A stretch of 64,000 nt of DNA from Cymbomonas tetramitiformis. Taxonomy: Eukaryota > Chlorophyta > Pyramimonadophyceae > Pyramimonadales > Pyramimonadaceae. Made by a program: the position numbers and the translations under genes. Where the stretch lies: contig LGRX02035303.1 in assembly GCA_001247695.2 (NCBI GenBank), positions 1-64,000 on the forward strand, written 5' to 3'. Positions 1 to 64,000 of this stretch are shown here, one piece after another. The notes under the pieces are model-generated. The model had not been told where the DNA came from and made no database searches. It saw only the letters and a program-made list of their open reading frames with translations. Positions within the stretch are counted from its first letter, which is position 1. The number at the start of each line of letters is the position of its first letter.

Positions 1-107
1 TTTTCAGCGCGGCAGAATCAAAGACATGGCTAAATCAATTTTTGTGTTTTTTGTTGTTTATAGGTCTTAAACTCAAGAGCTTCTCAAACACATAGCTAAA
101 GGTAAAG

Positions 108-449
108 ATGCCAAAGCGAACCCGAGAAGTCACTCCTTTCCCTGAGGACCATATGCTGTTCTTGGAGATGTGCGGGAACCGACTGAGTCGGTCCGCATAT
201 GATTCTGCATTTGTTGCTCCTCTGCCGCTTTATTTTCCAGTTGCCCCATTACCGCCTCCTCCTCCCCCACCACCACCACCTCCTCCCCCACCACCACCTC
301 CTATGATCTGGAGGTGGTCGTACCGTTATGAGCTCTACGTGGGGGAGCCTGTTGCACCCCACGGTGCTCCCCCCGGCCGAGGCCGCATCCGGGGTGGCCA
401 TGGCTTCACCCGCGAGCCCTCCCCGCTGTACTTGCGGGCGGAGGAATAG
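108..449 (+). CDS. Proline-rich short reading frame, doubtful
   Basis: A 113-codon open frame starting at an ATG and containing a run of about 17 prolines near residue 50, followed by a Gly/Arg-rich tail. No domain is recognised. It lies just upstream of the multi-exon gene that starts near 847 and could be a 5' exon of it, but I see no convincing donor that would join it in frame. The proline run comes from a CCN-rich microsatellite. It may not be a real protein. Confidence 0.2.
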   Translation: MPKRTREVTPFPEDHMLFLEMCGNRLSRSAYDSAFVAPLPLYFPVAPLPPPPPPPPPPPPPPPPPMIWRWSYRYELYVGEPVAPHGAPPGRGRIRGGHGFTREPSPLYLRAEE

Positions 450-846
450 GACACAACGTGTATATATGATATTTTATTCATATTTTGTTGTGCATATTTT
501 GTTGTGTATATTGTGTTGTGTATATTTTGTTGTTGTAGTATTTTGTTGTGTATAATTATGCAATCATCTCAAATATTCTGCTGTTATTCATCTCTAGAAC
601 GGGGGAATGGCGCGGCCGTGCAAACGGACAAACCTAGTACCTAGGCTCTGGAATGAAGTTATAAACCCCTTCTGCGGTAACCGGGAAAATCTCGGGCCAA
701 AGTTTGGTGTACATAATTCCATTGCTCAGAGATGAATATACTAAAGATATGATATGATGTTGTTTAGCAGGGCCGTGTTATATTTATATCATTCATGATT
801 TACGTTTCTTAATTTGTGTTTTCTGTGCATGGTGACATGCAGGGTT
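450..846. other. Non-coding stretch with TTGTTGTG microsatellite
   Basis: Positions about 460-560 hold a degenerate array of a 14-16 bp unit built on ATTTTGTTGTGTAT. The rest is AT-rich sequence leading to the ATG at 847. A tgcag lies just before that ATG, so an upstream 5' UTR intron is possible. Nothing else was recognised. Confidence 0.5.
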
Positions 847-3800
847 ATGAGTTCTTCTTCCGAAGAGGGCGCGGATTCAGTTGAAGGGCCTCCTCAGGCC
901 TATTCCTTTGCCCGGAAGCTTTGTGATAATGACTTTTACAGCGTTCCAGTCCTTGCAGATATGTATTCGAATGAAACAAGCGGTGCATATGGTCTGGGAT
1001 GGTGGAGCATGAGCATCATCCCAAAAGCTTACGAGTACCCACTCCTCAAGACTCCAAGGCAGGCAGACAGTCTTGTCGGCGAGTCGATGCTTGTGATTCA
1101 TGGCATGATGACGATGGCAGCGGGCGAGAATTTCGAACCTTTTGCACTCGTGGTCGCTGATAAACAGGCTCTGGGATGCTGTCCGTTCGTGGACTTCGTT
1201 CATACTATGCCGAAGAGAAACGTACCCAAACAGCAGCCCGTGCAAGGGAGAACTGGGAAAATTGGTCAGTATTTTCTCTCATTCTTCCCTTCGTTTTCCT
1301 TCTCCTTCTAATTCAGGCCTTATTTTATATCTTCTGCTTATCTTTTCTAATTCAGCCTTTCGAATTCATTCGTTCTTTTCAGTACCTCAGCACCTCTTAG
1401 CGGGAATCATCATCGACAAAGTATTGTCATTTGGTCGCCCTGAAATCCCTGCACCTGACGCTGACACCGAGATGACCGTTGTTGCACAATGGTTCAAGAC
1501 GTATATCGATCTCGCCAAGGACAAGGACATAGCAGAGCATCCTCGCTTCTTAGGCATTATGCTCGCAATGGATAAATTCATTTGCCCTGGCGCGCAACCC
1601 GTAAAAAAGAGACCCGTCGGTACAGTGCCCAAAATGTACACTGCTGCCTCTGACTGCTTTACTGCATCGCCTTTCATCACGACCCGGGATTTCCGCCGTG
1701 AAGATATCTTCAGAGCTATCGATGCAAAGTACATGCTTATCACGCAAGACAACGAGCGACTCGACAATCTTCACAAGAATCTTGGTGAAGCAGACTACTT
1801 GAAAAACGAATATTTCCCAAAGATGCTCAAGTGCTTCACCGAACTTGTGGATACATTGCATACTATTCACACCGAGCAGTACGAGGATTATTCTCGACTC
1901 CACTCAAAGAAATACACCCCCAAAAACAATAATCTCCAGATCGTTGAACCGACTTTGCACGTCTCGACATGGGCCGCGTTTGTCTCCGAGGTAATGGTTT
2001 CAAAATTCACCCCTTCTGTCAATTTTATGTTATTTTAATGCTTATCGCGTTCCGCTGCTTCTCACCTATCCGTTTGATCGCAACAGTATCTTCCAGATCT
2101 TGGGAGTATTCGCAAAGCCGAAGATCATCTCCTGGCGGAGAACGTTCCAGAGAAAGTATCTGAGTCCGTCGAAAACTTGCAAAAAGCGGCGGAAAAGGCC
2201 CCAGTGCAAGACGAGCCCGTCCGTCCTCGACCTGAAGGACAAGATACTGCTTTGATGCAGAAAGATGTCGTCGTCATTGACACCACACCGATATTCCACA
2301 AACGAGGATATGCCTACATTTTGGACAGCGCCCCGACGTGGACAGCTCCAGACGGCAGCGTCCGTGAAGACGACACGACGGTGGCCCGCATCCGATTTGC
2401 AAATAAGGAAGCTGGAAAGGACGACGAACTCGTGAGATCGAAACACTACCTTTGGATCATAGGTAAATCTCCCTCTCTCTATCTTAGATAAAATGTTATC
2501 TCTTCAAATACTGAGAATTAATTTGCTTTCGTGTTGGCAGGGGGTGTCGGCAGTGCGGACCTTCTTCCTCAATCTTTGGCTGAGGTGCCAACGCAACCAG
2601 TTGCCAACTCGGCACTCGAAAGCGATGCCGGTGAGCCGATATAAAACATCTCTCGCTCTCTATCTCCCTTTCTCCTTCGCTCTCCGTCTTAGGTCACAAA
2701 AATGATATATGTATTCAAATACTGAGAATTGATTTGCTTTTGTGTTGTGAAAAGGTTCCGATAGTGACGGGCCTCCATCTGATGTTGAGGTTCCAACGCA
2801 ACAAGTTGCCAACCCTGAAGGCGATGCCGGTGAGCCGATATAAAACATCTCTCGCTCTCTATCTCCCTTTCTCCTTCGCTCTCCGTCTTAGGTCACAAAA
2901 ATGATTTATGTATTCAAATACTGAGAATTGATTTGCTTTTGTGTTGTGAAAAGGTTCCGATAGTGACGGGCCTCCATCTGATATTGAGATTGAAGCTGAA
3001 GCTGAAGCTGAGGTGCAAACGCAACCTCCAGTTGGTGGAGACGATACGGGTCGTAAACTACCATATACAAAAACGGCTACACCTCCTTCAATTGTAACTA
3101 CACCTGTCACTCGTAAATATCGAAGACTCTCTGGAGTAAGCCCTTCAGGTTCATCCTGCGAGGCAAGCCCTGCACGTGCAGAGCCATCAGGGGCATACCC
3201 TGCAGGTGCAGGGCCATCAGGGGCAAGCCCTGCAGGTGCAGGGCCATCAGGGGCAACCCCTGCAGGTGCAGGGCCATCAGGGGCAACCCCTGCAGGTGCA
3301 GGGCCATCAGGGGCAAACCCTGCAGGTGCAGGGCCATCAGGGGCAAGCCCTGCTCCAGGGCCATCAGCGGCAAGCCCTCTCCCATCAGCGGGCCTTGTAT
3401 CTCCTGCAGCTGGAACTCCGCAGCGGCCAATTCCTGCATTCATCATGGAGCAGGGTGATGAGGAGATTGTGTCCCCTTCAAAGACTCCGAAGACCGCCGA
3501 TGAAACCGAGGCAGATGAGCAAAAAAAACAGGCTGCCATTCGCAAGTATGCATCTTCCCTCCTGAGATTTACTTATACCACCATTGCTTTTTTTGATGGT
3601 GCATGTGCATTACTAAAACCAAGTACACGTTGCTTCTGTGGGCCATCAGGCAAATCGATGACATGCATAAGTTGGTCGACACTCATAATCCATGTGCGAC
3701 ATCGTGGAAAATCCCCATTCGGTACATCGATGATGCAGAAGGAGCGTATCGCCCTCGACCACTGGACGAATTTCACGCCCAGGCTATTGCCGAAATGATG

Positions 3801-6800
3801 TACTGGAACCCACACACCGGTTCGGGATCTCCAGCCCTGATTGCTGTCCAGGAGGATCAGGACGATGCAACAAGCACCAACCCAGAGGCATTCGTTTGGG
3901 CGGACATCGGGAAAGGCAGATACAGGTAAGACCCATTGCGTTGATGGATGCATGCATATGTGTTCCAACTTACACTTTATTTGTTATTCAACAGATTCAC
4001 CTGCTTTGGACATCAGCATTTGCTGGAGGCAAAGCGTCGCTGCGTCAAGGCGGATGAAGCAAAGCACGCAAACCACGAAAATCGAACGGACGCGTTTCAG
4101 TTCATCGAATGTCGTCTCTTCATGAACTTGAGCGCCATCGAAATGAATCAGGTGTGTCTCACTCATGCCAGTTTTCTCAGGTGCTTCTCAGGGCTTACTT
4201 ACATACTCAAGTGTTTAGGGAGGGTTTACGGTCGGCCAGCTTCTCAGCTATAGTCATGATCCGTGCAATTCGTTTGCGCACGCAGCTTGGGAATGAGCAG
4301 AACAACATTGACGCCTACATGAAGCACCGCAACACCACGGAGATCATTCTTGGCATGCGAAAACACGTGGAGAAACTGATGGCCGAACCCAACGAGAGAG
4401 ACGTTGCAATGAAGAGGTTTGAGAACGTGAAATTCAGTCGGGTGCCGCCGAAGCAGAACTTGAATCCCGAATTCGAAACGGCGCTGAAGACGCAGGTGTT
4501 CAATCACCAGAAGCTGAATGCAGACAAGAAGAACGTGCATTGGGCTGCTTGGGCTATCTCGGTGCAATCGCACAACTTGTTCAAACAACTTCAGAGAGGT
4601 GCTGCCATTTTTTTGAGAATCCCGTCTCAACATTATTCTTATTTGCTCTTAGGTGTTTTTGCAGTAGCTAACTGACGATTTGGTATTTCATGCTTTCGCT
4701 TTCAGTGATGAAGGCCCACAATGAAGGGGCGCTAGAGGGAGTTGACCCGGACGATGAAGACGCCACGGAGACGACCTTGGCCACGGTTGGGTCATCTCGC
4801 AATAAGCCCAAACGTAAACGTTCAAGCGGTATGTCGACCGGCACAACTGACCTCAACGCACCAACGACCAAGCAGCCTAAATGGGACCCCACATCCGGAA
4901 AGCCGATCGTCTACCATGATCTGCCGAAGGGGTTCTATGATACATGGGCCCCCTTGACCGAAGGACACTTACATGAGATCACTAAGCTCGTCGACGAAGC
5001 CGTCATCGAACAGAAGTACACGGTCAAAGATATGATCAACCGTATCGCCGAGATCAAGACTCTCAACAATGTTCGAGAGAACCTAATGCTGCTTGCCTCA
5101 GATGCTCATAAACGATTCAACATAACACACTCCTTGGAATCGACACCGGCCTACCGGCAACTGAGCTTTCTAAAGAAAAACCGGCATTCTATGCAGAACT
5201 TTCTGCAATCACAACCGGGAGGGTACGAAAACAACATATACGACGTAAATGCACCCTGCTTCATTCCTTACCTAGATGAAGATGGGTATCCCATACCTAA
5301 GGAAAGGAAACCAGTGGATGCTGTCGTGGATCCCGATGCTCCCGAGTCGAAGTTCTGGGATCGTAAGATGACCTACGGTGAGCTGGATGGCGAGATCAAT
5401 ACGCTGCAAAAGAAGCTTGACAGCTTTACGTTTCCCAACCCAGAACACGACTGGGGGAAGTTTTGCGAGTATTTCCCAGGGGCTGGGGATGAGAGAGAAA
5501 TACGTACATTACTGAAGGTAATTTACCTAAGTTGCGCCCTCTGATCGTCCTTCACTATATTCAATACGTGTTCAATTAACAACGGGGTTTGTTTACAACT
5601 GTACCAGGCGGGAGTGGTGCCCCCGAAGGTCTCCTGCAAGAACGAGCAGGAGAACCGGAAATTTCAATTTGAATCACGGCCTGCAAAAGAAAAACAGCGG
5701 CACGAGGCGAAGATAGAGAAACTGATCAAAGAAATTCCGAAGGATATAAAGTTCTACTGGAATAATATCGAGAGCGCTCTGTTGCTGAAAATCGGATCGA
5801 CGACAGCATCGACTGCGGAAAATCTCCTAAAGAATCTTCCAGGTGCGTATCTCGGTTTTATATTCCATTTGTGCACCGTAGCTATGTAATTACTAATCGT
5901 TTACATTGCACACAGGTGTGAGTTATCGAATATTGTCAAACGTTCCTGAGGGCCAGCAAGTCGACGATGATGACTACTTCTACACTCACAAGATTCCGCA
6001 ACTGGTTTTCAAGAAGGACTTTCTTCTGGAGCCCGCATCACCTGAGTCCTTCACGACTCTTCCCAGGCTTCCATTTACCGGTTTCATTATGGATTGCGAA
6101 TATGCTCTGGACTCGAACAAGAGATGGATCCCGAAACCTCTCTTAGCAGGAGAGTTCAAGCAATTCCTACACAACTTCAACAATTTGACCACGTGTGATG
6201 ATTGGGTAGGGGGATGTTTCTGTGGCTTTCAACAACACCACGAGTTCTTCGAAGCCGCCAAGCAGTTTTGCCACGGGAACGCCGAAAAGATGTTCTGGGT
6301 GAAACCTTTGAGCAGATCGAACATGATGGCCTTGGAATCCTGCGTTGCGCCACGGAACTACGCCAACCGTATGGAGTGCTTTGTCTTGTGTTACTACGTC
6401 AAGGAAGCAACACCTACAGGTCCGTAGATGTTAAGTTACGTACAATTCTGTGATTGCCTTTTGGCGTCTAAGCATGGGCAATCTGACTAAGCAGCGCTGA
6501 TTGCTCTCGCAGACGAAACCCACCCAGCCGTGCATAAAAGGCTTCCCTGGATGAAGAACTTGATTAGAGTTCTCGGTGAGGAGGAGAATGCGGATAGTGA
6601 TGTCGTCGATAAGCAGTTCGTGGCTTCTTGCCGAACCAACACCTGGGAATATGCCCCTGTACACTCGTCGAAATTCGCCAATAACTCCGAGGGTAAAAGA
6701 ATTAACAAACACCAGAAGCCGCTGAAGCTCATCCACGACCTCATCAATATCCATATGCGAGGTCCTGAGTTAGAGGGGGAAGCGAGGGGGAAATCTGCGT

Positions 6801-7457
6801 ACGAGGGGTGTTACCTCTTCATCACGAACATCACTTCATCTTGGATGCGTGCTGCGGTTCGGGGACCACTTCGGTAGCCGCCAACATGTTGGGATTGGGT
6901 TCCGTCGCTTTCGATAGGTAAGCATTCATGTCTACATCCATTTTTTTTGAAAAAATACTTTGTATATCGGTTTTAACAAGTGCTGGTGTCTTGGATGCAG
7001 GGAGCAAGGTATGGTCGACTCAGCGAAAGAGCGCATTAGGTTTCCTGATGGATTTTTTTCTTTGGCCGACGAAGTGTTGAGCAAGCAGGAATACGACGAG
7101 GTGAAAAGGCAGAGAGAGGCACATCGTAAAGAGCAAGAGAAAGTCGAGAAGGAGCGGGGGAAGAAGACGGCGGTCGAAATGAGGGAAACGGAAAAGGCCG
7201 CCAAGAAACAGCAGGAAGATGCCGAGAGGCCGAAGGCCGCCAAGCCAAGGCCGAAAGGCCGAGAAGCCGCCAGGAAAGAGAAGGAGACCGTGCCGACGAG
7301 GCCGCCAAGGAAGAAAGAGAAGGCCCGAGGCCGACCAAGGCCGCCAAGAAACCAAGCAACAGCCGCCGCGGCGGGGCTATACCTAAGCGGCAAGCACCTA
7401 AGGCACAAGGCGGAAAGCCGGAATCCGATGCCAAGAGACGTAGACGGTAGGCAATGA
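847..7457 (+). CDS. ParB-like/beta-class DNA methyltransferase fusion gene, 14 exons
   Basis: I place exons at 847-1264, 1383-1990, 2087-2462, 2541-2630, 2755-2829, 2954-3545, 3650-3925, 3995-4153, 4240-4598, 4706-5517, 5608-5842, 5916-6419, 6513-6917 and 7001-7457; phases agree at every GT-AG junction. The start is the ATG at 847. The product is about 1,790 codons. Exons near 3650-4300 resemble the ParB/Srx fold: a PIRYID strand, RPLDEF, LIAV and then FGHQHLLEAKRR, like GHRRLxAAKR. Exons 5916-7060 read as a beta-class N4/N6 methyltransferase: MDCEYAL in place of DPPY, MFWVKP, MECFVLCYYVK, QKPLKLIHDLI, then ILDACCGSGTTSVAA and FDREQGMVDSAKERI. The large N-terminal region is unrecognised. The tail is Lys/Glu/Arg-rich. 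A one-base frame break lies between about 6760 and 6856. ParB-methylase fusions are known from phages; whether this is a host or transposon gene is open. Confidence 0.7.
2631..2953 (+). repeat. Tandem exon-intron cassette duplication inside the ParB-methyltransferase gene
   Basis: The introns at 2631-2754 and 2830-2953 are nearly identical (both open with gtgagccgatataaaacatc), and the following exons both start GSDSDGPPSD. Copied unit: about 199 bp. The exons are class 1-1 with lengths divisible by three, so copying adds residues without shifting the frame. Confidence 0.85.
3172..3400 (+). repeat. 30-bp coding minisatellite (GPSGASPAGA repeats)
   Basis: About six 30-bp units of the type gggccatcaggggcaagccc, inside the sixth exon. 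They encode a ten-residue Gly/Pro/Ser/Ala unit and form a probably disordered linker just before the ParB-like domain. The array is open on both strands, so antisense frames here are shadows. Confidence 0.85.
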
Positions 7458-7830
7458 TGATTCCCTGGTGGGACATGGTGCTAGCACCTAGGTCAATATT
7501 TGTTGATAGTCTTAATAACCTATTGTCTCAGTGCAGAAGTACGCTGATGAAACACGTATGGTATATCTTGATATGACAATTGTAAATAAAGTATATTCTC
7601 CAAAGGTATGGGCGACATATGTTGTTGTGGAACCGATGTCCTTTATGGAGCGGGTGACATGCCTCCGCTTTCATTGTGATTGCCTGATTATATTGGTTAA
7701 ATGAAGTTGAGCGGTACCACGACGACCATTGAGGTATAAAACCTATTCCCCTCTCTTCCAAAATCATTTCCCCGCTCGACACTTCATCGACGCACCTTTA
7801 TTCCCATCCATCTCAGTTCAATCAATTCCA
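7458..7830. other. Intergenic stretch between two genes
   Basis: This AT-rich sequence separates the TGA at 7455-7457 from the ATG of the MYND gene. No repeat or coding signal was recognised; it should contain the terminator of the first gene and the promoter of the second. Confidence 0.4.
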
Positions 7831-8610
7831 ATGACAATACTTGCTACTTTGCGGAAGGAAAATCCAGATAAAAACATTTGGTTACTATGGTTCCCTGAAG
7901 AGTCCTCGCCCTCAGAACTAGCGCTCAAGAAATCGATGGAAGAGGACCATAAGATACAATTTCAAATGTATGACGCAAGCGTGCATGATAATCTGCCTTT
8001 ACGGATGAAATTTTTGTACCCAGTTTGCCTGCACTGCGGGCTTCAAGATCGTTCACAACTTGCAACGTGTACCGGCTGCTATCTTGCGAATTACTGCAAA
8101 GCCCCCCAAACTTGTCGGAAAGCTGATTACGCACGGCATAAGTTTTTCTGTCGTTTTGCAAGGGGTCATATATTAGGACAGCCATATGCAAGATGCCGAC
8201 CTTTGTTTAAGTACCCGGGGGATACGCGGCATCCAGCAGAACGGAATTCCATGAGTGCTTGGTCCTATGGGGACTACCTGCAGTTTCTAGCCTTTTGGGA
8301 AATCCAATGCGTCGCATGTTTTGCAGGTCGGCCAAAGGGTCGCCCCGTCGTGAGACAGCAGATATCTGGCGGGCAAATCGTTACCTCGGTGCGCATTGAA
8401 ATGCGGGACGCCACAATTTTCAAAACCCCTCACTTTCAGAAGTATACAGCAAGAATGGGGTTTGTATACTCCAACTTACACGCTCCAGATTTTGTATATT
8501 CTTATCCATTTTACCGTCTCACTCCGTTTGGTCGGTTGATGATGTGCATCTGCAAGTTAAGGTGCCCGAAAATCATACTTCAGAGGTTGCTTTCAGGAGA
8601 CTATAACTGA
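7831..8610 (+). CDS. MYND-type zinc-finger protein, probably 3'-truncated
   Basis: The start chosen is the ATG giving MTILATLRKENPDKN; an open frame continues upstream to 7729 without strong features. Residues about 68-110 hold a MYND finger with pattern C-x2-C-x9-C-x2-C, then YC-x5-C and a final H-x3-C, two residues longer than usual between YC and the next Cys. MYND fingers bind proline-rich partners and occur in many protist and fungal regulators. The C-terminal part is unrecognised and runs straight into Polinton sequence at about 8594, so the original gene end was probably replaced by that fragment. It may be a pseudogene. Confidence 0.55.
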   Translation: MTILATLRKENPDKNIWLLWFPEESSPSELALKKSMEEDHKIQFQMYDASVHDNLPLRMKFLYPVCLHCGLQDRSQLATCTGCYLANYCKAPQTCRKADYARHKFFCRFARGHILGQPYARCRPLFKYPGDTRHPAERNSMSAWSYGDYLQFLAFWEIQCVACFAGRPKGRPVVRQQISGGQIVTSVRIEMRDATIFKTPHFQKYTARMGFVYSNLHAPDFVYSYPFYRLTPFGRLMMCICKLRCPKIILQRLLSGDYN

Positions 8611-9532
8611 TTTGTTCGGTGCTTACATTGATAAGTTTTTAAAACTCAAGACCGAGTCGTCAGGGCCACCTGATGGTGACATTGATACATTCATAAAAGA
8701 CTTTGAATTTCATGAAGGTATCAAGTTAGACAAACGAAACATCAAATACAATCCAGGAATGAGACAAGTTGCTAAAGACATGCAAAATATCTTATATGGA
8801 AAACTCGGTGAACGATCAAACAAATCTAAAAGTAAGGTCATTCAAAATCCAGGTGAGTTCTACAATACAATCAGTAATAAGAGGTACGATTGTAAATATG
8901 AGTTTATTGGATCTGAAGAGAATGAGATGGTATTGATGAATTTTACCGAGAATTCTGATGTGTATGCCGACACACGGTTTTCAACGAACGAGGTGTTGGC
9001 CGCGTTCATAACCAGCTATGGACGATTGAAATTGTACGAGCTGATAGAAGCCACCGGGTTCTCAAACGTATTATACTTTGATACTGATTCTATTATATAT
9101 ATAGAAACTCAAGAGAACCATCATATATATCACGGGACTGGTTATAGACAGCCATGGTTAGGTTATCTTAAGTGTGAGCTTCAAGGATTGGAAAAAGAAC
9201 ATGGTAAGTGTATTGAATTCCTGAGCACTGGACCAAAGTCATACAGCCTGAAGTTTGCCGATGAATATTGTATGACCAAGATAAAAGGTTTCTCTTTGAG
9301 TACTGAAAACTTAGAACATATCAATCATGATGTTATGAAAAATATGATTCTAAATCAAAGGAACGACCCAGTCAAAATGAGTAACCTTGTTATCAGACAT
9401 CAATCAAAAAGCAACAATCACAGATTGTTGCCATTAGGGTTAGAAGTCAGATCGGAATCCAAGACATTTAATTTCAGTTATGACAAAGGAAACATTGATT
9501 GGACGACATGGGACATTTTGCCATTGTCGTAA
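8594..9532 (+). CDS. Polinton/Maverick-type protein-primed DNA polymerase B, C-terminal half
   Basis: The first recognisable residues are LFGAYIDKFLKLK, the palm entry of Polinton PolB. Motif B is QNILYGKLGE and motif C is YFDTDSI with both catalytic aspartates. The frame stays open to the TAA at 9532 and carries the usual C-terminal KSYSLKFAD and KIKGFSLS motifs. No start codon or exonuclease half is attached. A matching exonuclease piece lies at 16518-16863, downstream in the same orientation, the wrong order for one element. The family replicates the element by protein priming. This copy cannot act as it stands. Confidence 0.85.
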   Translation, partial: QETITDLFGAYIDKFLKLKTESSGPPDGDIDTFIKDFEFHEGIKLDKRNIKYNPGMRQVAKDMQNILYGKLGERSNKSKSKVIQNPGEFYNTISNKRYDCKYEFIGSEENEMVLMNFTENSDVYADTRFSTNEVLAAFITSYGRLKLYELIEATGFSNVLYFDTDSIIYIETQENHHIYHGTGYRQPWLGYLKCELQGLEKEHGKCIEFLSTGPKSYSLKFADEYCMTKIKGFSLSTENLEHINHDVMKNMILNQRNDPVKMSNLVIRHQSKSNNHRLLPLGLEVRSESKTFNFSYDKGNIDWTTWDILPLS

Positions 9533-9596
9533 AAGCGGTAAATGTTTCCAAAACACTAATATATATAATATAATTCAATTCTGGCAACATTTAACG

Positions 9597-9875
9597 CTAC
9601 CATAATAATCGATCTGCATAGTATCCATTGCTACCGACGACATTGCGGTCTTTCTTGTGTCTAATTTTGTACAACCGACGTCGTTCATCGGCATACTCTT
9701 TACCCTTAGTGGCCATGTATGTAGGGTAATCAGAAGCACCTCGCTGTCCGACCTGAGCGATCAATTTACCATCCTTGAAAACATCAATCTTTTTGCTATG
9801 ATTATTTGATGGGCTGATCTTAACCCCGAGTTTCCGTGCTTGACTTTTTGTGTAAGCTTTGATTTGATAAGTCAT
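9597..9875 (-). CDS. DUF5754-like small protein of giant viruses and Polintons
   Basis: A 92-residue protein beginning MTYQIKAYTKSQARKLG and ending in a strongly basic stretch with RRRLYKIRHKKDR and YYADRLLW. This C-terminal block is, from memory, typical of the DUF5754 family in mimivirus-like and phycodnavirus-like genomes; the function is unknown. It is transcribed away from the integrase with only 30 bp between start codons. The frame is intact, so it is among the best preserved genes of the block. Confidence 0.65.
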   Translation of the reverse strand: MTYQIKAYTKSQARKLGVKISPSNNHSKKIDVFKDGKLIAQVGQRGASDYPTYMATKGKEYADERRRLYKIRHKKDRNVVGSNGYYADRLLW

Positions 9876-9905
9876 TGTATACTATATGTAACACTATTAT
9901 ATAGT
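9876..9905. promoter_or_regulatory. Shared divergent promoter region
   Basis: Only 30 bp separate the ATG of the minus-strand DUF5754-like gene from the ATG of the integrase. The spacer is nearly all A/T with TATATAGTATG just before the integrase start. Any core promoters must overlap or lie inside the coding regions, which suits a compact viral-style genome. This is inferred from position and composition only. Confidence 0.4.
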
Positions 9906-11219
9906 ATGACAAGTAAACCAATATCTGAGAGTAGACTCCAAGAATTATATCTGGACCCGAAGATCGGAATGAGCGGTGCCAATGCATTCACCAAAAAGCT
10001 TAAGGCACAAGGTTATAAAGTCACAGAGTCTCAGGTCAAATCTGCTATTTCCAAGACTGAGACATCACAAGTTTTGGCACAACCTAAAAGGGTATCTCGT
10101 AAGGATTATTTTCCAATCTACGCACCTGTTGGGAAAAACAGCATCCAAGCCGATCTCGCGTTTCTGCCAAAAGAAAAGTCGGTGAACAAAGGGAACGCCG
10201 TGATTCTGACTGCGATTAACATTAACACAAACAAAGCTTATGCCATTCCATTAAAAAGTAAAACGGTGAGGGATAAAAACAATAAAAGATCGGAGGACGT
10301 TGAAGGCATAGTTCCCGCTATGAAACGATTGATAACCGAAACCAAAATGAAAACCCTTACAACCGATTTAGGATCTGAATTTACAAACAAACCAGTTCAA
10401 GAATTATTGAAACAAAAGGGTATCAAACATTACACGTCTCAAGCTGAGGACCACTCTCGTCAAGGAAAGATTGAAAGATTCAATAGGACATTAAAAAGCA
10501 AATTGCAAAAGGTCTTTGCATCCACTGGCAAGAGCAATTGGGTGAACTATATAGATGATATCGTGGATAACTACAATGGAACAACAAACCAAGGTAATAT
10601 CAATGATACCCCTCCTGATGACATGAATAAGAATCGTGTCATTAGAAGTGTCTTGTTGAAACGCAATCAAACTGCCAAACTCTTACAAAAGTTAGACATT
10701 AAACCAGGCGATCGAGTGAGATTACGTGTGACTAAGAAGACATTTGATAAAGAGAGTCAAACATGGTCTACGCAGGTGTACAAAGTCCGAAGTAGAAAGG
10801 GGTTGTCTTTCGTAATAGAGGACGCTGACGGTGATACCTTAAGCCGACAATACAAACCAAGAGAATTGAAAGAGGTTCAAGGACCTGTTTCTAAACCATC
10901 CAAAGAAACTCGTGGGACCAAGACTGACAGTGAAAACAAGCAGGCCGCAAAATCTGAGCGTGCGTTGAAGAAAGAGGGTATAGAAGGTAATACTGCTTCC
11001 AAGACATCTAGAAACTATGACAACTATGAAGTTAATGTGTTCATTAGCGATAAGAAATCGCCAAACTATCAAAAGACTTTGAAAGGATATCTTAAGCTCA
11101 ATCGATCAAGGAAAAGTAAACGTAAGTATCAGTTGATATTCTATGACAAATCGGAAGAGGATGAGTTCGTTGGTATTCCTGACCCTGAAATTAAGTTGTT
11201 GAAAAAAAGAAAATCATAG
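9906..11219 (+). CDS. Polinton/retroviral-type integrase (D,D35E)
   Basis: The start is the ATG giving MTSKPISESRLQELY; the upstream in-frame extension is the divergent spacer. About 437 residues. The catalytic core shows IQADLAFLP (first Asp), TTDLGSEF (second Asp) and GKIERFNRTLK (Glu), with exactly 35 residues between second Asp and Glu. The C-terminus has an SH3-like stretch and a basic tail. Integrases of this class insert Polintons and make short target duplications. The frame is intact. Its neighbours are the DUF5754-like gene and a small Cys protein, as expected in this element group. Confidence 0.85.
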   Translation: MTSKPISESRLQELYLDPKIGMSGANAFTKKLKAQGYKVTESQVKSAISKTETSQVLAQPKRVSRKDYFPIYAPVGKNSIQADLAFLPKEKSVNKGNAVILTAININTNKAYAIPLKSKTVRDKNNKRSEDVEGIVPAMKRLITETKMKTLTTDLGSEFTNKPVQELLKQKGIKHYTSQAEDHSRQGKIERFNRTLKSKLQKVFASTGKSNWVNYIDDIVDNYNGTTNQGNINDTPPDDMNKNRVIRSVLLKRNQTAKLLQKLDIKPGDRVRLRVTKKTFDKESQTWSTQVYKVRSRKGLSFVIEDADGDTLSRQYKPRELKEVQGPVSKPSKETRGTKTDSENKQAAKSERALKKEGIEGNTASKTSRNYDNYEVNVFISDKKSPNYQKTLKGYLKLNRSRKSKRKYQLIFYDKSEEDEFVGIPDPEIKLLKKRKS

Positions 11220-11228
11220 GTAATATAT

Positions 11229-11399
11229 ATGAAACCATACTGCGGGTTTAAAGATAAACCCCCGAAAGGACGAACTCTCGGTGCCCGGAGATATTGCAAA
11301 TCAAGAAATCAATTACGCCGTTTTGGTCGTATAGCAGTCGTGGCTCCAAATAATCATGCACCAGGCAATCACAATCCCGGACCGAGCAATAGTAAATAA
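11229..11399 (+). CDS. Small basic Cys protein next to integrase
   Basis: A 56-residue frame starting MKPYCGFKDKPPKGRTLGAR, followed by RYC and an Arg/Asn-rich tail. The CGFK...P.G...G.RRYC pattern recalls small proteins encoded in mimivirus-like and Polinton-like genomes, but I name this from memory only. It starts ten bases after the integrase stop, consistent with one transcription block. Function unknown. Confidence 0.5.
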   Translation: MKPYCGFKDKPPKGRTLGARRYCKSRNQLRRFGRIAVVAPNNHAPGNHNPGPSNSK

Positions 11400-11422
11400 C
11401 GGTTTTTTTCTACATTACTTTA

Positions 11423-11935
11423 ATGAGAACAATATTGACCGATGAGGTCGGAAGACGCAATTGTATGAAAATGATGGGAATTGCCAACGGCTCAAGTTCA
11501 GACACTCTGTTCCGAGGATATGGTAAACTCGCTAAAAACAACTACGTGATAACGATGCCGAGTCAAAACAGTGTGGTATTCTACAATAGTTTGAGAAATT
11601 CAATCATGGGGACCCTATCCCCCACCATTGGGCAAGTAACAACAGTGGCACTTCCAGACACCGATGACGTTGAAATTTGGCCAGAGCCTCCGGCGGGAAG
11701 GGTCGACGTGGGGACCCTATCCCCCACCATTGGGCAAGTGACAACAGTGGCACCTCCAGTCACCGATGACGTTGGAATTTTGCCAGAGCCTCCGGCGGAA
11801 AGGGTCGATATGGAAGCTCGGTTCCCCGCTTTCGGGCAGGAGGTCGCAGAAACGGATTGTGCTGCCAGTGCTGCCATGTTCATCCGTTCTAAGTCCTGCA
11901 GCTTAGTGGCAATCGGAGTGAAAATAGGGGTATGA
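11423..11935 (+). CDS. Chimeric open frame: Polinton-side start, repeat-derived end
   Basis: The first 63 or so residues (MRTILTDEVGRRNC...) continue the AT-rich composition and codon use of the Polinton block and may be the start of one of its genes. From about 11606 the frame runs through two copies of a 105-bp repeat and then sequence belonging to the Gag block. I take this as a Polinton gene truncated at the junction. The product is not recognised. Confidence 0.35.
   Translation: MRTILTDEVGRRNCMKMMGIANGSSSDTLFRGYGKLAKNNYVITMPSQNSVVFYNSLRNSIMGTLSPTIGQVTTVALPDTDDVEIWPEPPAGRVDVGTLSPTIGQVTTVAPPVTDDVGILPEPPAERVDMEARFPAFGQEVAETDCAASAAMFIRSKSCSLVAIGVKIGV
11606..11815 (+). repeat. 105-bp direct duplication
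   Basis: Two tandem copies, at about 11606-11710 and 11711-11815, both starting ggggaccctatcccccacca and ending in the gggtcgac region. A few substitutions separate them. Together they mark the boundary between Polinton sequence and the Gag gene. Confidence 0.75.
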
Positions 11936-12088
11936 ACAGGGGTCTCCAGTGCCGGAATAACCCCTACTGGCTCACAGGGCAATGTACTCAGTGGTACTGG
12001 ACTCACTGGTACTTGCACCACTTCCCCCCCCCCTGCCGAGGGGGAGACCAGATTTGATGAGATAGGGTATTTCGACAACATTAGTCGT

Positions 12089-13201
12089 ATGAAACCCGAC
12101 ATGAGTAGATACAGAGACCCAGAGACAGAACCACAGGAGCCAGAAGAAGATTATACAGAGGATCGTGCTCCACCGGTATTCACAGACCCTGATGATGGTC
12201 ATTTACCTCCAGCACCAGCTCCATCCGCACTTGTTCCAAAGGTGAAAATGGCTCCACCTAAGGAATACAAGGTCGGACAGGATGTTGAGATTTGGATGGA
12301 AACAGTAGACAGATACTTTCAGTTTACCTATCCAGGTGTGCCAGATAAAGATCTTATTACAGTCTTCCTCACACTCATTCAGAACAATGACAGTCACTAT
12401 TTTCAGGTCGTGGCCAAAAAGCCAGATGCCACGTATGAAAATATCAGAAATACATTCCTCAGTCAGTTTGGTAATCCACACAAAAGATCAGTTGCCAAAA
12501 AGCATCTTATGGCACTGAATCAGGGAAACCAGACCTTTGCAGATTATCTCCGCACGTTCACATCACTGGCTGCTTTAGCATCAGTTGATCTGGATGATGC
12601 TTTGATAAAGGACAGATTCATCAGCAATATGGAATCAGACCTTCGCAAACAGTTCCATCTTAGATTCCTTACGGAAGATGAAAGGAATAACCTGTCGTGG
12701 GCACAGACCACACAGGTTCGGCTCGATTTGAATTTTGTAGTTCATTCGAAGCAGTCAGAAACCCTTCACTACAGGGGACAGAAGGAACAGTCAGGAGGCC
12801 CAGTCAGAAAATACAAGGACAAAGGCCGTGGCAAAAAGCCATATGACAGATCCAATCGGAATCCCAATGGCAACCAGAATCAGAATGCCAACCAGAATTC
12901 CCAGAGGAATAAAGGGAAAGGACAAAAAGGCAAGGGAAAAGGAAAAGGAAAAGGAGGAGCAGCAAATCCTCCTCAGCCTTGTCAACGTTGTGGTCGTACC
13001 AATCACGTCACAAAGGATTGTTTTTCCACCAAGACACCAGAAGGGAAATCCATAAAAGGCAATCCTCCAGCTCAGAATCCATACAGAGGACAACAACAAC
13101 AGAATAATCAGGGTGCTAAAAATGAGTCTAACAAACTTGTAAAAACAGTCAACACCCTGGTTAAGGAGCTACAGAATCAGCAGAGCATCAATCACTTCTG
13201 A
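12089..13201 (+). CDS. gag: Retrotransposon Gag with CCHC zinc knuckle, without pol
   Basis: A 370-residue intact frame from ATG. It has an acidic Pro-rich start, a capsid-like retrotransposon-gag region at about residues 50-210, a Gly/Lys/Asn/Gln-rich linker, and one zinc knuckle, CQRCGRTNHVTKDC (C-x2-C-x4-H-x4-C), near residue 300. Gag packages element RNA in a cytoplasmic particle. No protease, RT or integrase follows: an AGTTTTCTTA array starts four bases after the stop and a satellite comes next. It is either a Gag left after loss of pol or a non-autonomous unit. Despite an intact frame, the isolation points to a remnant. Confidence 0.8.
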   Translation: MKPDMSRYRDPETEPQEPEEDYTEDRAPPVFTDPDDGHLPPAPAPSALVPKVKMAPPKEYKVGQDVEIWMETVDRYFQFTYPGVPDKDLITVFLTLIQNNDSHYFQVVAKKPDATYENIRNTFLSQFGNPHKRSVAKKHLMALNQGNQTFADYLRTFTSLAALASVDLDDALIKDRFISNMESDLRKQFHLRFLTEDERNNLSWAQTTQVRLDLNFVVHSKQSETLHYRGQKEQSGGPVRKYKDKGRGKKPYDRSNRNPNGNQNQNANQNSQRNKGKGQKGKGKGKGKGGAANPPQPCQRCGRTNHVTKDCFSTKTPEGKSIKGNPPAQNPYRGQQQQNNQGAKNESNKLVKTVNTLVKELQNQQSINHF

Positions 13202-13204
13202 AAG

Positions 13205-13262
13205 TATTTTCTTAAGTTTTCTTAAGTTTTCTTAAGTTTTCTTAAGTTTTCTTAAGTTTTCG
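13205..13262 (+). repeat. 11-bp AGTTTTCTTA array
   Basis: Five tandem copies of cttaagttttc immediately after the Gag stop. The CTTAAG core recurs in every monomer of the neighbouring satellite, so the two arrays may be related. Confidence 0.85.
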
Positions 13263-13504
13263 ATATAAACCCACACTATGCATATTTAAATCGGGGCAGT
13301 TAGCTATTGGCCGACAGTATACTTAAGAATTATACTAAAGAGAACTTAAGAAAATGTAAGTACGTGGAAGCTTCTTGGTAGGAGGATATTGTCCACATGG
13401 CTCAAGGATAACTTAAGAAAACTTAAGAATCTTATCCAAATGTAAGCACGTGATTGGCTGGAATGTAGGAGATATGCACACGTGTAAGAAAGCCATATGT
13501 TGGA

Positions 13505-14090
13505 TATTTAAAGAAAAATGACACCCAATGACACTTAAGAAAATGACCGATGACACACACCCCACCCTATGACACTTAAGAAAAATGACCGATGACACAA
13601 TACCCCACCCTATCACACTTAAGACAAAATAATGACCGATGACACCACCCCACCCTATCACACTTAAGACAAAATGACCGATGACACATTGGTTCCCACC
13701 CTATCACACTTAAGACAAAATAATGACCGATGGCACCCACCCTGACCCTATGACACTTAAGCAAAATGACCGATGACACACACCTCACCCTATCACACTT
13801 AAGCAAATGACTGATGATTCCACCCCACCCTATCACACTTACAAAATGACCGATGACAATCTACCCCACCCTATGACACTTAAGCAAAATGACTGATGAC
13901 ACACACCCCACCCTATCACACTTAAGACAAATGACCGATGACACCCACCCACCCTATCACACTTAAGACAAATGACCGATGATACACACCCCACCCTATG
14001 ACACTTAAGCAAAATGACCGATGACACACACCCCACCCTATCACACTTAAGAAAAATGACAGATCTCACATCCCCTACCCTATGACCAAG
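13505..14090. repeat. Satellite A, 40-46 bp monomer
   Basis: About twelve head-to-tail monomers of the type cctatcacacttaagacaaa followed by a TGACCGATGACAC block and a C-rich spacer. Monomer length varies from about 40 to 46 bp. Minus-strand frames through this array (repeating CHRVGC) are repeat artefacts. Confidence 0.9.
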
Positions 14091-14310
14091 TGTAAACATA
14101 ATGATACATACGTCGTAATGCGATTGGCTCAAACTAACAATGAACAACATATCCAAACTAATGTGCATGCAGCCTGCCACACGCACGAACACCTAACAAG
14201 CAACGGATAAGATTAGCAAGCTAAGCAACCATACATAGCTTCGAAAGGTGTTCCATGTCCTGCATCCATCTCCTGCAAACAAGTCAAGCAAACAATTAGT
14301 AAGCGCACAA
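14091..14310. other. Unique spacer between two satellites
   Basis: About 220 bp of AT-rich single-copy sequence. No gene or repeat was recognised. Confidence 0.4.
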
Positions 14311-15345
14311 TCATGTGACCCTCAAGCACCCCTCAAATCACTGCCCACGACAAAGCTGTCATGGGCGGGCAGTGACTGTGGGCCGTGTTTGGGGGGCATA
14401 AGGTGAGGCGTGTGACCCCCAAGCACCCCTCAGATCACTGCCCATGACATAGTTGTCACAGGCAGTGACTGTGGACCGTGTCGGGGGGCATAAGGTGAGG
14501 CGTGTGACCCCCAAGCACCCCTCAGATCACTGCCCATGACAAACCGGACTAAGCTGTTACGGGCGGTGATTGTGGGCCGTGTGGGGGGGCATGAGGTGAG
14601 GCGTGTGACCCCCAAGCACCCCTCATATCACTGCCCATGACATAGCTATCACTGGCGGTGATTGTGGGCCGTGTGGGGGAGCATAAGGTGAGGCATGCGA
14701 CCCCCAAGCACTCCTCAAATCACTGCCCATGGCACAACCGTCCCGGGCAGTGACTGTGGGCTGTGTCGGGGGGCATACGGTGAGACGTGTGACCCCCATG
14801 CACCCCTCAAATCACTGCCCACGACACACCTGTCACGGGCAGTGACTGCGGGCCGTGTTGGGGGGCATACGGTGAGGCGTATGGCCCCCAAGCACCCCTC
14901 AGATCACTGCCCATGACGTAACTGTCACGGACAGTGATTGTGGGCCGTGTCGGGGGGCATAAGGTGAGGCGGGTGACCCCCAAGCACCCCTCAGATCACT
15001 GCCCATAACATAGTTATCACAGGCGGTGATTGTGGGCCGTGTGGGGGAGCATAAGGTGAAGCTTGTGACCCCCAAGCACCCCTCAAATCACTGCCCATGA
15101 CACAATTGTCACAGGCAGTGAATGTGGACCGTGTTGGGGGGCATACGGTGAGGCGTGTGACCCCCATGCACCCCCCAAATCACTGCCCACGGCACAGCTG
15201 TCACGGTCAGTGATTGTGGGCCGTGTTGGGGGGCATACGGTGAGACGTGTGACCCCCAAGAGTGGCCTCCAAGCACCCATCAAATCACTGCCCATGACAG
15301 AGCTGTCACGGGCGGTGATCGAGGGCTGTGATGGATACAAGATAC
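14311..15345. repeat. Satellite B, about 92-bp monomer
   Basis: Around eleven GC-rich monomers, each with gacccccaagcacccctcag, atcactgccca, a TGTCACGGGCAGTGA imperfect palindrome, and gggccgtgt followed by a G run. A partial copy occurs at about 17965-18125. Open frames through the array on both strands are artefacts. Confidence 0.9.
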
Positions 15346-15729
15346 CCGCCACAAGATACCATACTCACGTCCCCGCCCCCCTTCCACCATACAGTAATCA
15401 CTCACCTTTAAGAAAACCGTAGATTCCAGGTCAGCCAGCTTTTCTCATCGAGTTGGGTACCTTCCCACCCCCCCAGCGCCAGCGGCCTATGAGAACGCTA
15501 TGGATAGTGGACCGCGATCTCGTGAGCCAACAACCCTCTTAACACGCAACTCCCGACCCATGGGCATCCACAACAACCCACCACAAAACATACCTCGGGT
15601 TACAGGCGCGTGCCCGGGGAGCTTTCCCCACATATTGAACATCCCAACCTTCTACAACCGGGCGCCTTGCCACCATGATGCACACCGTCGCCCATACGGT
15701 ACCGCCCACTATCACATGGAGCCCCTAAG

Positions 15730-16516
15730 GATCCATCACACCGCACCATATATATTCAGTGTGCCCAACCCACATGCGCCCACGTTCCGCCGCACCGACC
15801 CGCAACAACCACATACATCCTACCGGCAGGGTAGATATCTTACGCGGAGGTGACTCGGCCCGCATCGGGAATCCACTTCGGCCACATTCCGGCCCGTCTC
15901 GGCCCGAACCCAAAATTGCCCGCCGCAGGCGCAAAATTTTAATTTTAAGTATGATAATTTGTCGAAAATCGATAAAGTTTTGGAAATTTATCGATTTTCC
16001 CCTCAATGCGACTCGGCCCGTCCGCAACTTTTCCTTCGGCCCGCCTTCGGCCCGGGCCTCCGTGACACGGCCCCGGGCCGGCCAATCCCAGGAAGATATC
16101 TTCCCTGCCTACCGGCCACACCCCAATATGGTCGCGTGACAGAGGAGCTGTCCTCACACCGCACCATATATATTCAGTGTGCCCAACCCACATGCGCCCA
16201 CGGTCCGCCGCACCGACCCGCAACAACCACATACATCCTACCGGCCACACCTTCTTATGGTCGCGTGTCAGAGGAGTTGTCCTCACACCGCACCATATAT
16301 ATTCAGTGTGCCCAACCCACATGCGCCCACGGTCCGCCGCACCGACCCGAAACAACCACATACATCCTACAGGCCACACCCCCATATGGTCGCGTGTCAG
16401 AGGAGCTGTCCTCACACCGCACCATACATATTCAGTGTGCCCAACCCACATGCGCCCACGGTCTGCCGCACCGATCCGAAACAATATACGTCTTGTTATG
16501 TTTTACTATCAAGACG
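15730..16516. repeat. Satellite C, 129-bp monomer (left block)
   Basis: Complete monomers start at 16162, 16291 and 16420 (caccatatatattcagtgtg), giving an exact period of 129 bp. An outlying copy sits near 15741. About 265 bp of unrelated AT-rich sequence separates it from the main run. The block ends at caagacgtacca, exactly where the PolB exonuclease piece begins. Confidence 0.9.
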
Positions 16517-16517
16517 T

Positions 16518-16863
16518 ACCAGGGTCTTTATCCCGATATCAAATATTACAATCCAGAAATCTTACAACCTGAAGCTTATACAAAGTTATATCATTGGTGG
16601 TTTGAGAGAAAGAGTAAATGTTGTATTTTTGAACATCCAAAAGAGCTTGCGAGATATTGTCACGATGATGTTACGATTCTTCGACGAGCTGTCTTCGATT
16701 TCAGAGATTGTTTTCTTAAGATCACCGATAACAAGTTCGATCCATTCAGTTATCTAACTTTGGCTCAATTGGCTGTGAACATATGGAGAAATGATTGTAT
16801 GCCCAAGGACTCGGTAGGTATACTCCAATCACTAACCAAATCTCAGAATGCCTCTATCAAAGA
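16518..16863 (+). pseudogene. Polinton PolB exonuclease-domain piece, cut by assembly gap
   Basis: About 115 codons in one frame. LARYCHDDVTILRRA carries the ExoIII-type aspartate region of protein-primed PolB, and FDPFSYLTLAQLA follows as in Polinton polymerases. It opens directly after satellite C with no start and stops at the N run. Its relation to the C-terminal half at 8594-9532 is unresolved: same family and strand, but reversed order. It is either a fragment of a second element or a misjoined part of the same one. Confidence 0.75.
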
Positions 16864-17089
16864 NNNNNNNNNNNNNNNNNNNNNNNNNNNNNNNNNNNNN
16901 NNNNNNNNNNNNNNNNNNNNNNNNNNNNNNNNNNNNNNNNNNNNNNNNNNNNNNNNNNNNNNNNNNNNNNNNNNNNNNNNNNNNNNNNNNNNNNNNNNNN
17001 NNNNNNNNNNNNNNNNNNNNNNNNNNNNNNNNNNNNNNNNNNNNNNNNNNNNNNNNNNNNNNNNNNNNNNNNNNNNNNNNNNNNNNNNN
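16864..17089. other. Assembly gap (226 N)
   Basis: This is a run of N. The sequences on either side of the PolB piece plus gap (16290-16516 and 17180-17412) are nearly identical satellite C, a typical setting for a repeat-induced misjoin. Confidence 1.
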
Positions 17090-17412
17090 ACGTTCCGCCG
17101 CACCAACCCGAAACAACCACATACATCCTACCGGCCACACCCCCATATGGTCGCGTGTCAGAGGAGTTGTCCTCACACCGCACCATATATATTCAGTGTG
17201 CCCAACCCACATGCGCCCACGGTCCGCCGCACCGACCCGAAACAACCACATACATCCTACAGGCCACACCCCCATATGGTCGCGTGTCAGAGGAGCTGTC
17301 CTCACACCGCACCATACATATTCAGTGTGCCCAACCCACATGCGCCCACGGTCCGCCGCACCGATCCGAAACAATATACGTCTTGTTATGTTTTAGTATC
17401 AAGACGTACCAA
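17090..17412. repeat. Satellite C, right block
   Basis: Monomers with starts at 17181 and 17310 continue the 129-bp period and end again in caagacgtacca. A diverged copy lies at about 18350-18550. Confidence 0.9.
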
Positions 17413-17424
17413 ACCAATACATAT

Positions 17425-17620
17425 CTACAAGTGGAGCCACGGGTCCGGGGGCGCGCCTCGAGCCTTGAATCACAAGGACACGCGCACGCCTCTCCTACCC
17501 CACCGGTTGTAATCCACAACTACCCCAAAAGAAGATGCCTTGAAGACGAGTAGCCACGGGTACAGGGGGCGCGCCTCGAGCCTTGAATTAGGCCACGCGC
17601 ACGCCGCTCCCGACCCACCG
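17425..17620. repeat. Direct duplication of about 121 bp
   Basis: Two copies of a GC-rich segment containing gggggcgcgcctcgagcctt, at about 17445 and 17566, each followed by a CACGCGCACGCC block. No coding potential was recognised. Confidence 0.65.
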
Positions 17621-18349
17621 GCACATCGTCGGGGAAAAGAAATACAACCTTCCGTCATGTAACCTTGCCGGCCGGTCGAAGCAGTACCCTCCCGAGGTGA
17701 ACACCATCCAGAAACCAACACAAGTGGAACACGCTTGTGCACACGTCTCTTTTTAAGCAACCTCTGACGGCGGAACGTATTACATAAATTAGGTTTAAGA
17801 TAGGCAATCGGTTTCAGGCATCACAGAAAACTCACCGGGGGTTCCGCAGGCTCTTCAGGCGCGCCGGCTTCTTCCCCCGCGGGCTCCTCATTGGAGTCCT
17901 CATTGAGGTCCAACTCGGCTGCTGCAGCACCGGCTTGACCAGCTTGGCCCACAACCTGCACACGCGCAAAACCCGTTCAGATCATTGCCCACGACAAAGT
18001 TGTCACGGGCCGTGTCGGGGGGCACGGGGTGAGACGTGTGACCCCGGAGCACCCTTCACTTCACTGCCCATCACGACAAAGCTGTCAAGGGCCGTGCTTG
18101 TGGACTTGTGGGGGAGCAAGGGGTTCACCTTCCATGGTCGTAATTGCTTGACCGAGCTCACGCACGCCCAGTCGTTCATGTGTTCATCCCAAATCGCGTG
18201 GCGGGCACAACACGCAGCTTGTTGGTGACAATTCGCGACTCCGTTCTGACCTGCGTGGGTATCGGCTAAAGGTTACAAGTGTTCAACTGTATCGAAATAT
18301 TCAGTGCCAGCAGCTATTCAAGATTAGCTTTCATGATATTTGTCCTATA
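17621..18349. other. Repeat-derived non-coding stretch
   Basis: Contains a partial satellite B copy at about 17965-18125. The rest is single-copy sequence with no supported gene. Confidence 0.4.
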
Positions 18350-18550
18350 TTCAAGGGACCCAACCCACATACGCCCACGCGTGGTGTGCCACACCAACCC
18401 CAAACAAACACATGCATAGTGCTGGCCACACCCCCTTCAGGTCGCGTGTCAGAGGAGCTGTCCTCCCATCGCACCATACATATTCAGTGTGCCCAACACA
18501 CATGCGCCCACGGTCGGCCGCACCAACCCAAAACAACCGCATAGATCCTA

Positions 18551-20535
18551 CAGAGTGGGAAGGACAGGTGCATCGCTGTAGGACTGGTTAAAATAATCCC
18601 AGTACTGAAGGCAGGATGTGGCACCCGAATAACAGCTAATAACTGTTGGGTGACCACCATGCAAAACCTTCCAGGCGTAACTCCTTCGTCCCAGGATGCA
18701 AGTGAATTGTTCATAATATGTTGACATCACATAAACGCATTCTGAGGAAACCCCTATATATCCATGTGAGTTGTCATTACTACAAATGACATGGGTTTCG
18801 AATCGTCGAAATGAGTATAACTCCGATGAATTCATTAGTACAGAACAGCTGCTGAGATTATTCCTCCGGCTGGATTGCAATCATTCACAATCCCTGTACA
18901 TTCCGGTGACAAAATTTTGCACTGGACTGATTACCACATTTGGTATAATCTGTGATATATAAATCATCAGAAAAAGCGTTGCGATACGTACAATGCTGTC
19001 TAAACTCACAAAGATGAGTAATGGATTTTCTCAGATGTAATAAATTGAGGCACAATGTGACCTACGCTAAAATCGCGTATGCTCGGGCACTGTATTGTGA
19101 CCTGCGCTAAGATCGCGTATGCATGGACACAATATGACTCGTGCCGATGACGTGGACATATTTCATACAACCCCCGGTACGAGCGGACAAGGTTGACTGC
19201 CACGACATCACATCTGAAATCAATAAATCACTCAGAGAGAAGGTGTTGACATCAGTACAACACCATTATACATATAGTCATGAGGAGTTTAAAGAAGACA
19301 CAGTCCCTCCGATATTGACAAACATGGTACACATATTACCATGCTCTCTTATCATATATTTGATATCCCACAGCATACGATGATGGTAATAGCAAACCAC
19401 TTCGCCGCTGGAGGGTAGTGTTGTATTTCACATGCATGGGCACTATATGACCCACGCTGATGACGTGAATTCGGGCTGCATCCCAAAAACTGCGATGCAC
19501 CTTCGGTGCAATGGGCTGCATCCCGAGAACTGCTGTCTAGCTTCATAGTAAGCTTCCACGTCATCACATAGAGGTCGGACCTCTGTTGTATTTAAACGGC
19601 GCTTGACAACCGCCTAGCAATACACTTCCTTGAGGGGGGAAGATGATAAGCTAAAAATACAACTAAAAACCAAATAAATAATAAAGACAAATAATAAAAC
19701 AAGTAAGTTGCATCGTCGTTTTTGTTTTGGTAATCGTGACTATATACAGTCAAACCATGCAGAACTCCATGAAGTTGACACACATATGTATCGAACATTT
19801 CTAAGGTCATCAGCCATGACATACATATGAGCTTGATTTTGAAAACCTAGACATTTGTATACATCTGGTCTAGTATGTATCCAGACTAGAATTGTATATT
19901 GACTCGGTGCAAGCACTATAGCCTCTGCCACCGATGATCACTGAAAAAAGGCAACCATTCTTGATATTTCATACATATCATATGATTGGATCATTGAAAG
20001 TGTCAAGAGTACTCAATGCAATATGCAGGCTACGGTCTGAGTACAACACCTAGATAGGTCAAAGCCACCGAGCTGACCAATGCAGCATAAATGCTAGCTG
20101 CCTTTGAAGGCTACATAATAAGTCTATTGCCCTTATGTCTTGAAATGTATCCGTGTATTGGCATCTCTTTGAGGTAGTCATGCCTGCTTAATAAGCCATA
20201 CCGGTCATCTTGTCTTCATTGATCATTACATATCTGATCATACCGCCATTGCACAAAGCCTATTCAGTGAGATTATTATATCACGAGGCATTTCAGTGGT
20301 GCACATCAAAAACAAATACAGTGCAACAGAGATCATCAGCTCTTCATCAGACCTTTTAAGGTTGAGTTGTTGTCAGATGTATTGGTTTATCGGACACCAC
20401 ATCTCAAAAGTCTATCCATCATAAAAGACAGAGTCCGTGCAATCATGGCTATTCAGCCTCCAACATAGCTAACATAGCTATCCAGCCTATGACCCAACCG
20501 TTGGTAAGCAGCCTCTACGCCGTATGGCTAAAGAT
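18551..20535. other. AT-rich non-coding stretch with short dispersed repeats
   Basis: Holds two tandem copies of a 45-bp segment (gacctacgctaaaatcgcgt type) near 19050-19130 and a related block near 19435-19470. Single copies of the GGCTGCATCCC motif occur near 19476 and 19511. No intact gene was recognised; short frames here look random. Confidence 0.4.
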
Positions 20536-20539
20536 GGCA

Positions 20540-20640
20540 AGTAATCTCTTCGGTCATTCTTGGGCATAGTCGGCCAATTCAGGATATTTATCCCGAAATT
20601 CTCCAAGATTGTCGAGCCACTCATGTTTTCTATGTGTCAT
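20540..20640 (+). pseudogene. Ty3/gypsy reverse-transcriptase relic
   Basis: One frame reads RSFLGIVGQFRIFIPKFSKI, followed by VEPL. This matches the conserved FLGLxGYYRRFIxxFSxIAxPL block after the RT palm of Ty3/gypsy elements. Flanking sequence is too decayed to extend it. It is an old insertion unrelated to the two chromoviruses nearby. Confidence 0.7.
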
Positions 20641-20799
20641 ATGAAAACAGCCAACATACCGCCCTATGACAGGAGTCATCTCCTTCAGCAAAGGGGAGTG
20701 GGTTATGCTGTAAAATTGACCAGTCTGATCATCATAAAAGTGGCAGATTTGAAAAAATCGATTGAAACTTGTATTGAAAATGACTATTCCTTAAGATAA

Positions 20800-21610
20800 G
20801 GTATTGCACCTAAGGGAATAAAGGTTTCATCGTCTGAAATAGGAAAGGAGGTTTTTTTTTCATTGACTCTAGTTCCTGAATCCAGAATCACATAGAAAAT
20901 ATATTCTATCCTGTGCATATAGAAAGTACATTATATTCAGATTCTTAGCATACAAGTGGACTTGAATGCACTCGGGTTTGTACTGAGTTGCAATTGTTCA
21001 AAATTTTATTCTTACATCACTACTTATTTGTGGAATAGCATACAAAGGTATAAACCGTCCACATATAGATTGACAGCATACTTGTGGTTTCATATCATTT
21101 TGGCACATAAGACACACATGCCTCATTGAGGAATTATAACTCTTTGAAAGCTCATTCTGTACCAGGCACACTCCTGATAACTTAAACATATTTCTTTCTT
21201 TATTTTTCTTCCTTTTCTTTTATCTTCTTTCTTTTCTTTTTATGTTTTCTGCTGTTTTTGGTGTGTAATATTAACTTCACAGTCTTATATTCCACTGTTT
21301 TATTGCATGACAAACTCTGGCCTCTAGCCTAGAATTACAATCACTTTTCCGATATAATGTCTGGTCTCAAACCTAATACATCTATATCCTTATGTTCAGT
21401 CTTGGCATACAGCCTAATACTAACATGTGAAACTTGTCCTTAATTCATTCTCTTGATCAACACTAACTGAGGTCCACTTTTCCAAGCTTCCCTTTCAACA
21501 TGTTGCTCTGCTCTAACAATCACTAGTAGGATTCCTGTATTGACATCTGCCATCGACCAATCATGTGCACATATATGCCTGATTCTGGTACTCCTCCACC
21601 AATCATCAGG
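20800..21610. other. AT-rich non-coding stretch with polypyrimidine tract
   Basis: A T/C-rich tract with repeated TTTCTT occupies about 21187-21250. No gene was recognised. Confidence 0.4.
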
Positions 21611-21744
21611 CAGATCACGATATTGCCATTGCAGATCTTTCTGGAATCCACCAGATCCTCAATATAATTATTGTCATTGCAGATATTCTCCTGAATTCTG
21701 CCTTGCCATCAATTATTTCTTCATACAGCTGTGACTGGCATGCA

Positions 21745-22500
21745 ACAAGGCCCTTTGCAGCATGCAACCACCCGTCACCAGCATGCAACCTGGCATATGT
21801 AACATGCAACCTGGTCTCTGTCGCATGCAACCTGGCCTCTGTGGCATGCAACCAGACATCTGTAGCATGCAACCTAACATCTGTAGCATGCAACCTGGCC
21901 TCTGTCGCATGCAACCTGGCCCCTGTGGCATGCAACCCGACATCTGTCGCATGCAACCTGGCCTCTGTCGCATGCAACCTGGCCTCTGTCGCATGCAACC
22001 TGGCCCCTGTGGCATGCAACCCGGCATCTGTCGCATGCAACCTGGCCTCTGTCGCATGCAACCTGGCCTCTGTCGCATGCAACCCGACATCTGTAGCATG
22101 CAGCCTGGCCTCCGTGGCATGCAACCTGGCCTCTGTAGCATGCAACCTGACATCTGTAGCATGCAACTTGGCCTCTGTGGCATGCAACCCGACATCTGTA
22201 GCATGCAACCTGGCCTCCGTGGCATGCAACCTGGCCTCTGTAGCATGCAACCAGGCATCTGTAGCATGCAACCTGGCCTCCGTGGCATGCAACCGGGCCT
22301 CTGTAGCATGCAACCTGACATCTGTAGCATGCAACCTGGCCTCCGTGGCATGCAACCGGGCATCTGTAGCATGCAACCAGGCATCTGTGGCATGCAACCA
22401 GGCATACGCAGCATGCAACCAGGCATCTGTATCATGCAACCACTCGTCGGCAGCATGCAACCAGATCTCTGTAGCATGCAACCCAGCTGCTCGTACCTCC
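21745..22500 (-). repeat. 21-bp GCATGC array, 3' end of chromovirus 1
   Basis: About 36 tandem units of the type gcatgcaacctggcctctgt plus one base, each with the GCATGC palindrome. On the minus strand it encodes a seven-residue unit (ATEARLH type) directly after the C5-methyltransferase frame. It is also open in several other frames on both strands, because 21 is divisible by three and the unit lacks stops. Confidence 0.9.
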
Positions 22501-22558
22501 CGGTACAACTCCTCCCCCCTCAAGAGCGGCCTATCTCCCGATGCCGCTCCCGGTGTCT

Positions 22559-24900
22559 TCAGGTATCAAGCTCCCCGAATTGAAGATGGTGGAAGAGATG
22601 ACGCAGTAACGGAGCTGGTACGGGGTACACGGCGTGAGCATCTCGCGCCCCTGGTTGCTGTGAAGACGATGGTCCAAGCTGAGCAGTCTCAGGGTGCCCT
22701 CCGGTGGCCCATTTACATGCGCAAGGTGTCCGCGAGGTACATTCCAGCAATGGCGTTGGTGGAGGTGAGCTAGTCCAGATACATGTCGGCTTACGATATC
22801 GCTCCCCATACTTACAGTAGGTGCAAAAAAGAGGCTGTGGCAGTTTACGAACCACTGACCGCAACCGCAGTGCATTCGGGTATCTTCCCTCAGGGTTTTC
22901 AAGAAACCAGTGCTTGGGCTTCAAGTACCCGATAGCATCCAGGGTGCATTTCACACTCTTGTCTGCTCCTTCCAGATCAGGAGGACCTCCCGTAGTGCGC
23001 GCCTGACTGTACTGGGTGCATGGAGGGCTGGCCCAGATGACATCAAAGAATCCCGGTGGATACTGAGTGGGGTCCCAGTCCTCCATTGATGCAAGATGGT
23101 TGGGTTGCCAGCGTGGGTCGTTGTCGAGCGTAACCACCGAGGCAGACGGAAAGCACTTGGCAAACTCCCTTTCCACCGATCCAGTTCCGCTGAACAACAC
23201 CAAGATTCTCACTGGCCGGGTCTTCCGCTCTTCAAGGTCGGTGATCACCACTAGCTCTCCATTCCTCAAGGTTTCCACCCGCTCCCACGGCAGACAGAAG
23301 TCTTCCGGTGGAGAATCCACTTCCGGAACGTCGCATGGGTGTTCCATTAGCTGGGATAAGGTGACGCCAAGGTGGACGGGCTGTCGCTGTTGACGTTGCC
23401 GCCGGTCATGCTCAGTAGACTTCAGCATGTCCGCCTGCATGCCTAATCGTCGTGCCTCGAACTCCTTGAGCTGCTGATTTTCCCCGCCTCTGTCCATCTT
23501 GTCTCTGGAGCGCCACTGGTCGTGAGCTGCCGAGTAGCCCGTCCAGCGTACCTTCCATTCCTCCACAGATTTACCCTTGACCATGCGTACACGATACGCC
23601 AGGATTTTGTCCACGTGAGCTTCCGCTTGCCCATCTACCATTACCGGGTCAGGTACGGGCAGTTGTGCTCGTGATGCAAACTCATCCTTGCCGGAGATGT
23701 ACGGCTTCAGGCGGTGCTGCGCAAACACGTCGTGAATGCGCCAGTGCGGCGGTAGGGCCAACCGATATGCCACCGGTGCCCCGCGGTCCGCCTCTGCCAG
23801 CTCCGCCTGCAAATCGCTGTAGAAGCACTCCACCACGGTTACAGGTCCATGCCAGCGCTTACCGAGCTTTCGGCACAGCGCACGGTCCATCACCTTTTCC
23901 GTCAGATGACGAGCTTCGATCCACACCAGATCCCCCACTGCGTACTTATGCTGCTTGTGACGCCGGTCGAACTGCTCCCGCTGGCGCTGCTGAGCCAACT
24001 CAAGGCGGCCACGCGCGTCTCGCAACTGCGACGAAAACTTCGCAGCCATCTCATGGGCGGTACCCACCCCCCCTTTCCGTCGCGCAGAGCCAGGTAGAGT
24101 TGCAGCTTCCAGGAAAAGGTCTAATTGAGACATCGGGGACACCCCGTAGCATAGCTCAAAGGGCGTGAACCCGGTGATATCACTGCGCGAGTCGTTGATA
24201 GCGAACTCCACGTTCGTCATGTAGAGGTCCCAGTCATCAGGATTGGCACCCACGAACGAGCGCAACATGTCCTCCACCACCCGGTTGGTGTGCTCCGCCT
24301 GTCCGTCTGAACGAGGGTTGTACGGAGTGGTAGAAGCCACCCGTACCCCCATAAGCCTCATTAGCTCACGCCAGAACGAGTCCTGGAACCTGGGGTCACG
24401 GTCGCATACAATCTTCATGGGGGCTCCATGCTGCCTCCAGACAACGTCGAAGTAGATGCGGGCCACCGTTTGCGCAGAGCTGTCCCCAAAGTTCATGGGC
24501 ATAAGGTGCACCATTTTGCTCAGCTTGCACGTGAAGGTGACAAAGGCGTCGTTTCCTTGGGCGGTGAGCGGCAGCCCTGTAACGAAGTCCACGCTCACAT
24601 CCTGCCAGTTGCGTTGGGGAATAGCGTGCGGATTCAATAATCCATCGGGGTAGGATGCCCGGGGACGAACCGCCTGACATGTAGGGCATGAGGCCACCCA
24701 TCCCGCCACATCCTCGGAGGCATTCTTCCACCAGAACCTGCGGAGAACTCTCTCCAGTGTCTTCTCCCGGCCAGTGTGGCCTGCAGCGGTGGAGTCGTGG
24801 GCATCCTTGAAGACTACTTCTCGCAAAGGGGAGTCCTCGCCGAGAACCAACTGGTACCGTCCTGCGGCTACACGCCATAGCACTTGGCTATCCAACGATA
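22559..24900 (-). CDS. Chromovirus 1 integrase, chromodomain and C5-methyltransferase
   Basis: One frame, shifted relative to the methyltransferase frame before it. Integrase: an HDSTAAGH...CPTC zinc-binding region, then SVDFVTGLP, VCDRDPRF and GQAEHTNRVVE for the D,D35E core. Chromodomain near 23630-23440: AHVDKILAYR and WKVRWTGYS, predicted to steer insertion to marked chromatin. C5-methyltransferase near 23220-22600: LVLFSGTGSVEREF (motif I), ASPPCTQYSQ with catalytic Cys (motif IV), FLENPEGR (motif VI) and YRKPTCIW (motif VIII region). The methyltransferase is short, with little room for a separate target-recognition domain. All catalytic residues are kept even though the element is broken elsewhere. 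Confidence 0.85.
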
Positions 24901-25544
24901 CGGAAATCCCTCGTGGCATGGTGCGGGGCCGCAAGGATCTCATCCCGCAGCTGCCGAAGAGGGCCGGCACGTGCATACTCATCGTGCAGGGACTCCAGGA
25001 ATGTAACGTCCGTGGGGAGGCTCGTAGCATCGCGGGTCTCAGCAGCCTTACCCTGTCGCACTATAGGAGGCGCCACTCGGGGATGCCGTACTCTCGGCAA
25101 CAGCTGTCGGGTAGGGGGAGCATGTACCACTAGCACGGGCCACGGAAGGTCGTGAAGTACACCGTCAGGAGTCTCGAACAGCTGTGTGGGTACTCCTCGT
25201 TCGTCATGGGTAGGTATCACTTCCACCAGCCTCATACCAGCCATTCTGAAGAGCCGCCTCCATTGAGGCATGCGGGCCTGGATGTCCGGTAGAAGGAACA
25301 CTGCCGAGGTATGTGCGGGGTCTTGCCGCCATTCGTCCACATACTTACGCAACACCGCCTCGATGGAGATATGACTGCTGGAGTATGGGGGGTTGCACCA
25401 GACGTGCTTTCCCCGCCACTGTTGTTGCAGACAATCAGTCCAGTAGGCGTCCACTTGGCGGTTCCGTCCACCCAGGTCACAACACGCGTCGACGTCGAAG
25501 CTGCCGAACTGTCGTTGGAGGCGCTCAAAGACCTCCTTGCGCAC
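24888..25544 (-). CDS. Chromovirus 1 Dam-type N6-adenine methyltransferase domain
   Basis: About 219 residues with FDVDACCD near the N-terminus, HVWCNPPYSS carrying the NPPY catalytic motif, and FLLPDI afterwards. This is the pattern of the phage-type DNA N-6-adenine methyltransferase family (Pfam Dam). It sits between RNase H and integrase. It is preceded by an in-frame stop and followed by a frame shift into the integrase, so in this copy it is cut off from the polyprotein. The domain itself looks intact. Confidence 0.75.
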   Translation of the reverse strand: MRKEVFERLQRQFGSFDVDACCDLGGRNRQVDAYWTDCLQQQWRGKHVWCNPPYSSSHISIEAVLRKYVDEWRQDPAHTSAVFLLPDIQARMPQWRRLFRMAGMRLVEVIPTHDERGVPTQLFETPDGVLHDLPWPVLVVHAPPTRQLLPRVRHPRVAPPIVRQGKAAETRDATSLPTDVTFLESLHDEYARAGPLRQLRDEILAAPHHATRDFRIVG

Positions 25545-25830
25545 CTTCTAGTCTTGCCGATCGGCTGGGGGCTTGGCGGTTCGACTAGACGGCCGAGCTG
25601 GCCGCTTAGGCCTTCGGAAATCCGTAGCAGGCCGTGTCGAGGTTTTCGGCGTGACGGAAGGAGTCGTCGTAGCAATGGGTTGTCGCAGCCGAGCACTACG
25701 ACGCAATACCGGGGTGGTTCCCGGGGTGCTCGTTTCCTGCCGGTGCTTTCCAGATTCGGACAAATCAGCGAAGTAGTCGGTGGGAGCTCGCAGCATTAGT
25801 TGTGCTTCAGGCTGCATGCTGCATGTTGCA
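25545..25830 (-). pseudogene. Chromovirus 1 linker, frame-broken
   Basis: Between the 21-bp array and the Dam-type domain, one minus-strand frame encodes about 89 residues of Arg/Pro/Thr-rich linker (starting near MQPEAQLMLRAPTDYF). It ends at a stop just before the methyltransferase. The equivalent linker in chromovirus 2 is uninterrupted. Confidence 0.5.
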
Positions 25831-26510
25831 TGCTCAGCTGGGCGTGTTGCATGCTCAGCTGGGCAGGTTGCATGCGAAGCTGAGCTGGCTGCATGCGAAG
25901 CTTAGCTGGTTGCATGCGAAGCTGAGCTGGTTGCATGCTCAGCAAGGCATGCTGCATGCTCAGGCGAGCTGGTTGCATGCTCAGCGAGGCAGGTTGCATG
26001 CGAAGCTGGGCGTGTTGCATGCTCAGCTGGGCAGGTTGCATGCTGAGACCCACTGGTTGCATGCGTAGGCCGGCTGGTTGCATGCGCAGGCCGGCTGGTT
26101 GCATGCTCAGCAAGGCATGCTGCATGCTCAGGCGAGCTGGTTGCATGCTCAGCGAGGCAGGTTGCATGCTCAGCTGGGCGTGTTGCATGCTCAGCTGGGC
26201 AGGTTGCATGCTGAGAGCCACTGGTTGCATGCGCAGGCCGGCTGGTTGCATGCTCAGCAAGGCACGCTGCATGCTCAGACGAGCCGGTCGCATGCTCAGG
26301 CAAGCGTGTTGCATGCTCAGCTGGGCAGGTTGCATGCGAAGCTGAGCTGGTTGCATGCGAAGCTGAGCCGGTTGCATGCCCAGCAAGGCATGCTGCATGC
26401 TCAGGCGAGCTGGTTGCATGCTCAGGCAAGCGTGTTGCATGCTCAGCTGGGCAGGTTGCATGCGTAGCTGAGCTGGTTGCATGCTCAGTAAGGCATGCTG
26501 CATGCCAGGG
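25830..26510 (-). repeat. 21-bp GCATGC array inside the chromovirus 1 polyprotein
   Basis: About 32 units of the type ttgcatgctcagctgggcag plus one base. In the pol frame it adds a repeating heptapeptide (HATCPAE type) of nearly 200 residues after RNase H. The unit shares TTGCATGC with the 3' array. A change of array length that is not a multiple of three probably caused the frame loss at about 25902. Confidence 0.9.
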
Positions 26511-28916
26511 CGCGCTGCCAGCTTGGAGCAGGCTCACCAGGGCTCGCTCCGCCACCTGAAGCGTCTCCACGCCATCCATCCATGACTCCATGGTGGCCAC
26601 CCATCCTGGTACAGGGGGTGGCGGGTGGTCTTCAAAGATCTCCTCGACATCCAGCACGGAGAGCGGGTCCTTGGGGAGGTCCGTCTCCTTGTCAACAACA
26701 CCGGCCTCCTTGAGCCCATCCCGCGGGTCCTTGGTCACGTAGTCAGGTCGGCGGGATAGCGCATCGGGGACCAGAAGGAGGGCTCCCTTGACGTACTCCA
26801 TTCGTGGGACACCGACTTCCACCAGGTCCATGTACCACCGTGCCTGCCGTCGGCTAAGCTCTCGTCCCGGGGACATTAGCCATTCCAGGGGGCGATGGTC
26901 ACCTTGTAACCGGAAGTCGGAGGAGAACAAGTAGTGCCTCCAGGTGACGGTGGTGCAATGGTGCAACGCACAGAGCTCCCTTTCGCCGGTGTGGTAATTC
27001 TGCTCCGCTGCAGAAAACTGCCGACTATCGTAGGCGATCACCCTCATACCGTCTCCCGTATCTTGCATGAGTACGCCTCCCAAAGCAACTCCACTTGCGT
27101 CCGTTTGTACCAAAAACGGCGCTGACCCATCCGCGGCTGCCTTCATGTCGGGCAATGCCAATACTGGGGCTGAGGAAAGAGCGGTCTTCAGCTCGTCGAA
27201 GGCCCATTGTTGGAGTTCTCCCCACTGCCACGGTACATCGGTCTTGGTGAGCGAAGTCAAGGGTTGGGCAATCTCCGAGAACCGGTGCACAAACCGGCGG
27301 TAGTACCCCGCTAGTCCAAGGAACTGTCTGACGTGGGTTACCGTCTCCAGCTTCGGCCAGTCCTTGATGGAGGACACCTTGTCATGCTGAGGTTGGCATC
27401 CTTCGGCGGATAGAGTGTGGCCCAAGAACCGTAGAGACTCCTTCAGCATCTGCGCCTTGGATGCCTTCAGGTATACCCCTTTTTCTCGACAAGTGTCCAA
27501 GAACTGACGTACGTGGTCGTAATGTTCTTCCACCGTGCGTGAGAAGACCACCACATCGTCGATGAAAATCCGTACAAAGGGGAGATGACCAAGTGCACGC
27601 TGCATTCGCCGCTGATACTGAGATGGAGAGTTCTGCAGGCCCTGGGGCATCACCAACCATTCGTAGGCCCCCATCTGGGTGGTGAACGCGGTCTTCTCCA
27701 CGTCCTCCTCGGCCATTGGCACTTGCCAGAATCCGTCCACCGCGTCAAAGGAGGAGAAGAACGCTGCCCCTTGCATCTCGTCAAACATCAGTTGGATGTC
27801 CGGTAGTGGATACCGGTCCCGCACCGTCTGCTGATTCAATTGTCGGTAATCCACCACCAGACGCAATGTCTTCGGATCACCAGGCTTGGGTACCATCAGA
27901 CATGGGGCGGCATACGGGCTTGACGACGGCCGGATGTAACCCTTCTTCATGAGCTGCTCGATGCGTTCACGTAGCTGGCGTAGCTCTTCAGCGGTCATCT
28001 TGTATGGACGCCTACATGGTGGTCCACCCTCCGCGTCCGGCTTGCGATCGATGCGGGCCTTGTCCTCCTCAGTGCGACGCAACTTGGAGGCCTCCGGTAG
28101 AGCTGCACACAGGGTATCTAGATACTTCTCAAAGAAGGCGTCAAAGCGCTGCTTCCACGTGCTGCTTACCGGTGCATCTCGAGTATCTTGACGGGGTCCT
28201 TCCTTCTCCACGGGGGTGTGAGGTGGCGGTACTTCAGCAGCGGTAGCCGCAAAGGCTGCCTCATGGTCGTTCCCGCGCGCGGCCATCATGAGCCACTGAG
28301 GTTGTGACTCTTCATCCCCGGCCAGGCGCCTGGTCTCGGCGTGGATGAGGTGCTGCTTCAGCTGCGCTGCCGTCAAGAATACCTCATCGATCAGCCCCGC
28401 GCCTTGGGCCTTGCCCTGACCCACCCCCGGACTACAGCCCGCGAGTGTCACCCGTTGCTGTCCTCCACCATTTGCTCGCGTGTTGAAGGATACGGAACCG
28501 TGACCGGCATAATCCAACGTGACCGGGGAAAGACTGCGAAGCCACTTACCCCCCAACACCACGTCTACTTGGATTTCTAGCGGCAAGACTCGCAGAGCCA
28601 TTCGCTTCTCGCAGTAGTTTACTCCCGCCGCCGTGTGCGCGGTGAACTTGGTGTACGCCACCTCTCCAGCGGTCTTCACAGATCCATCTGCCAGTGTGAC
28701 CTTCATTGGCGTCCCTGAGCGCACTGTCAAGTCACAGGTACGGGCACAATCCGCCGAGATGAAGTTGTCCGAGGCGCCTGAGTCCACCAGCACCTTTACT
28801 CGGTGCCCACGAAGGTAGGCATAGAACACCAGGAGTAAGGGTCCTTCCTCGTCCCGCACCGCTGACAGTGTGTGTGCCAAGAGTGTCCCTGTTCGAGTGT
28901 TTGCTTTCCAGCGCAC
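25902..28916 (-). CDS. pol: Chromovirus 1 protease, reverse transcriptase and RNase H
   Basis: The frame is 1,004 codons long; the first in-frame ATG is at residue 71, so the true start lies upstream or is lost. An aspartic protease is at residues 40-140 with VLVDSGASDNF. RT spans 305-500 with LVVDYRQLN, YPLPDI and the catalytic FIDD at 451-454. The Ty3-type RNase H spans 580-720 with QTDASG, GERELCA and GDHRPLEW. From residue 805 the frame runs into the heptapeptide array. It copies element RNA into DNA inside the Gag particle. No Gag precedes it. Confidence 0.9.
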   Translation of the reverse strand: MRWKANTRTGTLLAHTLSAVRDEEGPLLLVFYAYLRGHRVKVLVDSGASDNFISADCARTCDLTVRSGTPMKVTLADGSVKTAGEVAYTKFTAHTAAGVNYCEKRMALRVLPLEIQVDVVLGGKWLRSLSPVTLDYAGHGSVSFNTRANGGGQQRVTLAGCSPGVGQGKAQGAGLIDEVFLTAAQLKQHLIHAETRRLAGDEESQPQWLMMAARGNDHEAAFAATAAEVPPPHTPVEKEGPRQDTRDAPVSSTWKQRFDAFFEKYLDTLCAALPEASKLRRTEEDKARIDRKPDAEGGPPCRRPYKMTAEELRQLRERIEQLMKKGYIRPSSSPYAAPCLMVPKPGDPKTLRLVVDYRQLNQQTVRDRYPLPDIQLMFDEMQGAAFFSSFDAVDGFWQVPMAEEDVEKTAFTTQMGAYEWLVMPQGLQNSPSQYQRRMQRALGHLPFVRIFIDDVVVFSRTVEEHYDHVRQFLDTCREKGVYLKASKAQMLKESLRFLGHTLSAEGCQPQHDKVSSIKDWPKLETVTHVRQFLGLAGYYRRFVHRFSEIAQPLTSLTKTDVPWQWGELQQWAFDELKTALSSAPVLALPDMKAAADGSAPFLVQTDASGVALGGVLMQDTGDGMRVIAYDSRQFSAAEQNYHTGERELCALHHCTTVTWRHYLFSSDFRLQGDHRPLEWLMSPGRELSRRQARWYMDLVEVGVPRMEYVKGALLLVPDALSRRPDYVTKDPRDGLKEAGVVDKETDLPKDPLSVLDVEEIFEDHPPPPVPGWVATMESWMDGVETLQVAERALVSLLQAGSAPWHAACLTEHATSSATHATCPAEHATRLPEHATSSPEHAACLAGHATGSASHATSSASHATCPAEHATRLPEHATGSSEHAACLAEHATSRPAHATSGSQHATCPAEHATRPAEHATCLAEHATSSPEHAACLAEHATSRPAHATSRPTHATSGSQHATCPAEHATRPASHATCLAEHATSSPEHAACLAEHATSSASHATS

Positions 28917-28938
28917 CCCCCCATCCAGTTAGCCGCAC

Positions 28939-29079
28939 ACTTGAGGCGAGCCTTACGAGACAATGACCTTTTGCCTGTGGGGCGTCAACCCCTTATCAAA
29001 TCCTGAACACTTGTTAACACCTGGATAAATTTATCATGATGCAACTAAAGTGGGATTATAAGTTCCACATAATCATATA
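28939..29079. other. 5' flank of chromovirus 1
   Basis: Expected place of Gag, primer-binding site and 5' LTR for the minus-strand element. I found no Gag frame, no clear tRNA-complementary site and no LTR repeated elsewhere in the window, so the 5' part seems deleted. Confidence 0.4.
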
Positions 29080-29339
29080 AAGGTTGGGTTTGCGCGGAGT
29101 CGAAAATTGCAAAAACTTTTCAAAATTATTTTATTCGATAAATAGGTCGACCAAATCAATCTAAATATATTGCGCACTTAAGGGGCCGAATCGAGCAAGT
29201 TATGCAAAAGTTGTGGCTGATACCGCTCGGTCACCTCCCATACTTAACCATACTTAAGCACATACTTAAATCGCTCATATCTCGAGATCTAGATTTTGAA
29301 AAGTTTTTGCAATTTCCGACTCCGCGCAAACCCAACCTT
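29080..29339. mobile_element. 260-bp MITE with 47-bp terminal inverted repeats
   Basis: The left end aaggttgggtttgcgcggag and the right end form inverted repeats of about 47 bp with one mismatch. The interior is AT-rich, with CATACTTAA repeated. A target duplication is not clear (ATA on both sides at best), so the superfamily is unassigned. Confidence 0.7.
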
Positions 29340-30570
29340 GATATTGTCTACGTATGTTGATAGAAGGCATAACTGCCGCATATGGTCACGATAGGTCGCA
29401 GCTTCTATAACATTATGGCTTCTGAGTCAAAAGCTGATAGCCGATGACTTTTGCCAATAATTGCCGACCGAATAATAATCAGGGCTGCATCCCAAGAACT
29501 GCAGGGCTGCATCCCAAGAACTGCAGGGCTGCATCCCAAAAACTGCAGGGCTGCATCCCGAGAACTGCAGGGTTACATCCCTAACATTTTTACCCTGCAT
29601 CAAATTGATATGACAGGAGCGGGAATTGATCCTTCCTTGCTGAGGTGTAGTGAGCCTTGTACAAATCATACCCTTACACAGATACGCATATATGCGGGTA
29701 CCAATATCTGTGAAAAACTGCTATGCTACCTTTGCCAGACCGTGGTTTGTCATTCGGATCTTATGGCCAGTAATCCGAGCTACCGGATACTGAGGTGGAC
29801 GGAGTTGTGATCCTGAGTTATGCTTGACACACATAACTAAAACGAATTTCACATTAGTACGTTGTCGAATCCACTCTATGAAATGTTCGTCAAAGCGCGC
29901 GTACCGGACCGAAAAATAAAAGGAGCACTGGGGCAGATCGGGTGAAGGATTTAAAGTGGACTCATAGAGACCCTCCAATATCTCGTTAAGCAGGGCCCAC
30001 TCCGTTTGCATTAAAACAAGCCCCAAAATCGGACTCTCCATAGTATTTCTGTGAACTTCGGGGGAGTAAGCTCTCTGAAGGGAGGAAGAGGTGGATGCAT
30101 TATATAAAGCCGTAAAAACATATTCGTTTTTAATTCGTCACTCTGAAATACGATACGAACGGCAGCGCAATATCTATCCGTAACGTAAACCTCGGAAGAT
30201 ACCTTGAAACGTCACTCTGAAATACGATACGCAATTCATGGATACCTTGAAACGTCACTCTGAAATACGATACGCAATTCATGGGGGCTACATCCTAAGA
30301 ACTGTAAGGCTAAATGCCTAAGGTGAGGGTTTAAAGTGGACTCAGTTCCCCCCAATATCCTAAAACACCTTGAGGGACGCCTCATCGGTGTAAGAAGACT
30401 GGTACCAGCTCAACAACAAAGACATCAAAGACATATACAAAGGTATGCGCCCTATATTGTGAGGTCACAACTCTTCTAAGAGGGGAGATCTGTCAGGGAT
30501 ATGACCGATGACATATGTGTCATACATGTCATACATATCATACCATGTCATGTCATGTCATGTCATATGT
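29340..30570. repeat. Non-coding stretch with 22-bp GGCTGCATCCC array
   Basis: Positions about 29481-29580 hold four to five tandem copies of agggctgcatcccaagaact plus two bases. A related single copy sits near 30284. At 30206-30290 a 49-bp segment (gtcactctgaaatacgatac) is duplicated. TGTCA/CATGT dinucleotide-like runs occupy 30505-30565. No supported gene. Confidence 0.6.
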
Positions 30571-30574
30571 TATA

Positions 30575-31536
30575 CAGTAGAAACTCTATTGTTTTTTATT
30601 GTTTTTTTGGCAAGTGAAAAACAATTTGAAAAGTACAACTTTTTGGGACACATCAATTATATATTTTTGAAATTTGTCCTTATCTTTATCTTCGAGGTAC
30701 GCCGTTTTAATTATTTAGATTTGAACTTTATCGTTATCTTTGCCAGCCTTGAAATTTGAGTTTTCAATGAGTTCGATGTTCACAACGACCAGCTTCAGGG
30801 CACCATTAGCAAAAGCGAGGGCGCGTTTCTTTGGACGGCCAGGACGACTACGGTATTCCAAGACACCTGACAAGACGGACTTCCATCTATCCAAAGGGAT
30901 CCTGGTACAAAGAGGCCGTGAGACTGTGGGGTTAATGTTCACAAGACTACGGGGTATGTCTACTTTGAAATCAAAATTTGACAACGTGGCCTGCGGGAGT
31001 TTATTCAGCTTGATCTTGCGCACATGCAGCTCGCCCCTGGTAGTCTTGCAACATGTACAAAGTTCGGGTGTTTTCTTGCAAAGGATGCAGAGCGCACCAG
31101 ACATGTTAAAGATAACGTGGAAAGTGAGGCCGCTGTCGTGCATCAGGTTCTTGTAGATAGTGCTACCGTGCGGGCGTAGGCTGACGTAGCGGCCAGCTAT
31201 TTGTAAGTAGAACGTGGCGGTCTGAGAATGTACGTATATGCTTGATATTTGAAAATGGCGCTTTCAATAATCTCACAGCGTGCTTACCGAGTTTGTTTTT
31301 CGCTTTAACATTATTTCTGCTCGGCCACGTCTGTCCGAGGCGCGGAATTAAATACGTATTTTATCTCTATGTTTGCCAACTGTGAACATACGAGATCCAA
31401 TATTCGATTTTGAGCTTATTTTTTATCTTTTCACGCGCATCTGTCGCATTTCAAAAATTAATTCGAAATTTATCTTTACAGCGATTTTTTTAAAGAAATT
31501 AATTATATAATTAAAAAAGTAATAGAGTTTCTACTG
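30575..31536. mobile_element. Pogo/Tc1-like element, 962 bp, with TA target duplication
   Basis: Both ends read CAGTAGAAACTCTATT in inverted orientation, with further T-rich similarity to about 22 bp. A TA dinucleotide flanks each end (30573-30574 and 31537-31538), the hallmark of Tc1/mariner/pogo insertion. CAGT ends with a short pyrimidine-rich TIR suit the pogo group. No DDE transposase is present; the only convincing gene is a small minus-strand protein. It is probably non-autonomous. Confidence 0.8.
30715..31143 (-). CDS. Small Cys-rich, AT-hook-like protein in the pogo-like element
   Basis: A 142-residue frame. Residues about 18-36 hold CILCKKTPELCTCCK, a possible small zinc site. Residues about 98-106 read RPGRPKKRA, close to an AT-hook (RGRP core). 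Both suggest DNA binding. The frame lies wholly inside the TIRs of the element. It could be a remnant of a transposase DNA-binding part or an accessory protein; no catalytic domain is seen. A plus-strand frame over the same bases lacks such motifs and is probably a shadow. Confidence 0.45.
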   Translation of the reverse strand: MHDSGLTFHVIFNMSGALCILCKKTPELCTCCKTTRGELHVRKIKLNKLPQATLSNFDFKVDIPRSLVNINPTVSRPLCTRIPLDRWKSVLSGVLEYRSRPGRPKKRALAFANGALKLVVVNIELIENSNFKAGKDNDKVQI

Positions 31537-31800
31537 TAATGACATATAGTCGTCAAGTATTGTCAGTACGGTCGACTATGACATGTGCAGTCATAATATC
31601 TGTCATCCACTCACCATGTGTGACATCTGTCATCGAGAGGCTGATTACAACATCTCGATGATGAAGCAAGACAGTTCTTGACTCAGAACAAACTGTTCTG
31701 AAAGGACGCGTCTTCGCTTCAAGCATGAATTGAACACATGCGGGTATCGTATGGCTAATTCGATCAGCCGATACTGTTAGTTCACCCAATGCCCTCGGGT
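31150..31800. other. AT-rich stretch spanning the pogo-like right end
   Basis: No coding signal was recognised up to the start of the gag-like region, apart from the element end at 31536. Confidence 0.4.
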
Positions 31801-32097
31801 TCACAACCCGATAGTGGCAACGCTTGAGAAGCGTGGGGGCATTGGCGTATATGAGAGAGCATTGAGCTCAAGCAGGAGATTCTGGATATCTGCTGCACTC
31901 ATACCCACCAAACTCTTGCGCGTGCTATTATCGTTCAATAATAGCCGTGCCATACATATTGCTCGCATAGCGAGCCCTGACATTGGCCGCCGCATCTTCG
32001 ACTTCGTTGGTTTCGTTCGACCCCTTTTGGACTCCCACTCCGTAACTGCGTTGCCGGCGCTCGCCACCCCACAATTTGTACCCCGCCTTTTCCCCAA
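31801..32097 (-). CDS. Short basic frame, unknown
   Basis: A 98-codon frame opening with MGKRRGTN, basic in the first half, with a possible helical region (SAADIQNLLLELNAL). No family recognised. The plus strand is also open here, so coding status is uncertain. Confidence 0.2.
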   Translation of the reverse strand: MGKRRGTNCGVASAGNAVTEWESKRGRTKPTKSKMRRPMSGLAMRAICMARLLLNDNSTRKSLVGMSAADIQNLLLELNALSYTPMPPRFSSVATIGL

Positions 32098-32127
32098 CGC
32101 CCCTCCTACGTATAGGATTTAATTCTG

Positions 32128-34477
32128 ATGTCTTCGTCTTCAGTTGGAACCCCGGCCGTGGGCGCTAGGATGCGCCGAGACTCTATTTTCGCTAGAAACG
32201 TGGGTCTCGCTATAGGAGCACTCCGCAGTCAGCGCATGTTGCCCTTGCTGCTGCTGACAAAACCCGTGGCAACGCCGTTTTGCAATCGTCTTGGGACATT
32301 GATGTTGCGTCAAGCGTGTTGCTAAGGACACCTTAGGTACCAAGGCGTCCTCATTTTCCGGAAGTGAGCCACATCGACAACTTCTTTGGGACTCCTTGGT
32401 GACTGCGTTGGAGGCTTCTTTCGTCAACAAGGACTCTGCCAACGAGGACATTTTTGACCTCGTGGACGTCGACAAGGAGGTTCACCCAATTTTCAACGAC
32501 ATCTTACTTCGTGCGTTGGTTTCGTTGACGACTCCCCACTCTCCTGCTCGAAGGTGGGTTGACGCTTCGGCTAGGATTTCTCCGCGCGACGGTAAGCGTG
32601 CGCTCCTGGAGATCACCAAATGGCGCCGCCTGGGCATCGGCCGCTCCGCCATCACGAGGAGCTTTTGGGCATTTCTTTTGGGTCCTTTGACGATCCAGAG
32701 CCCTTGGTAGCTCAATTTGACGAATGCCTCAAGGCTATTACGGCTAGTGGAGCCGGTTCTCTGGACGACAAGGCCGCCAAGCGACGGCTACGGCGGCACT
32801 GGATGCCGAATTTTATCGAGAAGTCATCACCCCACTTCGCCTCGACACCGAGTTGGCTAAGGTGGGCATCGAGGAGATTTACACGCACGTTCTCGAGGTG
32901 TGGTGGTGTGCAAACCCTAATGGCCCTCCCACCCGCCCCAAGGCTTCACCGTCGCCCACGCATCTTGCAGCGGCTTACGCAGGTGGGAACCAGCCTGACG
33001 TGAAGGAGTTCCTCGAGGAGTTTGCCCGCATCGTGGGTGAGGCTTCTTCCTTACTTGCCTCGCATGGGGAGAATGGTAGTGAGCGTGGCACACCGCCGCC
33101 ACGGGATGAATTTCCCCGTCGGCATGGCGCCGGTGGTGTGAAGTTTCCGCCGTCCGAGTGGCGCGATGATCGCAACCGTCGACCCGACGGTAAATTCCAT
33201 GGACGTGACCGTCGAGTAGGATTTAAACATCGTTTTGCGGCCTCCCCGCTCCCGAAAGGGGGAAATTGGTCACAATCGCGTTCCACGCAAGCGGCTAGGT
33301 GCATTTCTTTCCACTCTGCATCTTCGGCCTTCGTACAGGAGTGCCCTCTCTGCCCAGGACACTTTCATGACACGGCACGTTGCCCGGCGGTGTGTAATTC
33401 GTGTCATGAGGGACTACGTGATGCCGCCATGGACATGGACATCGTCGTTTCGGCCTTTCAAACCGCCTTCGACGCGATGAGAACGACGAGGGGTTTGCTC
33501 AGTTGTGCCACTAGCACGACCAGCCACTGGTACGTGACGACCCCGAGCCCTTTACGTACCCGGTGGGACGCGATGTGGGTTTGCGTGCGCACTATGCGGG
33601 CTTGAGCCGTAGTGCTACATCGGACACCGGCATGGGAGGTGTACTTGCCGACGCACGAGGTGTGCTCGACTCCCGGCGGTCTGCGGCCGCGGTTGCAGAG
33701 GTCGGTGGTGCTGCCACGTCAGGTGTGTCTGCACCCGTTCACCTTGGCACTTTGTCTGTGCCGCAGGTGGTGTGCGATGTGACACCACCTGCCAATCACG
33801 AGATCGAGACTCAGCCGCTATACCCGGTTTTACCGTCAGACCCGGCAGCCCACGAGTCTCCTTTTGAGGAGCCCCTTCAGGTGACCTTCATGGACAGGTT
33901 TCACCCGGCATGCCCCGACGACCTGTCACTTAATGTGTGCTCGATTGAGTTTGCTAAAGGGCAGCCTCACCCGGTGGAGCTTTCCGTGATCGACGATGAC
34001 GGTGACTCGGACATTTTTTCTTCCCACGGAGACGAGATTCCTTCGGCCCCGCCGACTACACTTTCACGTGTCGGTGTGGCAAAGTTGCCGAGGACCTTGT
34101 CGTTTGCATATCTTGCCCTGCCCGCCCTCATGTGCCTTGCATGTGCCTCGGCGGTTCAGGGTTCGGTGGTGCTCGATCGAGCCGTTGACTTCACCGCAGC
34201 AGTACATCCCACCGGGGTGACTGCCAACTGTCCGTCTGTCTTGCCTTTTACTTTACCTTTTAGCATTTCTTTTGCTTCTCTGGTTTCGGCAGACTGGGAC
34301 TTTTGTTTTTACATTTCTGGATTCCTGAATTTACTCCACGCATGTGGTTCTGGGTTCTGGGTTATGGATTATGGTTCTGGCTTCTGGTTCTGGACTCTGG
34401 CTTCTGGACTCTGGTTCTCGACTATGGCTTCTGGACTCTGGTTCTGCAGCTTTGTGGACCACTTTGAAAGTGGCTAG
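32128..34477 (+). pseudogene. Decayed gag-like polyprotein region
   Basis: Three overlapping frames have to be combined to follow it. Segments such as LVTALEASF, RALVSLTTP and the residues after YTHVLEVWWCANP look like a retroelement capsid. A Cys/His cluster with CPLCPGHFHDTARCP near 33340-33385 looks like a zinc knuckle. The last frame (33563-34477) is open but unrecognised and ends in a Gly/Phe/Trp-rich stretch built on a short ggttctggcttctgg repeat. A tyrosine recombinase tail follows at 34.9 kb, so I suspect an eroded DIRS-like element. No RT was found. Confidence 0.45.
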
Positions 34478-34850
34478 GTAGCTTTGAGATCGGCTGTAAG
34501 AACTTAGCTTGAAAGCAGTATCCTAGCAGCGGTTTTAGAAAGGGACCGCCCTGGCTAAAGCACAGGCCTCCCTCTAGCAGTTCCCGGCTCCTAGCTGTTT
34601 GTTGTTTCGGAACAATTTGCTTTGTCTGTGCTCCGCTCTCTGCCACCTGTAACAGCACTATGTACAGTCACAGGGTGGTGTGCTGGATTCAGTGACCCGT
34701 AGGTCATAACTTGCTCTGACTCCCGTTAGCTGTACCAGTACTCGTACAGTACTAGGTGACAGATACCTAGGCCACAGACCGCTTTATATTCGTTATCTCC
34801 TATAATCAGTTGACACTTGTATGAAAAATATTTAGTGACCACCCGATATA
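34478..34850. other. Non-coding spacer between gag-like region and recombinase
   Basis: GTACTG/CAGTAC-type short palindromes occur near 34735-34755. No gene was recognised. This is where a complete DIRS-like element would be expected to carry RT and RNase H. Confidence 0.4.
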
Positions 34851-35259
34851 TTGCGGCACAATATATCTCACAGATTACCTCAAAGTTTTGAAATTGCTTG
34901 ATTTACCCCTGTCGGAAGGATTCTTGTTCAGGCCTCTCAGATCTGGCGTCGTTGAAACCCGTCCGCTCACTCGCAAGCAGATGAACTCGGACCTTAAGTT
35001 CTGGTTGGAAAAGGCGGGTTTGTTCCACGGCGAGACATTTTTCAGCATTCGGACGGCTGGAGCCATTCAACTCTTCTTGGAAGGAGCCGATCTTAAAAGT
35101 GTGATGGGACAAGCGTATTGGAAAACTGAAAGGATTGCGAGGCACTACATGAAGATTTGGCAGGTCCTCGGGATGTCCTCCGGCAAAGTGAAAAATTTCT
35201 CACAGAAAGATTATCTCGAACTGAATGTTGCACAATCATTCGTTCGTGTATTTGTTTAA
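34850..35259 (+). pseudogene. Tyrosine recombinase C-terminal fragment (DIRS/Crypton type)
   Basis: About 120 codons. RPLTRKQMNSDLKFW leads into TFFSIRTAGAIQLFLEG, corresponding to the HxxR box with Phe at the usual His position. It ends with YWKTERIARHYMKI containing the nucleophile Tyr. The N-terminal part and the first catalytic Arg are missing. Recombinases of this kind insert DIRS retroelements and Cryptons without target duplication. The fragment and the lost His argue against activity. Confidence 0.7.
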
Positions 35260-35329
35260 CATTTTGTTGACTCGATTGTTTGAGGTTTGGGAGAGGCGGC
35301 AAGAGGCGGCGTGGTTTAGGTTTGGGCGG

Positions 35330-35884
35330 AGAAGCGATGCCGGCGTGGGGCCTTGGTTTTTCGCCTTCTTTTCCGCTTCTTTCTCGCCACTCCTACCCAA
35401 AGGGAGCGGATCTGAATGGCGAACCCAACAATCATCCCGTTTTCGGGAAATCCATAGGTTCAACAGTAGTTACTGTTGATCCTCGGTATTCTCCCCGAAA
35501 TGGAGATGACGCGTCACCGGGGAGGCAGATCGTCTGATACACTCTCATTCCCGGATCTGAAACGATCAGGCGCCGGTTCACTTCCAGTGCCTTTCCGTTT
35601 GTGAGACGCGAGAGTCGTACAAATACTGAAGATTTCGTGCTTGTTTTCACTCATTTTCCTGCCTGTTGACGAATCTTCGCGTTTCCCTTGTGTTTCTGGC
35701 TAATTTTTCCTTCCCTGCCCACACGCCCAGAAAAAAATGTGTACCTCCAGCTCAGGGCTCCGACCCGATGCCGGCGTGGTGCTTTGGTTTTTCGCCTTCT
35801 TTTCCGCTTCTTTCTCGCCACTCCTACCCAAAGGGAGCGGATCTGAATGGCGAACCCAGCAATCATCCCGTTTTCGGGAAATCC
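35330..35884. repeat. Direct repeat of about 118 bp, two copies
   Basis: Copies at about 35336-35455 and 35767-35884 share gatgccggcgtgg through cgttttcgggaaatcc with few changes. In copy 1 the repeat runs on into ataggttcaacagtagttac. In copy 2 that continuation is displaced by a 172-bp insertion and resumes at 36066. Confidence 0.85.
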
Positions 35885-36056
35885 TACTCTCGCAAGCCAG
35901 AGGTTACGAGCTTCGGCCGCTGCGCGGCCGATCGCGCGATTCGGACAGAAAGCAATGGAAAGCAGCTCGTAACTCCTCCGGACTACCACAGAAAATAAAA
36001 AAATCGATAAACCGGGAGAAAATCGCCGCGTCCGGAGGCTCTGACTTGTGAGAGAA
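35885..36056. mobile_element. 172-bp MITE with 9-bp target duplication and visible empty site
   Basis: The insertion is flanked by GGGAAATCC at 35876-35884 and 36057-36065. Its ends, tactctcgcaagccagag and ctctgacttgtgagagaa, are imperfect inverted repeats (15 of 18). The uninterrupted sequence is present in the neighbouring repeat copy near 35450, which serves as the empty site. A 9-bp duplication suits the Mutator-like superfamily. Confidence 0.85.
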
Positions 36057-36151
36057 GGGAAATCCATAGGTTCAACAGTAGTTACTGTCCGGGTGCGTCC
36101 TCCATAATGACGTGGAACTGACGTCAGCGTTTGCCTGTCCGTGTCCTCCGC

Positions 36152-36879
36152 ATACTCGTGAAGGTATCGACTGATTAGACTGATTGATTAATTCAGTCAG
36201 TGACATGAGCGACAAAAACCAAATCAGTTCATGTCACCGACTGAATACGATGTCACCAACCGAATACCAATTAATTCAGAAAACTCTCTCACCTCGCCCA
36301 TCACATATATAAGTAATAATTTATTGCGGTGGGGGGCGACGTATATTAATATTACCGCCAGAAGTTAAGGATATATAATTATATATATGATTTATGGTAT
36401 ATATAATTTATATAACATATTTGCTTGAAATTTCTTGGCGCTTCGCGATAAAGAGGGGGGTGGGGGGAGGTGGGGGGAGTTCTTGGGGTGGGGTAGCGGG
36501 AAGCGTTTCGTGGGGGGAGGGGGGGTTCACGAGGTGGAAGCGTGGGGAGGGGAGGGGGCCCCCCGCCTCCCCCCCCTCTTTATCGCGAAGCGCCAAGAAA
36601 TTTCAAGCAAATATGTTATATAAATTATATATACCATAAATCATATATATAATTATATATCCTTAACTTCTGGCGGTAATATTAATATACGTCGCCCCCC
36701 ACCGCAATAAATTATTATTTATATTTGTGATGGGCGAGGTGAGAGAGTTTTCTGAATTAATTGGTATTCGGTTGGTGACATCGTATTCAGTCGGTGACAT
36801 GAACTGATTTGGTTTTTGTCGCTCATGTCACTGACTGAATTAATCAATCAGTCTAATCAGTCGATACCTTCACGAGTAT
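36152..36879. mobile_element. MULE-like foldback element, 309-bp TIRs
   Basis: The left arm, 36152-36460, pairs with the right arm, 36571-36879, as an inverted repeat without gaps (coordinates sum to 73031 throughout) and with only a few mismatches. The 110-bp centre is a G-rich tract with no gene. Identical 9-bp GTCCTCCGC flanks lie at 36143-36151 and 36880-36888. Long TIRs with a 9-bp duplication indicate a non-autonomous Mutator-like element. The high arm identity suggests recent activity or gene conversion between the arms. Confidence 0.9.
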
Positions 36880-37125
36880 GTCCTCCGCGGTCTTCGACCT
36901 GTCCTCGGCGCCTTAACAGGTCACAGAATTCATTCCACTGGTAATAACCGAGCGTCACGAGATTACGTCGTCTCGTCTCTCGTTTTCTGACCTGCCACCC
37001 AAACCGTAGAACGGCCCTTAATCGAGAGTTTCAGGAATTTTCCAGCTCTCGACGCAGGTGTGCTGTGGTGTACAAGAGTGCAGAGTATACAGACACAGCC
37101 TTCACATCGGCATGCACGCGCGCTC

Positions 37126-38733
37126 ATGATGTTCCCCGCAGCCTCTGGCGGCGAGGCCGGTCAATGGTGCCATGACGGCAAAGGTAACGGACACCACCTG
37201 GCAGCGGTGACAGAGCGAGAGCTGCAAGTCATCAACGACATCCAAACGCAGCGCAGCGCAGCGGACGGGAAGGCAGCTTACATAAGTGCACCCGATGACA
37301 TCAAGTCCAGCAGGGCCGTTGTGATGACTTTCGTTCAAAGATTCTGGAGCGAACTCGGTGAGGTGGCGATGCCCCTCCGGGAGGAGGTCGACGTCATACT
37401 CGCGGCCTTGCGCAATTGTCCCTCGACAGACTCTAGAAAGCGGTGCTTTCGCGCCGTGCCGGAACCCGATGTGCTCAGCGCCGACAAAGGTTTTATGCTG
37501 CAGGCCATGCAGGTCGATCCACACCTCATAGAAGTGGCTTCGGCTGCTCTGATGAAGGACAGGGAGTTCATATTGAGTGCTGCGTCACTCGCAGGTCTGA
37601 CAACACTTCATCATGCCGAAGTGTTTCGTGGTGATAGGGATGTGGTTCTCGCCGCCGTGCAGCAGAATGGCCAAGCTTTAATGTGGGCAACAGAGGAGCT
37701 AAAAGATGATTTGCACATCGCTCTTGCAGCGGTGCAAAACAATGCCGATGCAGTGAACGAAGTCTCGCAACGGCTCCGAGGCGTGAAAGACGTGATGCTC
37801 CTGGCTGTGCAGCAGAAGGGCGAGTTGCTGCGACTTGCTTCTGATGACCTAAAGGAAGACTTGGAAGTGGTTCAGGCCGCCTTGGCACAGGGTGGGAAGG
37901 CCCTGGAGCACGTTGGCGGTGCAGTAAAGGCCGACAGGGAGCTGGTTAAGAGTGCGATTCGAGATTGCGGAAGAGTTTTTGAACATGCTTCGGAGGGGCT
38001 TAGGTCGGATAAGGAGCTTCTCCTTCTCGCCTTGAGTGATAAGAACTCTTACGGGTGGCCCTTTCGGTTCGCCTCCGCAGCCTTGCGAGATGACCCGGAA
38101 GCCTTATTGGCGGCCCTGTCACACCAGGCGCAGTTGCTCAGGTACGCTTCCGAGAGGCTCCGCAACGACAAGGCAATCGCCCTCGAAATTGTGAAACGTG
38201 ACGTCAAGTGCTTTTCGCTGTTCTCCGAGCAGGTTCGTGGAGACAAGGAGCTGGCGCTGCTTGCCGTTACGACTGATGGTATGATGCTTGAGCATGTGAC
38301 GGGGGACTTACGTTCTGATGATGAGGTGGCGCCGGCTGCGATGAAACAAAACTTTGCTGCCAAAAAGTGGGCTGAGGGTAACACCAAGCCGGTTTATCCC
38401 GTTGTCACTGCCGAGGTGATAAAGAATTGGGAAAAACAGGGAATCACTAAGTGGGAGAAGTATCCAAGCCCTACGCCCGTCGTGAAGACCTACCGGTGTG
38501 ATGGTGAACCGATGCAGTTTGAGGTTACAGTGCCATTTTGGGACCATAATAACAAACAGCCGATCGAGTGCATCTATATTAAAGACTGCACAACGAGTGA
38601 AGTAGGTGGTATAAAAGTCCTTCTTCCGATGGAACCGGCCGTGGCCTTCTTTGCACAGTCAAGTGGGACGTTTGCTGTGCATGTCAAGTGCATGGACCGT
38701 GGTGTTTGGGCTTCTGAACCTGTAGTTTGTTGA
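37126..38733 (+). CDS. DUF4116 repeat protein, single exon
   Basis: The start is the first in-frame ATG (MMFPAASGGEAGQ); about 535 residues. From residue about 120 to 425 it holds around six repeats of the DUF4116 type, each with a core like DREVVLAAVQQNGxALxxASxELRxD, for example near DRDVVLAAVQQNG and KDVMLLAVQQKG. These 45-50 residue units are common in giant viruses, stramenopiles and other protists; their role is unknown. The C-terminal 110 residues look like a separate beta-rich domain. No introns. Base composition is close to the gene-rich parts of the window and the frame is intact, so I take it as a real gene. Confidence 0.75.
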   Translation: MMFPAASGGEAGQWCHDGKGNGHHLAAVTERELQVINDIQTQRSAADGKAAYISAPDDIKSSRAVVMTFVQRFWSELGEVAMPLREEVDVILAALRNCPSTDSRKRCFRAVPEPDVLSADKGFMLQAMQVDPHLIEVASAALMKDREFILSAASLAGLTTLHHAEVFRGDRDVVLAAVQQNGQALMWATEELKDDLHIALAAVQNNADAVNEVSQRLRGVKDVMLLAVQQKGELLRLASDDLKEDLEVVQAALAQGGKALEHVGGAVKADRELVKSAIRDCGRVFEHASEGLRSDKELLLLALSDKNSYGWPFRFASAALRDDPEALLAALSHQAQLLRYASERLRNDKAIALEIVKRDVKCFSLFSEQVRGDKELALLAVTTDGMMLEHVTGDLRSDDEVAPAAMKQNFAAKKWAEGNTKPVYPVVTAEVIKNWEKQGITKWEKYPSPTPVVKTYRCDGEPMQFEVTVPFWDHNNKQPIECIYIKDCTTSEVGGIKVLLPMEPAVAFFAQSSGTFAVHVKCMDRGVWASEPVVC

Positions 38734-40072
38734 GATTGATTGCTGAAATTAGGATGCGACGATGAGTGCACACATTAGGAATACTCTAAATGTAATAGAA
38801 CTATACAACTTGAATATGTTCACAGAGTCGTAGATATTAGAAAATTGTTGCCGCACTTTTGAGCTTGGTTGCATCGTCATTCATTGCTATCATATTTCAT
38901 GGCGGTTAGGGCGAATACAACATATAGCGCACACGGTTGGTGTGTCAATTACTCATCAGATAGCGCACTTGTATCATTGCATATAGTGCAACGTGTCATC
39001 ATGATTCACGAGTTTGGAGAGAGTTCTAGAATCTATTTCTTTGACGGTCACAATTTGACAGATTGATGACTCTTCCAGTGTGCCACTCTTGGTAACACCG
39101 TGTATCACAACACTCACACTCTGTATTATTCTGTTGAATTTTTCAACCTTTCCGAAAAACTACCGAACCCGTAATTTTGTCAAGCATACCCAAACTCAAC
39201 CTTAGGGGAGTCGATGGTAAGCTGCGTGGGCGATTTGAATGTTTGACGACCAGCAAATCGGGATATAAATGCAGAGAAATACAATCAAAATCATCAAATG
39301 ATTTAATCCAGAATATTCCGATATGGGAGCTTCCAGGTGGAGATCTAGATATTCCATGCAAGACATATGGAGATACCGATGAGCGATTGCCCTTCACCGT
39401 TCGGATGCACCGCACAGCGCATACAGAGTAGTAGCTTTACAACATATTAATATTGCAAAGTGACATAGCTTGTGATAATACTCTAGTATCGTGTCACAGT
39501 AGATTATAGTACTCGAACATTCCTCCATAATATTCGATGATGACACATTACTAGAGCTATCGGACATTATGTAGCAGGGTTTACAGAGGCCACTAGGTAC
39601 AAGGCTAACACGGATACCGGTATTGATAGGCAGGCAATAAACTATTAAAGGGGTATCACTGATAGGCTGGGTGACTAGCTAGGAGTGAGCTCTGGTGGGA
39701 CGGTAGGTAGTAGACTAGCCAGCCAGGGTCACGAGGGTAAGAGTCTGATAAACAGAGACTATCCATGAGTATAATTTCAGTTAGATAATGCACAACAAAA
39801 TGCAGGGGGTGAGCAATCTCAAGCATAAGCAACCGATACGAATGTATAAAATGTGAAGCCAGCAGCCTTGCTGGTTCCGGTGATAGGATATGAGACTAGG
39901 ACACGTGAAACGACATACGACAATAGATATATAGTTCGGATGTCGGAACGGGAACGAAGGGTGACGGAACGGGTCGAACAGGTCGACGAGTGACGGCCGT
40001 GACAGAACGTGACACGTGCACTCGGTCAGATCAGGCCAGACAGAGTCTGGGGTCGGGACACCCACACTAGGG
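38734..40072. other. Non-coding stretch between DUF4116 gene and LTR
   Basis: Frames up to about 94 codons exist on both strands (for example 39177-39431, plus) but show no domain or codon signal I trust. No repeat was recognised. Confidence 0.35.
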
Positions 40073-40595
40073 TGTCACAGTCCCTAATCTAGCACACCAC
40101 CTCTGGACTAAATACAGACCAGAGGACACGGGGACAAAACATAAAACTCAAGCGGTCCACTGTGCAATTGTAGGAGTCTACACCTTGACTTCTTCTCTTC
40201 TTTACGGTTTCGGACTTATACTATTCTACACTTATTAAACGACCGCACGAGGTATGCTTACGCTTGGTCAACTACAAGACTTCGGTTTCGTAAATCTATA
40301 TAGTTATGCTTTTGCTATCAGTGCATGCTTTCAATACACAATATACAGCAGTTACGGCTCTTTACTTTTATGTTATACTTTTCAGTTCAGTTCATCTCCC
40401 CGAAACGGGTTACTCTTAGAGTTCTTATACATTCAGGAACTCTTTCCATAACTCAACTGTACTGAGTACTCCGTACAACAGTCTAGGCACCTCACATCAA
40501 CATCATTCTGATCGGTCCTACTGTACTCCGTACTGAGTACTCCTGCGTTTTATACTTAGCCGTTTTTCTTGCTCTTGTGCTTGCCTCCTAGCACA
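40073..40595 (-). repeat. Putative 3' LTR of chromovirus 2
   Basis: On the plus strand the segment opens tgtcacagtccc and closes cctagcaca, so in element sense it runs TGTGCTAGG to CTGTGACA, a TG...CA terminus. A polypurine tract lies directly upstream in sense. An internal ACTGAGTACTCCGTAC-type short repeat occurs twice. The matching 5' LTR is not visible near 48.5-48.9 kb, so the boundary rests on sequence signals only. Confidence 0.4.
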
Positions 40596-40596
40596 A

Positions 40597-40612
40597 CTCC
40601 CCCCCCCTTAGG
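40597..40612 (-). other. Polypurine tract of chromovirus 2
   Basis: In element sense this reads as an A/G-only run with nine consecutive G, next to the putative LTR start. It would prime plus-strand DNA synthesis. Confidence 0.45.
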
Positions 40613-40879
40613 GAAGGTCACGTCCACGCTGACCACGTCGGACCAGTAAAGTTTTTATACAGATCTTCTACTGTTGCTCTGAATGATTATACAGGTCTCA
40701 GCCGCCTGTTGTCTGGGATGACATTACACTTCCCAAGACACACCGCAATAAGGAGATCGACCTCTTAAGCACAAGGGTCGGCCTCTCACCGGTCTGCCAT
40801 CTGCACTACCAGGCTCCCCCAAGGCTCAAGGTTTCACATCCATTACCACGCTCAAGGTTTTAAACCTCCCAACACGGTA

Positions 40880-41310
40880 CACTTACAGGGGATGACAATA
40901 GGTTTGCCAATTACCTGACAGTTCTCGGGATGCCGGCCCGGAGGAAAGGTTTTAAACCTTCACCGCCTCCTCGGAGTGCTAGAGCTTTTACCCAGATCTC
41001 CAACTGCTGCCCGGTCGTGCCAGGTCCGGAGCCAATGCTCTCGTGAAATGGATTATACAGATTTCCACCTGTTGCCTGGTCGCGCCGAGGCTAGAGCCAC
41101 TGCTCGCTTGGATAGATTACCCAGGTTCTCACCTGCCGCTTGGTCATACCAAGGCTTAGAGCCACTGCTCAAATGGATTATACAGATTTCCACCTGTTGC
41201 CTGGCTGTGCCGAGGCTAGAGCCACTGCTCTCTCGGATGGATTACCCAGGTTCTCACCTGCCGCCTGGTCTCGCCAAGGCTGGAGCCACCGCTCTTCCCG
41301 ACGCTCCCCA
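40880..41310. repeat. Dimeric repeat of about 125 bp in chromovirus 2 3' UTR
   Basis: Two alternating 62-65 bp units, one with gattatacagatttccacct and one with gattacccaggttctcacct, each ending in gagccactgct. At least two full dimers lie between the pol stop and the LTR. Confidence 0.8.
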
Positions 41311-41316
41311 ACGCTC

Positions 41317-44300
41317 TCAATCGCTAAGACCACTCGCGTCAGATTCCCATCCGCCCTCAGGTATGATCGTCACCTCCGCTCGCACTCCCGCTAACGCTAT
41401 CGGTTCCGGCTCAAACTCGGGCGGGTCACTCTCAACAACAGCTGACTGGACTAAAACGCTCATCTCGCTCAGATCCTCCCTGACAAGCAGTTCAGACAGG
41501 AACGCATGCACCTCTTCATGTAGGGTCAGGTTGTGGAAAAGCTGTTTTAACAGTGCTGACGGAATCCCATACAAATTCTCTCGCGCTCCCATGCCCTTCG
41601 CGAACACACCTCCGGCTCTCATCGCGCGCCCTCCTTGCGCTACTTTCTCGTGCCTACCGTGCTGCCGGAAGAACTCGCAAGGCGTATCGGAATCGCACAC
41701 TCGCAAGGGTGTGCGCAACGGAACGTTGGTCCAGATGTGCGTGGGCTTCCTGTATGCGGTCCCGTATTTGCAGTACGTGACGAGGTGCGGAGCTGGTAGA
41801 TTGCTCATGCAGCGACGCGTGTGCAACCCGTGGGGCTCTCTTCCCCTCGGGTTCTCAATGAAGTATGCTTCGGGCCTCAAGTACCGGATGATCTCCAATG
41901 TCCTACGAACTCGCCTGTCCGCAGCGCGCAAATCTCGGATGCCTACCGTCTTCGCCTGGCTGTACTCTGTACAAGGTGGGCTAGCCCAGACTACGTCGAA
42001 GTGTCCTGGTCTGAACTGTCGGTAGTCCCATCGCATGATATCCTCGCAATGTGTGGGGCCCCACTTGGGCTGAATGTCTACAGCAACTACTTCGCTGTTG
42101 GGAAATTGCTTAGTGAACTGCCTCTCGACTGACCCGGTCCCACAAAACAATACAAGAATCTTAGACTGGCCGACTGGCTCCTTCTCAAGTGCTGCGGCTC
42201 CGTTGACTGGCGGCAGGGTGCTCTGAGCAGATACTCTCGCGAAAGTTCCTACCTCCTCATCAAACCTCTCCTCTGGCACCCATGGCATTGCTCCGTCTAC
42301 CTTGAGCTCCTCCGATAGCGTGGTCCATACCGCTCCTGCGGACTCGTCGCGTCTCTTACGGACCCTAAGCTTCTCTCGCTCCACTCTCTTAGCCTCGATC
42401 CTCTCAAACTCCAACAACGCTCGGTTGGGAACACCGGGCCTGCCGGCTCCGTCCCACTCCAGATCCTCTCGGGTCTTCCACTCGTTCTCACTGCGGGGCA
42501 TTCCTGTCCACTTGACCAGGTACTCTGTCCACCTCCTGCCCTGGCGCTGGCGCGTGCGCGAACGCTCCACCCTCTCGACGTGGGTTTCCTTGCGCCCGCT
42601 GACGTCCAACGGAGGAGGGGGAATCTCCTTAGCTCTCTCAACGAAGCGGCTGCCCGACTCTACTGGCGAAAGCCGGTCCACGGTAAACACATCGTGCACT
42701 TTCCACTGCTTAGGCGTCTGCAACCTATAGGCCGACGGTGCGCCTCTATCGCTCGCGGGAAGGGCCATCTGCCTGTCGCTGTGAAAGACTTCCAGCACCC
42801 GAAGGGGCCCAAGGCGCTTCTTAAGCAATTTCTTGTGCAACCCGCGGTCGCCCGGCTGGGTGAGGTGCGTGGCATCCACCCAAACCTCATCGCCTACTGC
42901 GTAACTCCTGGACCTGTGACGCGCGTCGTACTGGGCGATCTGTTGCTGCTGAGCTAAGAGCAGCTTCTCCCTAGCGAGCTGCAACTGGCGAACAAACTGG
43001 CGGGCTGTCTCGTGGGCTGTACCCTTTTTTACTGCTGCGCCCCTCCCCCCCTTAGCTCGGCCTCTCCGTGATGCAAGTGCTGCCTCCACGAAGAAGTCCA
43101 GCTGAGAGGCCGGAGCGTGACCATACGTCAGTTCAAAAGGGGTGAATCCCGTGACGGCGGAACGAGAGTCATTAATGGCGTACTCGACCGGGGTACACCA
43201 TAAATCCCAATCGTGCTGGTTGGCGTCGACGTACGCGCGCAACATGCGTTCGACCGTGTGGTTTGTGTGCTCTGCCTGCCCATCACCTTGTGGGTGGTAC
43301 GGCGTGGTAGAGGCAACCTGGACTCCCATCAACCGATGTAGCTCGAGATGCATCTCATCCCTGAAGCGGGAGTCCCGATCACAGACGATCTTCATGGGAG
43401 CGCCGTGCAAACGCCACACTTGGTCGAAATACATGCGCGCGATCTGTGCAGCTGAGCTGTCAGCGTAAAGCATGGGAACTACGTGCACCATCTTGGACAA
43501 CTTGTCCGTGAAGGTAGCAAACGCGTCGTACCCTCGCTCTGTGCGGGGCAGCCCAGTGACGAAGTCGATACTAACCACTTGCCACAGTCTTACTGGGACT
43601 TGCAGGGGGTTAAGCTGACCGTCTGGATACCCGTTGCGTGGCCGGGTCTGTTGGCACACAACGCAGGATTTGCACCAGTCGGTGACATCCTTGCTCATGC
43701 GTGGCCACCAAAAGCGACGGGATACTCTGTCCAGTGTCTTATCCCTTCCTGTGTGCCCTGCTGCTGGGGACTCGTGTGCTTCGCGCATCACCAGCTCTCT
43801 GAGGGGGGAATCCTGAGCTAGCACTAGCTGATACCGCCCTTCTGCCACTCGCCATATCATGTCGTCTACCATGCGAAATGTGTCTGTCCTCTGATGTGGG
43901 GCTGCGATCAGTTCCTCCTTCAACGAGCCGAGGTACTGGCTGCGTTCGTATTCCGCTTGCAAGGCGCGGACGAACTCATCAGCCTTCAGTGGGCCTGATG
44001 CCGCCCTGGCCCTTGCTGCAACCCCTGTAGTGACTAAAGGTTCGTCGGATTCTGCCTCATTGTCCTTTCGCGCAGGCGGCGCTCGGGGCTTTGCCCTGCT
44101 GGCTGCTGGGGCCCACACCAGAAGGACCGGCCAGCGCAGCGGGGGTCGACCTCCATCAGGGGACTCGAAGAGGTGGTTGGGACGACCTTTTTCGTCCTTC
44201 GTGTCAAAGACTTTGACCGGATGAAGCCCATACTTGGGGTGAATCAACCGCCTCCAGGGGGCGTCATAGTCTGGCAGAAGGAACATCGCCGAGGTGTTTT

Positions 44301-47300
44301 CCGGATCGGCGCGCCACTCAGCAAGGAAATGCCGAAGAATTCTTTCTATCAAGTCTGAATCCTTCGTGTAAGGGGGGTTGCACCAAACGTGTTTCCCGCG
44401 CCACTTTTCCTTCAAGCAATCGGTCCAATAGGTGTCAACCTGCCGGTTAACGCCCATGGAGTCGCAACATGCGTCAACGTCAAACACCCCGTACTGGGCT
44501 GCTATCTCCTCAAAGCGCTCCCTGATCAGCTTCCAGTCCTGGCGATCTACGACCTGGTCGTAGTGGGAGCTACTTTCTGGGGGCTTAACGGGCTCAGGTA
44601 CCTTTCCGGCCGCCTTTGGATGACTCTGGGCCTCAGGGTGGGGGAACTTCGGGTGACTCTGGACTTCTGCTGTGGCCTGTTCCCTAGCTCGGTCTGCTCT
44701 GGTCATGACTGCTAGCGATTCGGCATCCCTCAAGGATTTCTCGCCTACTGCTAGGGTGGCAGCTGCGTCCAGCCAAAGGGCCGGCGACTCTACCCACGTG
44801 AGCCCATTCAGATGGGTGAGCTCACCAATGACCGGTGCTGGACTGGTGGGAGGGAAGGACTCGTCCTCGGAATCACTATACTCGAAGGTGGCGCCTAAGA
44901 CAGATGTGGGATCCTCGTCCCCTTCGCATCTCTTGCCTTTCGGCTCAGAGTACTCGGGTCCATCAGATCCATCGGTGGTGCGATCCACTGCCCCGAGGAC
45001 AGAGGTAGGATCCTCGTCCTCTTCGGACCCCTTGCCTGCCGGTGCGGAGTCTCTGGGCCCATCCGTGGCGCGATCCACAATCCCTTTTTCCTTCAACCCT
45101 TCTCTGGCTGACATTTCCTGATAGTCTGGTCGCCGGGACTGCGCGTCTGGTACTACTAAACAGCGCCCTGGCACGTGCTCCATCTGATGGACTCCTACCT
45201 CTACCAAGTCCTCGTACCAGCGAGCCTGACGTCGGCTGAGCTCCCTAGCTGGGGCGAAGAGCCACTGAAGGGGTTTATGGTCTCCCATGAGCTTAAATGA
45301 TGTGAAAATCAGATAATGTCTCCAGGTGACCGTGGTGCAGTGATGGATGGCACAAAGCTCCCGTTCCCCAGCGTGATAGTTCTGCTCTGCGCTGGAGAAC
45401 TGCCGGCTTTCAAAGGCCAAGGGCTGTAAGCCTCGTCCCTGATCCTGCATGAGTACACCCCCTAGTGCTACTCCACTGGCATCTGTCTGCACAAAGAAGG
45501 GTCTGGAACCGTCTGCTGCACCCTTTTGATCGGGTAGGGCCAAGGCTGGGGAGGAGATCAAGGCAGTTTTTAGCTGTTTAAATGCTGCCTTTTCATTCTC
45601 GCCCCAGGTCCAGTCCACGCCGGATTTGGTGAGGCGGGTCAACGGGTACGCGATATCTGCGAAGTTCTGGATGTACCTCCGGTAGAAGCCACACATGCCC
45701 AGAAACTGTCGCACGTGTGTGACAGTTTCTAGGTCTGGCCAATCGCGTACCGACGCAACCTTATCCTGCTGTGGACGACATCCATCCCGATCCACCACAT
45801 GCCCTAGGAACCGGACTGATCGCTTGCACAATTTGACTTTCGACTTTTTGAGGTAGACTGAATTCTTTCGGCATGCCTCCAGGACCTGGCGGAGGTGGTC
45901 GAGGTGTACCTCATGGGCGCTCTTACCCGGAACCTCAGCCGAGAAAATCATGATGTCATCTACAAATACTCTGCAAAAGGGTAGGTGCCCGAGGTACTGT
46001 TGCATCATCCTTTGCCAGGTACTTGGGGAGTTTGACAATCCCATAGGCATGACCAACCACTCGTACGCTCCAAAGTGCGTAGTCATTGCGGTTTTCTCCA
46101 CGTCCTCTGCTTTCATAGGGACCTGCCAAAATCCCCAAAGGGCATCCATCGTAGAGAAGACGGTAGCCCCTTGTAGATCATCTAAGAGACTCTGGACATC
46201 CGGGAGGGGGTACTTGTCCTTGACTGTGATCTCATTGATCTGTCTGTAGTCAATGACTAGACGCAACTCCTTGGGATTACTCGGCTTGGGGACCATCAGC
46301 ACAGGGCAGCCCCACGGAGAGGCCGAGGGTCGTATGTACCCTTTGGCTAAGAGCTCATCTAGCTGTTGCCGGAGTTGCCGCAACTCCTCCTGCGACAGCT
46401 TGTACCCTCGCCGGTGCAAGGCGTTCCCATTCCAATCTGGCCTGAGCCGGACGCCGGACTTGAATTCCCTTGACTGGACTGATTCCGGCAACTCTGTGCA
46501 AATGACATCTGCGAACTCCTTTTCCAGGTCCCTAAGCTGCTGCCAGATTTCCGGCGACACCGTCTCGTCTATCTCGTCCTCCGGCGGTTCCGGGGAGGCC
46601 TCCTCGGCAGCGCGCTGATCGGAGATCCTGCGCTCCTCGGCAGCTCTTTGACTCTCTTGGAGTTGCCGAGACAGCTGTTCCAGGCGAGCCTCGGCAGCTG
46701 CCTCCCGAGCTTGCGACTCCTTCTGCCAGGCTTCCTTCAGCTCTTGCAGGTCCTGACTGTTCCTGCTCGAAGTGGACTCCGGGGACGACGACGTGTTCCC
46801 TGAGGAAGTCGGACCGGGGTGCGGGGCCGATGGTGCTCGACTGGGCTTCCGGGTGCGAGGCACCGGGCGACTGGGGCTGCTCGGCTTAGGCGCCTGAGTC
46901 CTGGGCCTCGGACGTTCCGCGGGATGCTCTTCCTCCGATGAGGACGAGAGGGGAGCAAACCGGTTCGACCAGTTCCCACCGGGGGCTGCGGAACTCGGAG
47001 GTGCTGTACCTGACTTCCTAAGACCCCTGTGTGACTTCCGGGTGCGGCCGCTCATTCTGACGGCCGCGACGACCGCTCTCCTTACCTCCTGGAGGTCCGC
47101 CCCTTGGCGTACCAGCTCCCCTGGTCTGCCGGCGTTGATGGCAAAGACAGAGAATCTACACCTCCCAAGGGAGTTGTGAGGGTCCTCGCGCTTTTGCTGC
47201 ATCAACACCCTGGACTCGGAGACTGACTGCTGGTGGATCTCCAGACGATAAGCGCCGTCCTCGGAGAGCCCATAGTCCTCGAGCTGGAACCACATTAGCC

Positions 47301-48525
47301 CTGACAGCGGGTGGTCTTTCCCCAGGCGCTTTAGGCCTCGACGGATGTCCTGCCACATGGACTTCTGGTCGGAATCCGAGCAAGAGCTGACACCGGATGA
47401 GGTTCCCGCCTTCCTTACCGGACGCCGAGCACTCGTTCCCTGGGACGAGTCCGAGCTGACTGGGGTCGTCCTGGGGAGCCGGCGCCATTCGCGAAGACAC
47501 CTCCTGCCCATCTGGGTCATCCGGTGTCTCCGGGCTCCAACCCACCAGGTGCTCCTCTCCTTGGCGAGCATCGTCTGCTGGTGCCATGCCATGAAGACAG
47601 CTCCAGCTTGACGTCTGCCTCTGCGCCACAGACCCTGTGTCTGGACAACATGCTGGCGCCATGCTGCGAAAGCGGACTCGACCCGGCGCCGACTGCCTTT
47701 GTCAAACAGGCCTTGAAGTTGGGCGACCTGTTGGGTGACGTCATTCCACGCTTGGAATGCCAGGCGCCGGAGCTCGCGCTGATGCGCTGACTGGTCCGTC
47801 CTGGCCCTCCATGCGACCCACGCAAGCGGCGCTGTTGCGCGCTGACGAGATGGCAGGGAGACTCTCGCACGTCGTTGCGCTGAATTCAGCGCCCAGGTGC
47901 TCCATTGACGGAGGGCCAATGCGAGCATGGATTGACGTCGCTCTCCTCGCCAAGCCGGATTGGGCTGGATGCGAGACTCGCGCCCCCGTGACTCGACGAC
48001 GTCTAGCTGCTCTGGGCGCCGGACATCATCAGACTCCCCTTCTGCCGGGGGACTCCAGTCACTGGCTCGGTAAACCTCAAAGCGCCCTGGGGCACTGATG
48101 AGATTCCCTTGCTCGCTCCCCACGAGGGAAGAGAGGGAGGATGCTGCCGGTCCCGACGTCGGTTCCTGACGGACGACCCTACTACTCGCACTCCTGCTGG
48201 ACGCAGGGAGTGGGGAGAAGGGGGCTGCCGAGGGGTTCAACCCCTTAGCAGAGCGGTCCGAGTCCGACCCGGAGCCGGCGCCTGCCGCCGGCGGTGCCGG
48301 AGCCTCGGGCGACGCACGCTTCCGGCGCGCCGGCTGCCGTAGCGCCGAGCTCAATGCGAGCTCGGACACTGGCTCAGCTCCACTGACCCTCGCTGGTGAA
48401 GGGGCTTTTGGTGGCGAGGCCCGGGGGGGCCCACCAGACAACCCTGGAGGGGCTCTCAGGGGCGTGCGCGCCGGTGTAACCTCGAGGGCCTCACCGCCGT
48501 ATTGGCGTGCAAGCGCACGCCGCAC
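41317..48525 (-). CDS. pol: Chromovirus 2 polyprotein with dual methyltransferase domains
   Basis: 2,402 codons without a stop. The first ATG is at residue 200 (47928) and the frame stays open upstream of 48525, so the start is unsettled. Residues 200-350 hold Sfi1-like repeats (AFQAW, AFAAWRQ, VFMAWHQ); 590-645 a coiled coil; RT 715-905 with FVDD at 854-857; RNase H 985-1110 (TDASG, GERELC, GDHKPLQW). A Dam-type methyltransferase follows at 1330-1475 with DVDACCD and NPPY at 1383-1386. Integrase 1575-1810 has the HHCC site, D1654, D1716 and E1752 (35 residues between the last two). The chromodomain is at 1980-2045 (YLVKWTGMP). The C5-methyltransferase at 2120-2300 has LVLFCGTGSVE, catalytic C2185 in SPPCTEY, and ENPRG. 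Inference: the element could methylate its own DNA before or after integration. Confidence 0.9.
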   Translation of the reverse strand: MRRALARQYGGEALEVTPARTPLRAPPGLSGGPPRASPPKAPSPARVSGAEPVSELALSSALRQPARRKRASPEAPAPPAAGAGSGSDSDRSAKGLNPSAAPFSPLPASSRSASSRVVRQEPTSGPAASSLSSLVGSEQGNLISAPGRFEVYRASDWSPPAEGESDDVRRPEQLDVVESRGRESRIQPNPAWRGERRQSMLALALRQWSTWALNSAQRRARVSLPSRQRATAPLAWVAWRARTDQSAHQRELRRLAFQAWNDVTQQVAQLQGLFDKGSRRRVESAFAAWRQHVVQTQGLWRRGRRQAGAVFMAWHQQTMLAKERSTWWVGARRHRMTQMGRRCLREWRRLPRTTPVSSDSSQGTSARRPVRKAGTSSGVSSCSDSDQKSMWQDIRRGLKRLGKDHPLSGLMWFQLEDYGLSEDGAYRLEIHQQSVSESRVLMQQKREDPHNSLGRCRFSVFAINAGRPGELVRQGADLQEVRRAVVAAVRMSGRTRKSHRGLRKSGTAPPSSAAPGGNWSNRFAPLSSSSEEEHPAERPRPRTQAPKPSSPSRPVPRTRKPSRAPSAPHPGPTSSGNTSSSPESTSSRNSQDLQELKEAWQKESQAREAAAEARLEQLSRQLQESQRAAEERRISDQRAAEEASPEPPEDEIDETVSPEIWQQLRDLEKEFADVICTELPESVQSREFKSGVRLRPDWNGNALHRRGYKLSQEELRQLRQQLDELLAKGYIRPSASPWGCPVLMVPKPSNPKELRLVIDYRQINEITVKDKYPLPDVQSLLDDLQGATVFSTMDALWGFWQVPMKAEDVEKTAMTTHFGAYEWLVMPMGLSNSPSTWQRMMQQYLGHLPFCRVFVDDIMIFSAEVPGKSAHEVHLDHLRQVLEACRKNSVYLKKSKVKLCKRSVRFLGHVVDRDGCRPQQDKVASVRDWPDLETVTHVRQFLGMCGFYRRYIQNFADIAYPLTRLTKSGVDWTWGENEKAAFKQLKTALISSPALALPDQKGAADGSRPFFVQTDASGVALGGVLMQDQGRGLQPLAFESRQFSSAEQNYHAGERELCAIHHCTTVTWRHYLIFTSFKLMGDHKPLQWLFAPARELSRRQARWYEDLVEVGVHQMEHVPGRCLVVPDAQSRRPDYQEMSAREGLKEKGIVDRATDGPRDSAPAGKGSEEDEDPTSVLGAVDRTTDGSDGPEYSEPKGKRCEGDEDPTSVLGATFEYSDSEDESFPPTSPAPVIGELTHLNGLTWVESPALWLDAAATLAVGEKSLRDAESLAVMTRADRAREQATAEVQSHPKFPHPEAQSHPKAAGKVPEPVKPPESSSHYDQVVDRQDWKLIRERFEEIAAQYGVFDVDACCDSMGVNRQVDTYWTDCLKEKWRGKHVWCNPPYTKDSDLIERILRHFLAEWRADPENTSAMFLLPDYDAPWRRLIHPKYGLHPVKVFDTKDEKGRPNHLFESPDGGRPPLRWPVLLVWAPAASRAKPRAPPARKDNEAESDEPLVTTGVAARARAASGPLKADEFVRALQAEYERSQYLGSLKEELIAAPHQRTDTFRMVDDMIWRVAEGRYQLVLAQDSPLRELVMREAHESPAAGHTGRDKTLDRVSRRFWWPRMSKDVTDWCKSCVVCQQTRPRNGYPDGQLNPLQVPVRLWQVVSIDFVTGLPRTERGYDAFATFTDKLSKMVHVVPMLYADSSAAQIARMYFDQVWRLHGAPMKIVCDRDSRFRDEMHLELHRLMGVQVASTTPYHPQGDGQAEHTNHTVERMLRAYVDANQHDWDLWCTPVEYAINDSRSAVTGFTPFELTYGHAPASQLDFFVEAALASRRGRAKGGRGAAVKKGTAHETARQFVRQLQLAREKLLLAQQQQIAQYDARHRSRSYAVGDEVWVDATHLTQPGDRGLHKKLLKKRLGPLRVLEVFHSDRQMALPASDRGAPSAYRLQTPKQWKVHDVFTVDRLSPVESGSRFVERAKEIPPPPLDVSGRKETHVERVERSRTRQRQGRRWTEYLVKWTGMPRSENEWKTREDLEWDGAGRPGVPNRALLEFERIEAKRVEREKLRVRKRRDESAGAVWTTLSEELKVDGAMPWVPEERFDEEVGTFARVSAQSTLPPVNGAAALEKEPVGQSKILVLFCGTGSVERQFTKQFPNSEVVAVDIQPKWGPTHCEDIMRWDYRQFRPGHFDVVWASPPCTEYSQAKTVGIRDLRAADRRVRRTLEIIRYLRPEAYFIENPRGREPHGLHTRRCMSNLPAPHLVTYCKYGTAYRKPTHIWTNVPLRTPLRVCDSDTPCEFFRQHGRHEKVAQGGRAMRAGGVFAKGMGARENLYGIPSALLKQLFHNLTLHEEVHAFLSELLVREDLSEMSVLVQSAVVESDPPEFEPEPIALAGVRAEVTIIPEGGWESDASGLSD
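41628..42168 (-). other. C5-cytosine methyltransferase domain (part of polyprotein)
   Basis: Residues about 2120-2300. The SAM-binding loop LVLFCGTGSVE, the PPC motif with nucleophile C2185, ENPRG, and CKYGTAYRKPTHIW are in canonical order. At about 180 residues it is much shorter than host DNMTs, with little space for a target-recognition domain, and it resembles compact phage-type enzymes. Confidence 0.85.
44103..44538 (-). other. Dam-type N6-adenine methyltransferase domain (part of polyprotein)
   Basis: Residues about 1330-1475, between RNase H and integrase. FDVDACCD, VNRQVDTYWTD, WRGKHVWCNPPY and MFLLPDY follow the phage Dam family pattern of a substrate-side NPPY motif and a hydrophobic strand ending in LLP. 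All expected motifs are present in this intact copy. Confidence 0.75.
44895..45085 (-). repeat. In-frame tandem duplication in the pol linker
   Basis: Residues about 1150-1215 contain a duplicated acidic block ending EDEDPTSVLGA and GDEDPTSVLGA, about 37 residues apart. It sits at the same place between RNase H and the Dam-type domain where chromovirus 1 carries its 21-bp array. Confidence 0.7.
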
Positions 48526-48707
48526 TCCCCCCCCCCTCTCACGGGAGCGCCAATCCCGGCTGTCTGACCCGCCAGCCGCGCCCCAGAACTCCCCAGAGCC
48601 TGGGCCAACCGACAGGCCCGCAGCGCGAGACCCTACGGTCCTAGCAAATTGTAGTATGTGTACTAAAGGTGTCCTAAAGGCATAGTAAAGGACAGTTAGT
48701 ACGTATG

Positions 48708-48754
48708 GGCGTTAGTATGCCGGTAGCATAGTATATTACAGGCATACTAACGCC
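48708..48754. other. Hairpin upstream of CACTA transposase
   Basis: GGCGTTAGTATGCC at 48708-48721 and its exact reverse complement at 48741-48754, with a 19-base loop. It may be a subterminal site of the transposon. Confidence 0.6.
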
Positions 48755-48912
48755 ATATTGGCCTGTTAAGATGCGCGTGCTACAGGCGTCCTAACGGCAC
48801 TGCGCCTTAAGTATGCGTTGGCCCCAACTGGAGCAGGGGTGAGTGGTGGGGCACGTGTGGGTGTGCAGATCACTGAGATGGCGTTTTATGGTGACTAGAC
48901 GACGACATTTGT

Positions 48913-51900
48913 ATGGCTCCGCCGGACGAGTTGAACTTGACCAAGTCCGAGCAACCCACTTTGGATGACCACGACTCCATCAAGAGCAAGGATGTCATGA
49001 GTTCCGACGACGCCAGCCCCGGTGCCGATGCCACCACCTCCGCACACCCGATGATGCTCTTGGCCTCCGATGCCGACTCTCCGATCTCCGAGGCCGTGGC
49101 CCAAGACGATTCCCGTGCCCATGACGCAGACACCGAACCCATCGTCCGCGAGGTAGCCGACGAGGCCATAATGTGTACTCCGCTAAACCCGGCGTTCCCA
49201 CACCCTATAGCCAGGTATGGTTTCAAACCCGGTGTAAACATGGCGCTGTTTGTATAGGTTCTTTGGAATACACAAGGTAAGCATGGCCATGTTCGTACGC
49301 GGTTTCGTGCAGACGCCGCCGCGGAGGTGTGGAGAACGGTCCACGCGCAAGGGACGCGCAAAAGAAGCCATGTGGTTGCAGTCGTTGCGTGGAGAACAAG
49401 ATCACCAAGGAAGTGTCAACGAGAACCATCTACACACACAAAAGGCTTTACGGTTGGCATGTACCTCCACAACCGGATCCGGATGCCGTGCTTCCTCTTA
49501 GGCCGCCTACCCCACATGATTCTACGGAACCTACTTTGGAGACGGATGAAGAGATGGATAAATTCGGAGAGAAGGATTGGGGAGGGGGGTCTATAGGAGA
49601 TGCCGATGGTCGCGGCATATCCCCGATCCCTCCAAGTTCCCCCTTCCCGTCTGAGCCAGCAGGTGAGAACCTATTGAACATGGCCATACCTGCCTTGTAT
49701 AGCTTCAGGTAATTGGTGAACATGGCCATGTTTGCCTAATACCTGCCCAACGTGCTCGTTGCAGTCGCCTCCCCAACTCGGCAAGAACGTGACGACACCG
49801 CCTGTTTTCACGTGAGCGTGACCTCCACACGCACGAACAGGGAGCTCCTCAAAATCGAGTATGAGTGGGAGAAGATGATGTATTTCCTCAACCACATCGA
49901 AGGCATTGACTTCGACGAGTACGAAGGGTGGATGAAACCCGGCAATTTCGACGATATGCATCCGGAGGATGACGTGCACATCTCTCTTCATTGCGGCAAC
50001 CAGTCATGGGATGTGGCATTTCCTATCGTGGAGTGCCTTGTGGGAGTGCGATCGCACCCAATGTTCATCCCGCATCGAGATGATGGCATGAGTGGTACCG
50101 CACACGAGGCGAATGACGAGGAGAGGGATGTAATCAACGAGATACTAAAGAGCTTGGAGGAGATGGTAAAGGTGCGACCTGAAAATAACACAACAACCGC
50201 GGTGTCGCTTGCTGCTGCTGCACTTTGAGTTAATGTGGTTTCAGGTGAGGTTTAAGGTGAGGATATGCACTGGCTAATAAGGTACTGGACAGACATGGCC
50301 ATGTCTTGCCATTTCTAAACGTAAACAAGGCGAACATTGCCATGTTTGCACAGTTTCGTGGCAATGTCCGTCCCATTTCTAAAGGTGGTGTCAGTTTCGC
50401 AGGATGCTTCTGGTAAGGAAAACCATGCCTTCATGCTCATGCTCGATCTCTTGGAATGGAACTTGGAGCATGGCCTTAGTCAAGGATCCTTTAACGACTT
50501 GTTGGAGATACTTCGTCTAAATTTGCCGAAGATGTTCCCGGAGGGCACTCTACCGAAGAACTACCAAGAGGCCATAGGACATCTATCCATGTATGGCTTG
50601 CCTTCTAAGTCGGTGGACATCTGTGTAAATGGATGTTGCAGATTCGACGGAGAGCACGCAATGTGCCGGACATGCTCGACGTGTGGCGCCGATAGATGGG
50701 CCCCGGAGATGCTCGAGAAGCCGTTGGCGAGCCGGAGAGGAAAGTCCACGTTTCATTATTGGAACCTCCCGGATCTTCTCAAAAGGAATTTTGCGCACCC
50801 GGAGCTTTGCGTGGACATGCAAGCGCACGCCCGCCATATTCCATGCGACTTGACCAAGGAGGCGATGGGAACTATGTGGGGTAAGTGAAATTTTCCAGTT
50901 CCCAATTGTGAAAGGAATGCCCTTTGAAAGCCTACTGAACATGGCCATATTTGGGCCCTATCCCTCTGGAAACCTACTGAACATGGCTGTGTTCGGGCCC
51001 TGTCCTTCTAGAAACCTACTGAACATGGCCATACTTACCTGTTTATCGCAGACAGTCCAGCATGGAGGCAACGGCGGGAAAGGTACCCCAAGTTCTTCAG
51101 CGATCCCCGCAACGTGGTGATCTTAGGATGTGCGGATGGCGCCACGGTGTGGAAGGACCTGCGCGGAGTTTTCCCGGTGACGTTTCAATACCTCAATATG
51201 CACCCCACCATCCGCGGCAAGTTCGTGAACATGGAGGTGTTTGGGATATGTAGCGGCTCGAAGCCAAAAAGCACGCAACCTATCTACGAGCTATTTGTGG
51301 ACCAGCTGCTCGAGTTATGGGATGGCGTGCCGTGCTACGACATCGTGAAAAAAGAAACCTTCAACTTGAGGTGCATGTTGTTTAAGATGTTGTTTGACAT
51401 CAAAGTTTTGATGGATGGCGCTTGTCGCAAGGATGTGGGGGCGTACAAGGCTTGCATTGCATGCAACCTGCAAGGTTGGCGATCTAGCATCTTCAAGGGG
51501 ATGCGGTATACCTTCCGCACGGAAGCCGAGCCTGGTAAACAACCTTCACTTGTATTCCCTTCATGTACTGCACGCAAGCGACTGATATTGGTTAAGTATG
51601 GCCATGCTTTGCTAGTGTTTTTTATAGACATGGCCATACCCACGTGTAGACATGACCGAATATGGCCATGTTCGGACGGGTTCGATGATGGGTAGGGCAA
51701 TGTTCACCCTGTTGCATCGCAGGTCCCGCAGAGTTTCAAAAGAGAACGGATGCCGAGATACGGCACCACGCGGCGAAGCACCAAACGCTTAAGGAAAGCG
51801 GACACTTCACGATGAAGGATCTCGAGACGATGATGAAAGCTACCGGTATAAAATTTCCTTCGGAATTCTCACGCTTGCCGTATTGGGATGAGGCCAAGGA

Positions 51901-54234
51901 CTACCTCATCGACTTGATGCACTTGATCAAGAATCTTGGAGAGCACGTCCTTGACGCCGTGATGGGAACTGACTTTGACAAGAAAACGCGAACGTGGGCG
52001 AAATCTCAAGGCATTAAACCCACATGGTGGGCAACTGGTATTTTCCCCTTTCCATAGGCCTGACCCGACGTGAACCCATCCAGCGAAACCTATGTAAACA
52101 TGGCTGTGTCCAGCCGGTTTCGCTTATAAACATGCTTGAACATGGCCATATCTAGGTAGTTCTGTCCGGTTTGTTCAAAAGTTTAGCATCCATACGTGAA
52201 TTATGGTCGGGTCCGACACTTGAGCAGATGCGAATGGCAACTACACCAAAAGGACATCCCCTTGGCAGATTGTCGACGTGCGCACCGCTACGGGAAGGTG
52301 CTTGAAGAGAGCCGAGGAATTCGCGAGAGAGGAAGTTGGCTTTCCACGGGAATGGGGAGCGGGTCAATGGAAATTGTTGAAACTGTCTTCAGACGGAAAC
52401 GCAAAGAAGCTAAAAGCCCACGAATATTTGGTGATGTTCAGAAATGGACTTTTCGCGATCCTCGCGGCATGGCCAAGGGACGATGACTCACCCAATGCAC
52501 TCGCACGTTTGGTGGGGCAACTTTCAACGATAGTCCGGGAAATCACGGCCCACGAGATCGATCTGAAGGTGCGGTTCTCTGGTACCTTGCTCTCATGTTC
52601 CCTGTCGCGTCACCAAGAATTTACATTTTGTGTGAAGGCTGAATGCATTTGGCGATGCCCACCTAGTTTACAGAGTGAACATGGCCATATTTGGCCCTTA
52701 TCCCTTAGGAACATGGTTAAACATGGCCATACCTGTCCATGATCTTCTAGGAACATGGTTGGACATGGCCCTACCTACCTATTGTTGATGGTGAACATGG
52801 GGATTCAGGAGCTGCCGACACTTGACAAGTACATTAGAGAGTGGCTCGTCACCATGGAGAGCTCGCGACATGGGACGAGCCCTCACTGGTGGGTCCTCAA
52901 CACACATCTATTGTGTCACGTGGTAGACCAACTTCGAGACCTCGGGCCGGTTCGCGAGTATTGGATGTTCGTATTCGAGTCCTTAAATGGCAAAATCGGG
53001 AGGTGGGTGAAGAACAATGCCTTCACGGTGCAGAGCATCATGAACGGAATCGGGCGGCAGAAGACCATTCAGTATGTACGAGGGTTACTTATGGCACTTC
53101 GCAACGAAGTTCCACGGCCACTTGTCGTCCCCGCTCTTGTACGGGACCGCGTTGTTGTGGCCGAAAAAGGGAAGAAGCACACATTGACCGAAGGCGAGCG
53201 AGCGTGCATCGATGTTTGGATGCGCACCAATGTGGGGCATTACCGACGGTTGCAAGACCTGCTTGATGCATATCATGAGGACTTACGAGCAAGGTAAGGC
53301 CTCATCTTATCAATGCCTGAATGAAACACTAAGTAAACATGGCCATGTTCGTGCATGATTTCCATCCACGTTTCCACAAACTAATCACTCAGGTGATTCG
53401 CAGGGTCAAGAGAGGCGGTCGTGGCTTGAAGAAAGGACTGCAAAGGAGGATGACATGCCGTCTAGCCGCCGACGAAGATCCGACTCCTTGGCTCGGACGA
53501 CCATTCACTCCCGACGAAATCGAGTTGTTGCGTGGTTGCCCCACAAAGTGCCGCAGGTTTAACAAGGTACAAGTGGGTAACATGCGATTCCGCATCGCTG
53601 CTATGGACAAGAAGTTCAAAACTGTCCAGTGTTATTTCCGCTCTTTTTTCATCGAACGCGTGCGTGGAACAAGTGAAGAGGAAGAGACTGATAGGTGCGT
53701 GCCTTTCTGCTTATGATTAATGAGTAAACATGGCCATGTTTTAGCCCTACCTAGTAATATATTGTGCAAACAGGGCCATGTCCACCTAGTTTCTTTAGAT
53801 ACCCTGGGTAAACATGGCCATGTTCAGACGATTCCAGTAGTTTTTGCAAACTAATTCCTCACTTATTATACATGCGTGCCAGGCTCGCCCGTCTTGAAGA
53901 CGTCTATGCCATCAAGCTTGGTGGGGTCGAGTACATATTTGTCAAGGCGGCTTGGCTGCAGAAGCCGACAAAAGCGAAGATCGCCATGTATAACCGGATG
54001 AACTCCATAGTTGGCCCGGACAGCGTCACTGGCTGTTTCTTTTGCGATGACCCCGAGAACCCTGACACCGTCTTCGATACCACAGAGCCATTCATGCTCG
54101 CAGATCAGATCGCGTCGCAAGTAGTAATTGTGAAGCATCCTTGCATGCAAACTGCGGTGGTTCTTGACCCTCGAGCAGATTTCTTCGAGCAGAATGTCCA
54201 GGATGAAAATCCTAGCGAGGACGAGCTTGCTTAG
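48913..54234 (+). CDS. TNP2-type CACTA transposase, 10 exons, intact
   Basis: Exons: 48913-49214, 49313-49662, 49765-50171, 50403-50880, 51052-51534, 51723-52037, 52228-52568, 52809-53293, 53404-53694 and 53883-54234. All junctions are GT-AG and in phase, giving 1,267 residues. The N-terminus has a Cys motif (CGCSRC...YGWHV) resembling the transposase-associated domain. Exons 4-5 follow the TNP2 family: DLLEWNLEHGLS, a CCRFDG...CRTC cluster, DPRNVVILGCADG, NMHPTIRGKF, ELLELWDGVPCYD-like residues and YKACIAC. Later exons show DLMHLIKNLGEHV and NTHLLCHVVDQLRDLGPV, also typical. It cuts and pastes the element in the nucleus. Every codon frame is intact, so the copy may be active. Confidence 0.9.
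49215..53882 (+). repeat. Dispersed palindromic ATGGCCAT motif in the transposase introns
   Basis: About 15 exact copies of ATGGCCAT, mostly inside taaacatggccatgttcg, plus several one-base variants, spread over all nine introns (for example 49286, 49722, 50296, 51027, 51633, 52143, 52724, 53341, 53816). None of the ten exons contains an exact copy. A random 8-mer would be expected well under once in this length. The copies are not tandem. Confidence 0.9.
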
Positions 54235-54294
54235 TACTTAGGCCTGCAGTACGACATGGCATTTGTGTAGTGTAAATAGATAGCATCAGTTTGT

Positions 54295-54560
54295 GTATAT
54301 ACATAAACAAGGGTAAGTATGGCCCTACCTATCATGTATCTATACCCAAGTACAGGGTAAGTATGGCCATGTTTATACATAAACAAGGGTAAGTAGGGCC
54401 CTACCTATCATGTATCTATACTCAAGCACTAGTCAGGTAAGGCCATGTTTATACATAAACAAGGGTATGTAGGGCCCTACCTATCATGTATCTATACTCA
54501 AGTACAAGGTAAATATGGCCATGTCTATACATAAACAAGGGTAAGTAGGGCCTTAATTTA
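54295..54560. repeat. 76-bp tandem repeat at the CACTA 3' flank
   Basis: Four copies start at 54301, 54378, 54453 and 54529 (acataaacaagggtaagta), each carrying ATGGCC half or full motifs. A shorter ggtacagccca array follows at 54650-54700. Confidence 0.85.
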
Positions 54561-55076
54561 GTAAGGACTATTTTACTCATTTAGTAAGGACTAAATAAGC
54601 GTAATAGCCCAAAAAAAACAGATTCCAAAAATATTTTTTTCCAATGTTTTCAAGTACAGCCCAGGTACAGCCCAGGTACAGCCCAGGTACAGGGTAGGTA
54701 TTGCCCCCTACTTACCCCTTACCTACCCAATGCCCATACTGACCTAATTTTGAGGTGCTGTAACATGAAGCGTAAAATGTTTTTTCACTTAAATCTTTGA
54801 TTCTTTTTCTATATAAACTATTTGGGTTTTTTTTGCCTGGCGCAGTAGGATTTGCATTTTGGCTTTCCTCAAGCACCTCAGAATCTGCACACAGATATTT
54901 TTGTCAATGGCATATGTCATGCTAAAAAGTTTACAAAAATGAAGAAAATAGGAAACAAAATGTAATATGGCTTGGCGACGCACCCGCACCCTCGTTTGCT
55001 TTTATTAATTTTTGAATATCATCATCACCTGCGAACACAAATATTTACTTCAACGGCGTACAATACGCCAAAGAAT
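54561..55076. other. AT-rich non-coding stretch
   Basis: Apart from the small ggtacagccca array nothing was recognised. Downstream exons of the minus-strand gene at 55.1 kb would be expected here but are not visible. Confidence 0.4.
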
Positions 55077-55129
55077 TTACAAAATGGAATTGACATAAGA
55101 TGACGCCAGCTTACCTAAGATCCATAGGT

Positions 55130-55520
55130 ATTTCTTTGATCTAGATACTGGGTCATCTAGTTTTGGCCACTTGACCCAAACATTGCCAGTATCAATTGCT
55201 CCCGCATCTTCGGGCGGATTGATGATGATGCCCATGCCCTTAGCTTTGAATACATTCATATCCAAGACGGTTTTACCCGCTTTCATATCGTCATATTTGT
55301 TGCCTTCAGATCTCTTATCATCTGGATATCCGTCTTCTGGAGCATTTATGACTTCTTGAGGATAATTCTGCAGTTGGTAATCCGGTAAGTTTGCGCTCGA
55401 CGCGCCCGCTTCCGACGCGCCCGCTGGACTCTGCAAAGTGGTCCTCGCGAAAGCGCAATTAAGCGTATCTACAGGAATGAACACCGACATATTCGAAAGC
55501 CTTTGCATTTGAACCGACAA
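55130..55520 (-). pseudogene. Paralogous exon of the ParB-methyltransferase gene
   Basis: The minus-strand frame ends in VSRSKKYLWILG followed by a gtaagc donor. The third exon of the gene at 0.8-7.5 kb ends in VRSKHYLWIIG followed by gtaaat, with the same intron position and phase. Upstream residues also correspond (KTVLDMNVFKAKGMGIII against DVVVIDTTPIFHKRGYAYI). It starts MSVQMQRLSNMSVFIPVD with an Ala/Ser-rich segment. No further exons are found, so it is a fragment or a gene whose rest is unrecognised. It is divergently placed from the polymerase gene, 89 bp away. Confidence 0.6.
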
Positions 55521-55609
55521 GTGTATTTATACTATCTATAACCCCCTAAATATCATCACGCCCATACTACCGAGCCGTCAACCCCGCCGTGCGACACGGC
55601 GAAATCACG

Positions 55610-57850
55610 ATGGGCTCCCCAAACGGTATTCTGCACGTGGGCACATGCGTGGACACGCAAACCGATGAGCTGCGCGTACGTGGCATACGGCTGAAAGACG
55701 AGGCGCGCGTGCTGCTACCCGCGGCGCCCCGCATCACCAAGCTGCGGTGCCTGATCATGGAGACTCCCTACGACAACGCGTTCGACGCCGATGCCTTTAT
55801 TGCGGAGATGCGGGACAATCACCAAGCCGACGTCCGTGTGCGTTCATCTCTCGTGCGTGTCACGCCTTGCGTCAACGACGCGACCGGGGGTTCGTGGCGC
55901 GAAGCTCGATGCGCCTTTATGTATTTCAAGGGCGCGGAGCGCGCGGATCTCCTCCAGCGGTACGCCACCGACGAGTACGGCTGCACGGAGCTGCGGAGGG
56001 AGGTGCACGACGACGCCGCGCGCAAGACGTACATGCGCCGGGCGCAATTGCTGCCGTACAACGCGTGGCCGTGCGGCGTGACAGCGAAGCAAGAGTCGCG
56101 CTGCGAAAGCGTGCCCGCGACTGAAATAAGACGGGTGCTGCGCGCGTGGATTCTGCGACCGACCTTCGGCCATGACGGCACGATCAGCGAGGCGCGCGCA
56201 ACCTGCGTCAGGAGCGGTCGGGAGCGCACCTGCGTGCGGGCAGATGGGGTGTCCGACCGTGACTTCCAAGCGCAGCTCGTGGACGCGCTCCAGCGGTACG
56301 AGACGGTGGACTGCCTGCTGTGCGACGCAACGGACGATGATCGTGTGCGCCGGCATGGGTGCGCCACCTCCTACCTCTCCGCTTGCGTACGGGCGACCGG
56401 TCGCGTATATCTGCGATGCCAGGACGCGAGCGCGATCGATATGACGGAGCTCTGTCAGGAGATGTACGCCAGAGGCCTTTCGGGGTACGAGTTCGGCCCG
56501 CGGGATGAGCTGCTCTACCGAAGCAAAACCCGTCTGTTCATACACAACGCGTCCCTGAGCTTGGCCGCGCACGTGGCCGGCGAGGAGTGGGTCGTGCTGC
56601 CGCCCCTCGCGAGGCGAAAGCGAGAGGAAGGCAGCGGGGGAGGCCGGGGTATTGGCGGATGCCAGCTTCGGCCGACGCTGGGGGTGCACCACGCTCGCGT
56701 GACGGTGTACGACTTTGCGTCCTTCTACCCGAGCTGCATCGCCAAGTTCAATTTGGGCCCGGACACGGTGGTCGCCCAAGAGGTTTGCCCCGCGTCGCGC
56801 CGCGCGTGGCTGCCCGTGTACCACATCGGCGGGGAGCACGACGCGCAGTGCGACTGCTGCGCCGCGGTCACCTTCACCGCCCGCAGTCGAACGGTCGGAG
56901 TGCTGCGGGACGGGCACCGCAACGTGCGGGTGTGGGTCAACGCGCAGCGGGACGAGGGTAACGCCGTGACCATCATGCACGCGGCCCTGCGGTGCAGCCC
57001 CATGGCGATCGCGGCGAGCGGTCTGCTGCGCGAACGCCTAAGCTGCCAGGAGCGTGGCGACACGGAGGGGGCGGCGGCATGCAAACTGCTCTGCAACGCG
57101 TGCTTCGGCATGCTCAACCAACGCGGGCCCAACAATTTTTTGCGCAGCGCCGCGGCCTACAGGGCGGTGGTGCTGCAAGGCCGCGCGTACCTGCTGACCG
57201 CGCTCTGCATATTTTACAGACGGGACATGATAACCGTGTACGGCGTGACCGACTCCCTCTTCGTGCGCGGAGACCACGACGCGCCGGGTAAGGTGGCTGA
57301 GGAGATTACGCAGGAGTTGGACGCCATGCACGCGCAGCCCAAACTGGCCCACCCCGCGCGACCGTCTCAGACAGTGGTGCTGCGGTGCGTCGACATCTTC
57401 TCGCGTCTGGTGATCTACGCGATGAACAGCTACGCGGGCGTGTACCACAAAACCGTGCACACGGAATGTCTCGTGGAGCGGGAGCATATTCTGGGGTGTA
57501 AGCTCTCCGGGTTTCGATATCGCAACGTGGATTACGCGTGGCAGCGCGCGGGATTTGTGCTCCACTGCGCCGCGCACGTGCACGCGGAGCAGGACGTGCT
57601 GAGCATAGTCCACGGGTACCTGCAGAGGTTTCGGGGCATGTCGGCGAAGCAGATGGCCGCCTACTGCGGAACTATCGCCGAAGCGGACCCAGCGAGCAAG
57701 CGCGCCGCGGTGAACTGCGTGATCGCAGCGGAGATGCGGGCCAGGGTGGTACGCGCGCACGGGAATGGGTCGCTCGCTTGGGACGGTACAACGGAGCAAG
57801 AGGTTGCACGACTGGTGGATGCCTTTTTCACGTACGCGCGGTTTGCGTGA
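55610..57850 (+). CDS. Virus-like family-B DNA polymerase, intronless, altered motif C
   Basis: The start is the ATG giving MGSPNGILHVGT; about 746 residues. Motif A is DFASFYPSC, motif B lies in CKLLCNACFGMLNQRG, and motif C reads VYGVTDSLFV, where family-B enzymes have YGDTDS: the first of two metal-binding aspartates is Val. The expected ExoI DxE near LRCLIMET also lacks its Asp, so proofreading may be lost. The order and spacing look closer to polymerases of large DNA viruses than to replicative host enzymes or to the Polinton PolB at 8.6 kb. GC content is far above the AT-rich flanks. AATAAA lies about 140 bp after the stop. Origin by viral transfer is an inference; activity is doubtful. 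Confidence 0.7.
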   Translation: MGSPNGILHVGTCVDTQTDELRVRGIRLKDEARVLLPAAPRITKLRCLIMETPYDNAFDADAFIAEMRDNHQADVRVRSSLVRVTPCVNDATGGSWREARCAFMYFKGAERADLLQRYATDEYGCTELRREVHDDAARKTYMRRAQLLPYNAWPCGVTAKQESRCESVPATEIRRVLRAWILRPTFGHDGTISEARATCVRSGRERTCVRADGVSDRDFQAQLVDALQRYETVDCLLCDATDDDRVRRHGCATSYLSACVRATGRVYLRCQDASAIDMTELCQEMYARGLSGYEFGPRDELLYRSKTRLFIHNASLSLAAHVAGEEWVVLPPLARRKREEGSGGGRGIGGCQLRPTLGVHHARVTVYDFASFYPSCIAKFNLGPDTVVAQEVCPASRRAWLPVYHIGGEHDAQCDCCAAVTFTARSRTVGVLRDGHRNVRVWVNAQRDEGNAVTIMHAALRCSPMAIAASGLLRERLSCQERGDTEGAAACKLLCNACFGMLNQRGPNNFLRSAAAYRAVVLQGRAYLLTALCIFYRRDMITVYGVTDSLFVRGDHDAPGKVAEEITQELDAMHAQPKLAHPARPSQTVVLRCVDIFSRLVIYAMNSYAGVYHKTVHTECLVEREHILGCKLSGFRYRNVDYAWQRAGFVLHCAAHVHAEQDVLSIVHGYLQRFRGMSAKQMAAYCGTIAEADPASKRAAVNCVIAAEMRARVVRAHGNGSLAWDGTTEQEVARLVDAFFTYARFA

Positions 57851-59426
57851 GCTTATCCGTCGTCGTTGCAAATTTTGAACTCCGTCTAATAAGATCAAAA
57901 AGCTACAGAAATTATCTATTCTTTGCCTTTGTAAAGATAAAAAAATCGCCGGTGCCCTTAGCTACGCAGGCGTCCGGCGGAGATGAATGAATAAATGAAC
58001 AAATAGTACAATTTTTTCAGGTTGTGTGGCTGTTATTTCAGAAAGACCCTAGCCCTCGTTATTTAGCGTATAGATAGCCGCGTTCGATACGCGCGTAGGG
58101 TTAAAGCATTTGTGCGTCTCGATAATCGCGATGTCGATTTCGCTTCATATAACGGACACCGATGAGATAGAGAATGCCAGAGAGGAGCGTGTGACGAAGG
58201 ATGATACGCGACCTTTCATAAATTTCTAAATTATCAGCGCTACTAAGTATAAGGTTATTGTGCGTTACAATCGTCGAAGCCAAGCGAGAAGACAGGCGTG
58301 CAACACACTTATTCCATAGTGCTCGGATAATACAATACAATAGGCAACTAGGACTTTGCTATGAATTAAAAAGATGCCTGCTGCTGAGGGTGTTGCCATG
58401 AAGGGACGTGCAAGGGCTCCGCTCATTTCAGAAAGAGCGGGGCGTGGGGCCCGGCGGGCTCCACGCTCGAGGGACGGGCAAGGGCTCCGGTCATTTTAGA
58501 AACCGGAGAGAGGTTTAGGTGCTGAGGGCTTTAAATTCTGAGGTATAGAAGGTTGTGTGTTGCTGAGGGCAAGGCTTCTGCTGTTTTAAACTGGCGAGGC
58601 TCCCGCTAGCAGAATAATTAAATGCTTGTAGGTACAGTAGCCAAGTGAGAAGGCCACCGAATATTACGTGCACCGAGTGAGCACCGAGTGCCTCTGCCCA
58701 AGGCGCAGGCTATCTCAAAGTTGCCTTGCAGGGTGAGCTTATGATGCGGGGCGTGGGGCCTGGCAGGCTCCAGTCTCCAGGCTGCTTGCTCCAAAGGGTG
58801 ATGCCCCTGCTGCTATAAACTGGAGAGAGCTTTAGGTGCTGAGGGCTTTTGTTTCTGAGGTAGGAGGTTGCTTGTTGCTGAGGGCAAGGCTCCTGCTGCT
58901 CTAAACTGGGGAGGTGCTATACTGCTGAAGGTATCGCCTCAAAGTAGGGGTAAGTCTTTGTTGCCATGTGAACTGGAGAGGTGCTTGCTTACTGAACGCT
59001 TTAATATGAGGTGAAAGCTCTTTGCTGCTGAGGGACAACTTCTTGCTGTTATGAACTGAAGCATAGCTAAAGTCCTAAGGGCCTCATGGTGAAGTAGGGT
59101 GAAGGCGAGGCTTCTGCTGCTATAAACTGAGAAGAAGTCTCAGTGTAAAGGGCTCCAAACTGCTTTAAACTCGGGTGGGGGCGCTTAGAATCTCGTCTCT
59201 CAAGAAGTATGAACAAGTATGTTGCTTTGAACTGGGGAGGTGCTCAAAAGGTAAAAGGTTACTGGCTTCTAACAGTGAGGCTCAGGCTGCTATGAAATGA
59301 AGACTTTAAAGTCAGCAGTGCACAGAGGTTACAGAACAAATACAAATAGATCACATAATACCCTTACTTAGGAGTGTACCAAAAATTGTAAAGAGTAGAA
59401 TTATTGTCAGGCTATGTCGCACAAGT
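57851..59426. other. Non-coding stretch with degenerate minisatellite
   Basis: From about 58380 to 59340 the text is a loose repeat of phrases such as ctgctataaactggagaggt and gctgagggcttt, too diverged for a fixed period. It resembles, at distance, the CTGGTGCACCTC text at 62.8-64 kb. No gene was recognised; 58101-58340 on the minus strand is a random-looking 79-codon frame. Confidence 0.5.
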
Positions 59427-61655
59427 CTAGTCTGCCGCATTTGCGGTCTCAGAAACTCCTGCAGCCTCATCTTCCTCTTGCTCGCTTTCTGCTTCGGGGA
59501 CATGTTTTACACGTTTCTTCAACAAACTCATCATATTTTTAGGAATGCTGTTCTCGTCAGACGGTTGTGTAGGTTCCCACACAAGCATAATTTCTGCTTC
59601 ATGAAATTCCATCCAGTCTTCTATACCACGGAATTTGAAGCCTTGTTTGTGGGCTGCGTCGGTACTTATTAAGTGCGAATTCCTATAACGATAAGTACCA
59701 TCAAGGGGCTTAAGGTACTGGAAAAGCACCTTGTTTGAAGCAGGATCATAGTTAGACTTACAACGAACCAGGTGTAAGTGACGAGAGGGACCCTTTTCCA
59801 ACAACACAGTAAAAGCGTGATCATCTGGGGGCATGGGGGCGAGAACGATGAGGTAGGTATTCTTGGTCAGTGTCTCAGGGTCCACCTCATCCATCTCCGT
59901 CTCAGAGTCCTCCTCGTCCTTCTTCGTCTTAGCAGCTGCAGGGTTCTTCGCCTTCTGCTTTGTCACTGCACGTAACAAAACCCTCAGCAACTGCAGGGTC
60001 CTCAGGTTGAAACACAAACTTTAGGACTTACCCTTTCTGAAACCTGGGTACAATCTCGAAGCCAGTGCCTTCAGAGAGATACTTTCTTCACCAGGGCCGT
60101 ACACAACTTTAAACGAGTTGTACAGGTTGGTCCTCACGGCAGCTTTAAAATCTTCCTGTGATAGCTTTTTGGAAGCGGCTTTCTTGAAGGTGGTAAGGTT
60201 GCCTTTATGCTCTGTCCCGTCAAAGATCCACTTCACCGTAAGCCATTCCGGATCGCAAGATTTGAGGCAAACATTCACCGCCACTATCTCGGCCTTCAGT
60301 ATTTGCTTTCTTTCCACAATGAAATAGATCACCATCCCTGCTGGCAACCAAAGCAGCAATTAGATTATTATAAAAAGAAAGCTTAAGCACCACTGTAAGC
60401 GAACCTCACCTATCTGAGGTAAGTCGTTCTTGTTGCTGCCCACTGTCAGCTGCTCTGAAGGCAGAACGGTAGCAAGCTCACAAGCACCTGAGCAAAAAAA
60501 AGGTCATTTTCACCTCAAGAATTTGCAGAAGACTAAAGGTAAGTAGCAGTGAGAGTCGAAAACTGACAAACCTGGATTCGACTGAGGGTTTTCAGGCTCT
60601 GACGAAGGACTGTCTGCTGTCTGAACTGATACTCCCTTAGTAGCAACTGTGAAATAAAAAAAAGGTCAATTTCACCTCAAGAGTTTGCAGAAGACTAAAG
60701 GTAAGTAGCAGTGAGAGTCGAAAACTGACAAACCTGGAATGTCTTCTGTCTGAGCTGATGTTTCCTTAGTAGCATCTGTGAAATAAAAGGTACCTCCCAC
60801 CTTAAAAGGTTGCATCTTACTGGAGGCAAGTACAACTGAGGGTCGAAAAGTAACGAACCTGTAAGCTTGTCGGTATTTTCTGCTTCTGAATCCTGGGAAC
60901 CCTGGGGGCCTGAAACTTTTTGCTTCTTTCCGTGGTTTTCTGTTGAAGTAACCACCAGTCAGACAAGAGTAAAGTTGTAAAAAGCACACTTTCAAGAGAA
61001 ACTCACCAACTTGGTCCGAAGCTCTCCTCTTGGGGGAAATTCCTTCGCCAGCATCATCGACAATCGCAGGAACGTTCTGAAGCACCTCGAGCTGTGCAGG
61101 TTCCGCTGTCAAGTTGAAGACAAAATGGTTCAGGTATGTGAGCTTGCTGCCGACTACTGTCCGCAATTTCAACAAACGTGAAAATTAAAAAGAGGAAGGA
61201 ACAGAAACGCACGAAACAGTGTGTATCTTTTCCGAGCTCCTTTAAAACGGCCCAAAAAATTGGTAAAGTTGAAAGCTATCTTCAACCCATCCGAGTATTT
61301 CTCCGCAGCTTCATCAACCTGAGCGCAAAATTTCCCGAGTCCGGTTTAGAATTTGTAAGAAACGAGACCAAAGAACCCGGTTGAGGAAGCTTACCCCGGT
61401 ATACACTTGCAACTCGGAAACCTTGAAGTTAAAGTAAATATGACCATCTTCAAATATGCAAACCAATAGATTAGCTTTCTTCGCTTTTCCAATCACCAAA
61501 CCGTAGTAGTAAATACCGTCGAAGTCCGCTCTAATGAGCTCCTTCTCCTTGAAACTATGACTTGTCTTGCATGACTCCCAGTCGCATAGATTAACAACCA
61601 ATTCGCGGTGTTCACCCAGTTGTTCAGCATTATATTCGTATACAGCGCAATGCAT
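59427..61655 (-). CDS. Eight-exon gene with Tudor-like start, function unknown
   Basis: Exons in transcript order: 61655-61319, 61156-61007, 60939-60859, 60775-60734, 60646-60572, 60487-60410, 60337-60032 and 59965-59427, together 535 residues. The first donor (gttgat) is weak; the alternative at 61394 leads to an immediate stop. Residues about 35-90 (ELIRADFDGIYYYGLV...CIFEDGHIYF) resemble a Tudor-type barrel that reads methylated histones or arginines. The middle exons are Ser/Glu/Pro-rich; exon 7 contains SRLYPGFRKG; the last exon is acidic at both ends. All internal exons are class 1-1. No family is firmly recognised for the rest. Confidence 0.6.
60493..60860 (-). repeat. Intron-exon cassette duplications
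   Basis: Introns at about 60488-60571 and 60647-60733 are nearly identical over more than 80 bp (both contain cagaagactaaaggtaagta), and the intron at about 60776-60858 is a more diverged copy. They flank short class 1-1 exons, so cassettes were multiplied in tandem without frame loss. Confidence 0.85.
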
Positions 61656-61884
61656 GGCAAAAGCAGAGACGGAAACGGTGCTTCAAAGTGAAAAGCCTTG
61701 GTGGAAGAGTTAGGCTTTATTAGGTTTCTAGTTGGTAAGACAGAATGGTCAACTTAAAAAGGTAGTTGGTATGACGTGTATGACAGCTTACGCGATTTGA
61801 TTTTTCTACGATTCTGATTACGTCACGATCGCGACACCTTATCCGTGATGACGATAATACGCGACGATTAAACCGTAAGATTTT

Positions 61885-62367
61885 GTGATCGCGACGTGGA
61901 TGACGTATGAGACCGCGATTCGACCGATGACTAAATTTAAACCCCAAATCGGGAGTGCAGCATTTCAAATCGTCAGTGCAGTACCAAGTACTGTGCAGAT
62001 GCCGGGTAAATACTCTACAAGTCGACCAAAAAACCAGCAAAGGTGTAATACCAAAAACCAGCAAAGGTGTAATAAAGTGATGACATTTTCGCAAAGAGGG
62101 CCCGATTTTCACTGGAGAAACCCAAAAAAACCAGTTAGCGATAGAAATTGTTACTATCTTTTGCGAGATGGTGTCTGCAATCGGATAGGTTGTCAAGCGA
62201 AACACGACCCATCATACCCGCGGTTATCGGATGGAGGAATTAGCAAAAAAAGTTGGTCGTCGAAAAACCTTGTCCGTTCTGCAAAAGCGCAGGCCAATTC
62301 GAAACAAACAACATCTGAACACGAAATTAGCTTATTTCTCGAAACTATAGCAAAGAAGTTCAAATAA
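61885..62367 (+). CDS. Small CCCH zinc-finger protein
   Basis: A 160-codon frame; a later ATG at 62082 (MTFSQRGPDFHWRN) would still include the domain. Residues about 103-124 read CYYLLRDGVC, then CQAKH, a C-x8-C-x4-C-x3-H finger close to the C-x8-C-x5-C-x3-H type that binds RNA. The C-terminus is Ser/Lys-rich. The gene starts about 230 bp from the head of the minus-strand gene, so a divergent promoter is possible. No introns. Confidence 0.5.
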   Translation: MIATWMTYETAIRPMTKFKPQIGSAAFQIVSAVPSTVQMPGKYSTSRPKNQQRCNTKNQQRCNKVMTFSQRGPDFHWRNPKKPVSDRNCYYLLRDGVCNRIGCQAKHDPSYPRLSDGGISKKSWSSKNLVRSAKAQANSKQTTSEHEISLFLETIAKKFK

Positions 62368-62506
62368 TTCTCTTTTTTTGTGAATATATTGTAGATTTTG
62401 CGCCAACCTTACCCTTTTTGTAACTTGATTTCTGCGCGATATCCAAGATGCAACGTAATTAACCTTTCATACTGCTATTTCGTAGTTGTACAATTCACTG
62501 ATTCAG

Positions 62507-62770
62507 ATTGCACTGCATAAGGCAGACATTTGGCTGATGGGTTGGAACACAATGCACTGCATGAGGCAGACATTGGGCTGGTAGGTTGGAACACCCTGCA
62601 CTGCATGATGCAGACATTGGGTTGGTGGGTTGGAACACACTGCACTGCATGAGGCAGACATTGGGCTGGTGGGTCGGAACACACTGCACTGCATGAGGCA
62701 GACATTGGGCTAGTGGGTTGGAACACAATGCACTGCATAAGGCAGACTTTGGGCTGGTTGATTGGCCAGG
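62507..62770. repeat. 44-bp tandem repeat, six copies
   Basis: Unit gcactgcatgaggcagacat followed by a TGGGCTGGTGGGTTGGAACACACT half. Six copies with about 10 per cent divergence. Frames through it on the minus strand (repeating ASCSAVCSNP) are artefacts. Confidence 0.9.
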
Positions 62771-64000
62771 GTTGGTGCATCTGTTTGTTGCTCTGCTTGA
62801 TACTTCCCTAATACGTCTATGCATTTCTGGCTCTGCACCTCTTAAAACCACGTTTTTCTGGCTGGTGCTTCACCAAACGGTTCTGACTGTGGCGCCTACT
62901 ACCTCCAAGCCGCTCTGGCCAAGGTGCAATCTATCTCAAGATTACTCTGCAAGGTGAGCCTTTGACCACCTCGCTACTCTGTCTGGTGCACCTCACACCT
63001 CAAATACGCTCTGGCTGTGATGCCTAATAGCTACGCTACCTGGTATGTTTTTTACCTTTAAACCGCTCTGGCCAAGCTGCTTGCTACCTCACTGTTGTTC
63101 TGCTTGGTGAGCTTTTGACCACCTTGTTACTCCGCCTGGTGCACCTCACGCCTCCACGACTCTATGGCTGGTGCACCTCGTTGCTGATTTGGCTGTGGCG
63201 CCTCATAGCTGCGGTACCTGGTGCGCCTTTTAGAGGACTATGCTCCCTCTATAATAACAGCCACACAACCTGAAAAGGTTGTCATATTTATTTATTTATT
63301 TATTATGCGCCCTTTACCTCCAAGCCATTCTGGCCAAGGTGCTTGCTATCTCAATGTCACCTTGCTTGGTGAGCTTTTGACCACTTCGTTACTACGCCTG
63401 GTGCACCTCACACCCCCACGCCTTTATGATTAGTGCACCTCGTGACTGCTTTGGCTGTGGCGCTCCATAGCTAAAGTACCCGGTGTGCTCTTTATTTCCA
63501 AGCCACTCTGGCCAAGGTGCTTGATATCTCAAGGTTGCTCTGCACGGTGAGCTTTTGACCGCCTTACTTTGCCTGGGGCATCTCTTACCTCCACGCCTCT
63601 ATGGCTGCCGCACCTCTTTGCTGCTTTGGCTGTGGCGCCTCATAGCTGCGTTATCTGGTGCGCCCTTTACCTCCAAGCTATCTCAGGGTCGCCCTGCCTG
63701 GTGAGCTTTTGACCACTTTGTTACCCTCAGAGCCTGGTGCACCTCACGCCTCCTTGCCTCTATAACTGGTGCACCTCGTGGCTGCTTTGGTTATGGCGCC
63801 AGATAGCTTAAGTACCCGGTGCACCCTTTATCTTTAGGCCACTCTGGCCAAGGTGCATACTATCTCAGTGTCGCCCTACCTGGTGAGCTTTTGACTCTCT
63901 TGTCACCCTCAGAGCCTGGTGCACCTTTTTGCTGCTTTGGCTGCTTGACGCATTATGGCTGTGGTATCTGGTGCGCCCTTTATCTCCAAGCCACTCTGGT
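62771..64000. repeat. Degenerate repeat block (CTGGTGCACCTC text)
   Basis: Loosely repeated phrases such as ctggtgcacctcacgcctcc, gccactctggccaaggtgct and ggtgagcttttgaccac recur every 200-300 bp to the end of the window. No gene was recognised. This may be an old satellite or the terminal part of a repeat element that continues beyond the window. Confidence 0.65.

Follow-up and report, generated by a model that had tools for sequence, protein, structure and literature searches.

The locus at 41317..48525 on the minus strand of the DNA analyzed here, a 64,000-nt stretch of Cymbomonas tetramitiformis contig LGRX02035303.1 (the window), carries a defective copy of a Ty3/gypsy-type LTR retrotransposon that is abundant in the genome. 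We are close to certain that the element itself is a chromodomain-bearing Ty3/gypsy LTR retrotransposon whose pol includes both a Dam-type (N6-adenine) and a C5 DNA methyltransferase domain. Sequence comparisons indicate that this predicted architecture is ancient and that its parts have been inherited together within a wider clade. The best overall explanation combines the defective window copy, the two-methyltransferase element, the co-inheritance of its domains and a proposed marking of the cDNA and/or insertion site; taken as a whole, we regard it as evenly balanced between right and wrong.

Domain organization of the window copy

The open frame at 41317..48525 (minus strand) comprises 2,402 codons from a GTG, or 2,464 codons from stop to stop, and fuses a Gag-like N-terminus to pol. 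A Pfam search of the Gag-like residues 1-640 returned no match. Downstream, and likewise on the minus strand, are a reverse transcriptase (RVT_1, residues 745-910, 45796..46293; 106.7 bits), an RNase H (RT_RNaseH, residues 1007-1108, 45202..45507; 97.3 bits), the Dam-type domain (PF05869, residues 1316-1480, 44086..44580), an integrase with H2C2 zinc-binding region and D,D35E rve core (residues 1573-1745, 43291..43809), a chromodomain (PF00385, residues 1982-2023, 42457..42582; 31.5 bits, cut-off 25.1) and the C5 DNA methyltransferase domain (PF00145, residues 2115-2339, 41509..42183). As read from the translation, the Dam domain bears NPPY at residues 1383-1386 (44368-44379, minus strand), and the C5 domain bears PPC with the catalytic Cys2185 (41971-41973, minus strand) followed by ENP at residues 2224-2226. 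The integrase D and E are separated by 35 residues, counted by eye. The original prediction had placed reverse transcriptase, RNase H, Dam with NPPY, D,D35E integrase, chromodomain and C5 with PPC within one 2,402-codon frame, and this reading of the frame was borne out.

Profile searches, which had been proposed as a check, placed both domains in methyltransferase families using Pfam and PHROGs. The Dam domain scored 34.5 bits with PF05869, and 38.2 bits when searched as a 233-aa piece, against a cut-off of 28.1, in a match that spans positions 8-78 only of the 169 in the profile and includes the NPP[YF] motif as NPPY. With a cut-off of 22, the PF00145 DNA_methylase score of the C5 domain was 23.1 bits for a piece of 327 aa and 21.0 bits, just under, for one of 894 aa. 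PHROGs families annotated 'DNA methyltransferase' were retrieved by both the Dam piece (phrog_111, 6.7e-13) and the C5 piece (phrog_757, 3.3e-17), and the NCBIfam matches to phage_N6A_met and dcm were both under their cut-offs. For the integrase, Integrase_H2C2 scored 84.8 bits and rve 23.1 bits, the latter under its cut-off of 32.6. An AlphaFold2 model of the C5 domain was confident (pLDDT 93.8, pTM 0.90; 50 sequences), and that of the Dam domain was weak (pLDDT 68.1; 2 sequences).

The single Gag-Pol frame is private to the window copy

The description of this copy as intact was contradicted by comparison with complete copies, since its 5' LTR, its leader and ~4.8 kb of interior that includes the protease are absent. 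The Gag-like 5' part (46602..48633, minus strand) is truncated at 48633 and corresponds to positions 2063-4100 of contig C6775 with 98.0% identity. The window copy follows that sequence from 48633 to 46601, skips ~4.8 kb, protease included, at a junction near 46601 (46586..46618, minus strand), and then continues to the 3' LTR; residues 1-641 and 642-2402 of its frame are thus separated by ~4.8 kb in the complete copy. The protease of the missing stretch is present in copy C18028 (PF13650, 32.4 bits). A 33-mer across the junction has a single exact occurrence in the 851.7-Mb genome (25,745 contigs), at the window copy. Taken together, the private junction and the missing interior indicate that Gag and Pol were joined into one frame by a deletion peculiar to this copy, or possibly by misassembly. 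A reading of residues 1-641 as a foreign repeat was rejected, as comparison with C18763 and C6775 identified them as the element's own Gag-like region.

The 3' end of the window copy (minus strand) is made up of a 111-nt tandem direct repeat between the pol stop and the LTR (41046..41281), a G-rich polypurine tract immediately before the LTR (40596..40612) and a 3' LTR with termini TGTGCTAGG...CTCCTACA (40168..40595) that is 98.6% identical to the 5' LTR of C6775.

Structure of complete copies and class assignment

Two complete copies, C18763 and C6775, measure ~14.4 and ~14.6 kb and are bounded by LTRs of 0.43 kb that begin TGTGCTAGG and end CTCCTACA, with TG...CA ends in both. Both are flanked by 5-bp target duplications (GAGAC and GCTTC) and have a G-rich polypurine tract preceding the 3' LTR; the sequence AAATGGTAATTAG lies directly behind the LTR. 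The LTRs of each pair are 98.8% and 98.4% identical, respectively, with a Kimura distance of 0.012 in both, and this low divergence suggests recent movement of the two copies. A view of the element as lacking LTRs was rejected, as C18028 is 5'-truncated and LTRs are present further 5' in C18763 and C6775. Of 12 copies whose ends were compared, 11 shared the sequence upstream of the false 5' end, and the 3' end motif was found in 11 and absent from the stretch of C18243 that was read.

The layout of the complete copies is LTR, Gag frame, overlapping pol frame and LTR, with pol in the order protease, reverse transcriptase, RNase H, Dam, integrase, chromodomain and C5 methyltransferase. In C18763, a Gag frame of 1,457 codons overlaps by 322 nt a pol frame of 2,755 codons in a different phase; a simple in-phase slippery heptamer was looked for in the overlaps of C18763 and C6775, and none was found. 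The 'chromovirus polyprotein' of the original prediction stood as a chromodomain Ty3/gypsy-type element with both methyltransferase domains, but not as one intact polyprotein, given the two overlapping frames of C18763.

The Ty3/gypsy order of protease, reverse transcriptase, RNase H and integrase is found in the C18028 protease combined with the window domains, as well as in a second family described below. A DIRS-like repeat arrangement was ruled out by the ordinary terminal direct LTRs of both complete copies, and the window frame gave no Pfam match to Phage_integrase (tyrosine recombinase), having H2C2 and rve instead. We classify the element as Ty3/gypsy-type with a predicted chromodomain C-terminal of the integrase, and as chromovirus-like by virtue of that chromodomain, chromodomain-bearing Gypsy lineages being known outside the chromoviruses (PMC12477816).

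Abundance in the C. tetramitiformis genome

Published C. tetramitiformis assemblies span 281.3 and 914.3 Mb (52.5% and 51.4% G+C, respectively), and genome size has been estimated at 0.85-1.2 Gb (PMC10675990, PMC5741210). A first look returned 8,603 candidate places for the Dam piece and 7,958 for the C5 piece; the best 150 of each, which are the best copies by construction, were scored at 100% and 99-100% identity, respectively, with 0 stops. Frames of at least 2,400 codons enclosed 40 of the best 150 Dam places, and frames of 2,745-2,765 codons enclosed 26. Allowing up to 3 mismatches, 27-nt motifs from the Dam and C5 domains matched 900 and 768 genome sites, respectively, with 0 for either reversed control; such counts miss strongly diverged copies and are numbers of places, not a share of all copies. 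With respect to the suggestion that most copies might have lost their catalytic residues, these counts speak in favor of retention insofar as motif sites are kept at hundreds of places, and leave the proportion of copies aside. Over its full length, the C5 piece shared 99% identity with CYMTET_12107 of C. tetramitiformis, and further Cymbomonas proteins matched the window element. A dinoflagellate host was rejected on the strength of the CYMTET_12107 match and of 0 exact matches for the 21-nt dinoflagellate spliced leader; the lack of any PF02429 match is weak evidence, since its control gave no match either.

A second family with both domains

The window contains a second, decayed related element at 22559..28916 (minus strand) with protease, reverse transcriptase, RNase H, Dam, integrase, chromodomain and C5 regions in broken frames. 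Relative to the family of the 41317..48525 element (family A), its Dam region (25128-25544, minus strand) is 57% identical and its C5 region (22562-23203, minus strand) 50% identical, the latter with a weak Pfam match of 15.8 bits. The best 150 of 7,542 first-look candidates for the second-family Dam piece were scored at 99% identity, and one contained a stop. Between families A and B, pN was 0.30 for Dam and 0.35 for C5, compared with 0.28 for reverse transcriptase, 0.26 for RNase H, 0.28 for integrase and 0.48 for the chromodomain, while pS was 0.74-0.84, indicating saturated synonymous change. The similar pN values, read against saturated pS, suggest that Dam and C5 are constrained roughly like the core enzymes reverse transcriptase and integrase. 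Two 21-nt tandem arrays are associated with the second element, one at 25737-26603 encoding 7-residue repeats of the HATxxxE type in the RNase H-Dam linker, and one at 21668-22576 just behind the C5 end.

Relatives and co-inheritance of the two domains

Searching 5.8 billion proteins with the C5 region yielded 52 long polyproteins, 7 from Cymbomonas and 45 from other collections. All 52 contained WASPPC, in a set whose retrieval by way of C5 favors C5 retention and would miss C5 loss. A Dam domain was detected in 44 of the 52 by a profile iterated on the same proteins in which it was then counted, so that calls with a degenerate motif rest partly on the profile alone; NPP[YF] was present in 35 of the 44 and degenerate in 9, and 8 polyproteins were without Dam. 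Precomputed Pfam annotation placed PF05869 in 26 of the 52. Of the 44 Dam domains, 42 were located between RNase H and integrase, and those of P0054 and P0055 followed the C5 domain; C5 stood directly behind the integrase-chromodomain tail in all but P0023 (51/52), where it was N-terminal. A search with the Dam region retrieved 22 proteins, several of them short annotated ones without a C5 domain.

Tree distances of Dam and C5 correlated with those of reverse transcriptase and integrase at r 0.82-0.88, compared with 0.87 between reverse transcriptase and integrase themselves, in the 40 of 63 scanned elements (window copy included) whose four domains were all of sufficient length; the largest r among 1,000 permutations of any comparison was 0.31. 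A reverse transcriptase plus integrase tree of 52 elements, drawn with an arbitrary outgroup and without support values, separated a small branch having C5 without an internal Dam from a large branch having both. The simplest reading is that C5 was gained first and that Dam was inserted once between RNase H and integrase; Dam would later have decayed in several lines, with a separate C-terminal Dam in P0054 and P0055. Since the second family has both domains, 44 of 52 relatives have Dam, and the Dam and C5 trees follow those of reverse transcriptase and integrase, the pairing is no accident.

Origin of the methyltransferase domains

The predicted C5 domain is closest to small phage enzymes. 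In a comparison with 50,697 phage records, the C5 piece gave 11 matches at 28.6-34.4% identity, among them inoviruses, the Bacillus phages BM15 and CM1, a Haloferax virus and others, and an IMG/VR scan added 16 relatives that were 28-40% identical. Against solved structures, the C5 profile matched Dnmt2 tRNA methyltransferases best (~1e-6, with about half of the profile covered), followed by '5-cytosine DNA methyltransferase' and then by Dnmt1 chains. No Dnmt3-named chain was present among the 19 solved-structure matches (E up to 0.1), which makes a Dnmt3 origin, as described for the Klebsormidium Gypsy and Symbiodinium DIRS elements (PMC5890265), less likely. For Dam, neither tblastn against phages nor a pattern scan of IMG/VR found a relative, and its phage link is through profile matches only.

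Proposed role and alternative explanations

The location of Dam beside RNase H, and of C5 on the integrase tail, suggests that both enzymes would travel in the particle responsible for synthesis and insertion of the cDNA. We propose that the two domains are produced as parts of Pol and would act in or near the pre-integration complex, with Dam, adjoining RNase H, marking adenines in newly made double-stranded cDNA, and with C5, carried by the tail of integrase and chromodomain, marking cytosines of the cDNA and/or the insertion site. The new copy would then enter chromatin already modified, which could protect it, allow it to be recognized as self or preset its chromatin state. De Mendoza and co-authors reported that a retrotransposon C5 enzyme methylates CG de novo, and suggested self-methylation of cDNA (PMC5890265). 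That DNA self-marking is the main role of these putative enzymes falls, in our judgment, slightly short of an even chance.

Several results were counted against a methylation role, namely the degenerate Dam motif in 9 of the 44 Dam-bearing relatives, the absence of Dam from 8 of the 52, the Dnmt2-like nearest structures and the lack of a clear CpG-transition trace. The last comes from two sets, each of 30 loci chosen for having the best protein matches, in which 214 and 244 of 435 possible pairs had the same orientation, at least 1,000 aligned bases and at least 90% identity. In set one, CpG transitions between copies occurred at 0.0144 versus 0.0079 for CpH and 0.0069 for GpC, a weak excess among non-independent pairs; in set two, the respective values, again from non-independent pairs, were 0.0084, 0.0080 and 0.0074, with no CpG excess.

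Two alternatives seem to us about equally unlikely. The first holds that C5 modifies RNA, either genomic RNA or a tRNA primer, and that Dam is mainly a nucleic-acid-binding or structural domain, catalytic in part of the clade. The ranking of Dnmt2 tRNA methyltransferases as best solved-structure matches is consistent with RNA modification, but these matches reach 1e-6 over only about half of the C5 profile, and the nearest named sequence relatives of C5 are annotated phage DNA methyltransferases. Likewise, the 9 of 44 Dam domains that keep the fold signal without NPP[YF] fit a structural function, whereas the retention of that motif in the other 35 argues for catalysis. The second alternative, also improbable in our estimation, is that C5 matters for directing or locking in, together with the chromodomain, a silent chromatin state where the element inserts, which would let copies persist unnoticed, with adenine marking of minor importance. 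The position of C5 directly behind the integrase-chromodomain tail (51/52) and its invariant motif (52/52) support this proposal, as do the absence or degeneration of Dam in 17 of 52 relatives and the silence of most copies of the Symbiodinium C5-bearing elements (PMC5890265). Nevertheless, C5 conservation is inflated by C5-based sampling, the constraint on Dam between families A and B is similar to that on reverse transcriptase, and the Dam tree follows that of reverse transcriptase. Finally, we give almost no weight to the Dam-C5 pairing being an artefact of assembly or a chance juxtaposition: the Gag-pol junction in the window is unique and might reflect misassembly of a repeat-rich genome, but Dam and C5 are separated by 2,385 nt in each of contigs C3347, C3758, C18243 and C6445, the second family has both domains, and polyproteins from other sources carry both, so that an artefact of the pairing is already contradicted.

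Returning to DNA self-marking, its most far-reaching form is possible but doubtful: a large, old clade would possess a built-in two-base system, with 6mA set by a phage-type Dam and 5mC by a small phage-type C5, that dual-marks its own cDNA before or at integration. If true, this would represent a eukaryotic counterpart of phage self-modification, evading nuclease or host or viral defence and presetting the chromatin of the new copy. A clade that retains an adenine and a cytosine methyltransferase together over long divergence would give mobile elements a novel means of governing their epigenetic state. Nanopore reads went into the published Cymbomonas assembly (PMC10675990), and both marks on element copies may be directly checkable in such data if the raw signal was kept.

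Other features of the window and genome

Between 49282 and 53825, a near-palindromic sequence, GAACATGGCCATG, has 17 matches with up to 1 mismatch (expected 0.10), which are all of those in the window; some adjoin apparent intron borders, suggesting possible introner-like elements in a split gene. An inverted repeat at 36151-36880, with 320-nt arms that are 98% complementary and 90 nt apart, is hairpin-like or may represent mobile-element ends. It is followed at 37060-38733 by a 557-aa frame with six DUF4116 stretches (207.9 bits). A 753-aa frame at 55589-57850 has a partial DNA polymerase B match (44.5 bits) and could be a viral or Polinton-like remnant. Other retroelement pieces occupy 9840-13201 on the plus strand, where rve (29.0 bits, below its cut-off) is followed downstream by Retrotrans_gag (40.3 bits). 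Elsewhere in the genome, a D12-class adenine methyltransferase (L001, G000:C1:178186-178992; PF02086, 152 bits) is the sole match to its family; its 418-kb contig is perhaps the ~400 kb giant-virus insertion reported for Cymbomonas, or a bacterial contig.

Comparison with known systems

Retrotransposons of charophytes and dinoflagellates are known to carry C5 methyltransferases (PMC5890265), as the original prediction had stated. KnitGypsy-Dnmt3 of Klebsormidium nitens shares with the Cymbomonas element the LTR Gypsy type and a C5 methyltransferase in the Pol frame, and has a Dnmt3-related enzyme and repeats arranged as in DIRS elements (PMC5890265). In contrast, the Cymbomonas element has a C5 domain nearest small phage enzymes, ordinary LTRs and, in addition, a Dam domain. 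SymbioDIRS-Dnmt3 and SymbioLINE-Dnmt of Symbiodinium are likewise high-copy retrotransposons with a C5 methyltransferase, but they are DIRS (tyrosine recombinase) and LINE elements for which that report describes no Dam (PMC5890265), unlike the Cymbomonas element with its DDE integrase and chromodomain. A retrotransposon-borne Dam-like adenine methyltransferase is also found in DIRS-class elements, which are tyrosine-recombinase elements with no C5 domain described in the account given there (cited in PMC5890265). The small phage C5 methyltransferases (phrog_757; Inoviridae sp. ctPFb548, BM15 and CM1), at ~200 aa and with 34% identity over ~70% of the query, are stand-alone phage genes, whereas the C5 domain of the Cymbomonas element is part of a Pol polyprotein.

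In the same alga, Chlamyvir-related chromoviruses are Ty3/Gypsy elements with a chromodomain-bearing pol, and the word 'methyltransferase' is absent from the main text that describes them (PMC10675990). Cymbomonas scaffolds with >10,000-fold coverage and homology to chromodomain, RNase H and cytosine DNA methyltransferase were reported in 2015 (PMC5741210); their domains were not joined into an element in the main text, from which 'adenine' is absent, and these scaffolds are very likely pieces of the present elements. Earlier publications already cover retrotransposons with C5, DIRS elements with Dam and the C5-bearing repeats of Cymbomonas. Our searches of open-licence PubMed Central papers brought up no description of both methyltransferases in one retrotransposon. 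Elements with a single DNA methyltransferase are familiar, and what the Cymbomonas element and its relatives appear to add is an adenine and cytosine pair kept through long divergence.
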